Shown piece after piece: positions 1 to 64,000 of a stretch of DNA of 64,000 nt. The position numbers and the translations under genes were made by a program. The first letter of the stretch is position 1. Each line of letters begins with the position of its first letter. The DNA is from Gautieria morchelliformis (lineage: Eukaryota; Basidiomycota; Agaricomycetes; Gomphales; Gomphaceae), in the NCBI GenBank assembly GCA_015179125.1, contig WHVA01000354.1:1-64000 (forward strand). The letters are read 5' to 3'. The notes beneath the pieces were generated by a model that saw only the letters and a list, made by a program, of their open reading frames with translations, was not told the origin of the DNA and searched no databases.

Positions 1-486
1 GTTGGGTGCATTTATGCTCCTGCACCAAAATCAAGCATAATATATCCAATTTGTTGTGTGGTTCCAATTTCTTCTCATTTGTTCTTGTATTATGCATCCA
101 TTTCTCTGGTTATTTTCGAAATTTTCCACTCACTCCTTCTCTCTATTTCATCTTGTTATTCCTACTTTCACAAGCGGCTGCACCCAGCGGAGTCTGAAAT
201 GACTTCGACGCGCGAGCTCTTGGGCGCTAAAGGGCCGGGTAGTAGTACATGCGCAGTGGAAACATTTCCCCCTCTCTCAGTGACCACTAAATTCACTGAG
301 AGAGGCAAGTAAATTAGTCTAGTGTCTTTCATTTATTGACCTAGAAATCCTCTGTAGTGAATTATTTCTAGGTAGTGTATAATATATTTAAGTGACCACT
401 AAATTCACTGAGAGAGTGAATTGATTTCTAGTCTATTCTTTTGAAAACAAGTCCATACCTACTGCCTATAATTCCTGTCCTCTACA
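1..486 (+). repeat. LTR family A, copy cut by the window edge
   Basis: Nearly full-length copy of the LTR family that is complete at 12004-12491 and 55395-55881. The first T of the terminal TGTTGGG lies just outside the window and the copy ends in CTACA at 486, giving the family length of about 487 bp. It carries the family's internal direct repeat ending in TTCACTGAGAGAG (near 290 and 400). It appears to sit inside an LTR of family B (next entry). Whether it is solo cannot be seen. Confidence 0.7.
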
Positions 487-1245
487 TTACGAGGGTGTGT
501 TTTCAGCAGTGCAAATATTTACTTATGACATCACTCGCCTAATAGATAGAAGAACCCATTTTACGTAATCCTGTGTATTTTACAATATAAAAGGAGGCCA
601 TTCTGACCTCCTTGAATCATCATTCTAGCAATCTAACATCTTCTATCCATGTGACCTCATGTGACTTGCATCTTACTAAGCTGCTAATCCCAGCTAGGGT
701 TATTCACTTACTTTAGTGTCTAATTCCTTGTTAAGTAGATACTTTTCTGCTTAGCCACCTAGACTAATCCTCCGGGTGTAATTCTACAGAGTGAGTCTGT
801 CAATTGATAGTCTTGCATTCACACTCCAATACCCGAGACGATCTGATCAGTCGATTTTCCTGATTAGAGACTTTCACAAGTCACTTCTAAAACTCATTCA
901 TCCCTCGTTTTATTGCTGTGCGCTGGTAGATTATCAGGGCAGTCCATTTATCAACTCACCTGCTAAGTACATTCCTTTATATTTTGGAATACGCTTGGAC
1001 CCCGATAGTGTCCTTGAACCTACAGTCTTTTAGTTTATTGTTCAGTGCTGCTAAGAAACGCATTGCCTTCCATCCGTATTAACTTGGACTAGTTTTTACG
1101 TGGATTGCAACCAAGGTACAAATATTAAATTATTTCTGGAGTTGTGCTGCAGCATTGTTTAATATTCTTTGAGTCTCGTAAACGACACGTTCTGATAGAT
1201 TGAAGTGTTAGCAATAACACCAAAGTCTTGAAGGGTTCCAAAACA
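487..1245 (+). repeat. LTR family B, 3' portion
   Basis: From about 540 to 1245 this matches 22430-23136 base for base over long stretches, including a TATA-like ATATAAAAGG near 586 and the terminal GGGTTCCAAAACA. The 5' part of the LTR is missing, probably because LTR A inserted into it and the rest lies left of the window. Apparent reading frames here are spurious. Confidence 0.65.
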
Positions 1246-1433
1246 GGGTGCAGGTACGGGCGCAGGTGCAGGGACGGGTTGGGCAACGACGCGAAGGACG
1301 TGGGGGGCACATGCGTACGTGGCGGGGTGAGGGGCCGGGAGGTGCTGGGGTGGGCGAGCTGGTGCAGGAGGACGGGGTGGTGGGGGAATGGGTGGCAGCG
1401 GGTGCAGGTGCAGGTACGTGTGCCCTGGGACAC
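1246..1433 (-). repeat. Ala/Pro-rich repetitive fragment, inverted copy
   Basis: GC-rich sequence built on the unit GTGCAGGTACGGGC. On the minus strand it reads as Ala-Pro dipeptide repeats followed by a Ser/Thr/Pro tract. It is an inverted relative of 8280-8440 and 58590-58770. It is probably a piece of a repetitive linker-coding sequence; no complete gene is visible. Confidence 0.5.
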
Positions 1434-1751
1434 GAATGTGCCTGGGCCATGGCACTTCTGCGGAAGTCGAGTGGTCAGACACCCTGGTATGAGGAATACA
1501 GGCCGGGATACTCACGGAAGTTGGCCACTGGGGTTTATGGGGGAGTTGACAGGGAGCTGCTGGTACTTGACGGCGAGCCTGTGGAGCTAAGTGAAAAGGT
1601 GCGATTGAAGAACAGGGTCAGCGGATGCTTCGAAGCCCGGGGCAAGTTCATATGGAAGATGAGTGCCGAACCAAGAGAGGCTGAAGTGTCTGTGGTGCGT
1701 GGTGTTGTCGATGGTGCAGTGCAGCAAGCCACCTATTATGAATCGGCATAA
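1434..1751 (+). pseudogene. Unrecognised conserved ORF remnant
   Basis: An open frame of about 100 codons ends in an Ala-Thr-Tyr-Tyr-Glu-Ser-Ala tail before a TAA at 1751. I do not recognise the protein. The same stretch at 42709-43020 has a 1-nt deletion in a GGGGTTTATG context that shifts the frame. It lies just upstream of the SAM-like gene and may be the end of a decayed host or transposon gene. Confidence 0.3.
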
Positions 1752-1781
1752 CCCAACCAAGTTCGACTTGCCTTACCAACA

Positions 1782-3464
1782 ATGGGAAATAACAAAAATA
1801 AAAGACAGCCCACCAAGTCAACATGAGCAACGAAAAAGGTCAAAGAACCTCCAGAGGAACTGTCACCTGACATAGTGGGAATTCAGGGCAAAGGTCGGTT
1901 TATATATAATGATGCTATTTAAAGCTCACCAGCTATTTAGAATCTGTTCAAACTACTAGCACTTTTCGACCGAAACGTCAGGCGGCAAAAAAAGTAACTT
2001 TTGAAGACTTAGAATCTGAGTCAGGGTCTTCATATGAGGAAGAGACCCAGCCGGCTCAAAGTGCATCCGAGTCTGAAGCCGAGCCCAACGACCCTAATCG
2101 AGACTCAGAGTCTGAAGAGTTAGTAGAGGTGGCAGTTCCCAAACAGGTAAAGGATATTGATGAACCTGGTATGCCATCATATTTTTCATTTATAATTTGA
2201 TGCTCATTTCACGGCCTAGTAATTATCTTGCGTGTTCCGGACGGCACTGAAGCCGAAGGGTTTGTTGAGCGTGTGAAGCTTCCTGCCAATGTCAGTTACA
2301 AGAAGGTCGAGGAACATATCTTCAAAGCGATAGGGTGCTATCAAACAGTGAAAAAGATGCCACACCTAGCTTACCGACTCAAAGGTGTGCGAGATAAACA
2401 CCTTTCGAAACTGGCAAAAGAAGAGGACTGGGACAACCTCAAGGATGATGTGAAGGGCGCTCAGGCAAGGAAGAAAAAGGGCGACGCCAGTGGCGTGGAA
2501 GTAGACATCATTCTGGATGAAAGTGTACGTGTGCGTGTGACTTCGCATGGCAGCCGCATCTGATATTATAAGAATTATAGTACATTGCATTGCTTCGACA
2601 TACACTTTCCAGGAAAAGGGACAAAACTGTGACAAATGCAGCTGGCAGGGGCAAAAATAAGAAAGCTCGTATTCAGGACTTGAACGCCGATTCTGACACT
2701 GAAGGATCTGAGATCGAAGAGCATGGCCTACCAACAAAACGGGAAAGGGATTTCATGGAGGCATTGAAGGCAGAGTATTCAAACTGTGGCAAACCGGCAT
2801 GTGCTTCAAAACTCTGCAAACTGAATAAGAACAGAGAGCACACACATTTATCATGGTGCCAACTCCAGTCCTGGGTAACAGCCTTGGTGAGTACAACCTT
2901 TGCATTTATATGTATTACTCGCTGCTAATAATGCGAATTTAGGTTTCTAACATTCACGGGGTCACTCTGAAAGTTCCTCCAAACAACGCTCACTTCGAAG
3001 ATTTCCATTATCGCAAAGACTCCATTCAAAAAGAGAAGACCGATGAAGGGTCAACAGTGAACCTGCCTGGCGCTGCATTGGGTCTTCAAGGATCATTTCC
3101 TATGATGATGTTCCCACCAATTGACTATCGAATGTTTGCTCAGAACATGGTCCTGAACTGCCCTGTTACTCCAGTCAATCCTGACAAGAGACCGGAACAG
3201 TTGACCCCTGCGACTCCCGGTGACATCGCTTACCCAAGCATCAAAGAGTTTCTTGACAATGTCCGTAATTGGCCTGAGGCTAGGGGGTGGAACATTGACA
3301 AATTCAAAGGTAAATTTGAAGCAAACAATGTTTACTTCCTAAATGAACTGAAGGAGGTGACGGCTGATGTGCTCATGGCCAACATCAGGATGTCATGGGG
3401 TGACGTGAATTTCATCAAAGGAGCGGCTAGAAAGGCTATAAGGAAGCTTGCTAAGAAGGTGTGA
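1782..3464 (+). pseudogene. Hypothetical protein with C-terminal SAM-like domain, copy 1
   Basis: Multi-exon gene. The start is ATG at 1782 (MGNNKNKR). It has a Lys/Pro-rich N-terminus, then an acidic Ser/Glu-rich stretch (about 1990-2160) that looks disordered, and a globular middle with a Cys/His-containing patch (2780-2860). The C-terminal 70 residues resemble a sterile alpha motif (SAM), with an FL...W motif and a closing GDVNFIKGAARKAI helix. Introns with good borders lie near 2167-2220, 2524-2613 and 2887-2942. Copy 1 is broken by a CGA-to-TGA change (about 1824), a TCA-to-TAA change and a frameshift near 1935. The function is unknown. SAM domains usually mediate protein-protein contacts, but the assignment is by shape only. 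Confidence 0.5.
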
Positions 3465-3772
3465 GAGGGAGGGAGGCAAGCAGAATTATGCCAGTAGGAC
3501 ACAATAATTAGATTTACTATATACATCAAAAAGAACAATTTAGAGAATTATGGATATTTGAGATTGGCGGCCTTAGTACCATCTGAGGCAGCGCATGGCA
3601 CATTATTGGTATTTAACCTTGAGGCTGCTACCACCAACACACCGCAAGAATGTAGATGGTTCACTTGTCACGTGACTTGTCCGCATGTTGACAACAGCTC
3701 TGCCTCTCAGACTCACACAACATAGTTCTTTACTTGTTGTCTGCCTCTAATTCTCGATATTTGTTATTCCAG

Positions 3773-6070
3773 ATGCCATCAACACCGCCCCAATCTCTCA
3801 AGCTTCCGTTGACGAGCACACCATATAGCGTCAGTTCCAGTAAATCTCATGAATCACACATTCGGACCCAGGGTGATTTGAAAAAGCTGATGAAGGGCGA
3901 GTTCTCCGGTGCGATATTCGAGAGTAATTCTCTGCTTGAAGAGCGCTGTCGGGCGGATCAAAAAATTGTCAACACTGTCCTATCCAAACTGAAACCTGGT
4001 GTGTTCTGGGACAGCCCAACCGACACTTTCAAGGAATGGCCCAGCCGCACTGGTCCAGAAAGCGCTCATTATGCACCGTTGGAGTGGTTACTCAACCAGA
4101 TTCTGTCCATCTCCTCCCAAAAGCTGCCGAATGGCAATATCCACCGAGGTCTTCAGTTTTACGTGTACAGTCGGGAAATGGCTGAAGGACTTGACACAGA
4201 CTCCCCCCTAAAACCAGACCTTGTTGGTTGTCAGTCTGTTGGTGAGAGCTGAGCCTCTAAGCCGAAGCTCTCATGGAACGAGGCTGAAATTTGCGTAGAG
4301 GTGAAGAATAACTGGCCTGGTTTGATCCTGAAGTCAAGCACGTACACGTGCTGTATGTTCACACACCGATTGGATAGACTCTTTGTCACTGTTATCCATT
4401 TCAACAACGCAACGATGGGGGTGCGCTTCGGATTTTATTCTCGCATGGGTCTGGTTGTTATGCCAGAACTTGACCTCTCGAAGGAGGGAGGCTTTAAAGG
4501 ATTTGTCCGTGGAGTGGTTGGGATTAATTCTTGGACCAACACAAACCACGCTGGAATTGATACTATCGTACCATCACAGACATTGCGATTCCCGAGAGGG
4601 GTATATTCAAGATTTCGAAAACACTTTGTGGCCGACGTTGCGTTCGCGGATGAGCAACACGTGTGTATCTTTTGGTCAAGAAGGGTGCGTTTTGACGTTT
4701 AGAGATCTGGGCCAGTAGTTAACAATTGGGTTTGAAGGTGCAACCGCCACCGATGGTTCTCCCACTCAACCTCCGTCCACTCACTGGTATAACTTACGAA
4801 GTCACCAACCCCCGCGTCCTCAGCCTGGAAAAGAGACTGACGGTCGAGAACCCTTGAGGTTGAAGGGAGGCATATCTTTTCTCTTGTTGGACACTGTCAT
4901 TCTGAAAGATTCATGGCCATTGAAGACCCATAACGAAGAAGGCACAATGTTTCGAGCGGTATCGGGCGGATTTGGACTGCCAGACATCCTTGCCTCATAC
5001 CCTGTCGAGGACGGAATGGATAAGCTCATACCTGATGACGCAACGTATTGGCCCATGTGTGCGCCAGAGCCATATGCCGGGGTTAGGCCTGACGAACGAA
5101 TACATATGTGATCTGTTTTTGAGACCCAAGGGACGTCACTGCGAGCTGCACAAAGTCCTCGATTGCTCGTGCATTGCATAGTGCACGCCATGTTGGGTAT
5201 GTGAACGAAGAGGGCATCGGACATGATTTACTTATAATGGTGATTGACAGGGCATTTTGGGCTATTTAAGAACAGCTGGTTGCACCGCAACGTAAGCGTC
5301 GGGAACATCATGCTGATGGATGAAGCTGAGCGGCCGCCTGTGACAGAGTACGTACCGTCTTTCACATCAGTCCTTTCGTTTTTTTATGTTTGCTTCAGTT
5401 TTTCCGTGACTCGAGAAGTTACTAGATGTGTGGGATTCATATGCGATGGGGACCAGGCAATTTGTTGGATGGATCAGAAGCGGGAATTAGCAAAGCATCG
5501 CTCGGTGGGTCTTTAGTTGTTGTGTGCGGCTTGTGATTTACATGGTTCTAGGGTACGCTGCCTTTCATGTCTCAGGCGCTGATTGTTGCTTGGGACTCTG
5601 GAACACAAGTTGTGCACCAAGTAATTGATGACCTGGAGTCATTTATATGGGTTTTATTTTGGTCGATTCTGGAGATTCTGGAGACCAAGGGGGCACTCGC
5701 GCTACTAGAACAGAATTACCGTCAAACGATGCTCTCCAACGAGTTACCTGTGTTACAAGCTAGGGGAAGTTTCCTTGATAGGTTAAAGCAACAGGATGCC
5801 GTGAAAAACATCTCCACGGGCTTGAAGCCATTCTCCAAACTCTTGATTCAATGGTTAATGCTTTCTCAGGAGGCTGCTCTGGAATGGCTGAAACCAGACT
5901 TCGTTAAGGTCATATTTTCGGACGCCGATGGGTACACTTTACAGGCCACCGAGCCATACAGGCAGTATGTAACGATTGGGCTTGAATCTCTTTCAGACCT
6001 GCCAGAGAGTTGGGATTATGTTAATGAGGGGGAAATGACAGGTGAAGAGAGAGTCGAGGAGGGGAAATGA
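3773..6070 (+). pseudogene. FunK1-type fungal protein kinase, copy 1, degenerate
   Basis: The start is ATG at 3773 (MPSTPPQS), after a pyrimidine-rich leader. The N-terminal half has the FunK1 pre-kinase layout: a WNEAEICVEVK segment, then the VxFGFYSRMGL block and an EGGFKGFVRGVVG block. A GRAT-like motif comes next, then the kinase part with an RSVFETQGTSLRAAQSPRLL-like helix, the catalytic loop WLHRNVSVGNIM (5275-5310), a GDQAI segment and GTLPFMSQ after an intron. It ends DYVNEGEMTGEERVEEGK. The catalytic Asp is Asn (HRN, codon 5289-5291), consistent with a CpG transition. A TGA after GES (4250) and frameshifts near 4570, 4850 and 5110 also break it. FunK1 proteins are an expanded, poorly characterised kinase family of basidiomycetes; this copy should be inactive. 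Confidence 0.8.
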
Positions 6071-6281
6071 CAGGTGAAGAGAGAGGATGAGCTGGGAAAG
6101 ACCGCATGTAATGCATGACATATAATATTATGAGATCCTGTAGCCACTGTAGGAAGAGCGGGCACTTACAATGAGTACTTTTTGCACTACTAAGTGTTGT
6201 TTACCAATATCATCCATCACATTGCAGATAATTTTCAACATTCTGACAACAAAGAAATTACATTACAGTAGTACAACTGCA

Positions 6282-7484
6282 CTACTGATAGCCACAGTCC
6301 TTCATCCACCCTCGCGCATGTCTGCGTGTAATCCGATCCAGTGCCTCATAGAGAAACATGAATAGCTCAGCCCTCTCCTTACTTGCAACACATGCACGGA
6401 ACTCGGCACCATGACGTCTGAGGTGAGCTTTGATGAAGGAGAATGATTCTTCAATCGGGTTGAGATTGGGCGAGTACAGCGGAAGATACATCAGTTTGAT
6501 TCCTCTGCAAATGCAAGATTAGACACTAGTGAAAACAGTTTATAATGGTAAAAACCTTTGGGAACATAAGAGTGAGACCTCAGGTATGTGGTGAATGGCG
6601 CAGTTATCCATTACAAGAACGCTCTGTGGTGCCGGGTAAGGGTTCATTACCTCTAAAAGGCCCTTCAGAAACCCAAGGAACTCTGGACCGTCGTATGCCC
6701 CTAATTTTATATGGCTATAGATGATTCTATCTTGTGAGAGCGCCGGAAGGATTGAAAATCTGAGTGGATATTAGCGATACAATAATAGAGGCCCGTGCAC
6801 AAATTTTTACCTTTCACCCCTTTGGAAACATGCTCGCACTTGAGGCCTACATCCCTTGTAAGCCCATCCCATTAGTCTATATGTTGTGCAAAGGTCAATT
6901 GCGCTTTCATCTGTGAAAACCAAACGGTCCGGTGGTTCACTACCAATACGAAACTGGAAAGCAGTCCGCGAGGCTTCACAGTGCTCTGCGGCTGCCCGTG
7001 AAAGCTGGATTGGAGACAAATATAAAGGCTGTCATTCTTCGAGGATTTAATGACTCACTTTCTTTCTTTGCAAGCCAAGATGTCGAAGCGTCCTCCAGAC
7101 AGTTGATATACTTACTAAAATACCATGCTGCACCTCTAGCTCTTCGAAAAGCTCATCGAGGTAAAGATCGGGCGAGCGTTCAAGAAGCGCAAGAAACTGT
7201 TATAAAATAAAATAAGCTACAGCTAAACACAGACATGAATTACTTACTTCACTCTGAGCTGAGGTCATTTTTGACCCATGAGATAGCCACTTTGGCTCTG
7301 CCACGACATCTCCAACATCCTGCCAGAGTTTGATTGTGCGTTGAACTACACGTAGTGACATATCGAGGTCAATTGCAATATCGGTTGATTTCTTGTTGAG
7401 CTTGGAGTTTTGGTGTATAACGTGATCCCGCAGATCCTTGCTGTACATGTGACTAACAGGTTTAGGGTTGCCAGGGCGAGGCAT
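6282..7484 (-). CDS. Tc1/mariner DDE transposase, intact, five exons (copy 1)
   Basis: Spliced exons 7484-7248, 7196-7059, 7004-6811, 6759-6556 and 6504-6282 sum to 996 nt, a 331-residue protein with no stop. All four introns (47-57 bp) have GT-AG borders. The N-terminal helix-turn-helix region carries the SKDLRDHVI and DLDMSLRVVQRTIKLW segments. The catalytic triad is visible: Asp in VFTDESAIDL, Asp in VLVMDNCAIHH, Glu in YSPNLNPIEE. There are 34 residues between the second Asp and the Glu (DD34E, Tc1 type). The enzyme should cut and paste its own element at TA sites. I could not delimit terminal inverted repeats. Its identical place in both duplicated blocks means it was there before the duplication. 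Confidence 0.85.
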
Positions 7485-7681
7485 ATGAGCAATGGTGTGG
7501 GTAGTACATACAAGGAGAACAGAAGTTCCCGAAACACACACCCTGACCAAGAATTCTATGACATGAATCGTGCGACAGCATTTGCACCCTTACTCCCAAT
7601 GCTGAACCCCAACTCAAGTATAATTTTCAGGTGTCGAATGGCCACTATCCCATGTTTATTGGTGAGTTTGCTACTTATGCT

Positions 7682-8470
7682 TACTTTACATCCTCGCTGA
7701 AAGGGCTGTCACGCGTCCCAACTACAAGTCCACCATTGTGACTTGAAGCGCCCCTTCTACTTGTACAAGCACGAGCAGTTCCTTCCTGTCGTCCACCCGC
7801 ACCCCAACCGACCGTGGCTCCATCACTCCTACCGTCAACACCCTCACGATGACCACCGCCACGTCCCGCGCCTCCACGCGCTACCGCAACACCAACCGTG
7901 GCGACGCCCTCGCATGCCTCGAGGGCCACCAGCTGTAAAGGAGTAAACTTAGGGCCTTGTGGGTATCACAAGAGCAGCAGAGATCGACCAAGCTGTGGGA
8001 TTCTGATACTACGTAGTGACGGTTACAAGGTAAGTTTAAGCTGGGGAACCGCCGGCGGTTCCCACGCACTACTATACAGTGGGGTCTTGTGGACCCCCCC
8101 CCCCTCTGAATCCACTTCTTTACACCAGCCCAGTGGTGTCACGTCCGCGCTCCCGTCCCTCTACCGGCTGCCGTTTGCCATGTCCCCTGCGTGGAGTCCC
8201 CTAGGTGTCAAGGTGTGTCGACACCCCCGCACCCTGCTAACCGTATGCCCAGTCTCCTCACGATGAGCTCCGTGCCATCCGTGCTGCAATCGCACCCGCA
8301 CCTGCACCCATACCTGCACCCGCACCCACACCAGCACCTGCACCCGCACCCGCCGCCGCCTGCTCCCCCACCACCCCGTCCTCCTACACCAGCTCGCCCA
8401 CCCTAGCACCTCCGCGCCCCTCACCCCACCGCATACGTGTGTGCCCCCGCGGTTTCCGAGCTCAAGAACG
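7682..8470 (+). pseudogene. Ala/Pro-rich coding-like region, copy 1
   Basis: One frame reads Ser/Thr-rich sequence, then a segment ending PSLYRLPF. After a possible intron (branch CTAAC and a CAG near 8250) there is a run of about 15 Ala-Pro dipeptides and a Ser/Thr/Pro tract. It matches 58200-58771, where the AP run is built on a longer CACCCGTACCTG repeat. I do not recognise the protein; it resembles a low-complexity linker. A solo LTR (7934-8124) interrupts this copy only. Confidence 0.35.
7934..8124 (-). repeat. Solo LTR, family E relative (E2), TSD ccagc
   Basis: 191 bp, beginning TGTAAAGGAG and ending CTTTACA, flanked by a perfect 5-bp duplication ccagc (7929-7933 and 8125-8129). The uninterrupted target exists at 58414-58440. 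It resembles the reverse complement of LTR E (18191-18403), including the TATACAGTGGG and GGTTCCCACGC blocks. It inserted after the segmental duplication. Confidence 0.85.
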
Positions 8471-9001
8471 TGTCAGGATCGGCGAAGTTGCCTTATGGTG
8501 CATTGGCACTCGGTGCAGAAGGGATCAAAGATGCTATTACGAACTTTGATGACGCGTATGTTCCACGTTATATGATCCCTCAGATTTTCGGGACTTATGC
8601 TACACAGGAGGAAATCCGACATCGAGAATGAACGCCTACCGTCAGATCTCACTGATCCAACGTCAGAAGAAGCTAAGCCCTTCCTCTCCAATCCTACGAC
8701 ACCCTCTTCTGGAGATTCTCCTGTAGTGGGTTCTCACCATTAGTACAAAGTAGCAAACAAAATTAAAACCTGCATTGAACTACATACAGTAAGCTAAGCT
8801 TGCCCTCAGCACCCAAAATGCAAAATAAAAAATGCTTGTTTTATTTGGATTTTTTAGTTCTATGCCCTAGCTATGGTCCACATAGCTTCAGATATGAAAT
8901 TTCAAGCGAATCGGAGCGATATCAAGCAAGATATCGTTGTTCGAAGTTTGCGCGCTAAAACGGAAGCAAATCCGACGCGCGCCTTAGGTACTGCAAACGG
9001 G
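8441..9001 (+). other. Short unrecognised ORF and AT-rich DNA
   Basis: From 8458 a frame of about 58 codons (SELKNVSGSAKLPYG to EEIRHRE, stop at 8629-8631) is open, but I do not recognise it. 8640-9001 holds no gene I can support; it contains an AT-rich stretch and a GCGCGC-containing segment near 8950-8985. Confidence 0.3.
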
Positions 9002-9220
9002 TGTAATACTTGTGTTATCACAAGGCAGCAGAACTCGACCAATCTGTGGTGATTATAATACAATGTAGTGATGGTTTACAAGTAAGGTTAAGCTGGGGAG
9101 TCCCGGAGGGTTCCCACGCAAGAACTATACAGTGGGTCGGCAAGGACCCACTGGCGCTATCTAAGCTACCGAGTATTATGTATTGCCTCATGGCAATACA
9201 GGTAAATATGCATATTTACA
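9002..9220 (-). repeat. LTR family E relative (E3)
   Basis: 219 bp from TGTAATACTTG to ATATTTACA, colinear with the reverse complement of LTR E (blocks CACAAGGCAGCAG, GGTTCCCACGC, TATACAGTGGG). No matching 5-bp target duplication is present (ACGGG left, CCTGC right), so this is either an old copy or one end of a rearranged element. Confidence 0.55.
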
Positions 9221-10060
9221 CCTGCTTAAGCAGAAAATGCCTGATATTACAATTCAACCCCTTAATCAGTTGCTTCAAACTACACCATTACCAGACATTT
9301 GGCAGAATATAGCAGTCTGGACTCAAATATCCATAGCCTTAGCAGTGGTTGGAGTTTTTGACAGTACTGTGGAGAGGTGAGCAATTCTTGCCAGACTCAA
9401 AACTAGAAAGAGTAATATAGGTTGTCTTGACACTGTGCTTCTTGATCCACATGGTGAGAATGGAACTGAACAAGTAGGATTGGCCAGTAAAGATATGTTA
9501 TTTATTTAAACATTTTCAATCATTTCTTACACTTGTTTTTATAGGACTTGGCATAGCACAAGTGAGGCTGATATTTGCAGCCTCAAAGGATGTTACAGGC
9601 AAGAAAAAGGAGTTGCCTGGAGGACTTCCAGTACCCAAACTATTTGCATATGTTGAATGGTTCTCCAAGCCACTTCCAGAGCCACCAAATATATTGACAT
9701 GTTTGAGGTAAAAAGGCAGTGAGACAAGAATGGGGAGAACAAGGCAGGATTGAATGGATTGTACAACCATGCCCCCTTGTTCCATGGTATCCACAAGGTG
9801 ATGTAGGACAGTTGGACTTTGATGGGTACACATGTTTGGAGAAGTATGACAGGTGTTTCATCAATTTGTTTCATGATCAACTTACATATCAGACAGTGTG
9901 GTAAGGGTGTACACTGTATGGTAAATGTTTTTCTTCACGTATCAGATACTAGGGTACTCTTACATATCAGTTCTGAAATGTATGGTCATATCAAGCAATA
10001 GGTATCTGTATTTCTTCCACAGTTCAGTGGGTGTTCCACTTATGTCCACCAGTGCTAGAA
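9221..10060 (+). pseudogene. C-terminal remnant of a Plavaka-like transposase
   Basis: Two exons separated by an intron with an AG near 9544. The first has RLKTRKSNIGCLDTV, the second GIAQVRLIFAASKDV, then AYVEWFSKPLPEPPN. This order (gene-specific exon, xVRxIF, AYVEWF) is what I recall from the C-terminus of basidiomycete Plavaka/CACTA-related transposases. A frameshift near 9705 separates it from a downstream frame with WIVQPCPLVPWYP. The transposase core is missing. The family call is tentative, made from motif memory. Confidence 0.4.
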
Positions 10061-10199
10061 ACTCCAGAAGAAGCTTTCTCGGTAAGCAAGGTGGCTCATT
10101 TTATTCCAACACACATGATGATCATGGCCCTCGGAGCGGCCCCCTTGGGCCTGCCAACTCCGGACAACACCTGCAGATGGTCTTCAAGCTGCACTAGGT

Positions 10200-10316
10200 G
10201 AATCCTGGCTCAAGTAGGTAAACAGGTTCTGAGACTGCATGGACTGGACTCTCTTGGACCCCAAATCCACCCTTGCAAGGGCCAAGGAAGACAGTACTAC
10301 AATGCACACATTAGGC
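10200..10316. other. No gene seen
   Basis: Unassigned spacer between the transposase remnant and the inverted-repeat element; no open frame or repeat recognised. Confidence 0.3.
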
Positions 10317-10945
10317 AAAGCAGTTACGGTGCTAAAACTGTACATAGCAAGCAATCAAAATATATACAATCACTGAGTAGGAAATGGAATGAGTTCAGGA
10401 TGTGAATCACTCCAATACCATCTTCTAGGGATGGTTCAATAGCTCTTAATTCTTGATAAATATAATCCAATGTTGCCCAATTTTATGTGGGAATAAAAAT
10501 GACCTGTGTAGTAAGATATTGCATGGTAAAAACAGCCTACTAGTAGTACAGTGAACCACTTCCTGATTTCAGGCATTTGGATGCCCCAGGTGGCTCCTCT
10601 GTCCGTTTTCTTGTTAGGATAATTGATAGATGGTTCAACTGAAGGACATAGTATAGATACATGTTCTATACAAATACCCTTGCCAAGTTCTACAGAGTTT
10701 GCAATGCTGCATAAAGTTTGAGGAGATTGATCCATGTCCTGCTCAGTGATAGTACAGTCTATATTGTTCTATGGATATACTATTATATACTGTACATACT
10801 GTATATATGGTACATTCAGCATATACTGGCCTAGGCCAGCATATACAGTATATACAGTATGCACAGTATATATATTATAGAACAATATAGACTGTATATA
10901 TTTTGATTGCTCACTATGTACAGTTTTAGCGCCGTAACCGCTTTT
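10317..10945. repeat. MITE-like element with about 55-bp inverted ends
   Basis: The left arm 10317-10372 and the right arm 10889-10945 are inverted copies of each other over about 55 bp with few mismatches. Both contain GCTAAAACTGTACATAG and GCAATCAAAATATATACA. The interior of about 515 bp has no coding capacity I trust. The arms may be the terminal inverted repeats of a non-autonomous DNA transposon or of the degraded transposon genes on either side. No clear target duplication was found. Confidence 0.5.
10753..10896. repeat. Long imperfect palindrome
   Basis: Arms TACAGTCTATATTGTTCTAT (10753-10772) and its exact complement (10877-10896) flank AT-rich sequence whose centre is the perfect palindrome TGGCCTAGGCCA (10827-10838). 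The whole 144 bp could form a cruciform or hairpin. It lies inside the right half of the inverted-repeat element. Confidence 0.75.
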
Positions 10946-11561
10946 CCTGATGAACAGCGTATAACCCTCTAAGCTCTAGCACCTGCCACACCTTTCCTCC
11001 GCCACACCCGGCCAGTTTATGAATATTTCCGATCCGATGCGCCGTAAGTATTGTGGCACGCACACGGGAAGACTGATGAACTGCTGTCAGCACCTTCAAT
11101 TGCGCATGAAGGTGACAATACACGCCATGAGGAATGGCAGTATTACTATGTAAACAGGTAAATATTCCATTTACATGCTATTCGACTGTCGTTCTCTAAT
11201 GAAGGTATACAGATGGGCTGACCGCGACATGCTCATGCGATTCCTTGGCAGAGGGATTGGCCATTCTATTCACTACGCTATGGAGACCAGTGCGAGTCGT
11301 CCTGAGGAGAGCGCCGATCTGGATGAACCGATGGATCCCACACACAACAGCCCTAGGAACCACACTCTTGGTGAGGCAGAAGACATGGCGATGGCTCAGT
11401 TGGATGAAGAATTGGAGGGTGGTGACTTGGAGTCCGATGCTCTGTCAGACAGCGAGGATGAAGAGGTTCAAGATGATGAGGATGACGATCAGGATGCCGA
11501 GGATGATGATGAGGCCGGAGATGAGGGGGAAGACGGTGGAGATGAGTATGATTCCGCTTGA
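10946..11561 (+). pseudogene. Degraded transposon-associated ORF with acidic tail
   Basis: The frame from about 10950 is interrupted by TAA twice. It then runs through MKVYRWADRDMLMRFLGRG (11200-11260) to an Asp/Glu-rich tail and TGA at 11559-11561. The DRDMLMRFxGxGIGH motif is one I associate with second ORFs of basidiomycete Plavaka-type elements, but no catalytic domain is present. The acidic tail (about 50 residues, mostly D/E) is low complexity. It may be the companion of the remnant at 9221-10060, now separated by the inverted-repeat element. Confidence 0.35.
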
Positions 11562-12003
11562 GCTCCTGAGCTGCCGCCGCAGACCCTCCGAGCCCGAGTC
11601 ACAGGCATTGAACGACCGGCGAGGGTTACTTCCACCATGTAAGTTGGATTGAGGCTGACTGACCACTTACGAGGCCTTATAATCCTTACTCCCCACTTAC
11701 GATGGTGTACAATGTTTATATCGTGTTGTAATCACCTTAGACCCTGCCTGTACATTATGGGACGATGTAAGGCTTACATCGGCCTTGTACGGCTATTACA
11801 AGTGAGTATGAGGTGCTCGCAGGCTTACCAAAGCGGCAAGCGCTTATACAGTGGTATTAGGAATTCGTTCGCCGATGTTGAAGCCCTCAGAGCGGGCCAC
11901 CCTTACCGATGACATGCCCACGGACGATGTAAGAGAGCTACGCTCTCTAGTTGGAGATTATAGGTTTTTCTTGTCTTTTAGTATGATGTCATGTTGTGCC
12001 ACC
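11562..12003. other. Non-coding, short repeated TTACG motifs
   Basis: No gene seen. Contains several TTACGA/CTTAC repeats and a near-palindrome GATGTAAGGCTTACATC (about 11764). It could be terminal sequence of the degraded element to its left. Confidence 0.3.
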
Positions 12004-12491
12004 TGTTGGGTGCATTTATGCTCCTGCACCAAAATCAAGCATAATATGTTCGATTTACTGTATGGTGTTCCAATTCTTTCTCACATTGTTCTTGTACCAT
12101 GCATCTATTTCTCTGATTATTTTCGAAATTTTCCAGTCACTCCTTATCTCTCCATTTCATTCTGTTATTCCTATTTTCACAGGCGGCTGCATCCAGCGGA
12201 GTTTGAAATGACTTCGACGCGCGAGCCCTTGGGCGCTAAAGGGCCGGGTGCACGTATATGCCTTCTGAGACAGGATAGTGCTCCTCTCTCAGTGACAATA
12301 AATTCACTGAGAGAGGCGAGTAGTATTCTTTATATTTACATAGCATGTTGACTGAAAATCATGTAGTGTATTTGATTCTAGGTATTGTATTAATATATCA
12401 GTGACAATAAATTCACTGAGAGAGTGTATTTGATTCTAGCTTTCTAAGAACTCTACCGAACCTTCCCTGCCATAGCCCCTAGTTGCTAACA
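12004..12491 (+). repeat. Solo LTR, family A, TSD ccacc
   Basis: 488 bp, TGTTGGG to CTAACA, flanked on both sides by ccacc (11999-12003, 12492-12496). It has no internal region, so this is a solo LTR left by recombination. Similarity to 1-486 and 55395-55881 is high throughout. Confidence 0.9.
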
Positions 12492-12502
12492 CCACCCCCA
12501 TT

Positions 12503-13068
12503 GTTCTCAGAGTATATAGTGGTCCACTTAGATTAGTAATAGAGACTCCTCTTTCCCTCTCACTATCAGCGGCGTCAGTAGTTCTGTGCAGTTTGACACC
12601 ACAGTGAGGCTTCCCTCTCTACAACGAACAAGATGGCTTGTCCGAACAGACAGGTTTTCGTTCGGTTTTATGCACTCCGTCTGGCCACGAGAACGAGGCC
12701 ACGAACCAGCCGCACGTCATCCCAGTGATCCCACTCCCAAGCTCAATGATAGATGCACTCGACGACTACTTCTCACTCACCACGCCTCAACACGAAGACT
12801 TTCACGAGCTTTTTGATGTACATCACTTCTTTCTTGAGCGCAGTGATAGTAAAGGACAAGAATGGTATTCCTCGACTCGCGAGGTCTCAGAAAAATATAC
12901 AGTGGACTAGCTACTGTAACTATGGGATTCAAGAGGAGCTTGAACTGGTGGAACCACAAGTGACCATAGATGAATAAGGAATGGTTGAGCGATGGACTTC
13001 AACAGACCCCCCTGAGCGAAACAAAATCAAAGAAATATGATGGATACATGAGGGGAAAAATCACAACA
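12503..13068 (-). repeat. Probable 3' LTR of copia element 1
   Basis: Read on the minus strand, the LTR starts TGTTGTGATTTTT at 13068, directly after the GGCA that ends the copia pol frame. It would end near 12503 (forward TGTTCTCAG), giving about 566 bp with matching TG...CA ends. The right edge is well supported, the left edge is a guess. The short plus-strand frames here are probably spurious. Confidence 0.45.
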
Positions 13069-15505
13069 TGCCTAATTTAAGAAATAGAAACTTGTGCTGC
13101 GCAAGCGGCAGAGATTTCGTGAAAATATCCACGATGTTCTCAGCAGACCGAACATAAGTAATGTCGGCGTCGCCGTGATCAATGAGTTCGCGAACCCAAT
13201 GTCCTTCGACGCGCAAGTGTTTGGTGCGGGGATGGTGGGACACGTCGTGGATGTTGGAGATGTCTGCATATTGTCGCAATAGATGTGGATCGGGTCGGCG
13301 CAGGGCAAGCCGAGGTCCTGGATGAGGTGGCGAATCCACAGAGCATGCTTGACACCGGGGATCAAGGCCATGGACTCGGATTCCGTGGTGGAGAGGGCAA
13401 TCCGAGTTTGCTTCTTGGAAACCCATGTGACGATGCACCCATGGTAAAGGCAGACATAGCCGCCAACTGAGTGTGAGTCGGCGAGTCCAGCGAAGTCGGC
13501 ATCGGAGTAGATTTCGATGAGGGGAGTGGAAGATGAGCGGCGCAATACGATGCCCACGTCGCGTGTGCCTTTCAAGTACCTTATGAGACGCTTAACCGCC
13601 GTCCAGTGAGCCTCGCTGTAGTCGTGTGTGTATTGACTCAGCTGCTGGACGGCGAACGCGATGTCGGGGTGGGAACCCAAGACGGCGTACATGAGCATCC
13701 AACCGCTTGAGCGTAAGGTGCGTCTGGCGCGGGGTCATCTTTGGAGCGCGGCTCCAAGGACTTGATGTCATGGAGGACGGGCATGTCGACAGGTGGGGCT
13801 TTGACTAGGTTGAACCGTTGGACGATGACATCGACATAATGACCCTGTGAGAGCTTGATGGAATTGCGACCAGGGTCAATGTCAACCCTGATGCTGCGGA
13901 TCTTGAGCATCTCGCCGAGATCCTTCATCGTGAAGTTAGAGTGAAGGAGGGCTTTAGCACTTGCCATTAGCGTTTTGGTGCTCGCAAATAGCCGAGGTCG
14001 TCAACGTAGATGGTGATAATGGTGAGTCGGTCGCCGGTTTTCTTGAAGAAAACACAGTCATCGGCGTGACTACGGGTGAAGCCACCGTTGATGAGGACCG
14101 TGGTGAGCTTTTTGTACCAAGAACGACCTGATTGTTTCAGGCCATAAATGGCACGGTGCAGCTTTAGGACACGTCCGGATCCGTCGTCGAAGCCGTCAGG
14201 CTGGCGCATGTAGATTTCCTCATCTAGAGTAGAATTCAAGTACGCGCCTTTCACGTCCATCATCTCAATCTCCCATCCCTTTTGGATAGCGAGCACGAGG
14301 ATAAGCCGCAGGCTGTCCAGCTTGACAACTGGGGACATGACTTCAAAGTAGTCCATGCCGGGATGTTGCATGAACCCCTGCGCAACCAGCCTCGCTTTTC
14401 CCAGCTTGAACGCACCATCTGTGTCTGTTTTGGCCGCGTATACCCACCGGCTCCCAACGATGTTCTTCCCTGCTGGTAACTCAACCAGCTCCCATGTCCC
14501 AACCTCAACATGCTGCTGCATCTCAGTCTCCATTGCCGCTCTCCATATCGGGAAATCATCCTGATGTAACGCCTCTGCATAGGACATCGGCTCTGTCACG
14601 ATCTCCGTCGCTGACAGAGTCCGCTCTCCCTCATGCATGTGACGGTAGTCAGGAGCGGGCTTACCCGCAAACCTGGTGCTGCGCCGCGGTCCCTCCCTCG
14701 GGTCCGCAGCCACAGCGCCAGTTGTGACGACACCACCTGGAGGCACCGCGATCAGTGCAGGGGCAGTGGGTGCAGGGACAGGAGCCAACTGGGCGGCCCC
14801 AGGGGCATTCCCAACGATCAGTGCGGCCTCCAAGTCATCGTCATCGGGCACAGGGTGGATGGTGGTGTTGGTCTTGTCGAAAATGACGTTGCGGGAGGTT
14901 TGGATGTGGTGCGAGTGTACATTGTAATATTTCCAGGCTTTCGCGTTGGGGGTAACACCAGTGAAGATGTGTTGCTTGGACTTCGGTTCTAGTTTAGTAT
15001 GGCGTTGGTCAGGGACCTTAATCCAACACTTTTTACCAAATTCCTCCAACTTCCCGACATCTGGTTTCTTGCCAAAGAACGCCTGGTAGGGCGTCATATC
15101 CGTGCCAAGCGCACGCGTAGGCGATCTGTTCTTGATATAACAGGCGTAAGCGACGGCCTCCGCCCATAGGGTCTTGGGTAGCTGTTTCGCAAATATCATC
15201 GCGCGTGCGTGTTCTAACAGTGTGCGGGTTAATCGTTCTGCAATGCCGTTCTGAACTGGGGAATAAGGGGCAGTGGACTCCATGATGATCCCTTTTTCAG
15301 CGCAGAAAAGCCTAAAAGCCGTGCTAATATACTCGCCACCACCGTCGCTTCGCAAGCGTTTGAGCGGACGTCCCGTCTGTGTTTCAACCAGGGCAGCGTA
15401 CTCCTTGAATCGATCGAGGACGCTGTCCTTGGAGTGGCTGAAATAAAGCACTGTGTACCTGCTTTTAACATCGGTGAAGGAGTAAAAAGTGACCAGTAGA
15501 ATTGG
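13061..15505 (-). pseudogene. Ty1/copia polyprotein, 5'-truncated (integrase-RT-RNase H), element 1
   Basis: The minus strand reads from within the integrase core: FTDVKSRY gives the first catalytic Asp, then LRSDGGGEY and the NGIAERL Glu. It continues through the RVT_2 reverse transcriptase (VSRWVYAAK-like, MDVKGAYLN, FVYVDD-equivalent IYVDDL) to copia RNase H (YSDADFAGL, STTESES, KHLRVEGHWVREL). It stops at 13061. Gag, protease and the integrase zinc domain are missing to the right, where the fragment ends at about 15505. Frameshifts near 13975, 13700 and 13290 break pol. It is a dead remnant; the 3' LTR is probably 12503-13068. Confidence 0.9.
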
Positions 15506-15992
15506 TGGTTTTAATTGGGAACGTCGCTCGGTCTTTTATACAAATGTATCTAAGGTAACTAATGGAGAGATTGAGGGGGCATGGGCGAGAGGAAGGTCAG
15601 AAGGTGGAGGGCCGAGGGTTGGAGATGGGTGTGGAGCGTCCGTGGGGTAGATCGGGAAAATGGAACTACCTACGTGTACATATTGTGGAGCAACATAGTG
15701 TGATCACGAAATGGGACAGGGTCGAGACAGGAGAAAGGGGAAGGGGTAGAAACATAGAACTCGATCGTCCGGTTGATCCACGATGTGTGTGCGGCGTTGT
15801 GAGCCCGTGAGATCGCGTGGGCTCACGTGGCTCCTCAACTCAACTCGACTCGGTGCGCACGTACGTGCCTTGGTGAACTCGTTTGACTCGCTGGATGGTG
15901 GAAGCTCATGGAGGGGAAGGAGTGGTAAGTGACTGGAGGGACAGAGAAGGGTGAGTGGGTCAATGGGTACTGTACAGTCTGGCTTCCTAACA
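15506..15992 (-). repeat. 3' LTR of copia element 2 (left edge approximate)
   Basis: On the minus strand the purine run GAGGGGGCA (16001-15993) overlaps the pol stop and is followed by TGTTAGGAAGCC at 15992, the LTR start. A minus-strand TATAAAAGAC lies near 15540. The far end is unclear and is put where copia 1 coding ends. Confidence 0.5.
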
Positions 15993-15999
15993 TGCCCCC

Positions 16000-16855
16000 T
16001 CAAGCACGACAGACTCCGAGAAGATCGAGGAGATAGATGTGCTTGCGCGGCGAGAGTGGCTTTGTGAGAATGTCTGCTGGGTTGTCGGAGCCGGGGATGT
16101 ACTGCAGTCGAATGTTTCTGGTGTCGATTTGGCTGCGCGTGCAGTGATAGTGTGTGTCGAGATGTTTAGTCCGGTTGCTGCTGATGTCGTTCTTTGAGAA
16201 AAGGATGAAGGATTGATTGTCTGTGAAGAGCGGGATGGGGGTAAAATTATGATGAAAGTCCTTCCCTAGGCGTATCAGCCATATACCCTCGACTGACGCG
16301 AACGATCCGGCGATGAGCTTGGATTCCATCGAAGATCTCGATACGCAGTGCTGTTTCTTGGACGCCCACGAGAGGGGAGCCGTTGAAAGTGAATACCCAG
16401 CCCGTCGTGGACTTGCGGTCGTTGATGTCGCCTGCGAAGTCCGCGTCTGTGAATCCTGCCAGGTTGTGAGCATACCCCGTCACCCCGTCACCCTCCACTC
16501 TGTACAGGATCCCATACTCCTTCGTGTGTAGCAGGTATCGTATGACTCGCTTCGTGGCCTCCCAGTGCTGGAGCGTTGGTCTGGAGCTGAACTGCACGCA
16601 TTTGTTGGTCGCGTATGATATGTCGGGGCGGGTCGCGATGGTGCAGTAGTTAAGGCTGCCGATGAGAGACACATATGGTACGTTGAGCGTCTCGTCGGTG
16701 ATGGTGGCCATTCTGAGATCGATTGTCGAGTCCATGGGAGATGTGATGGGTCGGCCGGGGGAGATATTGAATCTTTTTGCGATAATTAATATGCTTAAAT
16801 ATGCAATGGGGAATGACATAGGCTCAGTCATGGAACTTTCACATCCCTCTGTCAT
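16000..16855 (-). pseudogene. Ty1/copia RNase H end, element 2
   Basis: The minus strand reads the C-terminal part of a copia pol: SLIGSLNYC, ATRPDISYA, HWEATKRVIRYL, GFTDADFAGD, STTGWVF, then after a frameshift near 16370 NRTKHLDTHYH and DILTKPL, ending LLGVCRA. It is the 3' end of an element different from copia 1 (sequence clearly diverged). RT and upstream parts are absent; the left neighbour on the plus strand is a Harbinger fragment. Confidence 0.85.
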
Positions 16856-16879
16856 ATGCTCCAGCCCCTACCTATTTTT

Positions 16880-17394
16880 CAATCAACTGGGAGGTGACCA
16901 CAGTGCTACTGCCATCGTATCACCCATGCACTTTGGTATTTAGGCCAGAAACATTTAGTCTGGCCAGATGAAGAGCACAAAAAGGTGGTTCAGGATTGCT
17001 TTGAGGCACAGTCGGGCTTCAGGGCTGTTGGAGCATGTGATGGCTCACTTATTAGGATTACTGAAGACCCACATGAGAGCCAGGGTGTGTACCGGTGTTG
17101 TAAAAAAACTCCCAGTGGTACATGATTACTTTGGAAGAGATACAGACAGCTAATGTCAATTTCAGATAAATGTACAGGCTACTATTGATCATGAGAAAAG
17201 GTTTACATCCTATGATATGGGTTGGCCAGGGTCTGTGCCGGATGTATCTGTTTTCAAGGCATCATATATTTGGAATAACTGTGCAGCGCACTTCAAGCCA
17301 GGCGAGTATCTACTAGCTGACAAAGGTATGAACAAATTGGTCACAGACTACCAAAGTGTTATCATGACCCATCTATTTTGTATACCCAGTAACC
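16880..17394 (+). pseudogene. PIF/Harbinger transposase fragment
   Basis: The plus strand encodes a DDE_Tnp_4-like segment. The first part, WPDEEHKKVVQDCF to VGACDGSLIRI, carries the first catalytic Asp. After a frameshift or intron near 17105-17165 comes VQATIDHEKRFTSYD, then GWPGSVPDVSVFKAS and GEYLLADKGM. These match the HARBI1/PIF layout (CDGxxI, D...RF, GxPGSxHDxxVF, YLLADxGY). Both ends are missing. Confidence 0.7.
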
Positions 17395-17571
17395 TCGACA
17401 CCCCACTTTTACGTTCTCCCTGTTCACTCCTCACCGAATGCGCCAAACGTTTATTCGCTATCACATCATTCGCACATAGCAGCGCTACCTGGACTCGATC
17501 AACGCCTTCTCCCCAACTCGATTGTCCATCGCGGGTCCCCTCACCTCCCTGGCTCACACCCTGTCGGATGC
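17395..17571 (+). other. Unrecognised coding-like fragment
   Basis: One frame reads TFTFSLFTPHRMRQTFIRYH and then LDSINAFSPTRLSIAGPL, interrupted by TAG. It looks like decayed protein-coding DNA; I do not recognise it. It ends exactly where the LTR B fragment begins. Confidence 0.3.
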
Positions 17572-17723
17572 TGTTTTGGAACCCTTCAAGACTTTGGTGT
17601 TATTGCTAACACTTCAATCTATCAGAACATGTCATTTACGAGACTCAAAGAATATTAAACAATGCTGCAGCACAACTCCAGAAATAATTTAATATTTGTA
17701 CCTTGGTTGCAATCCGCGTAAAA
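17572..17723 (-). repeat. LTR family B, 3' end fragment
   Basis: Reverse complement of the last 152 bp of LTR B, beginning TGTTTTGGAACCC. It is followed without a gap by a fragment of element E. Confidence 0.8.
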
Positions 17724-18154
17724 TGGTTGGCCCGCTACGCGGGAGTCACTCGCAAGCGAGCGGCGCGCATTGAACTTTACGTTCAGCGCAGCATCACCAG
17801 CGCGGCATTCAGCGTCGCCGCCCGCGAGGGCCAACAAAAGGTCATCGAGACCAGCCATGTGAGGGCCGCGGTGCCGCGACCCCTCACGCTCAGCTCAACC
17901 AAGAGCTGGCGCGCTTCTGGCCCCCTCCTCAAATGGGGGACCCGGCCGTTGAGGCCATGCTCCACGAGGACACGGGCCCCAGCACCCAAGCGGAGACCGC
18001 CGCTAGTGGTGAGGCCGACCAGCCTCACCCAATCACCACCGATGACGTGGAGGTGCCCCCGGAGGAGTCACATGCTCCTCCGGCCCCGTACGACGTCGTC
18101 GTCGTCGTATCGGCCACTCTAGAGGACTCCCTCATGGACGACCTCTATGAGTAG
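17724..18154 (+). pseudogene. Element E, end of post-pol ORF3 (second copy)
   Basis: The plus strand matches the last 140 codons of the ORF at 25712-26671 (segments ATSHVRAAVPRPLT-like, DDVEVPPEES and the shared C-terminus ATLEDSLMDDLYE). A 1-nt indel near 17890 shifts the frame. It is the 3' end of another E copy, followed by a purine tract and the E LTR. The function of ORF3 is unknown. Confidence 0.7.
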
Positions 18155-18178
18155 TAGTTAACCCCTATAGTTATCTAT

Positions 18179-18190
18179 AGAGGGGGAGGG
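18179..18190 (+). promoter_or_regulatory. Polypurine tract of element E
   Basis: AGAGGGGGAGGG lies immediately before the LTR start TGTAAATAACC and is the likely plus-strand DNA primer. The same purine tract precedes the minus-strand copy at 25676-25687. Confidence 0.75.
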
Positions 18191-18403
18191 TGTAAATAAC
18201 CCGTGTATCTACATGTACATTAGTTATTACATAATCCCAGTGGGCCCCTTAGGGACCCACTGTATAGTTTATGCGTGGGAACCGGCTAGCGGTCCCCATC
18301 GCATCTTACCCTTACACTGTCACTATGTAGCATCAGAATATCACACATTGGTCAAGTTCTGTCGTGCTCTTGTGACCTAAGGCTTAAGATAGATATCTTT
18401 ACA
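18191..18403 (+). repeat. LTR family E, 3' LTR
   Basis: 213 bp, TGTAAATAACC to ATCTTTACA, following the E coding end and purine tract. Near-identical to the solo LTR at 36608-36820. Confidence 0.85.
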
Positions 18404-18869
18404 CCAAGTTCCGGCTTCATATCCAGGGTGTCAGTGGCTCATGCCACCTGCTCCAGCAACATTGAAAGTCATGCTGGAGGGGGACCAGAACAATGCCACA
18501 CTACTTGTAGCTCAAACCTTGGCTGCATTTTCTCATTTTGTCTGGGTTATGAAGAAAGGACACACTGCTGTTCATACTAACTTCTCCTGTACGTCACAAT
18601 GTCCACACTGAAAATGAGGCTAACCATACACAACAGACATGCCAGATGGGACAAACAATGCCTTGGTTGTTGGTGCTACTATGCACCATGATCGAGAGTA
18701 CGTCTATTCATACTACAAGGTATTCACTCTGATGGAATTTCACAGTGAGGATGAAGCTCCGTTCCCGCTCAATGAAGGTGCCACTGGTCTGAAGGATTTC
18801 AAAAATATGCATGTTTGTAACCATGTTTGCAAGAGGCTGGAACTTCAAGAATTAGACACAGTATCTTAG
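18404..18869 (+). pseudogene. Alpha-kinase-like domain fragment
   Basis: Decayed coding DNA. A first piece reads LEGDQNNATLLVAQTLAAFS with HFVW. A second (18639-18869) ends GLKDFKNMHVCNHVCKRLEL. The AFSHF segment and the closing G-x-F-x(3)-H-x-C-N-x(2)-C-x(2)-L-x-L pattern fit the zinc-binding end of alpha-type kinase domains, which are numerous in Agaricomycetes. The catalytic and nucleotide-binding parts are not seen. The call is tentative. Confidence 0.45.
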
Positions 18870-18972
18870 TCAGCAGATATCAGAGGGATCTTTCTATAGT
18901 TAGTAATTATTGCTTCAATTGACATCCTTCGCTCCGTTGGGAAATTCCTAGAAAAATAGCTCTATGCTTTAT

Positions 18973-19427
18973 TGTTAAGGTTGTATGTCGTACTGTAGTT
19001 CAGCTTTACCAAAGCCAAACTCAGGTCTCGGGTCGGAGGGCTTGGCTTCAACCTCGTGGGTTGCGCCCACTCAGTGTTCCGCCCTAATTTCGGGAGCAGT
19101 CTCGGCTATAAGCCGAGATGTGGGTTTTGATATCAAGCAGAGGGTCTTGAGTACAATAAGCTAATTTGATATCTGAACTGAGGAACTACGATACATGGAC
19201 TGGAGGTCTATATAGTAAAGTAGCATGCAGGGTCACAAAGAGAACATGATCGGATCAACGGTCAGGGGAACAAAGGGTCAGGCAAATGGGATACTAACTA
19301 GATAAGGGAATCAGGGGTGATGGGAAGTGCAAAGGGAAACCCAAAGGAAAGCCGAGAATAACCTGAGGTTCCCGAACGAGAGCTGAAGCCGAGGCTTCGG
19401 GTCCAGATTAGGGAATGGATCATAACA
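18973..19427 (-). repeat. 3' LTR of gypsy remnant F
   Basis: On the minus strand this starts TGTTATGATCC at 19427, directly after AAGGGCAAGGTAC (19440-19428). That is a polypurine tract of the same form as in elements K and C (each ends GATAC or GGTAC before TG). It ends CTTAACA at 18973, giving 455 bp. A minus-strand TATATAG lies near 19215. GCCGA/TCGGC motifs are dense here and in the adjoining gene. Confidence 0.65.
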
Positions 19428-19584
19428 GTACCTTGCCCTTATGGCCAAACCCATGAGGCCATAAGCGAGATCCCGGAGATTGCCGAGTCGGGGAAGTTAC
19501 ATAAGCTTTGTTTCACGTTCTGCTTCTTGTCTTCTCCTATCATCATCAGAAATCACGGATCATGTCATAAATACGCAACATTCC

Positions 19585-20680
19585 TATCGACAAACTCAAT
19601 GAGCTTGACGCTGAGCTTGAGGCCGAAAGGCGTCGGAAGGAACTGATGGAGAAATGGAGGCTTGCACAAGAGCGCAAGGAGGCTTTGGAGAAAAAGCGGC
19701 GGGAAGACAAATAAAAAGCCGAGGCAGAACGGAAGGAGAGGGAGGCTCAGGCCGAGGCCACATGACTAGCCAAAGAGGCACAAAAAGCCGAAGAGGCTAG
19801 GAAAGCCGAGGAGGCTAGGAAAGCCGAGGCGGCACGGGAGGCAGAGAAGAAGGCCTTGAAGGTGAAAGCCAACGAAGCTCGGAAAGCCATGGGACTGGTA
19901 TTCGAATGTGAGTGGCAACAACTTCTGGATATATTGGAAGCTGAAATTATCTGACAAGCCAACGTGGATCAAAATTACCACATCCCGTTGCCCGAGCTGA
20001 TAGTCATGGATTCAGCAACTGCGCAGGCTCATATTTTGGCAGCAAAACATGCAGCCGAAAGAAATGCAGCTAAGGCGAAGCCGAAAGCCTTGGGGTCGAA
20101 GAAGAGGAAAGCAACCGAGGAGTCAGACGAGGAGGAGTCAGATGAAGAGGTGAGTCCTCAGGTCAGGTCAGTTCGGCTGGACTTATGTTTTTGTTTTCAG
20201 CGTGAACCTTGTGATGCGTGCAGGCCGTTGTCTGCATGGGAAGAAAACCGCCTGCCAGCAGTGCATGGACCAGAAGGTCAGGTGTAGTTTCCTGGATGGG
20301 AAACAGAAGCAGAAGGATGAGGGGGAAACTAAGGGACTGGGGCCGAAAAAGGCCAAGGTGGTTTTGGTCAAGCTGTCAGGAGCCATACCGACGGTAGACA
20401 TCTGTGCGGGGCCATCAGGATCAGGGATAAAGGGTTTGAAACCCGATGGGTTTTCGGGAGCTGAAGTCTCCATGATGGTGAGGGACTTGCTGTCCCAGCA
20501 GAACGACCAACTGGAGCGGAGCAATAATTTGCTCCGGGGAGTCTTGGACTTTGTGCAGCGGATTGAGTGGCACAACTCCTGGTTAAACAAGCAGCTCCAC
20601 TTGTGGGCCGAAGCGGCGGAGAATCCCTTCTCCAACCAGCCATCACATCTACTATTCTGGGTCAACACAAAACCTTCCAC
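19585..20680 (+). pseudogene. Antisense zinc-cluster gene of gypsy remnant F
   Basis: The plus strand runs opposite to element F, whose 3' LTR and purine tract lie to the left on the minus strand. It starts with a long Lys/Glu/Ala-rich coiled coil (ELDAELEAERRRKELMEK onward) with TAA/TGA interruptions near 19711, 19764 and 19952. A basic patch SKKRKATEESDEEESDEE follows, then an intron (GTGAGT near 20151 to CAG near 20200), CDAC, CLHGKKTACQQC and QKVRC. A second coiled coil (LSQQNDQLERSNNLL) ends it. The Cys spacing fits CX2C-[loop]-C-X7-C-X2-C-X6-C, with the first loop shortened and frameshifted by about 11 nt. It is homologous in plan to the genes at 32659-33890, 50119-51105 and 20947-25611. 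A role in DNA binding is inferred. Confidence 0.6.
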
Positions 20681-20892
20681 CTCCCATCAAAATTGATTCC
20701 GTGTACGAGTATGAAATCTCGAATATCCCTGATGGCTGGATTCACCCCAGGAGGCTCAAGTCCTTAGTAGAATTGAAGGGATACAAACACACCCCAGAGG
20801 CTATGTCTTGGGAACCCTCTTCGAATGTGACTAATTCTGCTCGCAGACTTGCCAAATTTCACACAAAGTACCCGAAGAAACTGAGGACTTAG
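20660..20892 (+). pseudogene. Chromodomain end of gypsy pol, remnant H
   Basis: The plus strand reads NLPPPIKIDSVYEYEI, then LKSLVELKGYKHTPEAMSW and FHTKYPKK, stopping at 20892. This is the C-terminal chromodomain of a chromoviral integrase (compare PPVVID...EYEIxEI and YLVKWxGY in element K). Everything upstream is lost at a junction with the F gene near 20660. The antisense gene immediately downstream belongs to the same element. Confidence 0.75.
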
Positions 20893-21764
20893 GACCTTCT
20901 AGCGCTCCAAAAAAGCTCCTATGTTCACAATAATTATAGAGAAACTCTACTTCATTAATTTCCTAATCATCGCCTGGACTCCCTCTAATTCTAAAACACT
21001 CCCATTCAGCTTGTTCAGCTTCACTGACACATTCCTTATTAGCTCCTCTGACTTCTCCACCAACTCCTCCACCTTTTCCTCAGCGAACAGCGTGGACGTT
21101 TGGGTGCCTTCAAAGGTATCTGGAAATCAGCCAAAGATAGTAATGAGGAAAATAGAAGGGACTTACCAAGGATACCCTTCAACAAGATGGAGGACGGACC
21201 CATCATCGACCCCTTATCCTTCGCCTTCCCTTTGGCCTTACCCTTCATACCTCACTCCCTCACCTCTGCCTCCTGAGCATCCTTCTCCTCCTTTGCATCA
21301 TACTCTAGGGGAGGGACAAGAATTCCACATGAGTTCAGATGGTGCAGGGGAGATTCGAGTAAAAAGCTACTTACCCTCTGGTGAGACACAGCCCTGGCGA
21401 TCGCGGATGCACCTCCCACACATCTTCCCCACCTGGCCACTACACGTGTGACCATAGTGAAGGCATCTATCATGATGCGTTTATTTCCTATACTCAGTCG
21501 CTCTGTCCTCCCATTCCTCACTCCACCTCCGTGTTCGCTCCAATCGCCCTTCGCTGTTCGCACCATTCACCATAGCCACACCATCAAAGCACGATCAACG
21601 TCCTTGGACTGGCTTGGTGGTTCATCACTGGCCCTATCACCTCCTCTGTTCAACCCCCTTTTGATGTTCCTACGATCGGATTGTCATGACTCGTGTATTT
21701 CCTGCACCCAGCTATCCCTGTTTCCCCTTTCACCACTCCTCCTCCGTGTTCGCTCGGCTTCGCC

Positions 21765-23136
21765 TGTATGGGAACTGCTGTTCAACCAGCATACTATATG
21801 GTCTCGGATCAAGCTGTTCAACCAGCCTTCAAATGTCTCTTTACTGTAAATTTGTAGTCTGCATCAAAGGCCTTTAAAACAACCAATTATCGCCATCATA
21901 AAAATGTTTCCTATCCTCATAAGGCCTATTCAAACATCCCTCTAATTATCTATGAATTTTACCTATTTTTCCGAGGCTGTCTTCACTCAAACTCACTCAT
22001 TCTGTGCAGCAGAGTTGGGGATACACACATCCCCACAACTCTGTTTCAGAATTCCGATTTCAAACTCCGACCAGACGCTCGTGTCACTTGCGGCTTGTGC
22101 ACCTGCTGTCACCCACAAATCCGGTCAGGTGGCTCCTTCAGACTCAGCCTCTGAGTTTGAAAAGCCTAGTCATTTGCTTGTACAGCCTTAATGACTCAAC
22201 TGACTCATGCACACCTTAGTGAGTCACATGCACATGACTCACCCAAGCTGTCATGAATCACATGGGCCCAATTAATGACTCATTCCTGACAAATCAAGCC
22301 CTGATTGGTGGAAAACCTAGTGGAGTCACCAGTAGGAGTCACTTCCAGTCACTGTGAGTCATTATGAGTCAGACAGAACCTTCCCACACATTCTGAAAAC
22401 TTCCTCGTGACTCATTCCCCCATTCCATTAATAGATAGAAGGTCCTACCGCTTATTTAAGCGCCTGTACAATACGATATAAAAGGAGGCCCTTTTTGCCT
22501 GCCTTTCATCAGCCAATCTACCCATCTTCTATCCTACACGTGACCTCGTGTGACTTGCATCTTACTAAGCTGCTAATTCCAGCTAGGGTTATTCACTTAC
22601 TTTAGTGTCTAATTCCTTGGTAAGTAGTTACTTTACTGCTTAGCCACTTGGACTAATCCTCCGGGTGTAATTCTACAGAGTGAGTCTGTCAATTGAAAGT
22701 CTTGCCATTCGCACTCCAATACCCAAGACGATCTATTCAGTTGATTTTCCTGATTAGACACTTTCACAAGTCCCTTTGTTCACAAAACTCGTCCCTCGTT
22801 TTATTGCAGTGCGCTGGTAGATTATCAGGGCAGTCCATTTATAAACTCGCCTGCTAAGTACATTCCTTTATATTTTGGAATACACTTGGACCCCGATAGT
22901 GTCCTTAAACCTACAGTCTTTTAGTTTATTGTTCAGTGCTGCTAAGAAACATATTGCCTTCCATCCGTATTAACTTGGACTAGTTCTTACACGGATTGCA
23001 ACCAAGGTACAAATATTAAATTATTTCCGGAGTTGTGCTGCAGCATTGTTTAATATTCTTTGAGTCTCGTAAATGACACGTTCTGATAGATTGAAGTGTT
23101 AGCAATAACACCAAAGTTTTGAAGGGTTCCAAAACA
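21765..23136 (+). repeat. LTR family B, solo, nested in LTR D
   Basis: 1372 bp, TGTATGGGAAC to GGGTTCCAAAACA (imperfect inverted ends). The flanks tcgcc and tggcc agree at 4 of 5 bases. TATA-like GATATAAAAGG lies near 22485. The U3 part carries the TGASTCA cluster listed separately. Confidence 0.75.
22192..22414. promoter_or_regulatory. Cluster of eight TGASTCA sites in the U3 of LTR B
   Basis: Perfect TGACTCA/TGAGTCA heptamers start at 22192, 22201, 22220, 22235, 22276, 22355, 22365 and 22408. This is the binding core of Gcn4/AP-1-type bZIP factors. The cluster lies 70-290 bp upstream of the TATA-like box. Control by a general-amino-acid or stress bZIP regulator is inferred. Confidence 0.7.
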
Positions 23137-23698
23137 TGGCCCCTCCCTTCAACCACTCCTCCTCTATGTCCTCTCCGTTCGCCCTTTGCCACATTCGCCA
23201 GCAGGCACGCCATCAAACGTGATCGACATCCTCTACCCAGCGTGATGGTTCATCACTGGATCACCTTCCTAATGCAACCCCTTTAGGTGTTCATATGGCT
23301 GGGATGCATTCATGGGACGTCCTACCCATGGGTCGTGTGGGATCAACCCAGCAGACGAAGAGCCCGTGCAGGGTAGCGTATATACAGGTCCCAAGGTGTG
23401 TTTTCATACATAGGTACCTTCGCCCTCTTTCCTCCCTGTCGTTTCATGTTCGCACTCCTCTTCCATTCTATTTTTATTTCATCTATTTTGTATCATGACT
23501 GCGCACCCCTATCCAACCCTGACTCATGATGGCCTCTTTCCTATTTGCTGTTACAATATGAGAATTCAATATAAGTAGTTCACATTCACATGTATGTTCC
23601 CCAGTTCAATTATCATACGTCTATCTTGTGCAAAACTTGATCTCGCTGTGACTATCGTCTTGAGCCTTCTCCTGTAGATTTCTATCTTCGGCGAAGGG

Positions 23699-24985
23699 TG
23701 TCAAGATTGGTTTTCAAGCGTTAATATCGTGTATTAGTGAACACAGCGAATGCCCGAATAACTTGTGCGAATAAGTATGCCGTTCGGCGAATAGGTGAAC
23801 CAATGAATGTTCACAAGGTAAGAGGGTTCGCCTAAACGGGGCTCGCCCTATCTACAGTCGTAGCGAAATAGCCCATGGTTCTTGACGATGTAACGTGCAA
23901 GGTCTCACGGAAGGGCTGTCTAAGTCTCGACAATCCCTTCGCTGGCGAAGGTGCTCCTTCGGAGCCCTTCGCCAACAGCACAGAAAATGGTTCGAAGGCT
24001 AAGGTAACAAAGATGAAGTATGAGAACTCACCAGTGATGCCTAAGTCCTTTGCTGGTCGAAGATAGAAATCTCCAAGAGAAGGCTTAAGACGATGATCAC
24101 AGTGAGGTCAAGTTTGCACAAGATGCACGACGTATGATAATTGAACTGGGGAATATACATGCGAATGTAAACTACTTATATCGAATGCTCGTAAGGTATC
24201 AGTGAATAGGAAAGAGGCCATCACAAGTCAGGGTTAGATAGGGGTGCGCAGCCATGATACAACATAGATGAAATAAACATACAATAGAATGTGAGAAGAG
24301 GGAGAACATGAAATGACGGAGAGTAAAGGTGGTGAAGGCACTTATGGACAAAACCATGTCTTGGGACCTGCATACATGCTACCCTGCACGGACTCTTGGT
24401 CTACTGGGTTGATTCCGCACAGCCTATGGAGGGGATGTCCTGCGAACATACTTTGCCCATACGAACGCCCAATGGGGTTGGATTTAAGAAGACGATGGGG
24501 TTAATGATGAACCATCATGCCGGGTGAATGGTATCAATCGTTCTTGATGGTGTGCCTGCTGGCGAATGATGCGAGCAGCGAATAGCCGTTCGGCGAAATG
24601 CAAGGAAGGGCGAACAGAGGCGACATAGGGGAGGAGAGGTCGAGGTGGAGGGCGAAGCCAAGCGAACACTGGGGACGAGTAGCGAAAGGGAAAATGGGGG
24701 TACCAAGGTGCAGGAAATGCACAGGTCATGACACAGGTCATGACAACCCAACTATTAGAACACCATCAGAAGAGGGTCGAGCAGAGGAGGTGGTAGGCCC
24801 AGTGATGACTGCCGAGTCAGTCCCAGGACATCGATCGTGCGTTTGACGGCGCGGCTATGGTAGTTGGTGCGAACAGCGAGAGTTGGTTGCCGAACATAAC
24901 AATGGTGATCGGAACGAACACGAAGGTGGGGTGAGAAAATAGGAGAACTGAGCTTCTGAGTATGGGAGATAAACGCGTCATGACA
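23699..24985 (-). repeat. LTR family D, solo, inverted, nested, TSD aaggg
   Basis: 1287 bp. Forward ends TGTCAAGATTGG and CGCGTCATGACA, the reverse complement of the 45827-47101 copy. Perfect duplication aaggg (23694-23698, 24986-24990). It sits inside the forward D LTR. Confidence 0.9.
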
Positions 24986-25611
24986 AAGGGCTCCGAAGGA
25001 GCGCCTTCGCCGGCAAAAGGATTGTTGCTACTTAGACAACCTTTCCGAGACACCTTGCACATTACATCATCAAGTGCCACGGGCTATTTCCCTATGACTG
25101 TAGATAGGGCAAGCCCCAATCGGGCAGCCCTCTTATCTTCTGAACATTTATTGGTTCACCCTCTTCGCTGAACAGCATACCTATTCGCACAAGTTATTCA
25201 GGCATTTGCTGTGTTCACTAATACACAATATTAACGCCTAAAAACCAATCTTGACAGCATCGCCCACACTTCGCAAGTTTCATCACCACCTCGTGCTGTG
25301 GAATAGGGTATAGTCAGCTGCGAACAACTCCGAGAAATGGAATGGCTTACCATGATATAAATCTTCCATCCAAGGAGAAATGCATGCTCAGGGTACCCTT
25401 GCTTGACCACCAACTGCGGTACCTTATCCGCTTCCGCCACCTGTGTGTTCGCAAGGCCCTTCCGACGCGGTGCAGAGGGTTGCTTGTCCGGAATTATTTC
25501 TATCGACGGGCTGCGAGCAGCTTCAGGGATGCATTGTGGTGGATCCCCAGTTTTTGCCTTCTTGGGTGTCGGCACATTGTTGCCCTCCTCATCAGAGGAC
25601 AGGAACATCAG

Positions 25612-25675
25612 CCCTAAGGGGCCCACTGGGATTATGTAATAACTATTGTACATGTAGATACACAGGTTATTTACA
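25612..25675 (-). repeat. LTR family E, truncated 3' LTR of the large E element
   Basis: On the minus strand it starts TGTAAATAACC at 25675, after a purine tract (25687-25676). Only about 64 of 213 bp remain; the break at 25611/25612 joins the H antisense gene. Confidence 0.7.
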
Positions 25676-25711
25676 CCCTCCCCCTCTATAGACAACTATA
25701 GGGGTCAACTA

Positions 25712-26671
25712 CTACTCATAGAGGTCATCCATGAGGGAGTCCTCTAGAGTGGCCGATACGATGACGTCGTCATCGTACGGGGCCGGTGGAGCACGTGACT
25801 CCTCCGGGGGCACCTCCACGTCATTGGTGGTGATTGGGTGAGGCTGGTTGGCCTCACCACTAGCGGCGGTGTCCGCTTGGGTGATGGGGCCAGTGTCCTC
25901 ACGGAGCATGGCCTCAACGGCCCGGTCCTCAGTCTGAGGAGGGGGCCGGAAGCGCGCCAGCTCTTGGTCGAGCTGAGCGTGAGTGAGGGGTCGTGGCACC
26001 GCGGCCCTCACATGGCTGGTCTCGATGACCTTTTGTTGGCCCTCGTGGGCGGCGGCACTGAATGCCACGCTGGTGATGCTGCATTGAACATAATGTTCAA
26101 TGCGCGCCACTCGCTCGCGAGTGACCCCCACATAGCGGGCCAACCATCTCGCGATCTCAGCGAGGGGGATGTCGGGGCCGGCTCTGCCCTCCACAGGGAA
26201 TGGGCCCGTGATTGAGAGCCGCAGGGTGGTGCTCTGAGGCGTCAGCACTTCCCTGGCGTCGACGAGGCTCGACCATTGGTCTGTCGAGCCGAATAGGTTG
26301 AGTAGGCTCGCCCTGAGAGGTGATGCGACCCCTTTGACCCGGGGCGCAAGGGCCTTCAACCACATCCAGATGTCCATGTCGTCTAGGTTGAAGGTGCCAT
26401 CCGTGTTGTCACGGATGGCGGATGGGATTCCTTCAGGGTTGTGTATCCAACCCTTCAGGATGGCCGCGATGTCGTGCGGGGTACCGCCCGCTATCACGAG
26501 ACAATCCCTTTTGGGATTGCAAGCGCGTTGTTTGCACTCGATGCGTTTGAATACGCTGATCATCTCACGGGTACGCGCGAGCTGCGGCGTTTCTTTTGCC
26601 CACGCTATGAGTTCGACGAAGCGTGGGTTGTCGAGCGGGCAGACATCGTACCATTGAGTATGACGCTGTTG
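25712..26671 (-). pseudogene. Element E post-pol ORF3, C-terminal part
   Basis: Minus strand, continuing directly from 34705 after removal of element K (TSD tgttg). The frame reads WYDVCPLDNPRFVELIAWAK, a FKRIECKQRACNPKRDCLVI segment, LDDMDIWMWLKALAPR, GVTRERVARIEHYV and a Pro/Asp/Glu-rich tail ending DDLYE at 25712. Two Cys pairs (C-x4-C, C-x2-C-like around CKQRACNPKRDC) could bind metal. I do not recognise the family. The position, sense and between pol and the 3' LTR, is where some gypsy elements carry an additional gene. Confidence 0.6.
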
Positions 26672-27363
26672 TGTTACGACCGTTCATTTCCGATTTCCGA
26701 CCCTCAGTTCCGCCATACATTCCGCCTCTCCAATAGTTCCGCCACACGTTCCGCCCCTCCGACATTTCCGACATTCCGCCCCTTGTACATTTCCCTTGTT
26801 CTTTCGACGCTATTACTCGTACCCACCGGACCCACCTCGCCATCCATCAAAACCATATATCCGGTCACCCTTGTAGTTCGTTGTCAGATATGTTTTCCCG
26901 ACCCCTTGTTCTTTGCCATTGTTCTACCTTACCCTGAACCCCCCTTGTAGTCCCATTGTTCCCAATTAGTTAGTTCCCACACATTGTACTCCACTTCCGC
27001 TTCCTCCGGAATTTGCTTAGTACAACACCATTACTTGTTGCTCTGCGCTTGTATAAAACCCCCCTCATGTATGTCTGTAATTCTGCAATCAGATAATCAC
27101 CTTCGATACTTGATTTCCTTCGCTCCATCTCCTGTTCTTAGCAAAGCGAGTCTAGCAAGATCTCAGTCTCTCTCTCTGCCTTCCGTCTTCCGCCTTCCGC
27201 CTCAGTTCCGACTCAAGTTCCGACCAAACCACTGGTCCAGTACTTTCCGACTTCCGGCTCATTTCCGAAATACCTAGGACGATAGTTCATTGGGGGCGCA
27301 ACCTATAAGTTGAAGCCGCTGTCCTTTCCAGTTCCGACTTAGTGGAAATCTCGATACGTAACA
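26672..27363 (+). repeat. 5' LTR of element K
   Basis: TGTTACGACC to TACGTAACA, 692 bp. Contains 18 TTCCG on the plus strand plus one CGGAA, and TATAAA at 27052-27057. Confidence 0.95.
27052..27097 (+). promoter_or_regulatory. K promoter TATA box and predicted RNA 5' end with self-primer
   Basis: TATAAA (27052-27057) is followed about 30 bp downstream by AATCAGATAAT (27087-27097). The latter is the exact complement of the primer-binding site at 27366-27376, so the predicted 5' end of the genomic RNA could prime reverse transcription, as in Tf1. Confidence 0.7.
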
Positions 27364-27365
27364 GT

Positions 27366-27376
27366 ATTATCTGATT
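27366..27376 (+). promoter_or_regulatory. Primer-binding site of K (self-priming type)
   Basis: ATTATCTGATT begins 2 nt after the 5' LTR. No TGG complementary to a tRNA 3' CCA end is present. Its complement lies at 27087-27097 in the LTR. Confidence 0.75.
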
Positions 27377-27396
27377 CCCACCCGATAACTATCACT

Positions 27397-28835
27397 ATGC
27401 CTCCTCGTACCACAGCTACTTCAGCTCGAGCAGGAGCTGTCGAAGCTCTCTCTTATTTTGGCAATCTTAGATCCGCAGCACCAAGGCACGCGGAACCCTC
27501 CAGCAGCTCTCGTGCCGACGATGAGCTTTCCGATGCTTTTCCGCAACGTTTCGAAGAAGTTCCCGACGCTAATCCCGACGACAATCCCGACTACGACGGG
27601 AATTCGACGAGTAGCAGCGGCGAACAAACAGCAGCGTCATTCCGACGCCCAGCTCCACCAGCACCACCTCCACCAGGACCACCTCCAGGCGGCCCACCAG
27701 GCGGCCCTCATGGCGGCCCACCCGGCGGTCCCCCAGGCGGTCCTCCCGGCGGTCCTCCACCTCCAATTCCACCTCAGATTCCCGCCAACCCAGTTCCGCC
27801 CGCGCCAGTTCCGGATCTTGCACAAGCCATCGCCATGCTAGCCGGACAACTCCAGCGCCCGGCCCAAGCACCACCACGCCCCAAGACAAAGGTCCGCGAA
27901 CCAGATCAGTTCGACGGTTCCGACCCCAAGAAGCTCCAGCCATTTCTGGTTCAGCTTCAACTCAATTTCCGTGATCGACCCGACGCCTTTCCCGACGACG
28001 AACGAAAGGTCAATTATGCCCTTTCCTATCTCCGAGGCACGGCGCTCGACTATTTCGAACCCGCCCTCATGGATCCGTTCGCTCTCGTCGACTGGGCCGA
28101 CGATTACACCAATTTCATTTCCGAACTCCGCAGCAACTTCGGACCATTTGATATGGAAGCCGATGCGGAAAACGAACTCGATAAGCTTCGCATGAAAGAC
28201 ACTCATAAGATAGCTAAATATATCGTCACGTTTCAGCAGCTCGCTCCTCGAGTCCAATGGGGAGAAGCCGCACTCCGACGCCAGTTTTACATGGGCTTGC
28301 CATCCCGCATCAAGGATGAAATTGCCCGCGTCGGAAAACCCGCCACCCTTACCGACCTCCGCAACCTCGCCCAATCCATCGATTTGCGCTACTGGGAAAG
28401 ACACTCCGAGATTGCTCGTGAAACTTCCGCCCAGAGCAAGAACGACAAGTCTTCCGACAAGAAGTCTGATAAAGACAAGAAGAAGACCAATTCCGGAAAC
28501 ACCAACTCCGGAAACAACAACAACAACAGTTCCGGATCCAACTCCGGCAACCGGAACAACAACAACACCCCTCGGAACAACCAGGCCTCTGGTTCTAACA
28601 CCAATGCCCGGAAGAGCACCCCGGATCTTTCCGACAAACTTGGGAAAGACGGAAAACTAACCCCTGTAGAACGCCAGCGTCGCATGGACAACAACCTTTG
28701 CCTCTTCTGTGGCAAAGGAGGTCACGTCGCTCGCGACTGCACTCGAGCTTCCGCCTCCGCTGCTAAGCCAAAGGCCGCGCAGCAAAGACGGAAGAGAAAT
28801 CCGAAGCGGTTCCCGCTGCGGATTCAAAAAAATAG
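27397..28835 (+). pseudogene. Gag of element K, frameshifted near its end
   Basis: ATG at 27397 (MPPRTTATS). A Gly/Pro repeat (GGPPGGP units) at residues 95-125 precedes the retrotransposon gag core (PDQFDGSDPKKLQPFL, YFEPALMDP, GWGEAALRRQFYMGL-like). An Asn/Ser-rich linker follows, then the zinc knuckle CLFCGKGGHVARDC. A 1-nt deletion near 28766 throws the current frame to a TGA at 28866. The related element C shows the natural frame ends KGRAAKT...KK followed by TAG, here TAG 28833-28835 after a run of seven A. Gag packages the element RNA into virus-like particles. Confidence 0.85.
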
Positions 28836-31800
28836 TCAGCAGTCCTCCGGCCTCCGCACGAGCTGAGGGCTGTGTTGACCCCATTCGTGCGACAAACGAG
28901 GTTAAACTCAACGCATCCGCTCTTTCGTCCTCCGACTCTCTCTCTGTTCCGCTCACTTCCGACACCATTTCCGCACCCCCGTTTACAGCATTGGTCGACT
29001 CCGGTTGACTCATTGTTTCCTCGATTCCGACTTTGTTTTGAAACATAAACTTCCGACCCGCAACATTCCGACTATTCCGCTCCGCCTTTTCGACGGGTCT
29101 TCCAACACGGGAATTTCCCAAGTTGTGGATCTGTCTATCCGTTTCGCTACTGGGGACAACCATGAAGTTACGTTTTACGTTACTCCGCTAGATGCTAGCT
29201 GTTCCGTTGTACTAGGACACAATTGGCTCACCCGATATAATCCGTCGATTAACTGGGCATTGGGTCAAATACAGTTCCGTACCCCGGATCAACTTCCGTC
29301 TATTCCGACGTCTTCTGCAAAGATGGCTCAGGCCTCTTCTGCAACTCCGCTCGTGGATTCAGTTCCGCACTCCGGTCCCGCTTTAGCACCTCCGCCCCTC
29401 GAAGCTCCTCGAATTGCGCTCGTTTCCGCCACCGCTTTCCGCGTATTGCAACGGCAAGAGATACGACCATTTTCCAGCTTCACCTCTCCGATTCGGCTTC
29501 AGTCAAGGCTCGTTCCGCCTCGACTTCCGCCCCGGTCGACATGAGCTCAGTTCCGGAAGAATATCGTGACTTCCCGGACGTGTTCAATAAGGCCAAAGCC
29601 GACAAACCTGCTGAACATCGACCTTACGACTTGAAGATAGATTGGAAGAAGGAGCATCTCCGCCCCTTGGACCGATCTACTCCCTTTCGCAAAGTGAACT
29701 CCTGACTCTCCGAGAGTTCGTCGATGAACATCTCAACATGGGCTTTATCCGCCCTTCGCTGTCTCCGCACGGCGCTCCGGTCCTCTTCGTCAAGAAGAAG
29801 GATGGATCTCTCCGCCTCTGCGTCGATTTCCGCGGACTCAATGCCCTCACTAAAAAGGACAAATATCCGCTTCCGCGCATTTCCGACTTACTCGACACTC
29901 CCCGCAGGGCGAAGATCTACACCAAAATTGACCTCCGGCACGCTTATCACCTTGTCCGCATCCGGGAAGGTGACGAGTGGAAAACCACCTTCCGCACCCG
30001 CTACGGCGCTTTTGAGTGGACTGTCATGCCTTTTGGTCTAACCAATGCTCCCGCCGCTTTTCAGCGATTCATGAACGACGTATTTTCCGACCTCCTCGAC
30101 GTATGCGTCCTAGTCTACATTGACGACATCCTCATCTATTCCGACACACCGGAAAAACATCGGGAACATGTCCGCGAAGTACTCCGCCGCCTACGCAAAC
30201 ACCATCTCTACGCAAAAGCAGAGAAATGCGAATGGCATCGCGACACGGTCGAATACCTCGGCTACATCCTCTCTCCAACAGGTCTTACCATGGCAGAGGA
30301 CAAGGTCAAGGCAATTCAAGAATGGCCGGAACCCCGACGTGTTAAGGATGTGCAGTTCTTTCCTTGGCTTCGCCAATTTTTACCGGCGTTTCATTTATAA
30401 TTTTTCCGACATTACTGTTCCGCTCACGCGTCTCACCAGGTAGGGTGCCCCATGGAATTTCACACCGGAATGCCGTTCCGCATTTGAAGCTCTCAAATCG
30501 GCTTCACCACGGCTCCCATACTCGGTTTCTGGATTCCTGATGCCCAACTTGTACTCGAAACCGACGCTTCTGACTACGCGCTAGCCGCCATTCTTTCCAT
30601 CATTTCACCTGACGACGGAGAAATTCATCCGATCGCCTTTCATTCCCGCACCTTTTCCGCCGCGGAACTCAACTACGACGTCCACGATAAGGAACTACTT
30701 GCGATTTTCGAAGCCTTCAAAATCTGGAGACATTACCTCGAAGGTCCAACTTATCCGATCGACGTTGTAACGGATCATAAGAACCTTGAGTATTTTGCAA
30801 CCACTAAGATTTTGACTCGCCGTCAAGTCCGCTGGTCTGAATACCTCTCACAGTTCAACATGGTGATCCGTTTCCGCCCCGGAAAGCTCGGAGCAAAACC
30901 CGACGCGCTCACTAGACGTTGGGACGTCTACCCAAAAGAGGGAAGTAGCGACTATGCCAGCGTTAATCCGCACAATTTCCGCCCAGTATTCTCTACTGAG
31001 CAACTGGCATCGTCCCTGCGTGCCACAGCATTGCAATTTCCGCTACTCCGCGCCTCAATTATTATGGACACCGAGTCTCTCCATTCCGACATCCGATCCG
31101 CACTCCGTTCCGACCCCACCTCCGCAACCCACCTCGATGACCCCACCAGTCCTGGATGGTCCCTCGATTCCGACGGATTTCTCCGGTACAAGTCCCGGAT
31201 TTACGTTCCGGACACCAACGATCTACGACTTCGCGTGCTTCAGCAAAGCCACGATCATCAGCTCTCAGGACACCAAGGCCAGAACAAAACCCTCGACATA
31301 ATCCGACGTACCTATACTTGGCCTCTCCTCCGCACGATGGTCCAAGACTACTGCAAGTCATGCACCACCTGTATGCGAGCCAAGCCTCAACGTCACAAAC
31401 CCTACGGCCTCCTGAAGCAACTTCCGATCCCGGAACAACCGTGGAATTCGATATCCATGGATTTCATTGAGAAACTTCCTAAGTCATCCGGCTATGATAC
31501 CATTCTAGTGATCGTTGACCGCCTCACAAAGCAGTCCATCTTTATTCCGACCTATGACACCATCACTTCCGCCCTGCTCGCACAGCTCTTTGTGCTCCAC
31601 GTCTTTTCCAAGCACGGAATACCTTCCCATGTCACTTCCGACCGTGGATCCGAATTCGTGTCCTCCTTTTTCCGCACACTCGGCAAGGCTCTCGACATGA
31701 AGCTCCACTTCACTTCCGGTTATCACCCCGAAGGAGACGGACAAACGGAACGTACTAATCAGACCCTTGAGCAGTATCTCCGCGTCTATTGCAACTACCA

Positions 31801-32535
31801 ACATAGCAATTGGTCCGACCTTCTTCCACTCGCGGAATTCGCCTACAACAATGCGCCTTCCGCCACCACCGGAATTTCACCCTTTTACGCCAACAAGGGC
31901 TACCACCCGAATCTCGCCATCCACCCGAACGCGACCTCGCCTCTGCAAGAGCCCGAGATTTCGTTGTGGAACTTGACGACCTTCACCAGCACCTCCGAGA
32001 GAACATTACCGCTGCCCAGAAGAGATACCAAACTTCCGCCGATCGGAAACGCCTTCCGCAACCGGCATTCGAGATTGGCGACAAAGTCTTTGTCAAAGCG
32101 GAAAACTTCCGCACCACTCGCCCCTCGAAGAAACTCTCTGAGAAATACCTCGGTCCTTACGAGATCATCGCTAAGGCCGGCAGTCGTTCTTTCACCCTCA
32201 GACTTCCTGACAATATGCGCGCAGTACATCCGGTATTCCATGTCTCCATGCTTGAACCCGCAGTTCCGAATACAATTCCGAATCGAGAACAACCTCCGCC
32301 TCCGCCAGTCGTCATCGATGGAGAACCGGAATATGAAATCTCGGAAATTCTCAACTCCAAGCTCGACAGACGATACCGCTGCCAACTCCAGTACCTAGTC
32401 AAGTGGGCAGGCTATGAAAACACCGACGAAGAGACTTCGTGGATTTCCGCCACGGAACTTGACCACGCCTCTGACCTCGTCTCTGACTTTCACAAGTCAT
32501 ATCCTGATAAGCCTGGCCCCGTTTCCGCGCCCTAG
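28836..32535 (+). pseudogene. Pol of element K (PR-RT-RNase H-integrase-chromodomain), broken
   Basis: Domains in order: protease ALVDSG (about 28990), RT with [19 protein letters not shown] and YIDD (about 30115), RNase H ETDASDYAL (about 30560), integrase zinc domain (HDHQLSGHQG...CTTC, 31250-31370), catalytic core SMDFIEKLP, SDRGSEF, HPEGDGQTE, and a C-terminal chromodomain YEISEIL...YLVKWAGY ending at 32535. Breaks: 1-nt deletions near 28890, 29004, 29470, 29643, 30505 and 31926, a 1-nt insertion near 30356, and TAG at 30441. With the LTRs almost identical, the breaks were either copied in with the insertion, arose very recently, or are sequencing errors. Confidence 0.9.
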
Positions 32536-32658
32536 TCAATTCCGACCCCACTTCCGATACCCCCATTTCTTACGGTTCTTAAGTCACACACATTTCCGAC
32601 TAATTTTCCATTATGATTTCCGACACTTCAAGAAACTATGTTACAAGTTATTCGACCC

Positions 32659-33890
32659 CTACTCCTCCCTCATCGTCTCCGCCTCTTCCTTCTCCGCTTC
32701 CGCACCCTCTTCCGCATGCCCCATCGGCACACTCACCAACTCTGTCTCCACCCTCGTATCCACCACCTGACTCGGACCCGTTTCCACACCATCCTCCTCC
32801 TGCATCCGCCACTCCATTCGTTCCCGGAGCATATTGTTCCGCCACTGGAACTCCCGCTTGATCTGCTCCACAACCGTCGACAAAACCGTCATCTGGTTCT
32901 GGAAGCTCAACAGCTGTTGCTGTTGAACCGCGGACATCTCCTCGAGCGTATTCCGAATCCCGCGCTGGGATCTCCGGATACCCCTCAGACACTCTGCAAT
33001 GTCCAGCAGAGGCGACATGTCAGCCTTCTCGGTCGCCGGAACCCTTTCCGCCGTCTTTTTCCCGCTCGACCTTGGTTTCGACTTAGGGGTTTCTGGCCCC
33101 TCGGTCTCGACTCTCCGCCTTTTCCGCTCCACCCTCGCGGAACAGCCGTCCACGACGCACCGCCTCTTCTTGTCGCGGCACCGTTCACAGGCGGTTTCCC
33201 GCGGATTTTCTGACCAGACGCATTCTAGTCCTTTTACCTCGCAGGTGTCACAGGGCGCCTTTTCTTCTTCCCCGTCCCTTGTCTTCCGTTTCCGGGTCGC
33301 GGGATTCTCCGGCCCCAACTCCTGGAGGTCGACAATGCGGGCCATCTTGTTCTTCCTGGCCTGTTGAAATTCGTCCGCCCTCCTTTTCCGATCCGCCACA
33401 AGGTTCACAACAGGAACTACTTCCTGTTGTTTTCCCTTCCCCTCAGGAGACGGCGTGTTTTCCGCCGTGTCTTCCGACTCCGGTTCGGAATCGGATTCGA
33501 CGATTATTTTCTACCAAGTTTTTTTCAGTCAGTCTCGGGATGAGGCTCAGGACCTTTCCGACTCACCCGGGATTGTTCCGTTTTCTCCGCCACGGCCTTG
33601 TTTTCCGCAGCCTTTTGGGCCGCATCCCGTTTCCGCTGTTCTTCGCGGACGCGCGATTCCTCCTCGCGACGTTTGCGGTCACGCTCCTCCTTCTCTTTCC
33701 GCTCCCGTTCCAGACACTCCTGTTCCTCGCGCTCTTTCTCTTTGCGCTCCTCCTCCAGACGCTCTTTCTCCTTCCGCGCCGCTTCCTCGGCCTCGCGTTT
33801 TTCGGCCAACTCCTTTTGCGCGAGCATGTCAGCAAAGTGTGCTTTCATCTCAGCACTGGTCATTTTGGAAAAGTCGACTGGAGTGCTCAT
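32659..33890 (-). CDS. Antisense zinc-cluster protein of element K, intact
   Basis: Minus strand, opposite to gag-pol. Exon 1 is 33890-33567 (108 codons), the intron 33566-33511 (56 bp, GTGAGT...TAG), and exon 2 33510-32659. The 391-residue protein has no stop. Exon 1 starts MSTPVDFSKM and is mostly a Lys/Arg/Glu coiled coil (residues 25-100). Exon 2 has an acidic stretch and a basic patch, then CDTC, GLECVW, TACERC and KKRRC, i.e. CX2CX6CX10CX2CX6C, the Zn2Cys6 pattern of fungal DNA-binding proteins. A Gln-rich coiled coil and an acidic tail follow. It ends 124 bp from the pol stop, convergently. The Zn2Cys6 fold would bind CGG-like triplets; the element is full of TTCCG (CGGAA). Its role as an element-specific regulator is inferred. 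Confidence 0.8.
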
Positions 33891-33999
33891 GATGGACTAA
33901 ACAGAAGACGCGTCTTGTTTCCCGCCTATATTTCAAACTCCGACGCGTTTGTTCACAGGTCACGTGATTCCGACTTGTGGTCTCGCGGGGCTCGACCTT

Positions 34000-34012
34000 A
34001 GAAGGGAGATAC
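34000..34012 (+). promoter_or_regulatory. Polypurine tract of element K
   Basis: AGAAGGGAGATAC directly precedes the 3' LTR and is the likely plus-strand primer. The same form (purines then ATAC) is seen in element C at 51229-51241. Confidence 0.75.
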
Positions 34013-34704
34013 TGTTACGACCGTTCATTTCCGATTTCCGACCCTCAGTTCCGCCATACATTCCGCCTCTCCAATAGTTCCGCCACACGTTCCGCCCCTC
34101 CGACATTTCCGACATTCCGCCCCTTGTACATTTCCCTTGTTCTTTCGACGCTATTACTCGTACCCACCGGACCCACCTCGCCATCCATCAAAACCATATA
34201 TCCGGTCACCCTTGTAGTTCGTTGTCAGATATGTTTTCCCGACCCCTTGTTCTTTGCCATTGTTCTACCTTACCCTGAACCCCCCTTGTAGTCCCATTGT
34301 TCCCAATTAGTTAGTTCCCACACATTGTACTCCACTTCCGCTTCCTCCGGAATTTGCTTAGTACAACACCATTACTTGTTGCTCTGCGCTTGTATAAAAC
34401 CCCCCTCATGTATGTCTGTAATTCTGCAATCAGATAATCACCTTCGATACTTGATTTCCTTCGCTCCATCTCCTGTTCTTAGCACAGCGAGTCTAGCAAG
34501 ATCTCAGTCTCTCTCTCTGCCTTCCGTCTTCCGCCTTCCGCCTCAGTTCCGACTCAAGTTCCGACCAAACCACTGGTCCAGTACTTTCCGACTTCCGGCT
34601 CATTTCCGAAATACCTAGGACGATAGTTCATTGGGGGCGCAACCTATAAGTTGAAGCCGCTGTCCTTTCCAGTTCCGACTTAGTGGAAATCTCGATACGT
34701 AACA
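34013..34704 (+). repeat. 3' LTR of element K
   Basis: 692 bp, identical to the 5' LTR except for one base that I can find. Confidence 0.95.
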
Positions 34705-35720
34705 TGTTGGGCCTTTCCTACCGGCCATGGTAGGAGGCCCATCTCAGAGATCGGTGGATCTCCGAGTGGGATGAGCGTCCCCTCCCCCGGGTAGGGAGGG
34801 CGAACTGTCCCCGCCGGCGGAGGCAGGGCCACGCCAGGCCCAATGTACTGGGCCTCGATCTGTGCTACCCGCCGCTGAAGGGTGGGGTCGTTGACAGTGT
34901 GCGACGATGACGCCGCTAGATAAGCGCTAATCGCGCTTTCCTTCGCAATGGCTAGCCCATTGACGGTGTGGGGCGAGCCGCGCAATTTCTTTGGCTGCTC
35001 TGCCAGCCTCTGTGCCCGTTTGGGGTCGTACGTCTTTCAGACGGATGAGTCTGACTCCCATCCATCTGGGATGCCGTACGCAGAGTCGGAAGGCACGCTA
35101 TGCCCTTCCGTCGTTGTCATTGTCAGGGTCGGCGCCGACAATCAGGACGCTAGTCCTGATGTTGCGCGCACCGGCAGAGGTACCGTCGCTCGAAGTGATG
35201 ATGGCCCGGCCACTGGGTCCGTGGCCGGGTCATGTCACGGCCTTTTTGAGGCAACGTGGGCCAGGGTAATCTGGAGCTGGGCTGCGCTCAGCTGTTGCTC
35301 CAGTTCCTTGATCCTGGCGCACTCGGTTGCGAGCGCGTCGTCGCGGTCTTCGACCGCGCATTCCAGCTCCTTGACCTCTTTTTTAAGGTTGTGGATGTCC
35401 CGGAGGGGCTCTTCTCACGTGTCACGTGCGCTGCCCCTTGGGAGCCATCCCCAGGCTGCATTGACGGCGTCGGCGATGTCTTCGTCCCGCAATTTGACCT
35501 TGCGGGTGCCTGTCGCGGCCCCCAGGTGCGTGGCGTAGTCTGCGCACATTGCGCAATCGTCCGGGTGGATGATGGCGAGGGCGTCCTCCCATCCCACGAT
35601 CATCCAGTGCTCCTGGTCTATTGGAGCACAGAGAATGTCTGCGGCCCCCTGTCTCGGGGCCGTTGTTCACGTTGTGGATGTTGACGGATCAACATCCATC
35701 CCATCTTTAGGGGGCATCAT
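34705..35720 (-). pseudogene. Element E post-pol ORF3, N-terminal part
   Basis: Minus strand from ATG at 35720 (MMPPKDGMDVD). Then come CAPIDQEHWMIVGWEDALAI, a DDCAMC motif, a leucine-zipper-like coiled coil (NLKKEVKELECAVEDRDDAL) near 35370-35250, and a segment ending AISAYLAASSSHTVND and PPISEMGLLP before the K insertion. At least two in-frame TGA codons (about 35668 and 35418) fit CGA-to-TGA changes, and there are frameshifts near 35230-35050. With 26671-25712 it would give a protein of about 650 residues in the same sense as E pol. The function is unknown. Confidence 0.55.
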
Positions 35721-35839
35721 CTTCGTGGGGATGATGGTGGTTAGCTTCCAAGAAGCGATGCGCCCTCGGAAATATCCGAGGTGAAAATTTAACCACGCCG
35801 TGGCCGGCACGTCACGTGGTCTGCACGTGACAGACGCGT

Positions 35840-38800
35840 CTAGTGGCGTCTGGGGAGGTCGTGTGGCTTGCCCACCCCCCGAAGCTCTAGATAGCTATCT
35901 AGGGCTTCAAGGTCCTTGCAGGACGACATGGGTTCCCATGTCACGTCGCCTAGGGTCCAACGGACCTGGAACTCCAGGTCCGTCGAGTTTATCCATCGAT
36001 GTGTGATAATCTCGTCGACGAGCCACTCCTCGTCGTCATTTGCTCCGAAGTCATAAAATGACTTGGCCTCATGACGAGGGAACAATTCGTCGTTGTTAGC
36101 CTCATATCGCCATACGAGGCTGGAATGGAAGACTGGTGAAATGCGACGGCTTTTCAGTTCATCGGGAAGATCGAGGGTCACCGTCGAGGCGTCGTTGTGA
36201 GCCTCGACGACGCGGTATGGTACGATGTACCGCGGGACTAGTTTTCTGGCTCTTCCTTTCAGGAGAGTTAGGTTTTGTGTCGAAAGGTAGACGCGGTCGT
36301 TGGCCGCGTACCTGTCGCTCGCCATACGTTTCTTATTTGCGCGAAACGTTTGCGTCACTCGATGCTCTATGATTGCATCGTGTGCCGCCATCAGGTTCCA
36401 TTTTGCCTGACGTGTGAACAGGGCTACCCCCTTGAACGGGGTGTCCATGGCTATGGAGAGGTCTATCCGCAGCATATAGCCGTGGTTCAGCTCGAAAGGT
36501 GCGAACCCTGTGGTCGCGCTGACGTTGCTGTTGAGGGCGACCTCAACCATTGGGCATTTCAATGCCCAATCCTTCTGATCGTCTCTGACGACCGCGCGCA
36601 GTATCTGTGTAAATAACCCATGTATCTACATGTACATTAGTTATTACATAATCCCAGTGGCCCCCTTAGGGACCCACTGTATAGTTTATGCGTGGGAACC
36701 GGCCAGCGGCCCCCATTGCATCTTACCCTTACACTGTCACTACGTAGCATCAGAATACCACACATTGGTCAAGTTCTGTTGTGCTCTTGTGACTTAAGGC
36801 TTAAGATAGACATCTTTACAATCTGGCCGATCAAGCGGTTTGCCCGCTCAGTTGCTCCATCCGTTTGGGGATGGAAGGCAGTTGACATGAGGAGCTTAGT
36901 CCCCATGAGTCGGTGGAGTTCATGCCAGAAGATCGACGTGAACTTTGAGTCTCTGTCCGAGACGATGGAGTCGGGAACTCCGTGGAGTCGAATGACCTCT
37001 TTCAGAAACAGCCAGGCTACTCCCTTGGCTGACACACTCGTCGTAGTTGGTACGAGGTGTACGAGCGACGTTAGTCGGTCGATGACTACCATCAGGTAGT
37101 CACAGTCGTTGGATTTGGGAAGGGGCCCCATGAAGTCGATGCCAATCAACTGCCACGGCCTATCTGGAATGGGTAGGCTGTGTAGTAGGCCTTTGGGCCG
37201 TTGTGGCCCGGTTTTCGTCATCTGACACCTCACGCACGATGTGCAGAACACTTCTATGTCTGGGCTCATGCCCGGCCACCAATATGCTCTTCGAACGTAG
37301 TTCGAAGTCTTCAGATGGCCGTAGTGGCCGACTATCTGATGTGCCCGATCAATGATAATTTCGATCAGCTTCCTTCCCCCTTGAAGAACCGAGCGGGGGA
37401 CGGCAATGATGTCTCTTTTGAGCTGATTCTTAGTCCAGATCAGCCCGTCCCGGATCCCGAATCTCGGGTGCGCGTCCGGGTGCGCCATGATCTTTGTGAA
37501 CATGGTGTCCCTGTGGTATGCGTCTCGTAGGACCTTAGACAGGTCTACACCTTGCTCGACGATCCAGCGCAGGGGTGCGCCGTCATTTCCTGCGGCGATG
37601 GCTCCGATGTCATCGTCATCATCGCAGGACGCAGCGACGTTCGCGGGCTCTGTTGAGCCCTCGTTTAATGCGGCGGCTTCCGTTACTCTCACCTCTGTCT
37701 TCTCAGCGAGGCATTTAGAGTGTCTTGTCGCCGCTGTTTGCAACTCGACATACCGGTCGGTGGGCAATAACTCACCGTCCGGGTCTAAACGTGCATCCGC
37801 GTTCACGAAGACATGGTCCGGGTGATTGTCATCACTCGTGTCGCTCTCGTAGTAGCGCAACAGGCAGTCTGCTACCTTGTTCTCTATACCGTCAACATGA
37901 ACGGTGTTGAAATTGCACCAGGAGAGAAACTCCCACCATCTGACCTGTCGGTCAGATAGGCTCTTCTGGGTCTCGAAGTACTCAAGCCCTTTGTGGTCTG
38001 TGACGAGGGTGAACCTTCGCCCCAGCAGTTTGTCCTCCCATTTCATGAAAGCCTCGAGCACCGCGATCGTCTCGTGCTCGTGAGTCCGGTAGTGTTGCTG
38101 AGCAACGCTGAACTTCTTTGACAAGAAGCCGGCTGGTCGACAAGTTTTCCAGTCAGGACCTTGGCCGTAGACCGCACCGACGCCGGCTTTTGATCCGTCG
38201 GTGATCACCCAGATCGGCTCTGGGCACCTTGCGTCTACTGGACGCAGGATCGGGGCCTTACAGGCCAACGCCTTAATGCTTTGCCAGCATTTGTCGAGTA
38301 GTGGTGTCCATTCGAATGGACAGTTATTACGTGCACAGCCTGATAGTGGGTGATATATGCGCTAACATCCGGCATGTAGTGTGCCAGATACTGTACCAGC
38401 CTGAGGAAACGCTGGACGTTGTTGAACGTCCGTGGCCTGCGCCACTCGCGGATGCGTTGCATCTTATCCTTGTCGGCATGTACCCCTCGGCCATCGATCA
38501 TATGGCCGAGGCACTCCATTCAGATGGAGTAGAGGTCCACCTTTTTCTTGCTCAGAAAGAGGTGATTCTTCCTTAGTCTGTCAAAGACGATGTAGAGGTG
38601 CTCTTCATGCTCTTGTATTGAGAGCGAGAATATGAAGATGTCGTCCATGTATACATGGACGAAGCGACCTATGCAGTCGCGGAAAATGGCTGTCATCAGC
38701 CGTTGGAATGTTGATGGGGCATTACAGTCCCCCATCTGTATCACCTGGCTCCTGAAGGTGCCAAGGATCATGGCAAAGGCTGTCTTTGCTACGTGATCCG

Positions 38801-38930
38801 GATCTGCTCGTATGCTTCTGACATATCAAGTTTTGTTCGATATTGGCAGCGAGCCATGTCGCTGCATATGATATCTTGATCCGGGAAGGGCGTGACGTCC
38901 TTTACCGTGTTCTCGTTCTGCTGGCGCAGA
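35840..38930 (-). pseudogene. Pol of gypsy element E, truncated and interrupted
   Basis: The minus strand begins inside RT (RFPLRQQNENTVKDVTPFPD), continues with NAPSTFQRLM, YMDD (about 38650), RNase H (VITDGSKAGVGAVY, DHKGLEYF) and the integrase zinc domain (HQIVGHYGH...CVRC). The core is GIDFMGPLP, VSDRDSKF and HPQTDGATERAN. After the solo LTR at 36608-36820 come the integrase C-terminus and a chromodomain-like end (EWLVDEIITHRW, VRWTLGDVTWEPMSSC) to the stop at 35840. Frameshifts lie near 38785, 38520 and 38260. The 5' side is joined to element G at about 38930. E is a lineage distinct from K, C and G. Confidence 0.88.
36608..36820 (+). repeat. Solo LTR, family E, TSD atctg
   Basis: 213 bp, TGTAAATAACC to ATCTTTACA, with perfect duplication atctg (36603-36607, 36821-36825). 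It is inserted in E's own integrase gene, in the opposite orientation. Confidence 0.95.
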
Positions 38931-38935
38931 GGGAA

Positions 38936-41751
38936 ACGAGTGGAAGGCCGCATTCCGCACCAATCGAGGACTCTTTGAGCCACAGGTCATGTTCTTTGGC
39001 CTCACCAACAGTCCCGCCACATTCCAGACGATGATGAATGACATTTTCCGTGACATGATAGCAGAAGGGGTTGTCTGCGTCTACCTCGATGACATCCTCA
39101 TTTTCACGAAAACAATGTCCGAACATCGGGAAGTCATGCGGAGAGTGCTGGAACGGCTCCGGGAGTACAACCTGTGTCTCAAGCCGGAAAAGTGCGAATT
39201 TGAGCGGACGCGGATAGAGTATCTTGGGGTGATTGTGTCGGAAGGAAAGGTGGAAATGGACCCAGTCAAAGTTTCCGGTGTATCGGATTGGCCCGTGCCG
39301 CGAAACAAGAAGGAGGTCCAGTCCTTCATTGGGTTTGTCAATTTCTACCGGCGGTTCATCAAGGACTTCTCCTGCCACGCCCGTGCCCTCTTTGACCTCA
39401 CCAAGAAGGAGGTTGGATGGCGGTGGGGAGAGCCGGAACAGACTTCCTTTGACAAACTCAAGGAGCTGATCACTTCCGCCCCGGTCCTGATCTTTCCCGA
39501 CGACTCTCGCCCTTATCGAGTCGAGGCGGATTCTTCCGACGCAGCTACCGGAGCGGTCTTGTCACAGCAGTCATCGGAAGACGGTGGGGGGTGGCATCCG
39601 ATTGCCTTCTTCTCTAAGAGCCTTAGTCCGGTCGAGCGGAACTATGAGATCCATGACAAGGAGATGCTGGCAATCATCCGAGCGCTGGAGGAGTGGCGAC
39701 ACTTCCTCGAGGGTGCTCTATGCCCTTTTGAGATCTGGACAGACCACAAGAACCTCGAGTATTTCCGCACGGCTAAGAAGCTGAACCGACGACAAGCACG
39801 GTGGTCCCTACACCTGTCCCGGTTTGACTTCATGCTCCACCACCGCCCCGGCCGCACCATGGGCAAGCCCGATGCCCTATCCCGCCGCGCGGATCACGGA
39901 AGCGGAAGTGGAGACAACGCGGATATGACACTGCTCTGCCCAAGTCTCTTTGCAATCCGTGCCCTAGAAGGAGTAACTGCAGTTGGGGCGGAAGCGGAAA
40001 TGCTCCGGGATATCCGGAGGCAGTACCGGAATGGAGAGAAGGAGGAGTCGGTGGTGAAGGCAGTGGAGGAACTCCGGAAGGGGCACTCACGGTCTGTACG
40101 GGCAGCGGAATGGTCGGAACGTGATGGACTGCTCCACTTCAGAGGCAAGGTCTATGTTCCGGGTGGGGCGGACCTCCGCCGTCGCATCGTGTCCCAGCAC
40201 CACGACACACGGGTCGCTGGGCATGCTGGCAGGTGGAAGACGCTGGAGTTAGTGGCTCGGAATTACTGGTGGCCTCAGATGTCCCGCTACATCGGACAGT
40301 ACGTGAAGACGTGTGACCTTTGTCTCCGAACCAAAGCGCAACGACGTCCGCCCGTCGGAGAACTTGTTCCGCTCCCGATTCCCGAATCCCGCTGGGACAC
40401 CATCAGTGTCGACTTCATCGTTGAACTCCCAGAGTCTCATGGCTACGACGCGATCATGAACGTCGTGGATTCGGTGAGCAAGGTGTCCCACTTCATTCCG
40501 ACGCACACGACGATCACAGCCCTCGGAGCGGCCCGCCTGTTCCTTGCACATGTCTGGAAGTTGCATGGGCTCCCGAAGCAAGTCGTTTCCGACCGAGGTC
40601 CGCAGTTTGTCGCGGAACTGACTCGGGAGCTCTACCGCCTGCTCGGCATAAAGCTGGCTACCACCACAGCGTACCATCCGCAGGGTGACGGACAGACGGA
40701 ACGGGTCAATCAGGAGTTGGAGCAATATCTCCGCCTCTTTGTCAATGAGAGGCAGGATGACTGGGATGAGTTACTTCCGCTGGCGGAATTCCAATACAAC
40801 AACCATGTCCATTCCGCCACGCAACAGACTCCCTTCATGCTTGACTCCGGACGACACCCGCGGATGGGCTTCGAACCACGCCAGGCTGACTCCCGACTCG
40901 AGACGGTCAATGAGTTCCGAGACCGCATGGACTCCACCCTTTCGGAAGCCAAGTCGGCCCTTGCGAAGGCCAAGGATGACATGGCAAGGTACTACAACCG
41001 ACGCCGGGTTCCTGCCCCAGAGTACCAAGTTGGAGACAAGGTGTACCTAGATGCAAGTGACATCCGCACCACGCGCCCTTCGCAGAAGCTTGCCCACCGC
41101 TACCTTGGGCCCTTCACAGTGACGCGGAGGGTTGGACGGAATGCATACCGCCTCCGACTTCCGATGTCCATGTCCCGCCTCCACCCCGTCTTCAACGTGG
41201 TGAAGTTACTCCCTATGCTTGAGGACCCAATTCCAGGTCGGAAGGCTCATCCGCCACCTCCGCCAGAAATTGTAGATGGGGAAGAGCACTACGTGGTAGA
41301 ACGGATCCTGGACAGCCGGTTTGTGCGAGGACGACTCCAATTCCTCGTGAAATGGGAAGGGTATGGGTACGAGGAGAATTCGTGGGTCCCGGAGCAAGAT
41401 GTTTCCGCTCCTGACAAACTCCGGGAGTTCTACAGGACACATCCAGGTGCCCCTCGCCGAATCCGCTCGCTGGCATTTCAATCCCTTGTGTCCCGTGCTT
41501 CGAGGACGCAGCACGCTAGAGGGGGGGTGATGTCAGGGGACACCCTGTTTTCCATTTCCAGTTCCGACACCACACCCAGTTCCGACTCCATTTCCGACTC
41601 CGCTTCCGGTTCCGATTCCATCTCCGCCTCCGCTTTCGGGAACGATTCCGCTTCTGGGAGAACTTCCACCAGTTCCGTTCGCCTTGCCAGTTCCACTCCA
41701 ATTTCCGACTTCCGCCCCGGAACAGCGTCGGAAATCAAGCGACTCGCATAA
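38936..41751 (+). CDS. Pol of element G, RT-RNase H-integrase-chromodomain, 5'-truncated
   Basis: Open from EWKAAFRTNRGLFEP through FFGLTNSPATF and YLDD (about 39095), RNase H (VEADSSDAATGAVL, DHKNLEYF), zinc domain (HDTRVAGHAG...CDLC), core SVDFIVELP, VSDRGPQF, HPQGDGQTE, and chromodomain (YVVERILDSR, FLVKWEGYGYEENSW). It ends in a Ser/Asp-rich tail that reads through the purine tract into the LTR and stops at 41751. No internal stop is present, but the N-terminal half (protease, first RT blocks) and gag are gone, so it cannot act alone. It is nearly identical to the copy at 58984-63162. Confidence 0.9.
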
Positions 41752-42010
41752 TAGGTGGCATCAAGGGTCGATCAAGGGTCAGGGGGATGCAGGGTTGATG
41801 GCGGGTGCCAAGCGTTGTCCCTGGCTGCGCAGCGTAGTATAATACGGGCTCGCTGACATTGGGGGTCCTTAGACTTTTCTCTTTGGATTTCCCCTTGTCA
41901 GGTGAGAACCCCCTCTCTTGTATGCTCTGTTCATTTATACATACTTTGGATTTCCCCTTGTCAGTTGTGTGGTAGTGTGATCTCCACGACTAGCCAGGGT
42001 TGCCCTTACA
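41531..42010 (+). repeat. 3' LTR of element G copy 1
   Basis: TGTCAGGGGACACCCTG to GGGTTGCCCTTACA, 480 bp, preceded by AGAGGGGGGGTGA (41518-41530, purine tract). Nine TTCCG lie in its first 190 bp. Confidence 0.88.
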
Positions 42011-42360
42011 GTGCCCACATAGCCAACCTGCATGTCGATGCTGGTTGGCCCTAGGAGGCAATTCATTTTTAGCCATCGTAGGATGGCTGCCACGAAGATT
42101 TCAAACTCTTCGAGGTCAGATCCCCCGGCATATGGCTGGGGGTGAGCCAATTTTACGCCGGCCTTCGCTAGCACAGACCTCTCCGGGTCTGTGTCTGCGG
42201 CGTCTGCTAATGCCACACAGATCATCCGTGTGATCCCGTCGTACGGCTCCATTGGTACGACGTCGGCCTGGTCAGGGATTCCCTGGCCTTCTGTTGGGGC
42301 CATGGATCGCTCGTGCGGTTGTGACGCCACGCGGGGTAGGTTCTGATTCATTGGCACATA
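42011..42360 (-). pseudogene. Gag of element E, fragment
   Basis: Minus strand: NQNLPRVASQ, PYDGITRMICVALADAADTD, QPYAGGSDLEEFEIFVAAIL with RWLKMNCLLG, and IDMQVGYVGT up to the G LTR. The FxGxxxLExFExFxxxLLRWLK form is typical of retrotransposon gag N-terminal domains. It is the expected upstream gene of E pol (35840-38930); the rest of gag and protease is missing where G sits. Confidence 0.65.
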
Positions 42361-42708
42361 CATGCATGAGAATAACCACACCAACTCCAACTCGGTCCTC
42401 CACAAAGTCAGATGCAAGTGGGCTTACAGTAATGAGATAATCCCGAATATACTTATTTTGCGTTCCAGACGCTTTCTTAGCATCCAAAAGGCAGGATGTC
42501 AATGAAGATGAGTTGTACGATTCTGCAGCAGACAATAGGGTGTTTCACGCTTGCGTTTTCGTGGTTTTTTCAGAGGTTTTTTCGTCAGCGTTTTCGTCGC
42601 CGCTTTTGGAAAAAGGGGACACCAGGCACAAAATGCCCCCAGAACCGAGAGCACAAAATGCTCCTGATCCCGAGCCCGATCCGGGCCCGGGGCCCGTCAG
42701 GGCATATG
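42361..42708. other. Spacer with no recognised gene
   Basis: Contains T-rich sequence (42540-42600) and a GC-rich GGGCCCGGGGCCC palindromic stretch (about 42683) next to the start of the duplicated block. It is possibly 5' leader of element E. Confidence 0.3.
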
Positions 42709-43025
42709 TGCCTGGGCCATGGCACTCTGTGGGAGTCGAGTGGTCAGACACCCTGGTATGAGGAATACGGGCCGGGATACTCACGGAAGTTGGCCACTGG
42801 GGTTATGGGGGAGTTGACAGGGAGCTGCTGGTACTTGACAGCGAGCCTGTGGAGCTAAGCGAAAAGGTGCGATTGAAGAACAGGGTCAGCGGATGCTTCG
42901 AAGCCCGGGGCAAGTTCATATGGAAGACGAGTGCCGAACCAAGAGAGGCTGAAGTGTCTGTGGTGCGTGGTGTTGTCGATGGTGCAGCGCGGCAAGCCGC
43001 CTATTATGAATCGGCATAACCCGAC

Positions 43026-43587
43026 TGTAAGGACCCGGCCTTTGGCCGGTTACTTACCGGTAAAACCTTCTTCCGAGCCCGAGCCTTGTGATATTCGTGC
43101 CCAAGTACATATGATCCTTATCCGCGCCCGATCCCGAGCCCGAGCTTGAGCTCATATCCGACCTTGATCCCATGACCGTATTCCCTTAGTTACTGATTCC
43201 GCCTCATCACGCATCATTCGTATATTACCTCGCCCTGACCTCGGCCTCCTGACCTCGCCCTGACCTCCACTAATATGTTCGCCCCTGACTCGTACCCTCG
43301 TTCGTATATAACCCCCCTTGTATGCATTCCTACTCCTTAGTCTGAAAATCAACTATCGTATCCATTCGATCCCTAGCTAGTTTCTAAGCCTCGCCTCTTA
43401 AGCCAAACCTCGCCTCTGATTCGTTTGCCTCCGAAGTTGGGACTCGTGCGTAGGGTCGGCGCAGCACATAAGCTGAAGCCAAGTCCCTCTCCGACTTCCC
43501 CATCCAAACCTCGCCCCGTAACCTCGGACCTTGCCTCGGGTTTCGTTCCCGACCTCGGCCAACCTTACGATGGATCGGATCGTAACA
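43026..43587 (+). repeat. 5' LTR of element C
   Basis: TGTAAGGACCCGG to ATCGTAACA. Contains ten CCTCG on the plus strand and TATATAA at 43305-43311. Confidence 0.93.
43305..43349 (+). promoter_or_regulatory. C promoter TATA box and predicted RNA 5' end with self-primer
   Basis: TATATAA (43305-43311) and, 34 bp on, AGTCTGAAAAT (43339-43349), the exact complement of the primer-binding site at 43590-43600. Confidence 0.7.
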
Positions 43588-43589
43588 GT

Positions 43590-43600
43590 ATTTTCAGACT
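43590..43600 (+). promoter_or_regulatory. Primer-binding site of C (self-priming type)
   Basis: ATTTTCAGACT begins 2 nt after the LTR, the same spacing as in K, and pairs with the RNA 5' region. There is no tRNA-type TGG start. Confidence 0.75.
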
Positions 43601-43631
43601 GCTTACACCCTACGTATCCCTCTTTTTCACG

Positions 43632-44861
43632 ATGTCCATGATAACTCGTTCTCGCACCCTTCGGGGTATCTCAGGACAACGACGTTTCTCGGAAGCCCCC
43701 AATGACTCACCCCCGTCCCCAGGGATACCCCTCGCAGACCCCCCCGAGCCTAGTAACAAAGGCAAAGGTAGGGCTAACCCCGGTGATCCTTCAGGTGATC
43801 CAGGTGATGGCTCTGGAAGTTCTGACAACGATCAGGACCTCCCCAACCTACCACCCGAGGACCTCGGTGACCTCGAGGACAACGAGCTTATGCGTCGAGT
43901 GTTCATCAGACTCGCGAAACCTCGCGAGTCCGAAGCACGAGCCAAGGTCAAGGAACCGGATAGTTATGACGGTACTGACCAGGCCAAACTTCGCACCTTC
44001 TTCCTTCAATGCGTACTCAACTTCCGAGATCGCCCCACCGCTTTCAAGACTGGGGGCTCAAAGGTGCAGTATGCTATTTCTTACCTGTCCGGCTCAGCTC
44101 TACAGTATTTCGAACCGGCGATCCTCGGCGAAGTCCAACCCGAGCGAGATTGGCTCGAGGACTGGGACAGCTTCAAGGACCAGCTTGAGCTCAACTTCGG
44201 CCCATACGACAACGCTGCCCAAGCCGAGATTGACCTCGAGAAGATCGTTATGAAAGAGCACCACAAGGCCGCGTGATTCTTTATCGACTTCGCCCGAGCT
44301 TCAACTCGGACTCAGTGGAACGATGCGGCCCTCCGACACTTTGCCTACAAGGGCTTGGCCAAACGAATCAAGGACGACTTACTTCACTTCCCTCGATTCC
44401 GCAGCATCGCCGAGCTTAGGAACTTCGCGCTGGAATGCGACAGCCGTTACTGGGAGCGTAAGGAATACGACGCTATGATCAATGGTCGTAGCTCCCAGCC
44501 TGCACGCGCCGCTAATCAGTCCAGCAGCAATGCCACTAACAACAACCAGTCCTCCAGCGGTTCCAATAACAATAAGAACCACAACAAGACTAACAACAGC
44601 GGCAAGGGTTCCAACAACAACTCTTTGAACAACAAGAGCCAGCCCGACATTTCGAGCAAGCTCGGGAAGGATGGCAAACTACTTCCCGAGGAGCGCCAAC
44701 ATCGGGTCGACCAAGGCCTTTGTCTGCTTTGCGGCACCAGAGGCCACATTGTCAAGGACTGCCTGAAGAACAAGTCTACCAACGGTAGCGGTTCTAAAGG
44801 TCGGGCAGCGAAGACCCCTAACGAGGGGACTTCGGCCTCCATTACGGAGGTGAAAAAATAG
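43632..44861 (+). pseudogene. Gag of element C with one stop
   Basis: ATG at 43632 (MSMITRSRTLRG). Disordered Pro/Ser/Gly N-terminus, then gag core (PDSYDGTDQAKLRTFF, YFEPAILGEV, NFGPYDNAAQAEIDLEKI). An in-frame TGA at 44274-44276 stands where K has Lys (CGA-to-TGA fits). Then comes the Asn/Ser-rich linker and the zinc knuckle CLLCGTRGHIVKDC. It ends KK-TAG at 44859-44861 after six A. Confidence 0.85.
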
Positions 44862-47800
44862 GTAGCAACCTCGGAACCACATGATCCGAGGATTGCGGTA
44901 ACCTCACCCGTGTGCTCAGACTCAGCGCCGCTTCTCATTCATTGTCCAAAGAGCCTTAATGTAGATCTAACCTCGCCTTCGCTTCCCAACGTCGCTTTTG
45001 TTGCATTAGTTGACTGCGGGTCCTCAGATTGTTTTATTGAATCCAGATTTGTCCAGAAGTACTCTATGCCTGCTTATCCTGTCTCTCCGATACCCTTGAA
45101 ACTATTTGACGGTAGTACTAACACTACCATTACCCAAGCTCTAGACCTCTGCATTTGCTTTCCAACTGGCGAACAACAATGGGTTACCTTCTACGTAACC
45201 TCGCTCGACTCGAGTTGCTGGGTGGTACTTGGCCACAACTGGCTCACCTGCTACAATCCGTTGATTGACTGGGTATTGGGCAGTATTACTTTCAAGACCA
45301 TCGACCTAACAACGACTCCAGCGACCACGGCGACGTCAGCCCCCTCAGCTTCGGCTACGACTTCGACCTCGCCTCCGAAGTTGCAAGCACCCCTCGTTTC
45401 CCTAATCAATGCACCCGCTTTCATGCGCGCATCTAGATTGGAAGGGTCCGAAGTGTTTCAGCTCAATCTGGCTTCGCCTGAACTCCTCTCCAGAGGGGCA
45501 ACATCGGGAGAAAGCTCTTCCGAGCCTTCTGAGAACGTTAAGAAACATGTTCCCGAAGTATATCACGAATTTGCAGATGTGTTCAGCAAAGCACGCGCTG
45601 ACACTCTAGCTCCCCACCGACCCCACGATATCAAAATCAACCTCGAAGAAGGGACCTCGCCACCTATCAGTCCCATCTACTATCTCTCAGCTTCCGAACT
45701 CAAAGCACTTCGCGAGTTCATCGACGAGCATTTGAACATCGGTTTCATCCGACCTTCACGCTCGCCTCATGGTGCACCGGTATTGTTTGTTCGTAAAAAA
45801 GATGGCTCACTTCAGTTGTGTGTTGATGTCATGACGCGTTTATTCCTCATAACTCAGGTGCTCTGTCCTGACATTTCTCACCCCATTTCCGTGTTCGTTC
45901 CGATCGCTATTGTCATGTTCGGCAACCGATATTCGCTGATTCGCGCCCGCTACCACCGCCACGCCGTTAAAACGCATGACCAACGGTTTTGGACTGACTT
46001 GACAAGTCATCACTGGGTCTACTACCTCCGCTGTTCGACCCTCCTCTGATGGTGTTGATAAGTTGGATTTCCATGACCAGTGTATGTCCTACACCTTGGT
46101 ATCCCCATTTTCCCTTTCGCTACTCCTCCTCGGTATTCGCTCGGCTTCGCCCTCTGCCTCGACCTTCCCTCCACTAGTCCACCTCTGTTCGCCCTTCCTT
46201 GCATTTCGCCAAATGGCTAGTCGCTGCTCGCATCATTCGCCAGCAGGTACACCATCAAATACGATCGATGCCATTCACCCGGCATGATGGTTCATCATTA
46301 ACCCCATCGTCTTCTTAATCCAACCCCATTAGGCGTTTGTATGGTCAAAATGTGTTCGCAGGGCATCCCTTCCATAGGTCGTGCGGAATCGACCCAGTAG
46401 ACCAAGAGTCCGTGCAGGGTAGCATGTATGGGGGTCCCAAGACATGGTTTTGTCCATAAGTGCCTTCGCCACCTTTACTCTCCGTCATTTCATGTTCCCC
46501 CTCTCCTCGCATTCTATTGTATGTTTATTTCATCTATGCTGTATCATGACTGTGCGCCCCTATCCAACCCTGACTTGTGACGGCCTCTTTCCTATTCGCT
46601 GATACCGTACGAGCATTTGATATAAGTAGTTTACATTCGCATGTATATTCCCTAGGTCAATTATCATACGTTGTCAATCTTGTGCAAACTTCACCTCGCT
46701 GTGATCATCGTCTTGGGCCTTTCCTTGAAGATTTCTATCTTCGACCAGCCAAGGACATAGGCACCACTGGTGAGTTCTCATACTTCATCTTCGTTACCCT
46801 AGCCTTTGAACTACCTTCTGTGCTGTTGGCGAAGGGCTCCTAAGGAGCACCTTCGCCAGCGAAGGGACTGTCGAAACTTAGACAGCCCTTCCGCAATATC
46901 TTGCACGTTGTGTCGTCAAGTGTTGCGAGCTGTTTTGCTACGACTGTAGACAGGGCGAGCCCCGTTCGGGCAACCCCTTTGTTTCGTGAACATTTATCGG
47001 TTCACTTATTCGCCTAACGGCATATCTCTTCGCACAAGTTATTCGGGCATTCGCTGTGTTCACTAATACACGATATTAACGCCTAAAAACCAATCTTGAC
47101 AGTCGACTTCCGAGGTTTAAACAAGATCTCGAAAAAAGATCGGTATCCATTGCCATTGATTGCTGACTTACTTGATGCTCCAAAGAATCCTCGTATCTAT
47201 ACGAAGATAGACCTTCGTCATGCTTACCACCTCGTATGGGTGGCCGAGGGTGACGAATGGAAAACCGCCTTCAGGACTCGCTATGGGTCTTTTGAATGGT
47301 TGGTTATGCCATTTGGTCTCACTAACGGCCCTGCTGCTTTCCAGAGATTCATGAATGAGATTTTCGCCGACCTTTTGGACATTTGTGTGGTGGTATACTT
47401 GGATGACATTCTAATCTACTCCAGTGACCCCTCCAAACATGTTGAACATGTCAAGGAAGTCTTGCAACGACTGCGACTCAACAACCTCTTCGCCAAAGAA
47501 GACAAATGCGAGTTTCATCGCGACTCGGTTGAATTCCTCGGCTACATACTCTCTCCCAAGGGCCTCACTATGGCGGATGACAAGGTAAAGGTCATTCAAG
47601 ACTGGCCCGAACCTCGCAAAGTTCGCGACATCCAATCCTTCCTCGGCTTCGCCAACTTCTATCGACGTTTCATTCACAACTACTCTGACATCACCATTCC
47701 TCTCACCCGACTCACCCGCAAGGGTACCCCTTGGAACTTTTCCGAGGATTGTCGACAGGCCTTCAACCTGTTGAAGAGGGCGTTCACTACCGCCCCTATC

Positions 47801-49816
47801 CTTACCCACTGGATTCCTGACCTTCCGCTAATCGTAGAAACTGATGCTTCAGATTATGCCTTAGCGGCAATCTTATCACTGCGAACCTCGGAAGGCGAAC
47901 TTCATCCCGTCGCTTTCCACTCCCGCACATTCACCTCTACCGAGCTCAACTACGATGTTCACGACAAGGAGCTCCTCGCCATTTTTGAAGCCTTTCAACG
48001 CTGGCGACACTACCTAGAGGGCTCTGGCGACCCTGTCGACCTTATCACCGACCACAAGAACCTTGAATACTGTTCAACAACGAAGCTCTTGACCCGTCGA
48101 CAAGCTCGGTGGTCAGAATACCTTTCCCAGTTCAACCTCGCCATACGCTTCTGACCTGGTCGCCTCGGAACGAAGCCTGACTCTCTCACTAGATGATGGG
48201 ACGTCTACCTTAAAGAGGGGAATAGCGACTATGCCACCATAAACCCACAGAACCTACGGCCAGTGTTTACTCAACACCAGCTGGCATCGTCCCTTAGAGC
48301 TACTAATCTCACTCCCGTCGTACTCTGAGCCGCTTCACTGCTTGATACCGAGCAGATCCGAGCAGACATACTAGCAAACTTCCCCTCGGACCCCATAGCC
48401 AAGTCGCACCTCGGCTTGGTTAATGACCCGAGGTGGACCACAGACCCCGAGGGTTTTCTCAAGCTCGACAACCTAACCTATGTTCCAGTGGCCCAAGACC
48501 TTCGACTTCGCATCCTGCAATACAAGCACGACCACATTCTCTTGGGACACTTCGGGGTCAATAAGACCTTTGAGCTGATCCGACGAGATTACACTTGGCC
48601 AGGGATTAGATCCTTTGTCAAGGAATATTGCAAAACATGCACCACTTGTATGCGAAGCAAGCCGCAATGTCACAAACCCTATGGTCTCCTCAAACAACTT
48701 CCCGTTCCCGAGAAGCCTTGGAATTCCATCTCTATGGATTTCATTGAGCAGCTTCCCCCTTCATCCGAGTTCACCTCCATCCTAGTGATTGTTGACCGCT
48801 TCACTAAGCAGGTTATCTTCATTCCAACCACAGACAAGATAACCTCGCAAGAGCTCGCTCATCTCTTCGTGCTTCATGTCTTTTCCAAGCATGGAGTCCC
48901 CTCGCACATCACCTCGGACAGGGGTTCCGAGTTCGTCTCGCACTTCTGGCGTTCCCTAGGGAAAGCCTTGGACATGCGGTTGCATTTCACCTCGGGATAT
49001 CATCCCGAGGGTGACGGTCAAACCGAGCGTGCTAACCAGACCTTGGAACAGTACCTCAGGATATATTTCAGCTATCAGCAGTCCAATTGGGCTTCGCTCC
49101 TTCCCCTAGCCGAGTTCGCCTACAACAATGTGCCTAGCGCAACCACCGGCATCTCCCCATTCTTTGCTAATAAAGGTTACCATCCGAACCTCGCAGTTCA
49201 CCCCGAGCGCAACCTCGCCTCGGCACGAGCCCGAGACTTCGTGGTTGACCTGGACGAGCTTCACCAAGAACTTCGCCGCGCCATCCTCGAGGCTCAGAAA
49301 ACCTACCAAGCCTCGGCCGATGTTCGCCGCAAGCCTGCTCCTGATTTCCAAGTAGGATCCCTCGCCTTTGTAAAGGCACAGTACTTCCGAACAACTCGGC
49401 CTACCAAGAAGCTCGCCGAGAAGTTCTTGGGTCCTTTTGAGATCATTTCCTGAGCAGGTACTCACTCCTTCACCCTTCGACTCCCAGAACACATGCATTC
49501 AGTCCATCCAGTATTCCACGTATCTATGCTCGAACCAGCCTCGCCCAACACCATCCCGAACTGAGTTCAGCCGCCTCCGCCCCCAGTCGTTATCGACGGC
49601 GAACCCGAGTTCGAGGTTTCCGAAATCCTCGACTCGAAGATCAATAATAGACGCAAGAGCTGCAAATTACTCTATCTTGTTAGGTGGACTGGTTACGAAG
49701 GTACCGACGAAGAAACCTCGTGGATCCTCGCTTCCGAGCTTGATCATGCCTCGGAGCTGGTCACTGACTTCCACGAGTCTTATCCGGGCAAGCCGGGACC
49801 TTTGACTGCTCTATGA
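44862..49816 (+). pseudogene. Pol of element C, interrupted by LTR D and five TGA codons
   Basis: In frame with gag after TAG. Protease ALVDCGSSD (about 45005), RT start to CVD at 45826, LTR D, then VDFRGLNKISK, MPFGLTNGPAAF, YLDD (about 47398), RNase H ETDASDYAL, zinc domain (HDHILLGHFG...CTTC), core SMDFIEQLP, SDRGSEF, HPEGDGQTE and a chromodomain (FEVSEILDS, YLVRWTGYEG) to the stop at 49814-49816. In-frame TGA codons at about 48152, 48193, 48326, 49451 and 49562 stand where K has Arg or Lys. The element cannot make its own enzymes. Confidence 0.92.
45827..47101 (+). repeat. Solo LTR, family D, TSD gttga/gtcga
   Basis: 1275 bp, TGTCATGACGCG to AATCTTGACA, flanked by gttga (45822-45826) and gtcga (47102-47106), one mismatch. 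It splits the RT gene of element C exactly within VDFRGLN. It is the reference copy for family D. About 16 TTCGC/GCGAA motifs. Confidence 0.92.
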
Positions 49817-50118
49817 CCGTTTCCTTGTTTAACCCCCATGAACCCAGTAGCTGGATAACAAAATCCCCTCACAACCGAACAACAAAAAAAATCGATAAAT
49901 CCAAGAAATTCCATTATTCTCTTAGTAGTTACTCCACCATCCTCATATCCTCTCCCTCCCTCTCCTCGCTACCCTCCCTGACTCCTCCTCATTACTACTG
50001 CTACTTCGCTCCACCAGACCCCCATGTCCTCCATACTCTGCCAAGTCCCTCGCCCCCTGCATCTGCTTCAAAAAATTTCGCCTCCTCCTTATCCTCATAA
50101 ACTCCACATCCGCCTGAT

Positions 50119-51105
50119 TCATCCTATCGTTCCCGCCCTAAACTCCCCCAACAACTCACACACCCTTTCTCCAACCTCGCCAACCTTCTGTCCCACATCC
50201 CTTACCGCCGCTATCAATTCCCTCATCTCTGCACTTCGCTCCGACCTTTTTGTCTTCTTGTCCTTCTTAGCCCTCCAACCTCCCACCTCGGTTTCCTTCC
50301 CCTCACTCTGCCTCGCTTCCCCGACCTCTGTCTCCTCACTCTGCCTCGCTCCCCCAGTCTCCTTACCCTTCTCCTCGCTCAACCTCGCTTCCATCCGCTC
50401 CACCCTCGTCTCGAGGTTCCTCTCGACCCAATTGCTCGAGTCGTCGTCCTCTGCAACTTCGTCCCGAACCTTGGCCTCTTTCCTCAGCCTCGGTCCATCC
50501 TCGGCATCCGAGCTCCTCGCTCGCTTCTTGCCCATGGCACTCGCTTGACCTTTTCCTGGGGTCGCCTTGCTGCGATGACCTTGGGCTATACTACAGCCCA
50601 AGGAGCGTGTCCTGCACCACACGCAGGCGCCCTGGTCGGTGAGGCTGAAGTCAAGACTAACGGCCCGAAGGCACGTATAGTCGCGCTCTTCGCAGCGCGC
50701 GCACCTTGCCTCAGCCTTGGTCGCGAGTTGCCACTCACGAGGTCCCCCGTCGGCGAGCTTGTACCCGTATAGGGACAAGTCGGTCGGGTGGTAGGAGAAT
50801 AACATTCGCTTGTACTACTCAAGTCAGCGAACAGCAAAAAACGATACTACTCAACGACTCACCTTTTTGCCATTCGGCCCTTCCTGCCACGGCTGCCGCA
50901 TGTCGATGGCCCCCGTGTCATCAATTGGCAATGTGCCAACCTCGGGTCGATCCTCGGGCATAATCTCGCCCGAGGCTCCGTTCTCCTCAGACAGCAATGT
51001 CTGGTCGAACACGTTGTTCGCGCTGTTCTCGTCGACGGCTGAGTTGAAGAGGGGTTGCGGGCGCACCATATTCGTTGGCACTTGGGTTCGCTGCCTCCTA
51101 CCCAC
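50119..51105 (-). CDS. Antisense zinc-cluster protein of element C, intact
   Basis: Minus strand, opposite to gag-pol. Exon 1 is 51105-50863 (81 codons, MGRRQRTQVPTNM), the intron 50862-50815 (48 bp, GTGAGT...GAGTAG), and exon 2 50814-50119. The 313-residue protein has no stop. Exon 1 is acidic and probably disordered. Exon 2 starts YKRMLFSYHPTDLSLYGYKL, then CARC, DYTC, GACVWC and SLGC, i.e. CX2CX6CX15CX2CX6C. A basic patch (GKKRARSS) and a long Glu/Lys-rich coiled coil ending ELLGEFRAGTIG follow. The order (pol chromodomain, about 300-bp gap, convergent antisense gene, purine tract, LTR) matches K. The first loop after the second Cys pair is longer than in classical Zn2Cys6 proteins, so zinc binding is likely but DNA binding is inferred. 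Confidence 0.8.
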
Positions 51106-51228
51106 CCTTTTATCTAACCTCGGCTACGATTTAAGCTTCGCCTTTCCGGCTACTTAACATCGGGCCGGGATCTAGATTCGAGGATAGGCGAACCTTGTTC
51201 ACATTACGGCCTCGAGGGTCTCGGCCAT

Positions 51229-51241
51229 AAGGGGAGGATAC
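51229..51241 (+). promoter_or_regulatory. Polypurine tract of element C
   Basis: AAGGGGAGGATAC directly before the 3' LTR. Confidence 0.75.
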
Positions 51242-51796
51242 TGTAAGGACCCGGCCTTTGGGCGGTTACTTACCGGTAAAACCTTCTTCCGAGCCCGAGC
51301 CTTGTGATATTCGTGCCGGAGTACATATGATCCTTATCCGCACCCGAGCCCGAGCTTGAGCTCATATCCGACCTTGATCCCATGACCATATTCCCTTAGT
51401 TACTGATTCCGCTCCATCACGCATCATTCGTATATTACCTCGCCCTGACCTCCGCCTCCTGACCTCGCCCTGACCTCCACTAATATGTTCGCCCCTGACC
51501 CGTACCCTCGTTCTTATATAACCCCCTTGTATGCATTCCTACTCCTTAGTCTGAAAATCAACTATCGTATCCCTTCGATCCCTAGCTAGTTTCTAAGCCT
51601 CGCCTCTTAAGCCAAACCTCGCCTCTGATTCGTTTGCCTCCGAAGTTGGGACTCGTGCGTAGGGTCGGCGCAGCACATAAGCTGAAGCCAAGTCCCTCTC
51701 CGACTTCCCCATCCAAACCTCGCCCCGTAACCTCGGACCTTGCCTCGGGTTTCGTTCCCGACCTCGGCCAACCTTACGACGGATCGTATCGTAACA
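51242..51796 (+). repeat. 3' LTR of element C
   Basis: 555 bp, TGTAAGGACCCGG to ATCGTAACA; the self-primer sequence recurs at 51548-51558. Confidence 0.93.
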
Positions 51797-51825
51797 CCGA
51801 CCAAGTTCGACTTGCCTTACCAACA

Positions 51826-53508
51826 ATGGGAAATAACAAAAATAAAAGACAGCCCACCAAGTCAACACGAGCAATGAAAAAGGTCAAAGAACCTCCAGAG
51901 GAACTGTCACCTGACATAGCGGGAATTCAGGGCAAAGGTCGGTTTATATATAATGATGCTATTTCAAGCTCACCAGTTATTTAGAATCTGTTCAAACTAC
52001 TAGCACTTTTCGACTGAAACATCAGGCGGCAAAAAAAGTAACTTTTGAAGACTTAGAATCTGAGTCAGGGTCTTCATATGAGGAAGAGACCCAGCCGGCT
52101 CAAAGTGCATCCGAGTCCGAAGCCGAGTCCAACGACCCTAATTGAGACTCAGAGTCTGAAGAGTTAGTAGAGGTGGCAGTTCCCAAACAGGTAAAGGATA
52201 TTGATGAACCTGGTATGCCATCATATTTTTCATTTATAATTTGATGCTCATTTCACGGCCTAGTAATTATCTTGCGTGTTCCGGACGGCACTGAAGGCGA
52301 AGGGTTTGTTGAGCGTGTGAAGCTTCCTGCCAATGTCAGTTACAAGAAGGTCGAGGAACATATCTTCAAAGCGATAGGGTGCTATCAAATAGTGAAAAAG
52401 ATGCCGCACCTAGCTTACCGGCTCAAAGGTGTGTGAGATAAACACCTTTCGAAACTGGCAAAAGAAGAGGACTGGGACAACCTCAAGGATGATGTGAAGG
52501 GCGCTCAGGCAAGGAAGAAAAAGGGCGATGCCAGTGGCGTGGAAGTAGACATCGTTCTGGATGAAAGTGTACGTGTGCGTGTGACTTCGCATGGCAGCCG
52601 CATCTGATATTATAAGAATTATAGTACATCGCATCGCTTCGCCATACACTTTCCAGGAAAAGGGACAAAACTGTGACAAATGCAGCTGGCAGGGGCAAAA
52701 AGAAGAAAGCTCGTATTCAGGACTTGAACGCCGATTCTGACACTGAAGGATCTGAGATCGAAGAGCATGGCCTACCAACAAAACGGGAAAGGGATTTCAT
52801 GGAGGCGTTGAAGGCAGAGTATTCAAACTGTGGCAAACCGGCATGTGCTTCAAAAGTCTGCAAACTGAATAAGAACAGAGAGCACACGCATTTATCATGG
52901 TGCCAACTCCAGTCCTGGGTAACAGCCTTGGTGAGTACAACCTTTGCATTTATATGTATTACTCGCTGCTAATAATGCGAATTTAGGTTGCTAACATTCA
53001 CGGGGTCACTCTGAAAGTTCCTCCAAACAACACTCACTTCGAAGATTTCCATTATCGCAAAGACTCCATTCAAAAAGAGAAGACCGATGAAGGGTCAACG
53101 GCGAATCTGCCCAGCACTGCATTGGGTCTTCAAGGATCAATTCCTATGATGATGTTCCCACCAATTGACTATCGAATGTTTGCTCAGAACATGGTCCTGA
53201 ACCACCCTGTTACTCCAGTCAATCCTGACAAGAGACCGGAACAGTTGACCCCTGCGACTCCCAGTGACATCGCTTACCCAAGCATCGAAGAGTTTCTTGA
53301 CGATGTCCGTAATTGGCCTGAGGCTAGGGGGCGGAACATTGACGAATTCAAAGGTAAATTTGAAGCAAACAACGTTTACTTCCTAAATGAACTGAAGGAG
53401 GTGACGGCTGATGTGCTCATGGCCAACATCGGGATGTCATGGGGTGACGCGAATTTCATCAAAGGAGCGGCTAGAAAGGCTATAAGGAAGCTTTCTAAGA
53501 AGGTGTGA
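51826..53508 (+). pseudogene. Hypothetical protein with C-terminal SAM-like domain, copy 2
   Basis: Same gene as at 1782-3464; start ATG at 51826, C-terminal SAM-like segment (YPSIEEFLDDVRNWPEARGR onward) to the stop at 53508. It keeps the early Arg codon lost in copy 1 but has its own CGA-to-TGA stops (about 52144 and 52434) and shares the frameshift near 51980. Its upstream leader was separated from its old neighbour by element C. Confidence 0.5.
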
Positions 53509-53816
53509 GAGGGAGGGAGGCAAGCAGAATTATGCCAGTAGGACACAATAATTAGATTTACGATATACATCAAAAAGAACAATTTAGAGAATTATGGATA
53601 TTTGAGATTGGTGGCCTTAGTACCGTCTGAGGCAGCGCACGGCACATTATTGGTATTTAACCTTGAGGCCACTACCACCAACACACCGCAAGAATGTAGA
53701 TGGTTCACTTGTCATGTGACTTGTCTGCATGTTGACAACAGCTCTGCCTCTCAGACTTGCACAACATAGTTCTTTACTTGTTGTCTGCCTCTAATTCTCG
53801 ATATTTGTTATTCCAG

Positions 53817-56582
53817 ATGCCATCAACGCCGCCCCAATCTCTCAAGCTTCTGTTGACGAGTACACCATATAGCGTCAGTTCCAGTAAATCTCATGAATCA
53901 CACATTCGGACCCAGGATGATTTGAAAAAGCTGATGAAGGGCGAGTTCTCCGGTGCGATATTCGAGAGTAATTCTCTGCTTGAAGAGCGCTGTCGGGCGG
54001 ATCAAAAAATTGTCGACACTGTCCTATCCAAACTGAAACCTGGCGTGTTCTTGGACAGCCCAACCGACACTTTCAAGGAATGGCCCAGCCGCACTGGTCC
54101 AGAAAGTGCTCATTATGCGCCGTTGGAGTGGTTACTCAACCAGATTCTGTCCATCTCCTCCCAAAAGCTGCCGAATGGCAATATCCACCGAGGTCTTCAG
54201 TTTTATGTGTACGGTCAGGAAATGGCTGAAGGACTTGACACAGACTCCCCCCTAAAACCAGACCTTGTTGGTTGTCAGTCTGTTGGTGAGAGCCGAAGCT
54301 CTCATGGAACGAGGCTGAAATTTGCATAGAGGTGAAGAATAACTGGCCTGGTTTGATCCTGCAGTCAAGCACGTATGCGTGCTGTATGTTCACACACCGA
54401 TTGGATAGACTCTTCGTCACTGTTATCCATTTCAACAACGCAACGATGGGGGTGCGCTTCGGATTTTATTCTCGCATGGGTCTGGTTGTTACGCCGGAAC
54501 TTGACCTCTCGAAGGAGGGAGGCTTTAAAGGATTTGTCCGCGGAGTGGTTGGGATTAATTCTTGGACCGACACAAACCATGCTGGAATCGATACTACTCG
54601 TACCATCACAGACATTGCGATTCCCGAGAGGGGTATATTCAAGATTTCGAAAACACTTTGTGACCGACGTTGCATTCGCGGACGAGCAACGCCTGTGTAT
54701 CTTTTGGTCAAGAAGGGTGCGTTTTGACGTTTAGAGATCTGGGCCAGTAGTTAACAATTGGGTTTGAAGGTGCAACCGCCACCGATGGTTCTCCCGCTCA
54801 ACCTCCGTCCACTCACCGGTATAACTTACGAAGTCACCAACCCCCGCGTTCTCAGCCTGGAAAAGAGACTGACGGTCGAGAACCCTTGAGGTTGAAGGGA
54901 GGCATATCTTTTCTCTTGCCGGACACTGTCATTCTGAAAGATTCATGGCCATTGAAAACCCATAACGAAGAAGGCACAATGTTTCGAGCGTTATCGGGCG
55001 GATTTGGACTGCCAGACATCCTTGCCTCATACCCTGTCGAGGACTGAATGGATAAGCTCATACCTGATGACGCAACGTATTGGCCTGTGTGTGCGCCAGA
55101 GCCATACACCGGGGTTAGGCTTGACGAACGAATACATATGCGATCTGTTTTTGAGACCCGAGGGACGTCACTGCGAGCTGCACAAAGTCCTTGATTGCTC
55201 GTGCGTTGTATAGTGCACGCCCTGTTGGGTATGTGAACGAAGAGGGCATTGGACATGATTTACCTATAATGGTGATTGACAGGGCATTTTGGGCTGTTTA
55301 AGAACGGCTGGTTGCACTGCGATGTAAGCGTCGGGAACGTCATGCTGATGGATGAAGCTGAGCGGCCGCCTGTGACAGAGTACGTACTGTCTTTTGTTGG
55401 GTGCATACAAGCTCCTGCACCAAAATCAAGCATAATATATTCGATTTATTGTATGGTTTCCAATTCTTTCTCACATTGTTCTTGTACCATGCATTCACTT
55501 CTCTGCTTATTTTCGAAATTTTCCAGTCACTCTCTACCTCTCCATTTCATTCTGTTATTTGTATTTTCACCAGCGGCTGCACCCAGCGGAGTTTGAAATG
55601 ACTTCGACGCGCGAGCCCTTGGGCGCTAAAGGGCCGGGTGCACGTATATGCATTCTGAGACAGAGTAGTACTCCTCTCCCAGTGACAATAAATTCACTGA
55701 GAGAGGCGAGTAGTATCTTTCATATTTACATAGCATGTTGACTGAAAATCATGTAGTGTATTTGATTCTAGGTATTGTATTAATATAACAGTGACAATAA
55801 ATTCACTGAGAGAGTGTATTTGATTCTAGCTTTCTAAGAACTCTACCGAACCTTCCCTGCCATAACCCCAAGTTGCTAACATCTTTCACATCAGTCCTTT
55901 CGTTTTTTTATGTTTGCTTCAGTTTTGCCGTGACTCAAGAAGTTACTAGATGTGTGGGATTCATATGCGATGGGGACCAGGCGATTCGTTGGATGGATCA
56001 GAAGCGGGAATTAGCAAAGCATCGCTCGGTGGGTCTTTAGTTGTTGTGTGCGGCTTGTGATTTACATGGTTCTAGGGTACGCTGCCTTTCATGTCTCAGG
56101 CGCTGATTGTTGCTTGGGACTCTGGAACGCAAGTTGTGCACCAAGTAATTGATGACCTGGAGTCGTTTATATGGGTTTTATTTTGGTCGATTCTGGAGAT
56201 TCTGGAGACCAAGGGGGCACTCGTGCTACTAGAACAGAATTACCGTCAAACGATGCTCTCCGACGAGTTACCTGTGTTACAAGCTAGGGGAAGTTTCCTT
56301 GATAGGTTAAAGCAACAGGATGCCGTGAAAAAATTCTCCACGGGCTTGAAGCCATTCTCCAAACTCTTGATTCAATGGTTAACGCTTTCTCAGGAGACTG
56401 CTCTGGAATGGCTGAAACCAGACTTCGTTAAGGTCGTATTTTCGGACGACGATGGGTACACTTTACAGGCCACCGAGCCATACAGGCAGTATGTAACGAT
56501 TGGGCTTGAATCTCTTTCAGACCTGCCAGAGAGTTGGGATTATGTTAATGAGGGGGAAATGACAGGTGAAGAGAGAGGATGA
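53817..56582 (+). pseudogene. FunK1-type fungal protein kinase, copy 2, interrupted by LTR A
   Basis: Same plan as 3773-6070. Start ATG at 53817. Here the segment TTRTITDIAIPERGIFKISK stays in frame up to RGRAT, which the left copy lost. The catalytic loop is LHCDVSVGN: the Asp is kept but the preceding Arg is Cys (codon 55318-55320, CGC-to-TGC). A solo LTR A (55395-55881) lies in the intron after VTEY. The C-terminus ends at TGA 56580-56582, because the left copy has a 12-bp tandem extension. TGA at about 55045 and frameshifts make it non-functional. Confidence 0.78.
55395..55881 (+). repeat. Solo LTR, family A, TSD tcttt
   Basis: 487 bp, TGTTGGGTGC to GCTAACA, with perfect duplication tcttt (55390-55394, 55882-55886). 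The empty site is present in the left duplicate at 5360-5365. Confidence 0.95.
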
Positions 56583-56773
56583 GCTGGGAAAGACCGCATG
56601 TAACGCATGACATATAATATTATGAGATCCTGTAGCCACTGTAGGAAGAGCGGGCACTTACAATGAGTACTTTTTGCACTGCTAAGTGTTGTTTACCAAT
56701 ATCATCCATCACATTGCAGATAATTTTCAACATTCTGACAACAAAAAAATTACATTACAGTAGTACAACTGCA

Positions 56774-57979
56774 CTACAGATAGCCACAGTCCTTCATCCA
56801 CCCTCGTGCATGTCTGCGTGTAATCCGATCCAGTGCCTCGTAGAGAAACATGAATAGCTCAGCCCTCTCCTTACTTGCAACACATGCACGGAACTCGGCA
56901 CCATGATGTCTGAGGTGAGCTTTGATGAAGGAGAATGATTCTTCGATCGGGTTGAGATCAGGCGAGTACAGCGGAAGATACATCAGTTTGATTCCTCTGC
57001 AAATGCAAGATTAGACACTAGTGAAAACAGTTTATAATGGTAAAAACCTTTGGGAACATAAGAGTGAGACCTCAGGTATGTGGTGAATGGCGCAGTTATC
57101 CATAACAAGAACACTCTGTGGTGCCGGGTAAGGGTTCATTACCTCTAAAAGGCCCTTCAGAAACCCAAGGAACTCTGGACCGTCGTATGCCCCTAATTTG
57201 ATATGGCTATAGATGATTCCATCTTGTGAGAGCGCCGGAAGGATTGAAAATCTGAGTGGATATTAGCGATACAATAATGGAGGCCCGTGCACAAATCGTT
57301 ACCTTTCGCCCCTTTGGAAACGTGCTCGCACTCGAGGCCTACATCCCTTGTAAGCCCATCCCATTAGTCTATACATTGTGTGAAGGTCAATTGCGCTTTC
57401 ATCTGTGAAAACCAAATGGTCCGGTGGTTCACTACCAATACGAAACTGGAAAGCAGTCCGCGAGGCTTCACAGCGCTCTGCGGCTGCCCGTGAAAGCTGG
57501 ATTGGAGACAAATATAAAGGTTGTCATTTTTTGAGGATTTAATGACTCACTTTCTTTCTTTGCAAGCCAAGATGTCGAAGCATCCTCCAGACAGTTGATA
57601 TACTTACTAAAATACCATGCTGCACCTCTAGCTCTTTGACAAGCTCATCGAGGTAAAGATCGGGCGAGCGTTCAAGAAGCGCAAGAAGAAACTGTTATAA
57701 AATAAAATAAGCTACAGCTAAACATGGACATGAATTACTTACTTCACTCTGAGCTGAGGTCATTTTTGACCCATGCGATAGCCGCTTTGGCTCTGCCACG
57801 ACGTCTCCAACATCCCGCCAGAGTTTGATTGTGCGTTGAACTACACGTAGTGACATATCAAGGTCAATTGCAATATCGGTTGATTTCTTGTTGAGCTTGA
57901 ATTTTTGGTGTATAACACGATCCCGCAGATCCTTGCTGTACATGTGACGAACAGGTTTAGGGTTGCCAGGGCGAGGCAT
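56774..57979 (-). CDS. Tc1/mariner DDE transposase, intact, five exons (copy 2)
   Basis: Exons 57979-57743, 57691-57551, 57496-57303, 57251-57048 and 56996-56774 sum to 999 nt, a 332-residue protein, one codon longer than copy 1 (an extra Leu at the start of exon 2). Catalytic residues: VFTDESAIDL, VMDNCAIHH and YSPDLNPIEE, DD34E. Splice sites are the same as in copy 1. Among these degraded blocks it stands out as intact in both copies, suggesting either recent arrival before a recent duplication, or retained activity. Confidence 0.85.
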
Positions 57980-58199
57980 ATGAGCGATGGTGTGGGTAGT
58001 ACATACAAGGAGAACAGAAGTTCCCGAAACACACACCCTGACCAAGAATTCTATGACATGAATCGTGCGACAGCATTTGCACCCTTACTCCCAATGCTGA
58101 ACCCCAACTCAAGTGTAATTTTCAGGTGTCGAATGGCCACTATCCCGTTTTATTGGTGAGTTTGCTACTTATGCTTACTTTACATCCTCGCTGAAAGGG

Positions 58200-58771
58200 C
58201 TGTCACGCGTCCCAACTACAAGACCACCATTGTGACTTGAAGTGCCCCTTCTACTCGTACAAGCACGAGTAGTTCCTTCCTGTCGTCCACCCGCACCCCA
58301 ACTGACCGCGGCTCCATCACTCCTACCGTCAACACCCTCGCGATGACCACCGCCACGTCCCACGCCTCCACGCGCTACCGCAACACCAACCGCGGCGACG
58401 CCCTCACACGCCTTGAGGGCAGCCAGCCCAGTCGTGTCACGTCCGCGCTCCCGTCCCTCTACCGGCTGCCGTTTGGGCCGGTATCCCCCATGTCCCCTGC
58501 GTGGAGTCCCCTGGGTGTCAAGGTGTATCGACGCCCCCGCACCCTGCTAACCGTATGCCCAGTCTCCTCACGATGAGCTCCGTGTCGTCCGTGCTGCAAT
58601 CGCACCCGCACCTGCACCCGTACCTGCACCCGTACCTGCACCCGTACCTGCACCCGTACCTGCACCCGCACCTGCACCTGCACCCACCGCCGCCCGCTCC
58701 CCCACCACCCCGTCCTCCTACACCAGCTCGCCCACCCCAGCACCTCCGCTCCCCTCACCCCACCGCATACG
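58200..58771 (+). pseudogene. Ala/Pro-rich coding-like region, copy 2
   Basis: Counterpart of 7682-8440 without the solo LTR. Four tandem CACCCGTACCTG units (about 58614-58665) expand the Ala-Pro run. Element G inserted at its right end after ATACG. Confidence 0.35.
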
Positions 58772-59252
58772 TGTAAGGGCAACCCTGGCTAGTCGTGGAG
58801 ATCACACTACCACACAACTGACAAGGGGAAATCCAAAGTATGTATAAACGAACGGAGTATACAAGAGAGGGGATTCTCACCTGACAAGGGGAAATCCAAA
58901 GAGAAAAGTCTAAGGACCCCCAATGTCAGCGAGCCCGTATTATACTACGCTGCGCAGCCAGGGACAACACTTGGCACCCGCCATCAACCCTGCATCCCCC
59001 TGACCCTTGATCGACCCTTGATGTCACCTATTATGCGAGTCGCTTGATTTCCGACACTGTTCCGGGGGTGGAAGTCGGAAATTGGAGTGGAACTGGCAAG
59101 ACGAACGGAACTGGTGGAAGTTCTCCCAGGAGCGGAATCATTTCCGAAAGCGGAGGCGGAGATGGAATCGGAACCGGAAGCGGAGTCGGAAATGGAGTCG
59201 GAACTGGGTGTGGTGTCGGAACTGGAAATGGAAAACAGGGTGTCCCCTGACA
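58772..59252 (-). repeat. 3' LTR of element G copy 2
   Basis: Forward ends TGTAAGGGCAACCCTGG and GGGTGTCCCCTGACA, 481 bp; reverse complement of 41531-42010. The purine tract is the complement of 59253-59265. Confidence 0.9.
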
Positions 59253-62200
59253 TCACCCCCCCTCTAGCGTGCTGCGTCCTCGAAGCACGGGATACGAGGG
59301 ATTGAAATGCCAGCGAGCGGATTCGGCGAGGGGCACCGGGATGTGTCCTATAGAACTCCCCGAGCTTGTCCGGGGCGGAAACATCTTGCTCCGGGACCCA
59401 CGAATTCTCTTCGTACCCATACCCTTCCCACTTCACGAGGAATTGGAGTCGTCCTCGCACAAACCGGCTGTCCAGGATCCGTTCCACCACATAGTGCTCC
59501 TCCCCATCTACAATCTCTGGCAGAGGTGGCGGATGAGCCTTCCGACCTGGAATTGGGTCCTCAAGCATAGGGAGTAACTTCACCACGTTGAAGACGGGGT
59601 GGAGGCGGGACATGGACATCGGAAGTCGCAGGCGGTATGCATTCCGTCCAACCCTCCGTGTCACTGTGAAGGGCCCAAGGTAGCGGTGGGCAAGCTTCTG
59701 TGAAGGGCGTGTGGTGCGGATGTCACTTGCATCTAGATACACCTTGTCTCCAACTTGGTACTCTGGGGCGGGAACCCGGCGTTGGTTGTAGTACCTCGCC
59801 ATGTCATCCTTGGCCTTTGCAAGGGCCGACTTGGCTTCCGAAAGGGTGGAGTCCATGCGGTCCCGGAACTCATTGACCGTCTCGAGTCGGGACTCGGCCT
59901 GGCGTGGTTCGAAGCCCATCCGCGGGTGTCGTCCGGAGTCGAGCATGAAGGGAGTCTGTTGTGTGGCGGAATGGACATGGTTGTTGTATTGGAATTCCGC
60001 CAGCGGAAGTAATTCATCCCAGTCGTCCTGCCTCTCATTGACAAAGAGGCGGAGATATTGCTCCAACTCCTGATTGACCCGTTCCGTCTGTCCGTCACCC
60101 TGCGGATGGTACGCCGTGGTGGTAGCTAGCTTTATGCCGAGCAGGCGGTAGAGCTCCCGAGTCAGTTCCGCGACAAACTGCGGACCTCGGTCGGAAACAA
60201 CTTGCTTCGGGAGCCCATGCAACTTCCAGACATGGGCTAGGAACAGGCGGGCCGCTCCGAGGGCTGTGATCGTCGTGTGCGTCGGAATGAAGTGGGACAC
60301 CTTGCTTACCGAATCCACGACGTTCATGATCGCGTCGTAGCCATGAGACTCTGGGAGTTCAACGATGAAGTCGACACTGATGGTGTCCCAGCGGGATTCG
60401 GGAATCGGGAGCGGAACAAGTTCTCCGACGGGCGGATGTCGTTGCGCTTTGGTTCGGAGACAAAGATCACATGTCTTCACGTACTGTCCAATGTAGCGGG
60501 ACATCTGAGGCCACCAGTAATTCCGAGCCACTAACTCCAGCGTCTTCCACCTGCCAGCATGCCCAGCGACCCGCGTGTCATGGTGCTGGGACACGATGCG
60601 GCGGCGGAGGTCCGCCCCATCTGGAACGTAGACCTTGCCTCTGAAGTGGAGCAGCCCATCCCGTTCCGACCATTCCGCTGCCCGTACAGACCGTGAGTGC
60701 CCTTTCCGAAGTTCCTCCACTGCCTTCACCACCGACTCCTCCTTCTCTCCATTTCGGTACTGTCTCCGGATGTCCCGGAGCATTTCCGCTTCCGCTCCAA
60801 CTGCAGTCACCCCTTCTAGGGCGCGGATTGCGAAGAGACCTGGGCAGAGCAGTGTCATATCCGCATTGTCTCCGCTTCCGCTTCCATGATCCGCACGGCG
60901 GGATAGGGCATCGGGCTTGCCCATGGTGCGGCCGGGGCGGTGGTGGAGCATGAAGTCAAACCGGGACAGGTGTAGGGACCACCGTGCTTGTCGTCGGTTC
61001 AACTTCTTAGACGTGCGGAAATACTCAAGGTTCTTATGGTCTGTCCAGATCTCAAATGGGCATAGAGCACCCTCGAGGAAGTGTCGCCACTCCTCCAGCG
61101 CTCGGATGATTGCCAGCATCTCCTTGTCGTGGATCTCGTAGTTCCGCTCGACCGGACTGAGACTCTTAGAGAAGAAGGCAATAGGATGCCACCCCCCGCC
61201 TTCTTCCGATGACTGTTGCGACAAGACCGCTCCGGTAGCTGCGTCGGAAGAATCCGCCTCGACTCGGTAAGGGCGAGAGTCGTCGGGAAAGATCAGGACC
61301 GGGGCGGAAGTGATCAGCTCTTTGAGTTTGTCAAAGGAAGTCTGTTCCGGCTCTCCCCACCGCCATCCAACCTCCTTCTTGGTGAGGTCAAAGAGGGCAC
61401 GGGCGTGGCAGGAGAAGTCCTTGATGAACCGCCGGTAGAAATTGACAAACCCAATGAAGGACTGGACTTCCTTCTTGTTCCGCGGCACCGGCCAATCCGT
61501 CACACCGGAAACCTTGACGGGGTCCATTTCCACCTTTCCTTCCGACACAATCACCCCAAGATACTCTATCCGCGTCCGCTCAAATTCGCACTTTTCCGGC
61601 TTGAGACACAGGTTGTACTCCCGGAGTCGTTCCAGCACTCTCCGCACGACTTCCCGATGTTCGGACATTGTTTTTGTGAAGATGAGGATGTCATCGAGGT
61701 AGACGCAGACAACCCCTTCTGCTATCATGTCACGGAAAATGTCATTCATCATTGTCTGGAACGTGGCAGGACTGTTGGTGAGGCCAAAGAACATGACCTG
61801 TGGCTCAAAGAGTCCTCGGTTGGTGCGGAATGCGGCCTTCCACTCATCTCCCTCCCGGATCCGGACATTATTGAAGCCCCAGCGGACATCCAGCTTAGTG
61901 AAGTACTTCGCCCCGCGGAGTTGTGTGATCAATTCGGAAATGAGCGGAATGGGGTACCGGTTCTTGATCGTGATCGCATTCAAGGCCCGGTAATCCTGCA
62001 CCAGTCTGAGCGAGCCGTCCTTCTTCTTGATGAAGAACACCGGAGATGCCATGGGTGACTTGGAGGGGCGGATCCTCCCTGTACGGAGATTTTCCGCAAG
62101 GAATGCATCGAGCTCTACCTGCTCCTTGGGTGACAGCGGGTAGACCTTGCAGTTGGTGGGCTTCGACCCAGGCTCCAACTCGATGGCATGGTCCCACAGT

Positions 62201-63162
62201 TTCCGGGGAGGCAGGGCATCAAACGACTCCTTGGAGAAGACGTCCTCAAACTCTCGCAGGTACTCCGGAATTTCCGCCTCCACTCTATCATACCTCTTAG
62301 AGGCTTCAGCAAGGCGTTGCGAAATATTTCCGGTGGCACGGATGTGTTCCGCCTCCGGCGGAAGGTTTACGTACAGCAAGCGCTCCCCTTCCGTCAGAGT
62401 GTCTTCCAGGCCGAGTCGGATGACGTCGGAATCGGAATTGGAAGGGGGATCCGGGTCAAATTCCGCTTCCGAGTCTTCTTCTGCAAGCAGTGGATGGGGG
62501 CCGGAACGACAGGTCTGTATGAGCCGTTCGGTCTTCCGCTGCTCTTGGCGCTCCTTCCGCACTTCCGACCGGCACATGTGACACTTGGCTGGACATCGAC
62601 TCATCAGTACCTTCCGAGTCTGCCAATTGATCTCCGGGTTGTGCTCTTGAAGCCAGGTAAACCCGAGGATGATGTCTTGCTTCCCCAGGCTGGTGACAGC
62701 GAAGGAAGTGCGTTCCGAGTGTCCATCGTAGCGGAGAATTGTGTCCACTATCTCCGTGATGGACCCTGCCTCATTGGGGCTTCCATCCACATTGAACACC
62801 GGGATTGCACGTTGCAACTTCCGCGTGGTCAGTCGGTTCCGTTCCACATAGTCCCGGTCCATAAACTGACCAGTGGCCCCGCAGTCGACAAGGGCGGGTC
62901 CGGATTTGACTTCCGCCGTATCGGTCGTCTGGATCTCTACCTTAATGACTAGTGACTTGGGGCCAGGGGTGGCAGCAACAACATAGCGCTTCGGAAGGCG
63001 TCTCTCCCAAGGGCGGATGCGGGATAGACTGGGGGTCGGATTTGGCTTTTGTGTGACTTTATCCGGTGGGTCTGTATGAAGTGAGGGGAGTCGGGGCTTT
63101 TCATTCTCTACTTCAAGACAGGCAAACCGGTTATGTACAGGCAGCAGGGGCACACATCTCAC
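58984..63162 (-). CDS. Pol of element G, complete and open
   Basis: 1392 codons without a stop. Protease: ALVDCGATGQFMD (residues about 95-107). [50 protein letters not shown]. RNase H: VEADSSDAATGAVL. Integrase zinc domain (HDTRVAGHAG...CDLC), core SVDFIVELP, VSDRGPQF, HPQGDGQTE. Chromodomain: YVVERILDSR, FLVKWEGYGYEENSW. The Ser/Asp-rich tail enters the LTR. The frame starts at 63162, overlapping the gag stop (63161-63159) in the -1 frame, so pol is probably made by -1 frameshifting or re-initiation (no canonical slippery site seen). This is the best candidate here for an autonomous enzyme source. Confidence 0.93.
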   Translation of the reverse strand: MRCVPLLPVHNRFACLEVENEKPRLPSLHTDPPDKVTQKPNPTPSLSRIRPWERRLPKRYVVAATPGPKSLVIKVEIQTTDTAEVKSGPALVDCGATGQFMDRDYVERNRLTTRKLQRAIPVFNVDGSPNEAGSITEIVDTILRYDGHSERTSFAVTSLGKQDIILGFTWLQEHNPEINWQTRKVLMSRCPAKCHMCRSEVRKERQEQRKTERLIQTCRSGPHPLLAEEDSEAEFDPDPPSNSDSDVIRLGLEDTLTEGERLLYVNLPPEAEHIRATGNISQRLAEASKRYDRVEAEIPEYLREFEDVFSKESFDALPPRKLWDHAIELEPGSKPTNCKVYPLSPKEQVELDAFLAENLRTGRIRPSKSPMASPVFFIKKKDGSLRLVQDYRALNAITIKNRYPIPLISELITQLRGAKYFTKLDVRWGFNNVRIREGDEWKAAFRTNRGLFEPQVMFFGLTNSPATFQTMMNDIFRDMIAEGVVCVYLDDILIFTKTMSEHREVVRRVLERLREYNLCLKPEKCEFERTRIEYLGVIVSEGKVEMDPVKVSGVTDWPVPRNKKEVQSFIGFVNFYRRFIKDFSCHARALFDLTKKEVGWRWGEPEQTSFDKLKELITSAPVLIFPDDSRPYRVEADSSDAATGAVLSQQSSEEGGGWHPIAFFSKSLSPVERNYEIHDKEMLAIIRALEEWRHFLEGALCPFEIWTDHKNLEYFRTSKKLNRRQARWSLHLSRFDFMLHHRPGRTMGKPDALSRRADHGSGSGDNADMTLLCPGLFAIRALEGVTAVGAEAEMLRDIRRQYRNGEKEESVVKAVEELRKGHSRSVRAAEWSERDGLLHFRGKVYVPDGADLRRRIVSQHHDTRVAGHAGRWKTLELVARNYWWPQMSRYIGQYVKTCDLCLRTKAQRHPPVGELVPLPIPESRWDTISVDFIVELPESHGYDAIMNVVDSVSKVSHFIPTHTTITALGAARLFLAHVWKLHGLPKQVVSDRGPQFVAELTRELYRLLGIKLATTTAYHPQGDGQTERVNQELEQYLRLFVNERQDDWDELLPLAEFQYNNHVHSATQQTPFMLDSGRHPRMGFEPRQAESRLETVNEFRDRMDSTLSEAKSALAKAKDDMARYYNQRRVPAPEYQVGDKVYLDASDIRTTRPSQKLAHRYLGPFTVTRRVGRNAYRLRLPMSMSRLHPVFNVVKLLPMLEDPIPGRKAHPPPLPEIVDGEEHYVVERILDSRFVRGRLQFLVKWEGYGYEENSWVPEQDVSAPDKLGEFYRTHPGAPRRIRSLAFQSLVSRASRTQHARGGVMSGDTLFSISSSDTTPSSDSISDSASGSDSISASAFGNDSAPGRTSTSSVRLASSTPISDFHPRNSVGNQATRIIGDIKGRSRVRGMQG

Positions 63163-64000
63163 CCGCTGCGCGTCACAAAATCCGACGCATCTTCCGCTTC
63201 CGATGCGCCATGTTCCGCATTTTCGGAAATTCCTTCCGCAGTAGGCACTCCGCTTATGTCCGCAAGTGCGAGGAACTCTGGAAGGAGCTCGAGTTTCTCC
63301 TCTGTGGTCATAAGCCGGATGTCAAATGCTTGGGGGCACTCGCGGGCATAGTGACCTGGTTGTTGACATCGGAAGCAGGTGATAGTTCCGCGACCTTTTC
63401 CGCGCATGCGGTCAACATCCATCGGGGCAGGGCCACTCTTCGAGGGAGGAGGGCTATGGTTCCTAACAGGAGCGGGCGGAGCAAACGTCGGAAATACTTT
63501 CCGCATGGGAACGAATGCGCTTCCGGATTTTGGCACAGGTGGAGTAGGACGAGTGGAACTGCGCGTCATATTCCGGCTCGTCTCCACGAAGGCCTCATTT
63601 GCTTCCCTGTTCCGGGACACCCTCTGTGCAGCTTGGTACCACCCTTCCGGGTCATCAAAGTCCGGAGCTCCATCCCCAAGCAGCGCAACTTGGTTCTGGA
63701 GTGTCGGATCAAGTCCCCGTCGGAATTTGATGACGATCGTCTTGTCGTCATCATACTCCGCAAGGTCGATGAGCTCCTGGAAGCGATCGATATAGTCATC
63801 GACCGGATCCTTGGCCTGGTACCAGCTGGTCCCCTCGAGCTTCGTAAGGGCTGTGAGCTGCTCATTTTTTGGGCAGAACTGATCGGAAAATGATCTCTCG
63901 AAGGCGTCCCAGTCCCGGAAGTAGTTCCCCTTGCCCTTTGCCTCATGTCGGATCACCTTGTTTGCAAAACGGGCTGCGCGGTCCGACTTGAAAAAGGACA
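63159..64000 (-). CDS. Gag of element G, C-terminal part
   Basis: Open to the window edge. Gag core: NYFRDWDAFERSFSDQFCPK, YIDRFQELIDLAEYDD, FRRGLDPTLQNQV, GWYQAAQRV; then a Pro/Ser linker and zinc knuckle CFRCQQPGHYARECPQ, ending FVTRSG at 63159. No break is seen. Confidence 0.9.
   Translation of the reverse strand, partial: SFFKSDRAARFANKVIRHEAKGKGNYFRDWDAFERSFSDQFCPKNEQLTALTKLEGTSWYQAKDPVDDYIDRFQELIDLAEYDDDKTIVIKFRRGLDPTLQNQVALLGDGAPDFDDPEGWYQAAQRVSRNREANEAFVETSRNMTRSSTRPTPPVPKSGSAFVPMRKVFPTFAPPAPVRNHSPPPSKSGPAPMDVDRMRGKGRGTITCFRCQQPGHYARECPQAFDIRLMTTEEKLELLPEFLALADISGVPTAEGISENAEHGASEAEDASDFVTRSG

Follow-up and report, generated by a model that had tools for sequence, protein, structure and literature searches.

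Introduction

The closest described parallel to the locus reported here is VANC/VANDAL of Arabidopsis, an anti-silencing system for which word binding and de-silencing by VANC were demonstrated (Hosaka et al. 2017, PMC5735166; Sasaki et al. 2023, PMC10398659), and in which the words sit in tandem repeats of non-coding regions (PMC5735166). Genes in antisense orientation are described for LTR elements as well, i.e. the extra ORFs between pol and the 3' LTR of the plant Ty3/gypsy elements Retand (TRP28), Grande and RIRE2, and HBZ in the 3' part of HTLV, a nuclear regulator (PMC11963269, passages on antisense genes). In fungi, also in Agaricomycetes, DNA transposons carry TET/JBP genes proposed to counter silencing (excerpts of PMC12730594). 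Among the titles listed by our literature searches, none was recognised as describing an LTR retrotransposon with a Zn2Cys6 gene or a fungal word system of this kind.

Here, we analyse an antisense gene of element K, a chromovirus of the truffle-forming fungus Gautieria morchelliformis (Gomphales), together with the related chromoviruses M and S and the unrelated element N. The stretch of DNA analysed, called the window throughout, comprises 64,000 nt (contig WHVA01000354.1, positions 1-64,000), and copies were searched in the genome to which it belongs (G000; 122 Mb, 1113 contigs). A protein annotated in Gautieria morchelliformis matches positions G000:C649:57876-58391 at 100% identity over 172 residues, which makes it almost certain that this genome is from that species.

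K and M resemble VANC/VANDAL, as described in the consulted passages, in having an element-encoded protein, a short word enriched in an element's own copies, a word differing between related families and an unrelated element sharing one of the words, which is AT9TSD1 in Arabidopsis and N in Gautieria (PMC5735166). They differ in that VANDALs are plant DNA transposons whereas K and M are fungal LTR retrotransposons, and in that the words of K and M are dispersed over coding and non-coding sequence with few short repeats; binding and de-silencing are inferred here. The K/M system may thus work like VANC/VANDAL without being placed within it, given the other element class, fold and word layout. 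The antisense ORFs of the Retand type share with that of K the place, the orientation, the conservation across copies and the predicted DNA binding, but Retand has a TRP28 domain, a plant host and a non-chromovirus lineage, and the passages on these elements describe no family-specific saturating word (PMC11963269). TET/JBP dioxygenases, unlike the antisense proteins, are enzymes and not sequence-specific binders, and are located on DNA transposons (PMC12730594). With HBZ, the K gene shares its antisense orientation, its location in the 3' portion of an LTR element and the putative role of a nuclear regulator (PMC11963269). The fungal Zn2Cys6 factors Gal4, Leu3, Put3, Hap1 and AlcR are alike in the six-cysteine cluster, the predicted fold, the long helix and a CGG-bearing candidate site in the case of K, whereas the antisense proteins are very diverged, gave no match to the Pfam middle domain and are retrotransposon-borne. 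HBZ is a bZIP protein made from a spliced transcript, for which we know of no sequence-marked genome, and VANC is, to our knowledge, not a Zn2Cys6 protein.

Results and discussion

Element K carries a spliced gene on its minus strand

K is a chromovirus with gag, reverse transcriptase, integrase and chromodomain flanked by LTRs. Its features are as follows.

26672..34704, plus strand: element K, Ty3/gypsy chromovirus, LTR to LTR (LTR comparison and Pfam)
26672..27363, plus strand: 5' LTR of K, TGTTAC...GTAACA (LTR comparison)
27397..28866, plus strand: gag ORF of K with capsid and CCHC knuckle (ORF list, Pfam)
29642..30400, plus strand: reverse transcriptase ORF of K (ORF list, Pfam)
30812..32535, plus strand: integrase ORF (30812-32398) and SH3/chromodomain ORF (31810-32535) of K, in different frames (Pfam)
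32659..33510, minus strand: exon 2 of the antisense gene, comprising the Zn2Cys6 cluster, the long helix, the acidic tail and the stop codon (translation, copies, model)
33157..33252, minus strand: six-cysteine cluster CX2CX6CX10CX2CX6C (pattern search)
33511..33566, minus strand: antisense gene intron, 56 nt, GTGAGT...CTGACTG...TAG (splice signals, copy comparison)
33567..33890, minus strand: exon 1 of the antisense gene, 108 codons encoding a highly charged sequence (translation, copy comparison)
33891..34012, minus strand: leader of 122 nt separating the antisense start codon from the 3' LTR, candidate dedicated promoter (leader alignment)
34013..34704, plus strand: 3' LTR of K (LTR comparison)

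The LTRs of 692 nt each differ at 1 position, and a target duplication of 5 bp (TGTTG) was read from the flanks. Pfam recovers the gag capsid, the zinc knuckle, RVT_1, Integrase_H2C2, rve, SH3_Tf2-1 and Chromo on the plus strand, with RNase H being absent from the matches of the K pieces submitted. As a side observation, K combines a pol region (29642-32535) split over more than one reading frame with an intact antisense gene and nearly identical LTRs.

A preliminary description of this DNA, made from the sequence, had proposed a two-exon, 391-codon minus-strand gene between the chromodomain and the 3' LTR, which the coordinates and the comparison of copies confirm. The predicted splice junction 33567/33510 is exact in its coordinates, the cysteine pattern lies at 33252-33157, the acidic tail is seen at the C-terminus of the translation and the product comprises 391 amino acids plus stop. 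A search of all six frames of the window with a Zn2Cys6 pattern returned 2 occurrences, located in the antisense genes of K and M, and matched 0/10 order-1 random windows. ORF length was dropped as proof of the gene since random sequence gives long stop-free runs: in 1.48-kb order-1 random sequence the longest run has a mean of 222 codons and reaches 249 or more in 135/500 cases, compared to 304 observed.

Gene and intron are conserved among the copies of K

At least 118 stretches in the same genome match the K antisense gene, this being a count of stretches and not of copies. We compared 20 loci, taken mostly from the top of the match list and not by random choice. The gene adjoins an LTR in 20/20 of these loci and is flanked by pol matches on the opposite strand in 19/20, locus L028 having no pol match. 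Including K, 19 of the 21 gene copies are intact after intron removal, and all 21 possess the GTGAGT donor, a CAG or TAG acceptor and CTGAC or CTCAC near the acceptor. Counted per copy against K, 47/48 indel events within exons are multiples of three compared to 0/17 within the intron; counted as distinct events of place and length, 16/17 exon indels and 0/4 intron indels are in frame. An earlier count leaving out L010 and L020 beforehand gave 41/41 and 0/15, respectively. The sole out-of-frame exon indel, which measures 4 nt and lies where L020 begins, is probably due to this stretch, which begins with CATCAT, having been cropped too early, and the same cropping would explain its non-intact score and its missing cysteine pattern. 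Across 11 diverged copies, exon 2 diverges by 0.123, 0.092 and 0.284 at the three codon positions and the intron by 0.271, and the median dN/dS is 0.187 (range 0.13-0.40; 143/171 pairs with dS above 0.1).

The number of matching stretches, the codon-position-dependent divergence, the in-frame exon indels and the dN/dS of about 0.19 argue that the K antisense gene is a real gene under purifying selection, and this conservation suggests that it is spliced and expressed. Since many matches read through the intron without a stop, we had suspected the intron of being an artefact of a frameshifted continuous ORF; this reading was rejected because the splice signals are invariant, no intron indel is a multiple of three and the intron diverges like third codon positions. 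The expectation that the intron could survive retrotransposition agrees with its retention in 21/21 copies of K and 9/9 copies of M, and its persistence would follow from its being antisense to the genomic RNA. One K-type antisense match lies within an open frame of 1298 codons (G000:C139:94137-95183), possibly a fusion or a host gene.

Alignment of 19 leaders, from K and from 18 of the 20 loci, shows strong conservation upstream of the antisense start codon; 15 of them contain TCGGAA, 17 CACGTG and 14 ACGCGT, the latter two being E-box and MCB-like sites. The leader of M likewise contains M's own word, described below, and the leaders suggest a dedicated promoter with feedback.

Related families carry diverged antisense Zn2Cys6 genes

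Antisense ORFs between pol and the 3' LTR are present in K and M within the window and in further loci fetched, the related chromoviruses M and S each having their own diverged antisense Zn2Cys6 gene.

43024..51796, plus strand: element M, a related chromovirus bounded by LTRs (43024-43587; 51240-51796) and interrupted by a nested insertion at about 45828-47095
50119..50814, minus strand: M antisense gene exon 2, CX2CX6CX15CX2CX6C, cluster at 50593-50703
50815..50862, minus strand: M antisense gene intron, 48 nt
50863..51069, minus strand: M antisense gene exon 1, 69 codons
20154..20693, plus strand: Z, decayed relative of the S-type Zn2Cys6 gene, by an S-word-rich kilobase

The M gene matches 157 stretches in the genome; among the 9 sequences compared, all keep an intron of the form GT[GA]AGT...AG, 8 have an open exon 2 and 5 a clean exon 1, and the median dN/dS of exon 2 is 0.199 (28 pairs from 8 sequences after exclusion of L040, which has a stop). 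S-type and Z-type genes match 154 and 151 stretches in overlapping sets. In six loci fetched (L030-L035) the S/Z-type gene is opposite in strand to the pol matches; the chromodomain match nearest to Z itself (20677-20880) is on the same strand as Z.

The preliminary description had named random cysteine spacing in related elements as an observation speaking against its proposal. We found the spacing to be constrained: an alignment of 10 chosen antisense proteins has 9 invariant columns, of which 6 are the six cysteines, and the cysteine pattern fits 18/21 copies of K and 7/8 of M. A profile of the 10 proteins gave 2 matches among 8000 candidates scored, both from Gautieria morchelliformis and neither annotated with any Pfam domain. 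Element regulators may thus be hidden among the antisense 'hypothetical proteins' of annotated mushroom genomes. Direct comparisons with the protein database, returning no relative at E<=1 for K residues 110-391 among 2165 candidates and none for the M protein among 1827, say little by their absence of matches. In a decayed element, another K-like antisense gene (L031:4956-5727) shares 33-43% identity with that of K and may represent an additional family.

The antisense proteins are predicted to adopt a Zn2Cys6 fold

The Zn_clus domain has the cysteine spacing CX2CX6CX5-12CX2CX6-8C, and CGG is the half-site of Zn2Cys6 proteins. The spacings of K (CX2CX6CX10CX2CX6C) and S (CX2CX6CX7CX2CX6C) fit this range, and the middle loop of 15 residues in M falls outside. 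Pfam PF00172 scores 16.9 bits on the whole K protein and 18.3 bits on the exon-2 ORF (E 0.0068 and 0.0025) and 18.7 bits on S, K and S lying below the gathering score of 21 bits. At E<=1 it matches 8/10 antisense proteins with a best value of 1.7e-4, the M protein having no match. Neither the Pfam middle domain of fungal transcription factors nor the TRP28 domain (PF04195) was found among the Pfam matches of the antisense proteins.

Structure prediction, proposed earlier for the cysteine region, gave models for K and S with modest overall pLDDT (65.6 and 60.2), in which two short helices are placed at the two half-clusters with a long helix behind, covering residues 132-207 in K mostly above 90 in confidence. 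The predicted arrangement thus has the two short helices of a binuclear cluster fold, and both family models match Zn2Cys6 DNA-binding domains best. In Foldseek searches against the PDB, named Zn2Cys6 domains make up 6/8 matches of the K model (Leu3, Gal4, AlcR) and 20/21 of the S model (the same set plus Put3, LAC9, Ppr1 and Hap1), and each model has one further match to a chain of the CBF3 complex, a complex with a Zn2Cys6 subunit. Every E-value is 0.28 or higher, none reaching 0.001, and the rows repeat few proteins, so that the Zn2Cys6-like fold is suggested by the agreement among weak matches and not by single E-values. A VIA-align top row, a spliceosome chain at 40.8 A rmsd, was disregarded. 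Sequence searches of the PDB gave weak matches to GAL4 (E 0.62) and LAC9 (E 2.6), below or beside unrelated helical proteins. Purifying selection in two families and the predicted fold support the earlier proposal of an element-encoded DNA-binding regulator.

K and M are enriched in family-specific words

The K word [TG]CGGAA, i.e. TTCCG[AC] on the sense strand, has 114 sites in K (14.2 per kb), and its cores TTCCG and CGGAA occur 120 and 31 times, respectively, throughout LTRs, gag, pol, antisense gene and leader. Counted on both strands, TTCCG[AC] has 19 sites in M (2.5 per kb), 16 in S (2.1), 3 in P (0.7), 1 in Q (0.15) and 0 in the copia stretch. The word of M is CCTCG[GC], its CCTCGC form containing no CGG; ACCTCG[CG] has 36 sites in M, i.e. 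4.8 per kb compared to at most 0.91 in other elements. Most sites are dispersed, many within coding sequence, and TRF reports a small number of short repeats with the word, of 2-4 copies, in the LTRs of K and M and one in the gag of K. Among neighbouring TTCCG and CGGAA sites in K, spacings of 12 bp and 7 bp are frequent, with raw counts of 15 and 8 pairs, respectively.

The enrichment exceeds that in 100 dinucleotide shuffles: the top 6-mer of K occurs 55 times (mean 6.0, largest shuffle count of any 6-mer 24), ACCTCG of M 39 times (mean 3.2, largest 19) and the top word of N 25 times (mean 2.6, largest 13). The top 6-mer of S (20, mean 2.6) stays below the largest shuffle count of 21, and no word is enriched in P, Q and copia. 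Synonymous shuffles of gag-pol with preset words give the K word 31 times in K versus 8.9 (z 8.4) and 22 times in N versus 5.8 (z 7.7), the M word 31 times in M versus 10.0 (z 7.9) and the S word, chosen post hoc, 18 times in S versus 6.2 (z 5.5), no word being raised in the gag-pol of P. An unbiased gag-pol scan of all 6-mers ranks CGGAA words at the top in K (z 6.0-6.9; maximum of 60 shuffles 4.1) and N (z up to 9.9; 5.0), and CCTCGG and ACCTCG in M (z 6.0 and 5.8; 4.7). The words of K and M are thus enriched in their own copies beyond shuffle and codon controls. Within the antisense genes, the own word has z 3.9 in K, 2.6 in S and 1.6 in M, where it is not clearly raised; the M word in the K gene has 2.2.

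For S, the word [CT]TCGG[CG], which replaced the first candidate CCCGAAC (7 exact sites in L032), is weak and kept as a suggestion. It fails the scan of all 6-mers (z 4.0, shuffle maximum 4.4), is also raised in the gag-pol of M (z 3.5) and is at background in four S/Z integrase segments (2 sites in 2433 nt, 0.82 per kb); 12 sites are located beside Z in 19001-20000.

In aligned pol, 0/33 K-word sites have the same 6-mer in M and 2/27 M sites are shared, which is indistinguishable from other CpG 6-mers (8% shared), and a mutual exclusion of sites between K and M was rejected as not beyond chance. Among 17 K copies compared, the 8 with the greatest divergence retain the word better than control CpG 6-mers within the antisense gene (0.594 versus 0.319) and the LTR (0.595 versus 0.466) and no better in pol (0.692 versus 0.672), so that conservation of the word in pol was not taken to demonstrate selection on its positions. 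K and M differ in both word and protein, these being only two strong pairs, and a family-specific word across the whole element, which the preliminary description had not noted, is a candidate target for the antisense regulator.

Element N shares the word of K

38929..42010, plus strand: N copy, 5'-truncated, K-word-rich, LTR at about 41529-42010
58772..64000, minus strand: second N copy, reaching beyond the window to about position 65001 of the contig

N carries 81 sites of the K word (13.0 per kb). The LTRs of its window-end copy enclose gag and pol, and the Zn2Cys6 pattern is absent from every frame of this copy; word and gene are therefore not strictly linked, and either N uses the protein of K in trans or both K and N use a third reader. 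Grouping of segments, used for the N, N-like and S/Z rows only with K stretches being mixed into the group 'other chromo 30-50%', gave 13.8 K words per kb in N segments (5 segments, 9108 nt) and 2.3 per kb in N-like segments (56-72% identical; 8 segments, 5670 nt). An N integrase piece has at least 150 matches in the genome, all 98-100% identical among the matches listed, and this near-identical abundance suggests a recent burst. N, present also at locus L029, is very abundant, with many of the listed matches in open frames of over 1000 codons.

A model for self-recognition and alternative readings

These data are consistent with a model in which the product of the antisense gene is a Zn2Cys6 DNA-binding protein supplied by the element. 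It would probably dimerise via its long helix and be translated from a short spliced minus-strand mRNA starting in the conserved leader by the 3' LTR. The protein would read its own family's word, i.e. [TG]CGGAA in K, CCTCG[GC] in M and perhaps [CT]TCGG[CG] in S, and by occupying about 14 sites per kb it would coat the K copies, activate their LTR and hold them outside silent chromatin, as VANC proteins do for VANDAL. A lineage changing protein and word together may escape from relatives and shared silencing, and N, lacking such a gene, may have acquired the word of K and be served in trans as a hitchhiker. Transcription, DNA binding, the pairing of protein and word and an effect on expression or silencing are what the model would add to the observed conservation and enrichment. 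We regard activation or de-silencing of copies by an element protein reading the family word, like VANC/VANDAL and with N hitchhiking, as reasonably probable. The wider reading, i.e. self-recognition of LTR retrotransposons by a word written by selection into coding and non-coding sequence, swapped together with the protein and copied by N, we hold tentatively, at slightly short of an even chance. If true, it would represent element-encoded sequence-specific recognition by which LTR retrotransposons are marked over their full length, a system of separate origin from VANC that uses a common fungal fold, and transposon escape from silencing would become testable in one genome, in which two strong word/protein pairs and a gene-less sharer provide swaps and controls. 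The main doubts concern the sense-strand bias in K and M, the few independent word/protein pairs and the weak case of S.

The strand bias of the words, with 103 sense and 11 antisense sites in K, 18:1 in the K LTR and 34:2 in M, suits an RNA-level signal and is not required of a double-stranded site. The words might therefore be dispersed RNA packaging or capsid signals read by the CCHC knuckle of each family's Gag, the antisense protein regulating other targets, and both the course of the word through coding sequence and the divergence of the gags (identity of K to M 39%, to S 49%) would agree with this. N, however, has the word of K at equal density both ways (37 sense, 44 antisense), which is not expected of an RNA signal, and the word of K contains CGG, the Zn2Cys6 half-site, so that we consider this reading unlikely.

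Reading of the words by host transcription factors, with the antisense protein only regulating element transcription via the LTR, appears quite unlikely. It would account for the word in the N copy examined, which has no gene, and for the 16 K-word sites of the K 3' LTR clustering on both sides of its TATA box, with 8 lying within its initial 110 nt and 6 at 517-597, on either side of TATAAA at position 381. Host promoter sites, however, need neither differ between sister families as close as K and M (67.8% pol DNA identity over 2703 aligned columns) nor be enriched inside coding sequence.

Chromodomain integrases are chromatin-targeted, the window is a nest of elements and a self-binding protein could act as a tether, so that the protein might instead mark family copies and steer new cDNA into them, resulting in nested arrays in safe places; we judge this very unlikely given that K itself sits in word-poor DNA, with 0 sites upstream (26001-26671) and 0.7 per kb downstream (34705-38900). 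That the words are meaningless by-products of mutational or reverse-transcription bias is highly improbable, since the C-rich sense strand of K, M and S (31-34% C versus 20-21% G) would favour it but sister families of one genome differ in their word, N is not C-biased (29% C, 28% G) and yet has the word of K while N-like segments do not, and neither dinucleotide nor synonymous shuffles reproduce the words. The reading we prefer remains that of an element-borne protein recognising its family's word.

Further features of the window

A copia-type pol on the minus strand at 13973-15535 (RVT_2, retroviral SH3) is devoid of the K word. A long repeat, nearly free of the three words and giving no match to K queries, occupies 1749-8440 and 51792-58774, the two copies being mostly about 96% identical and located 50 kb apart.
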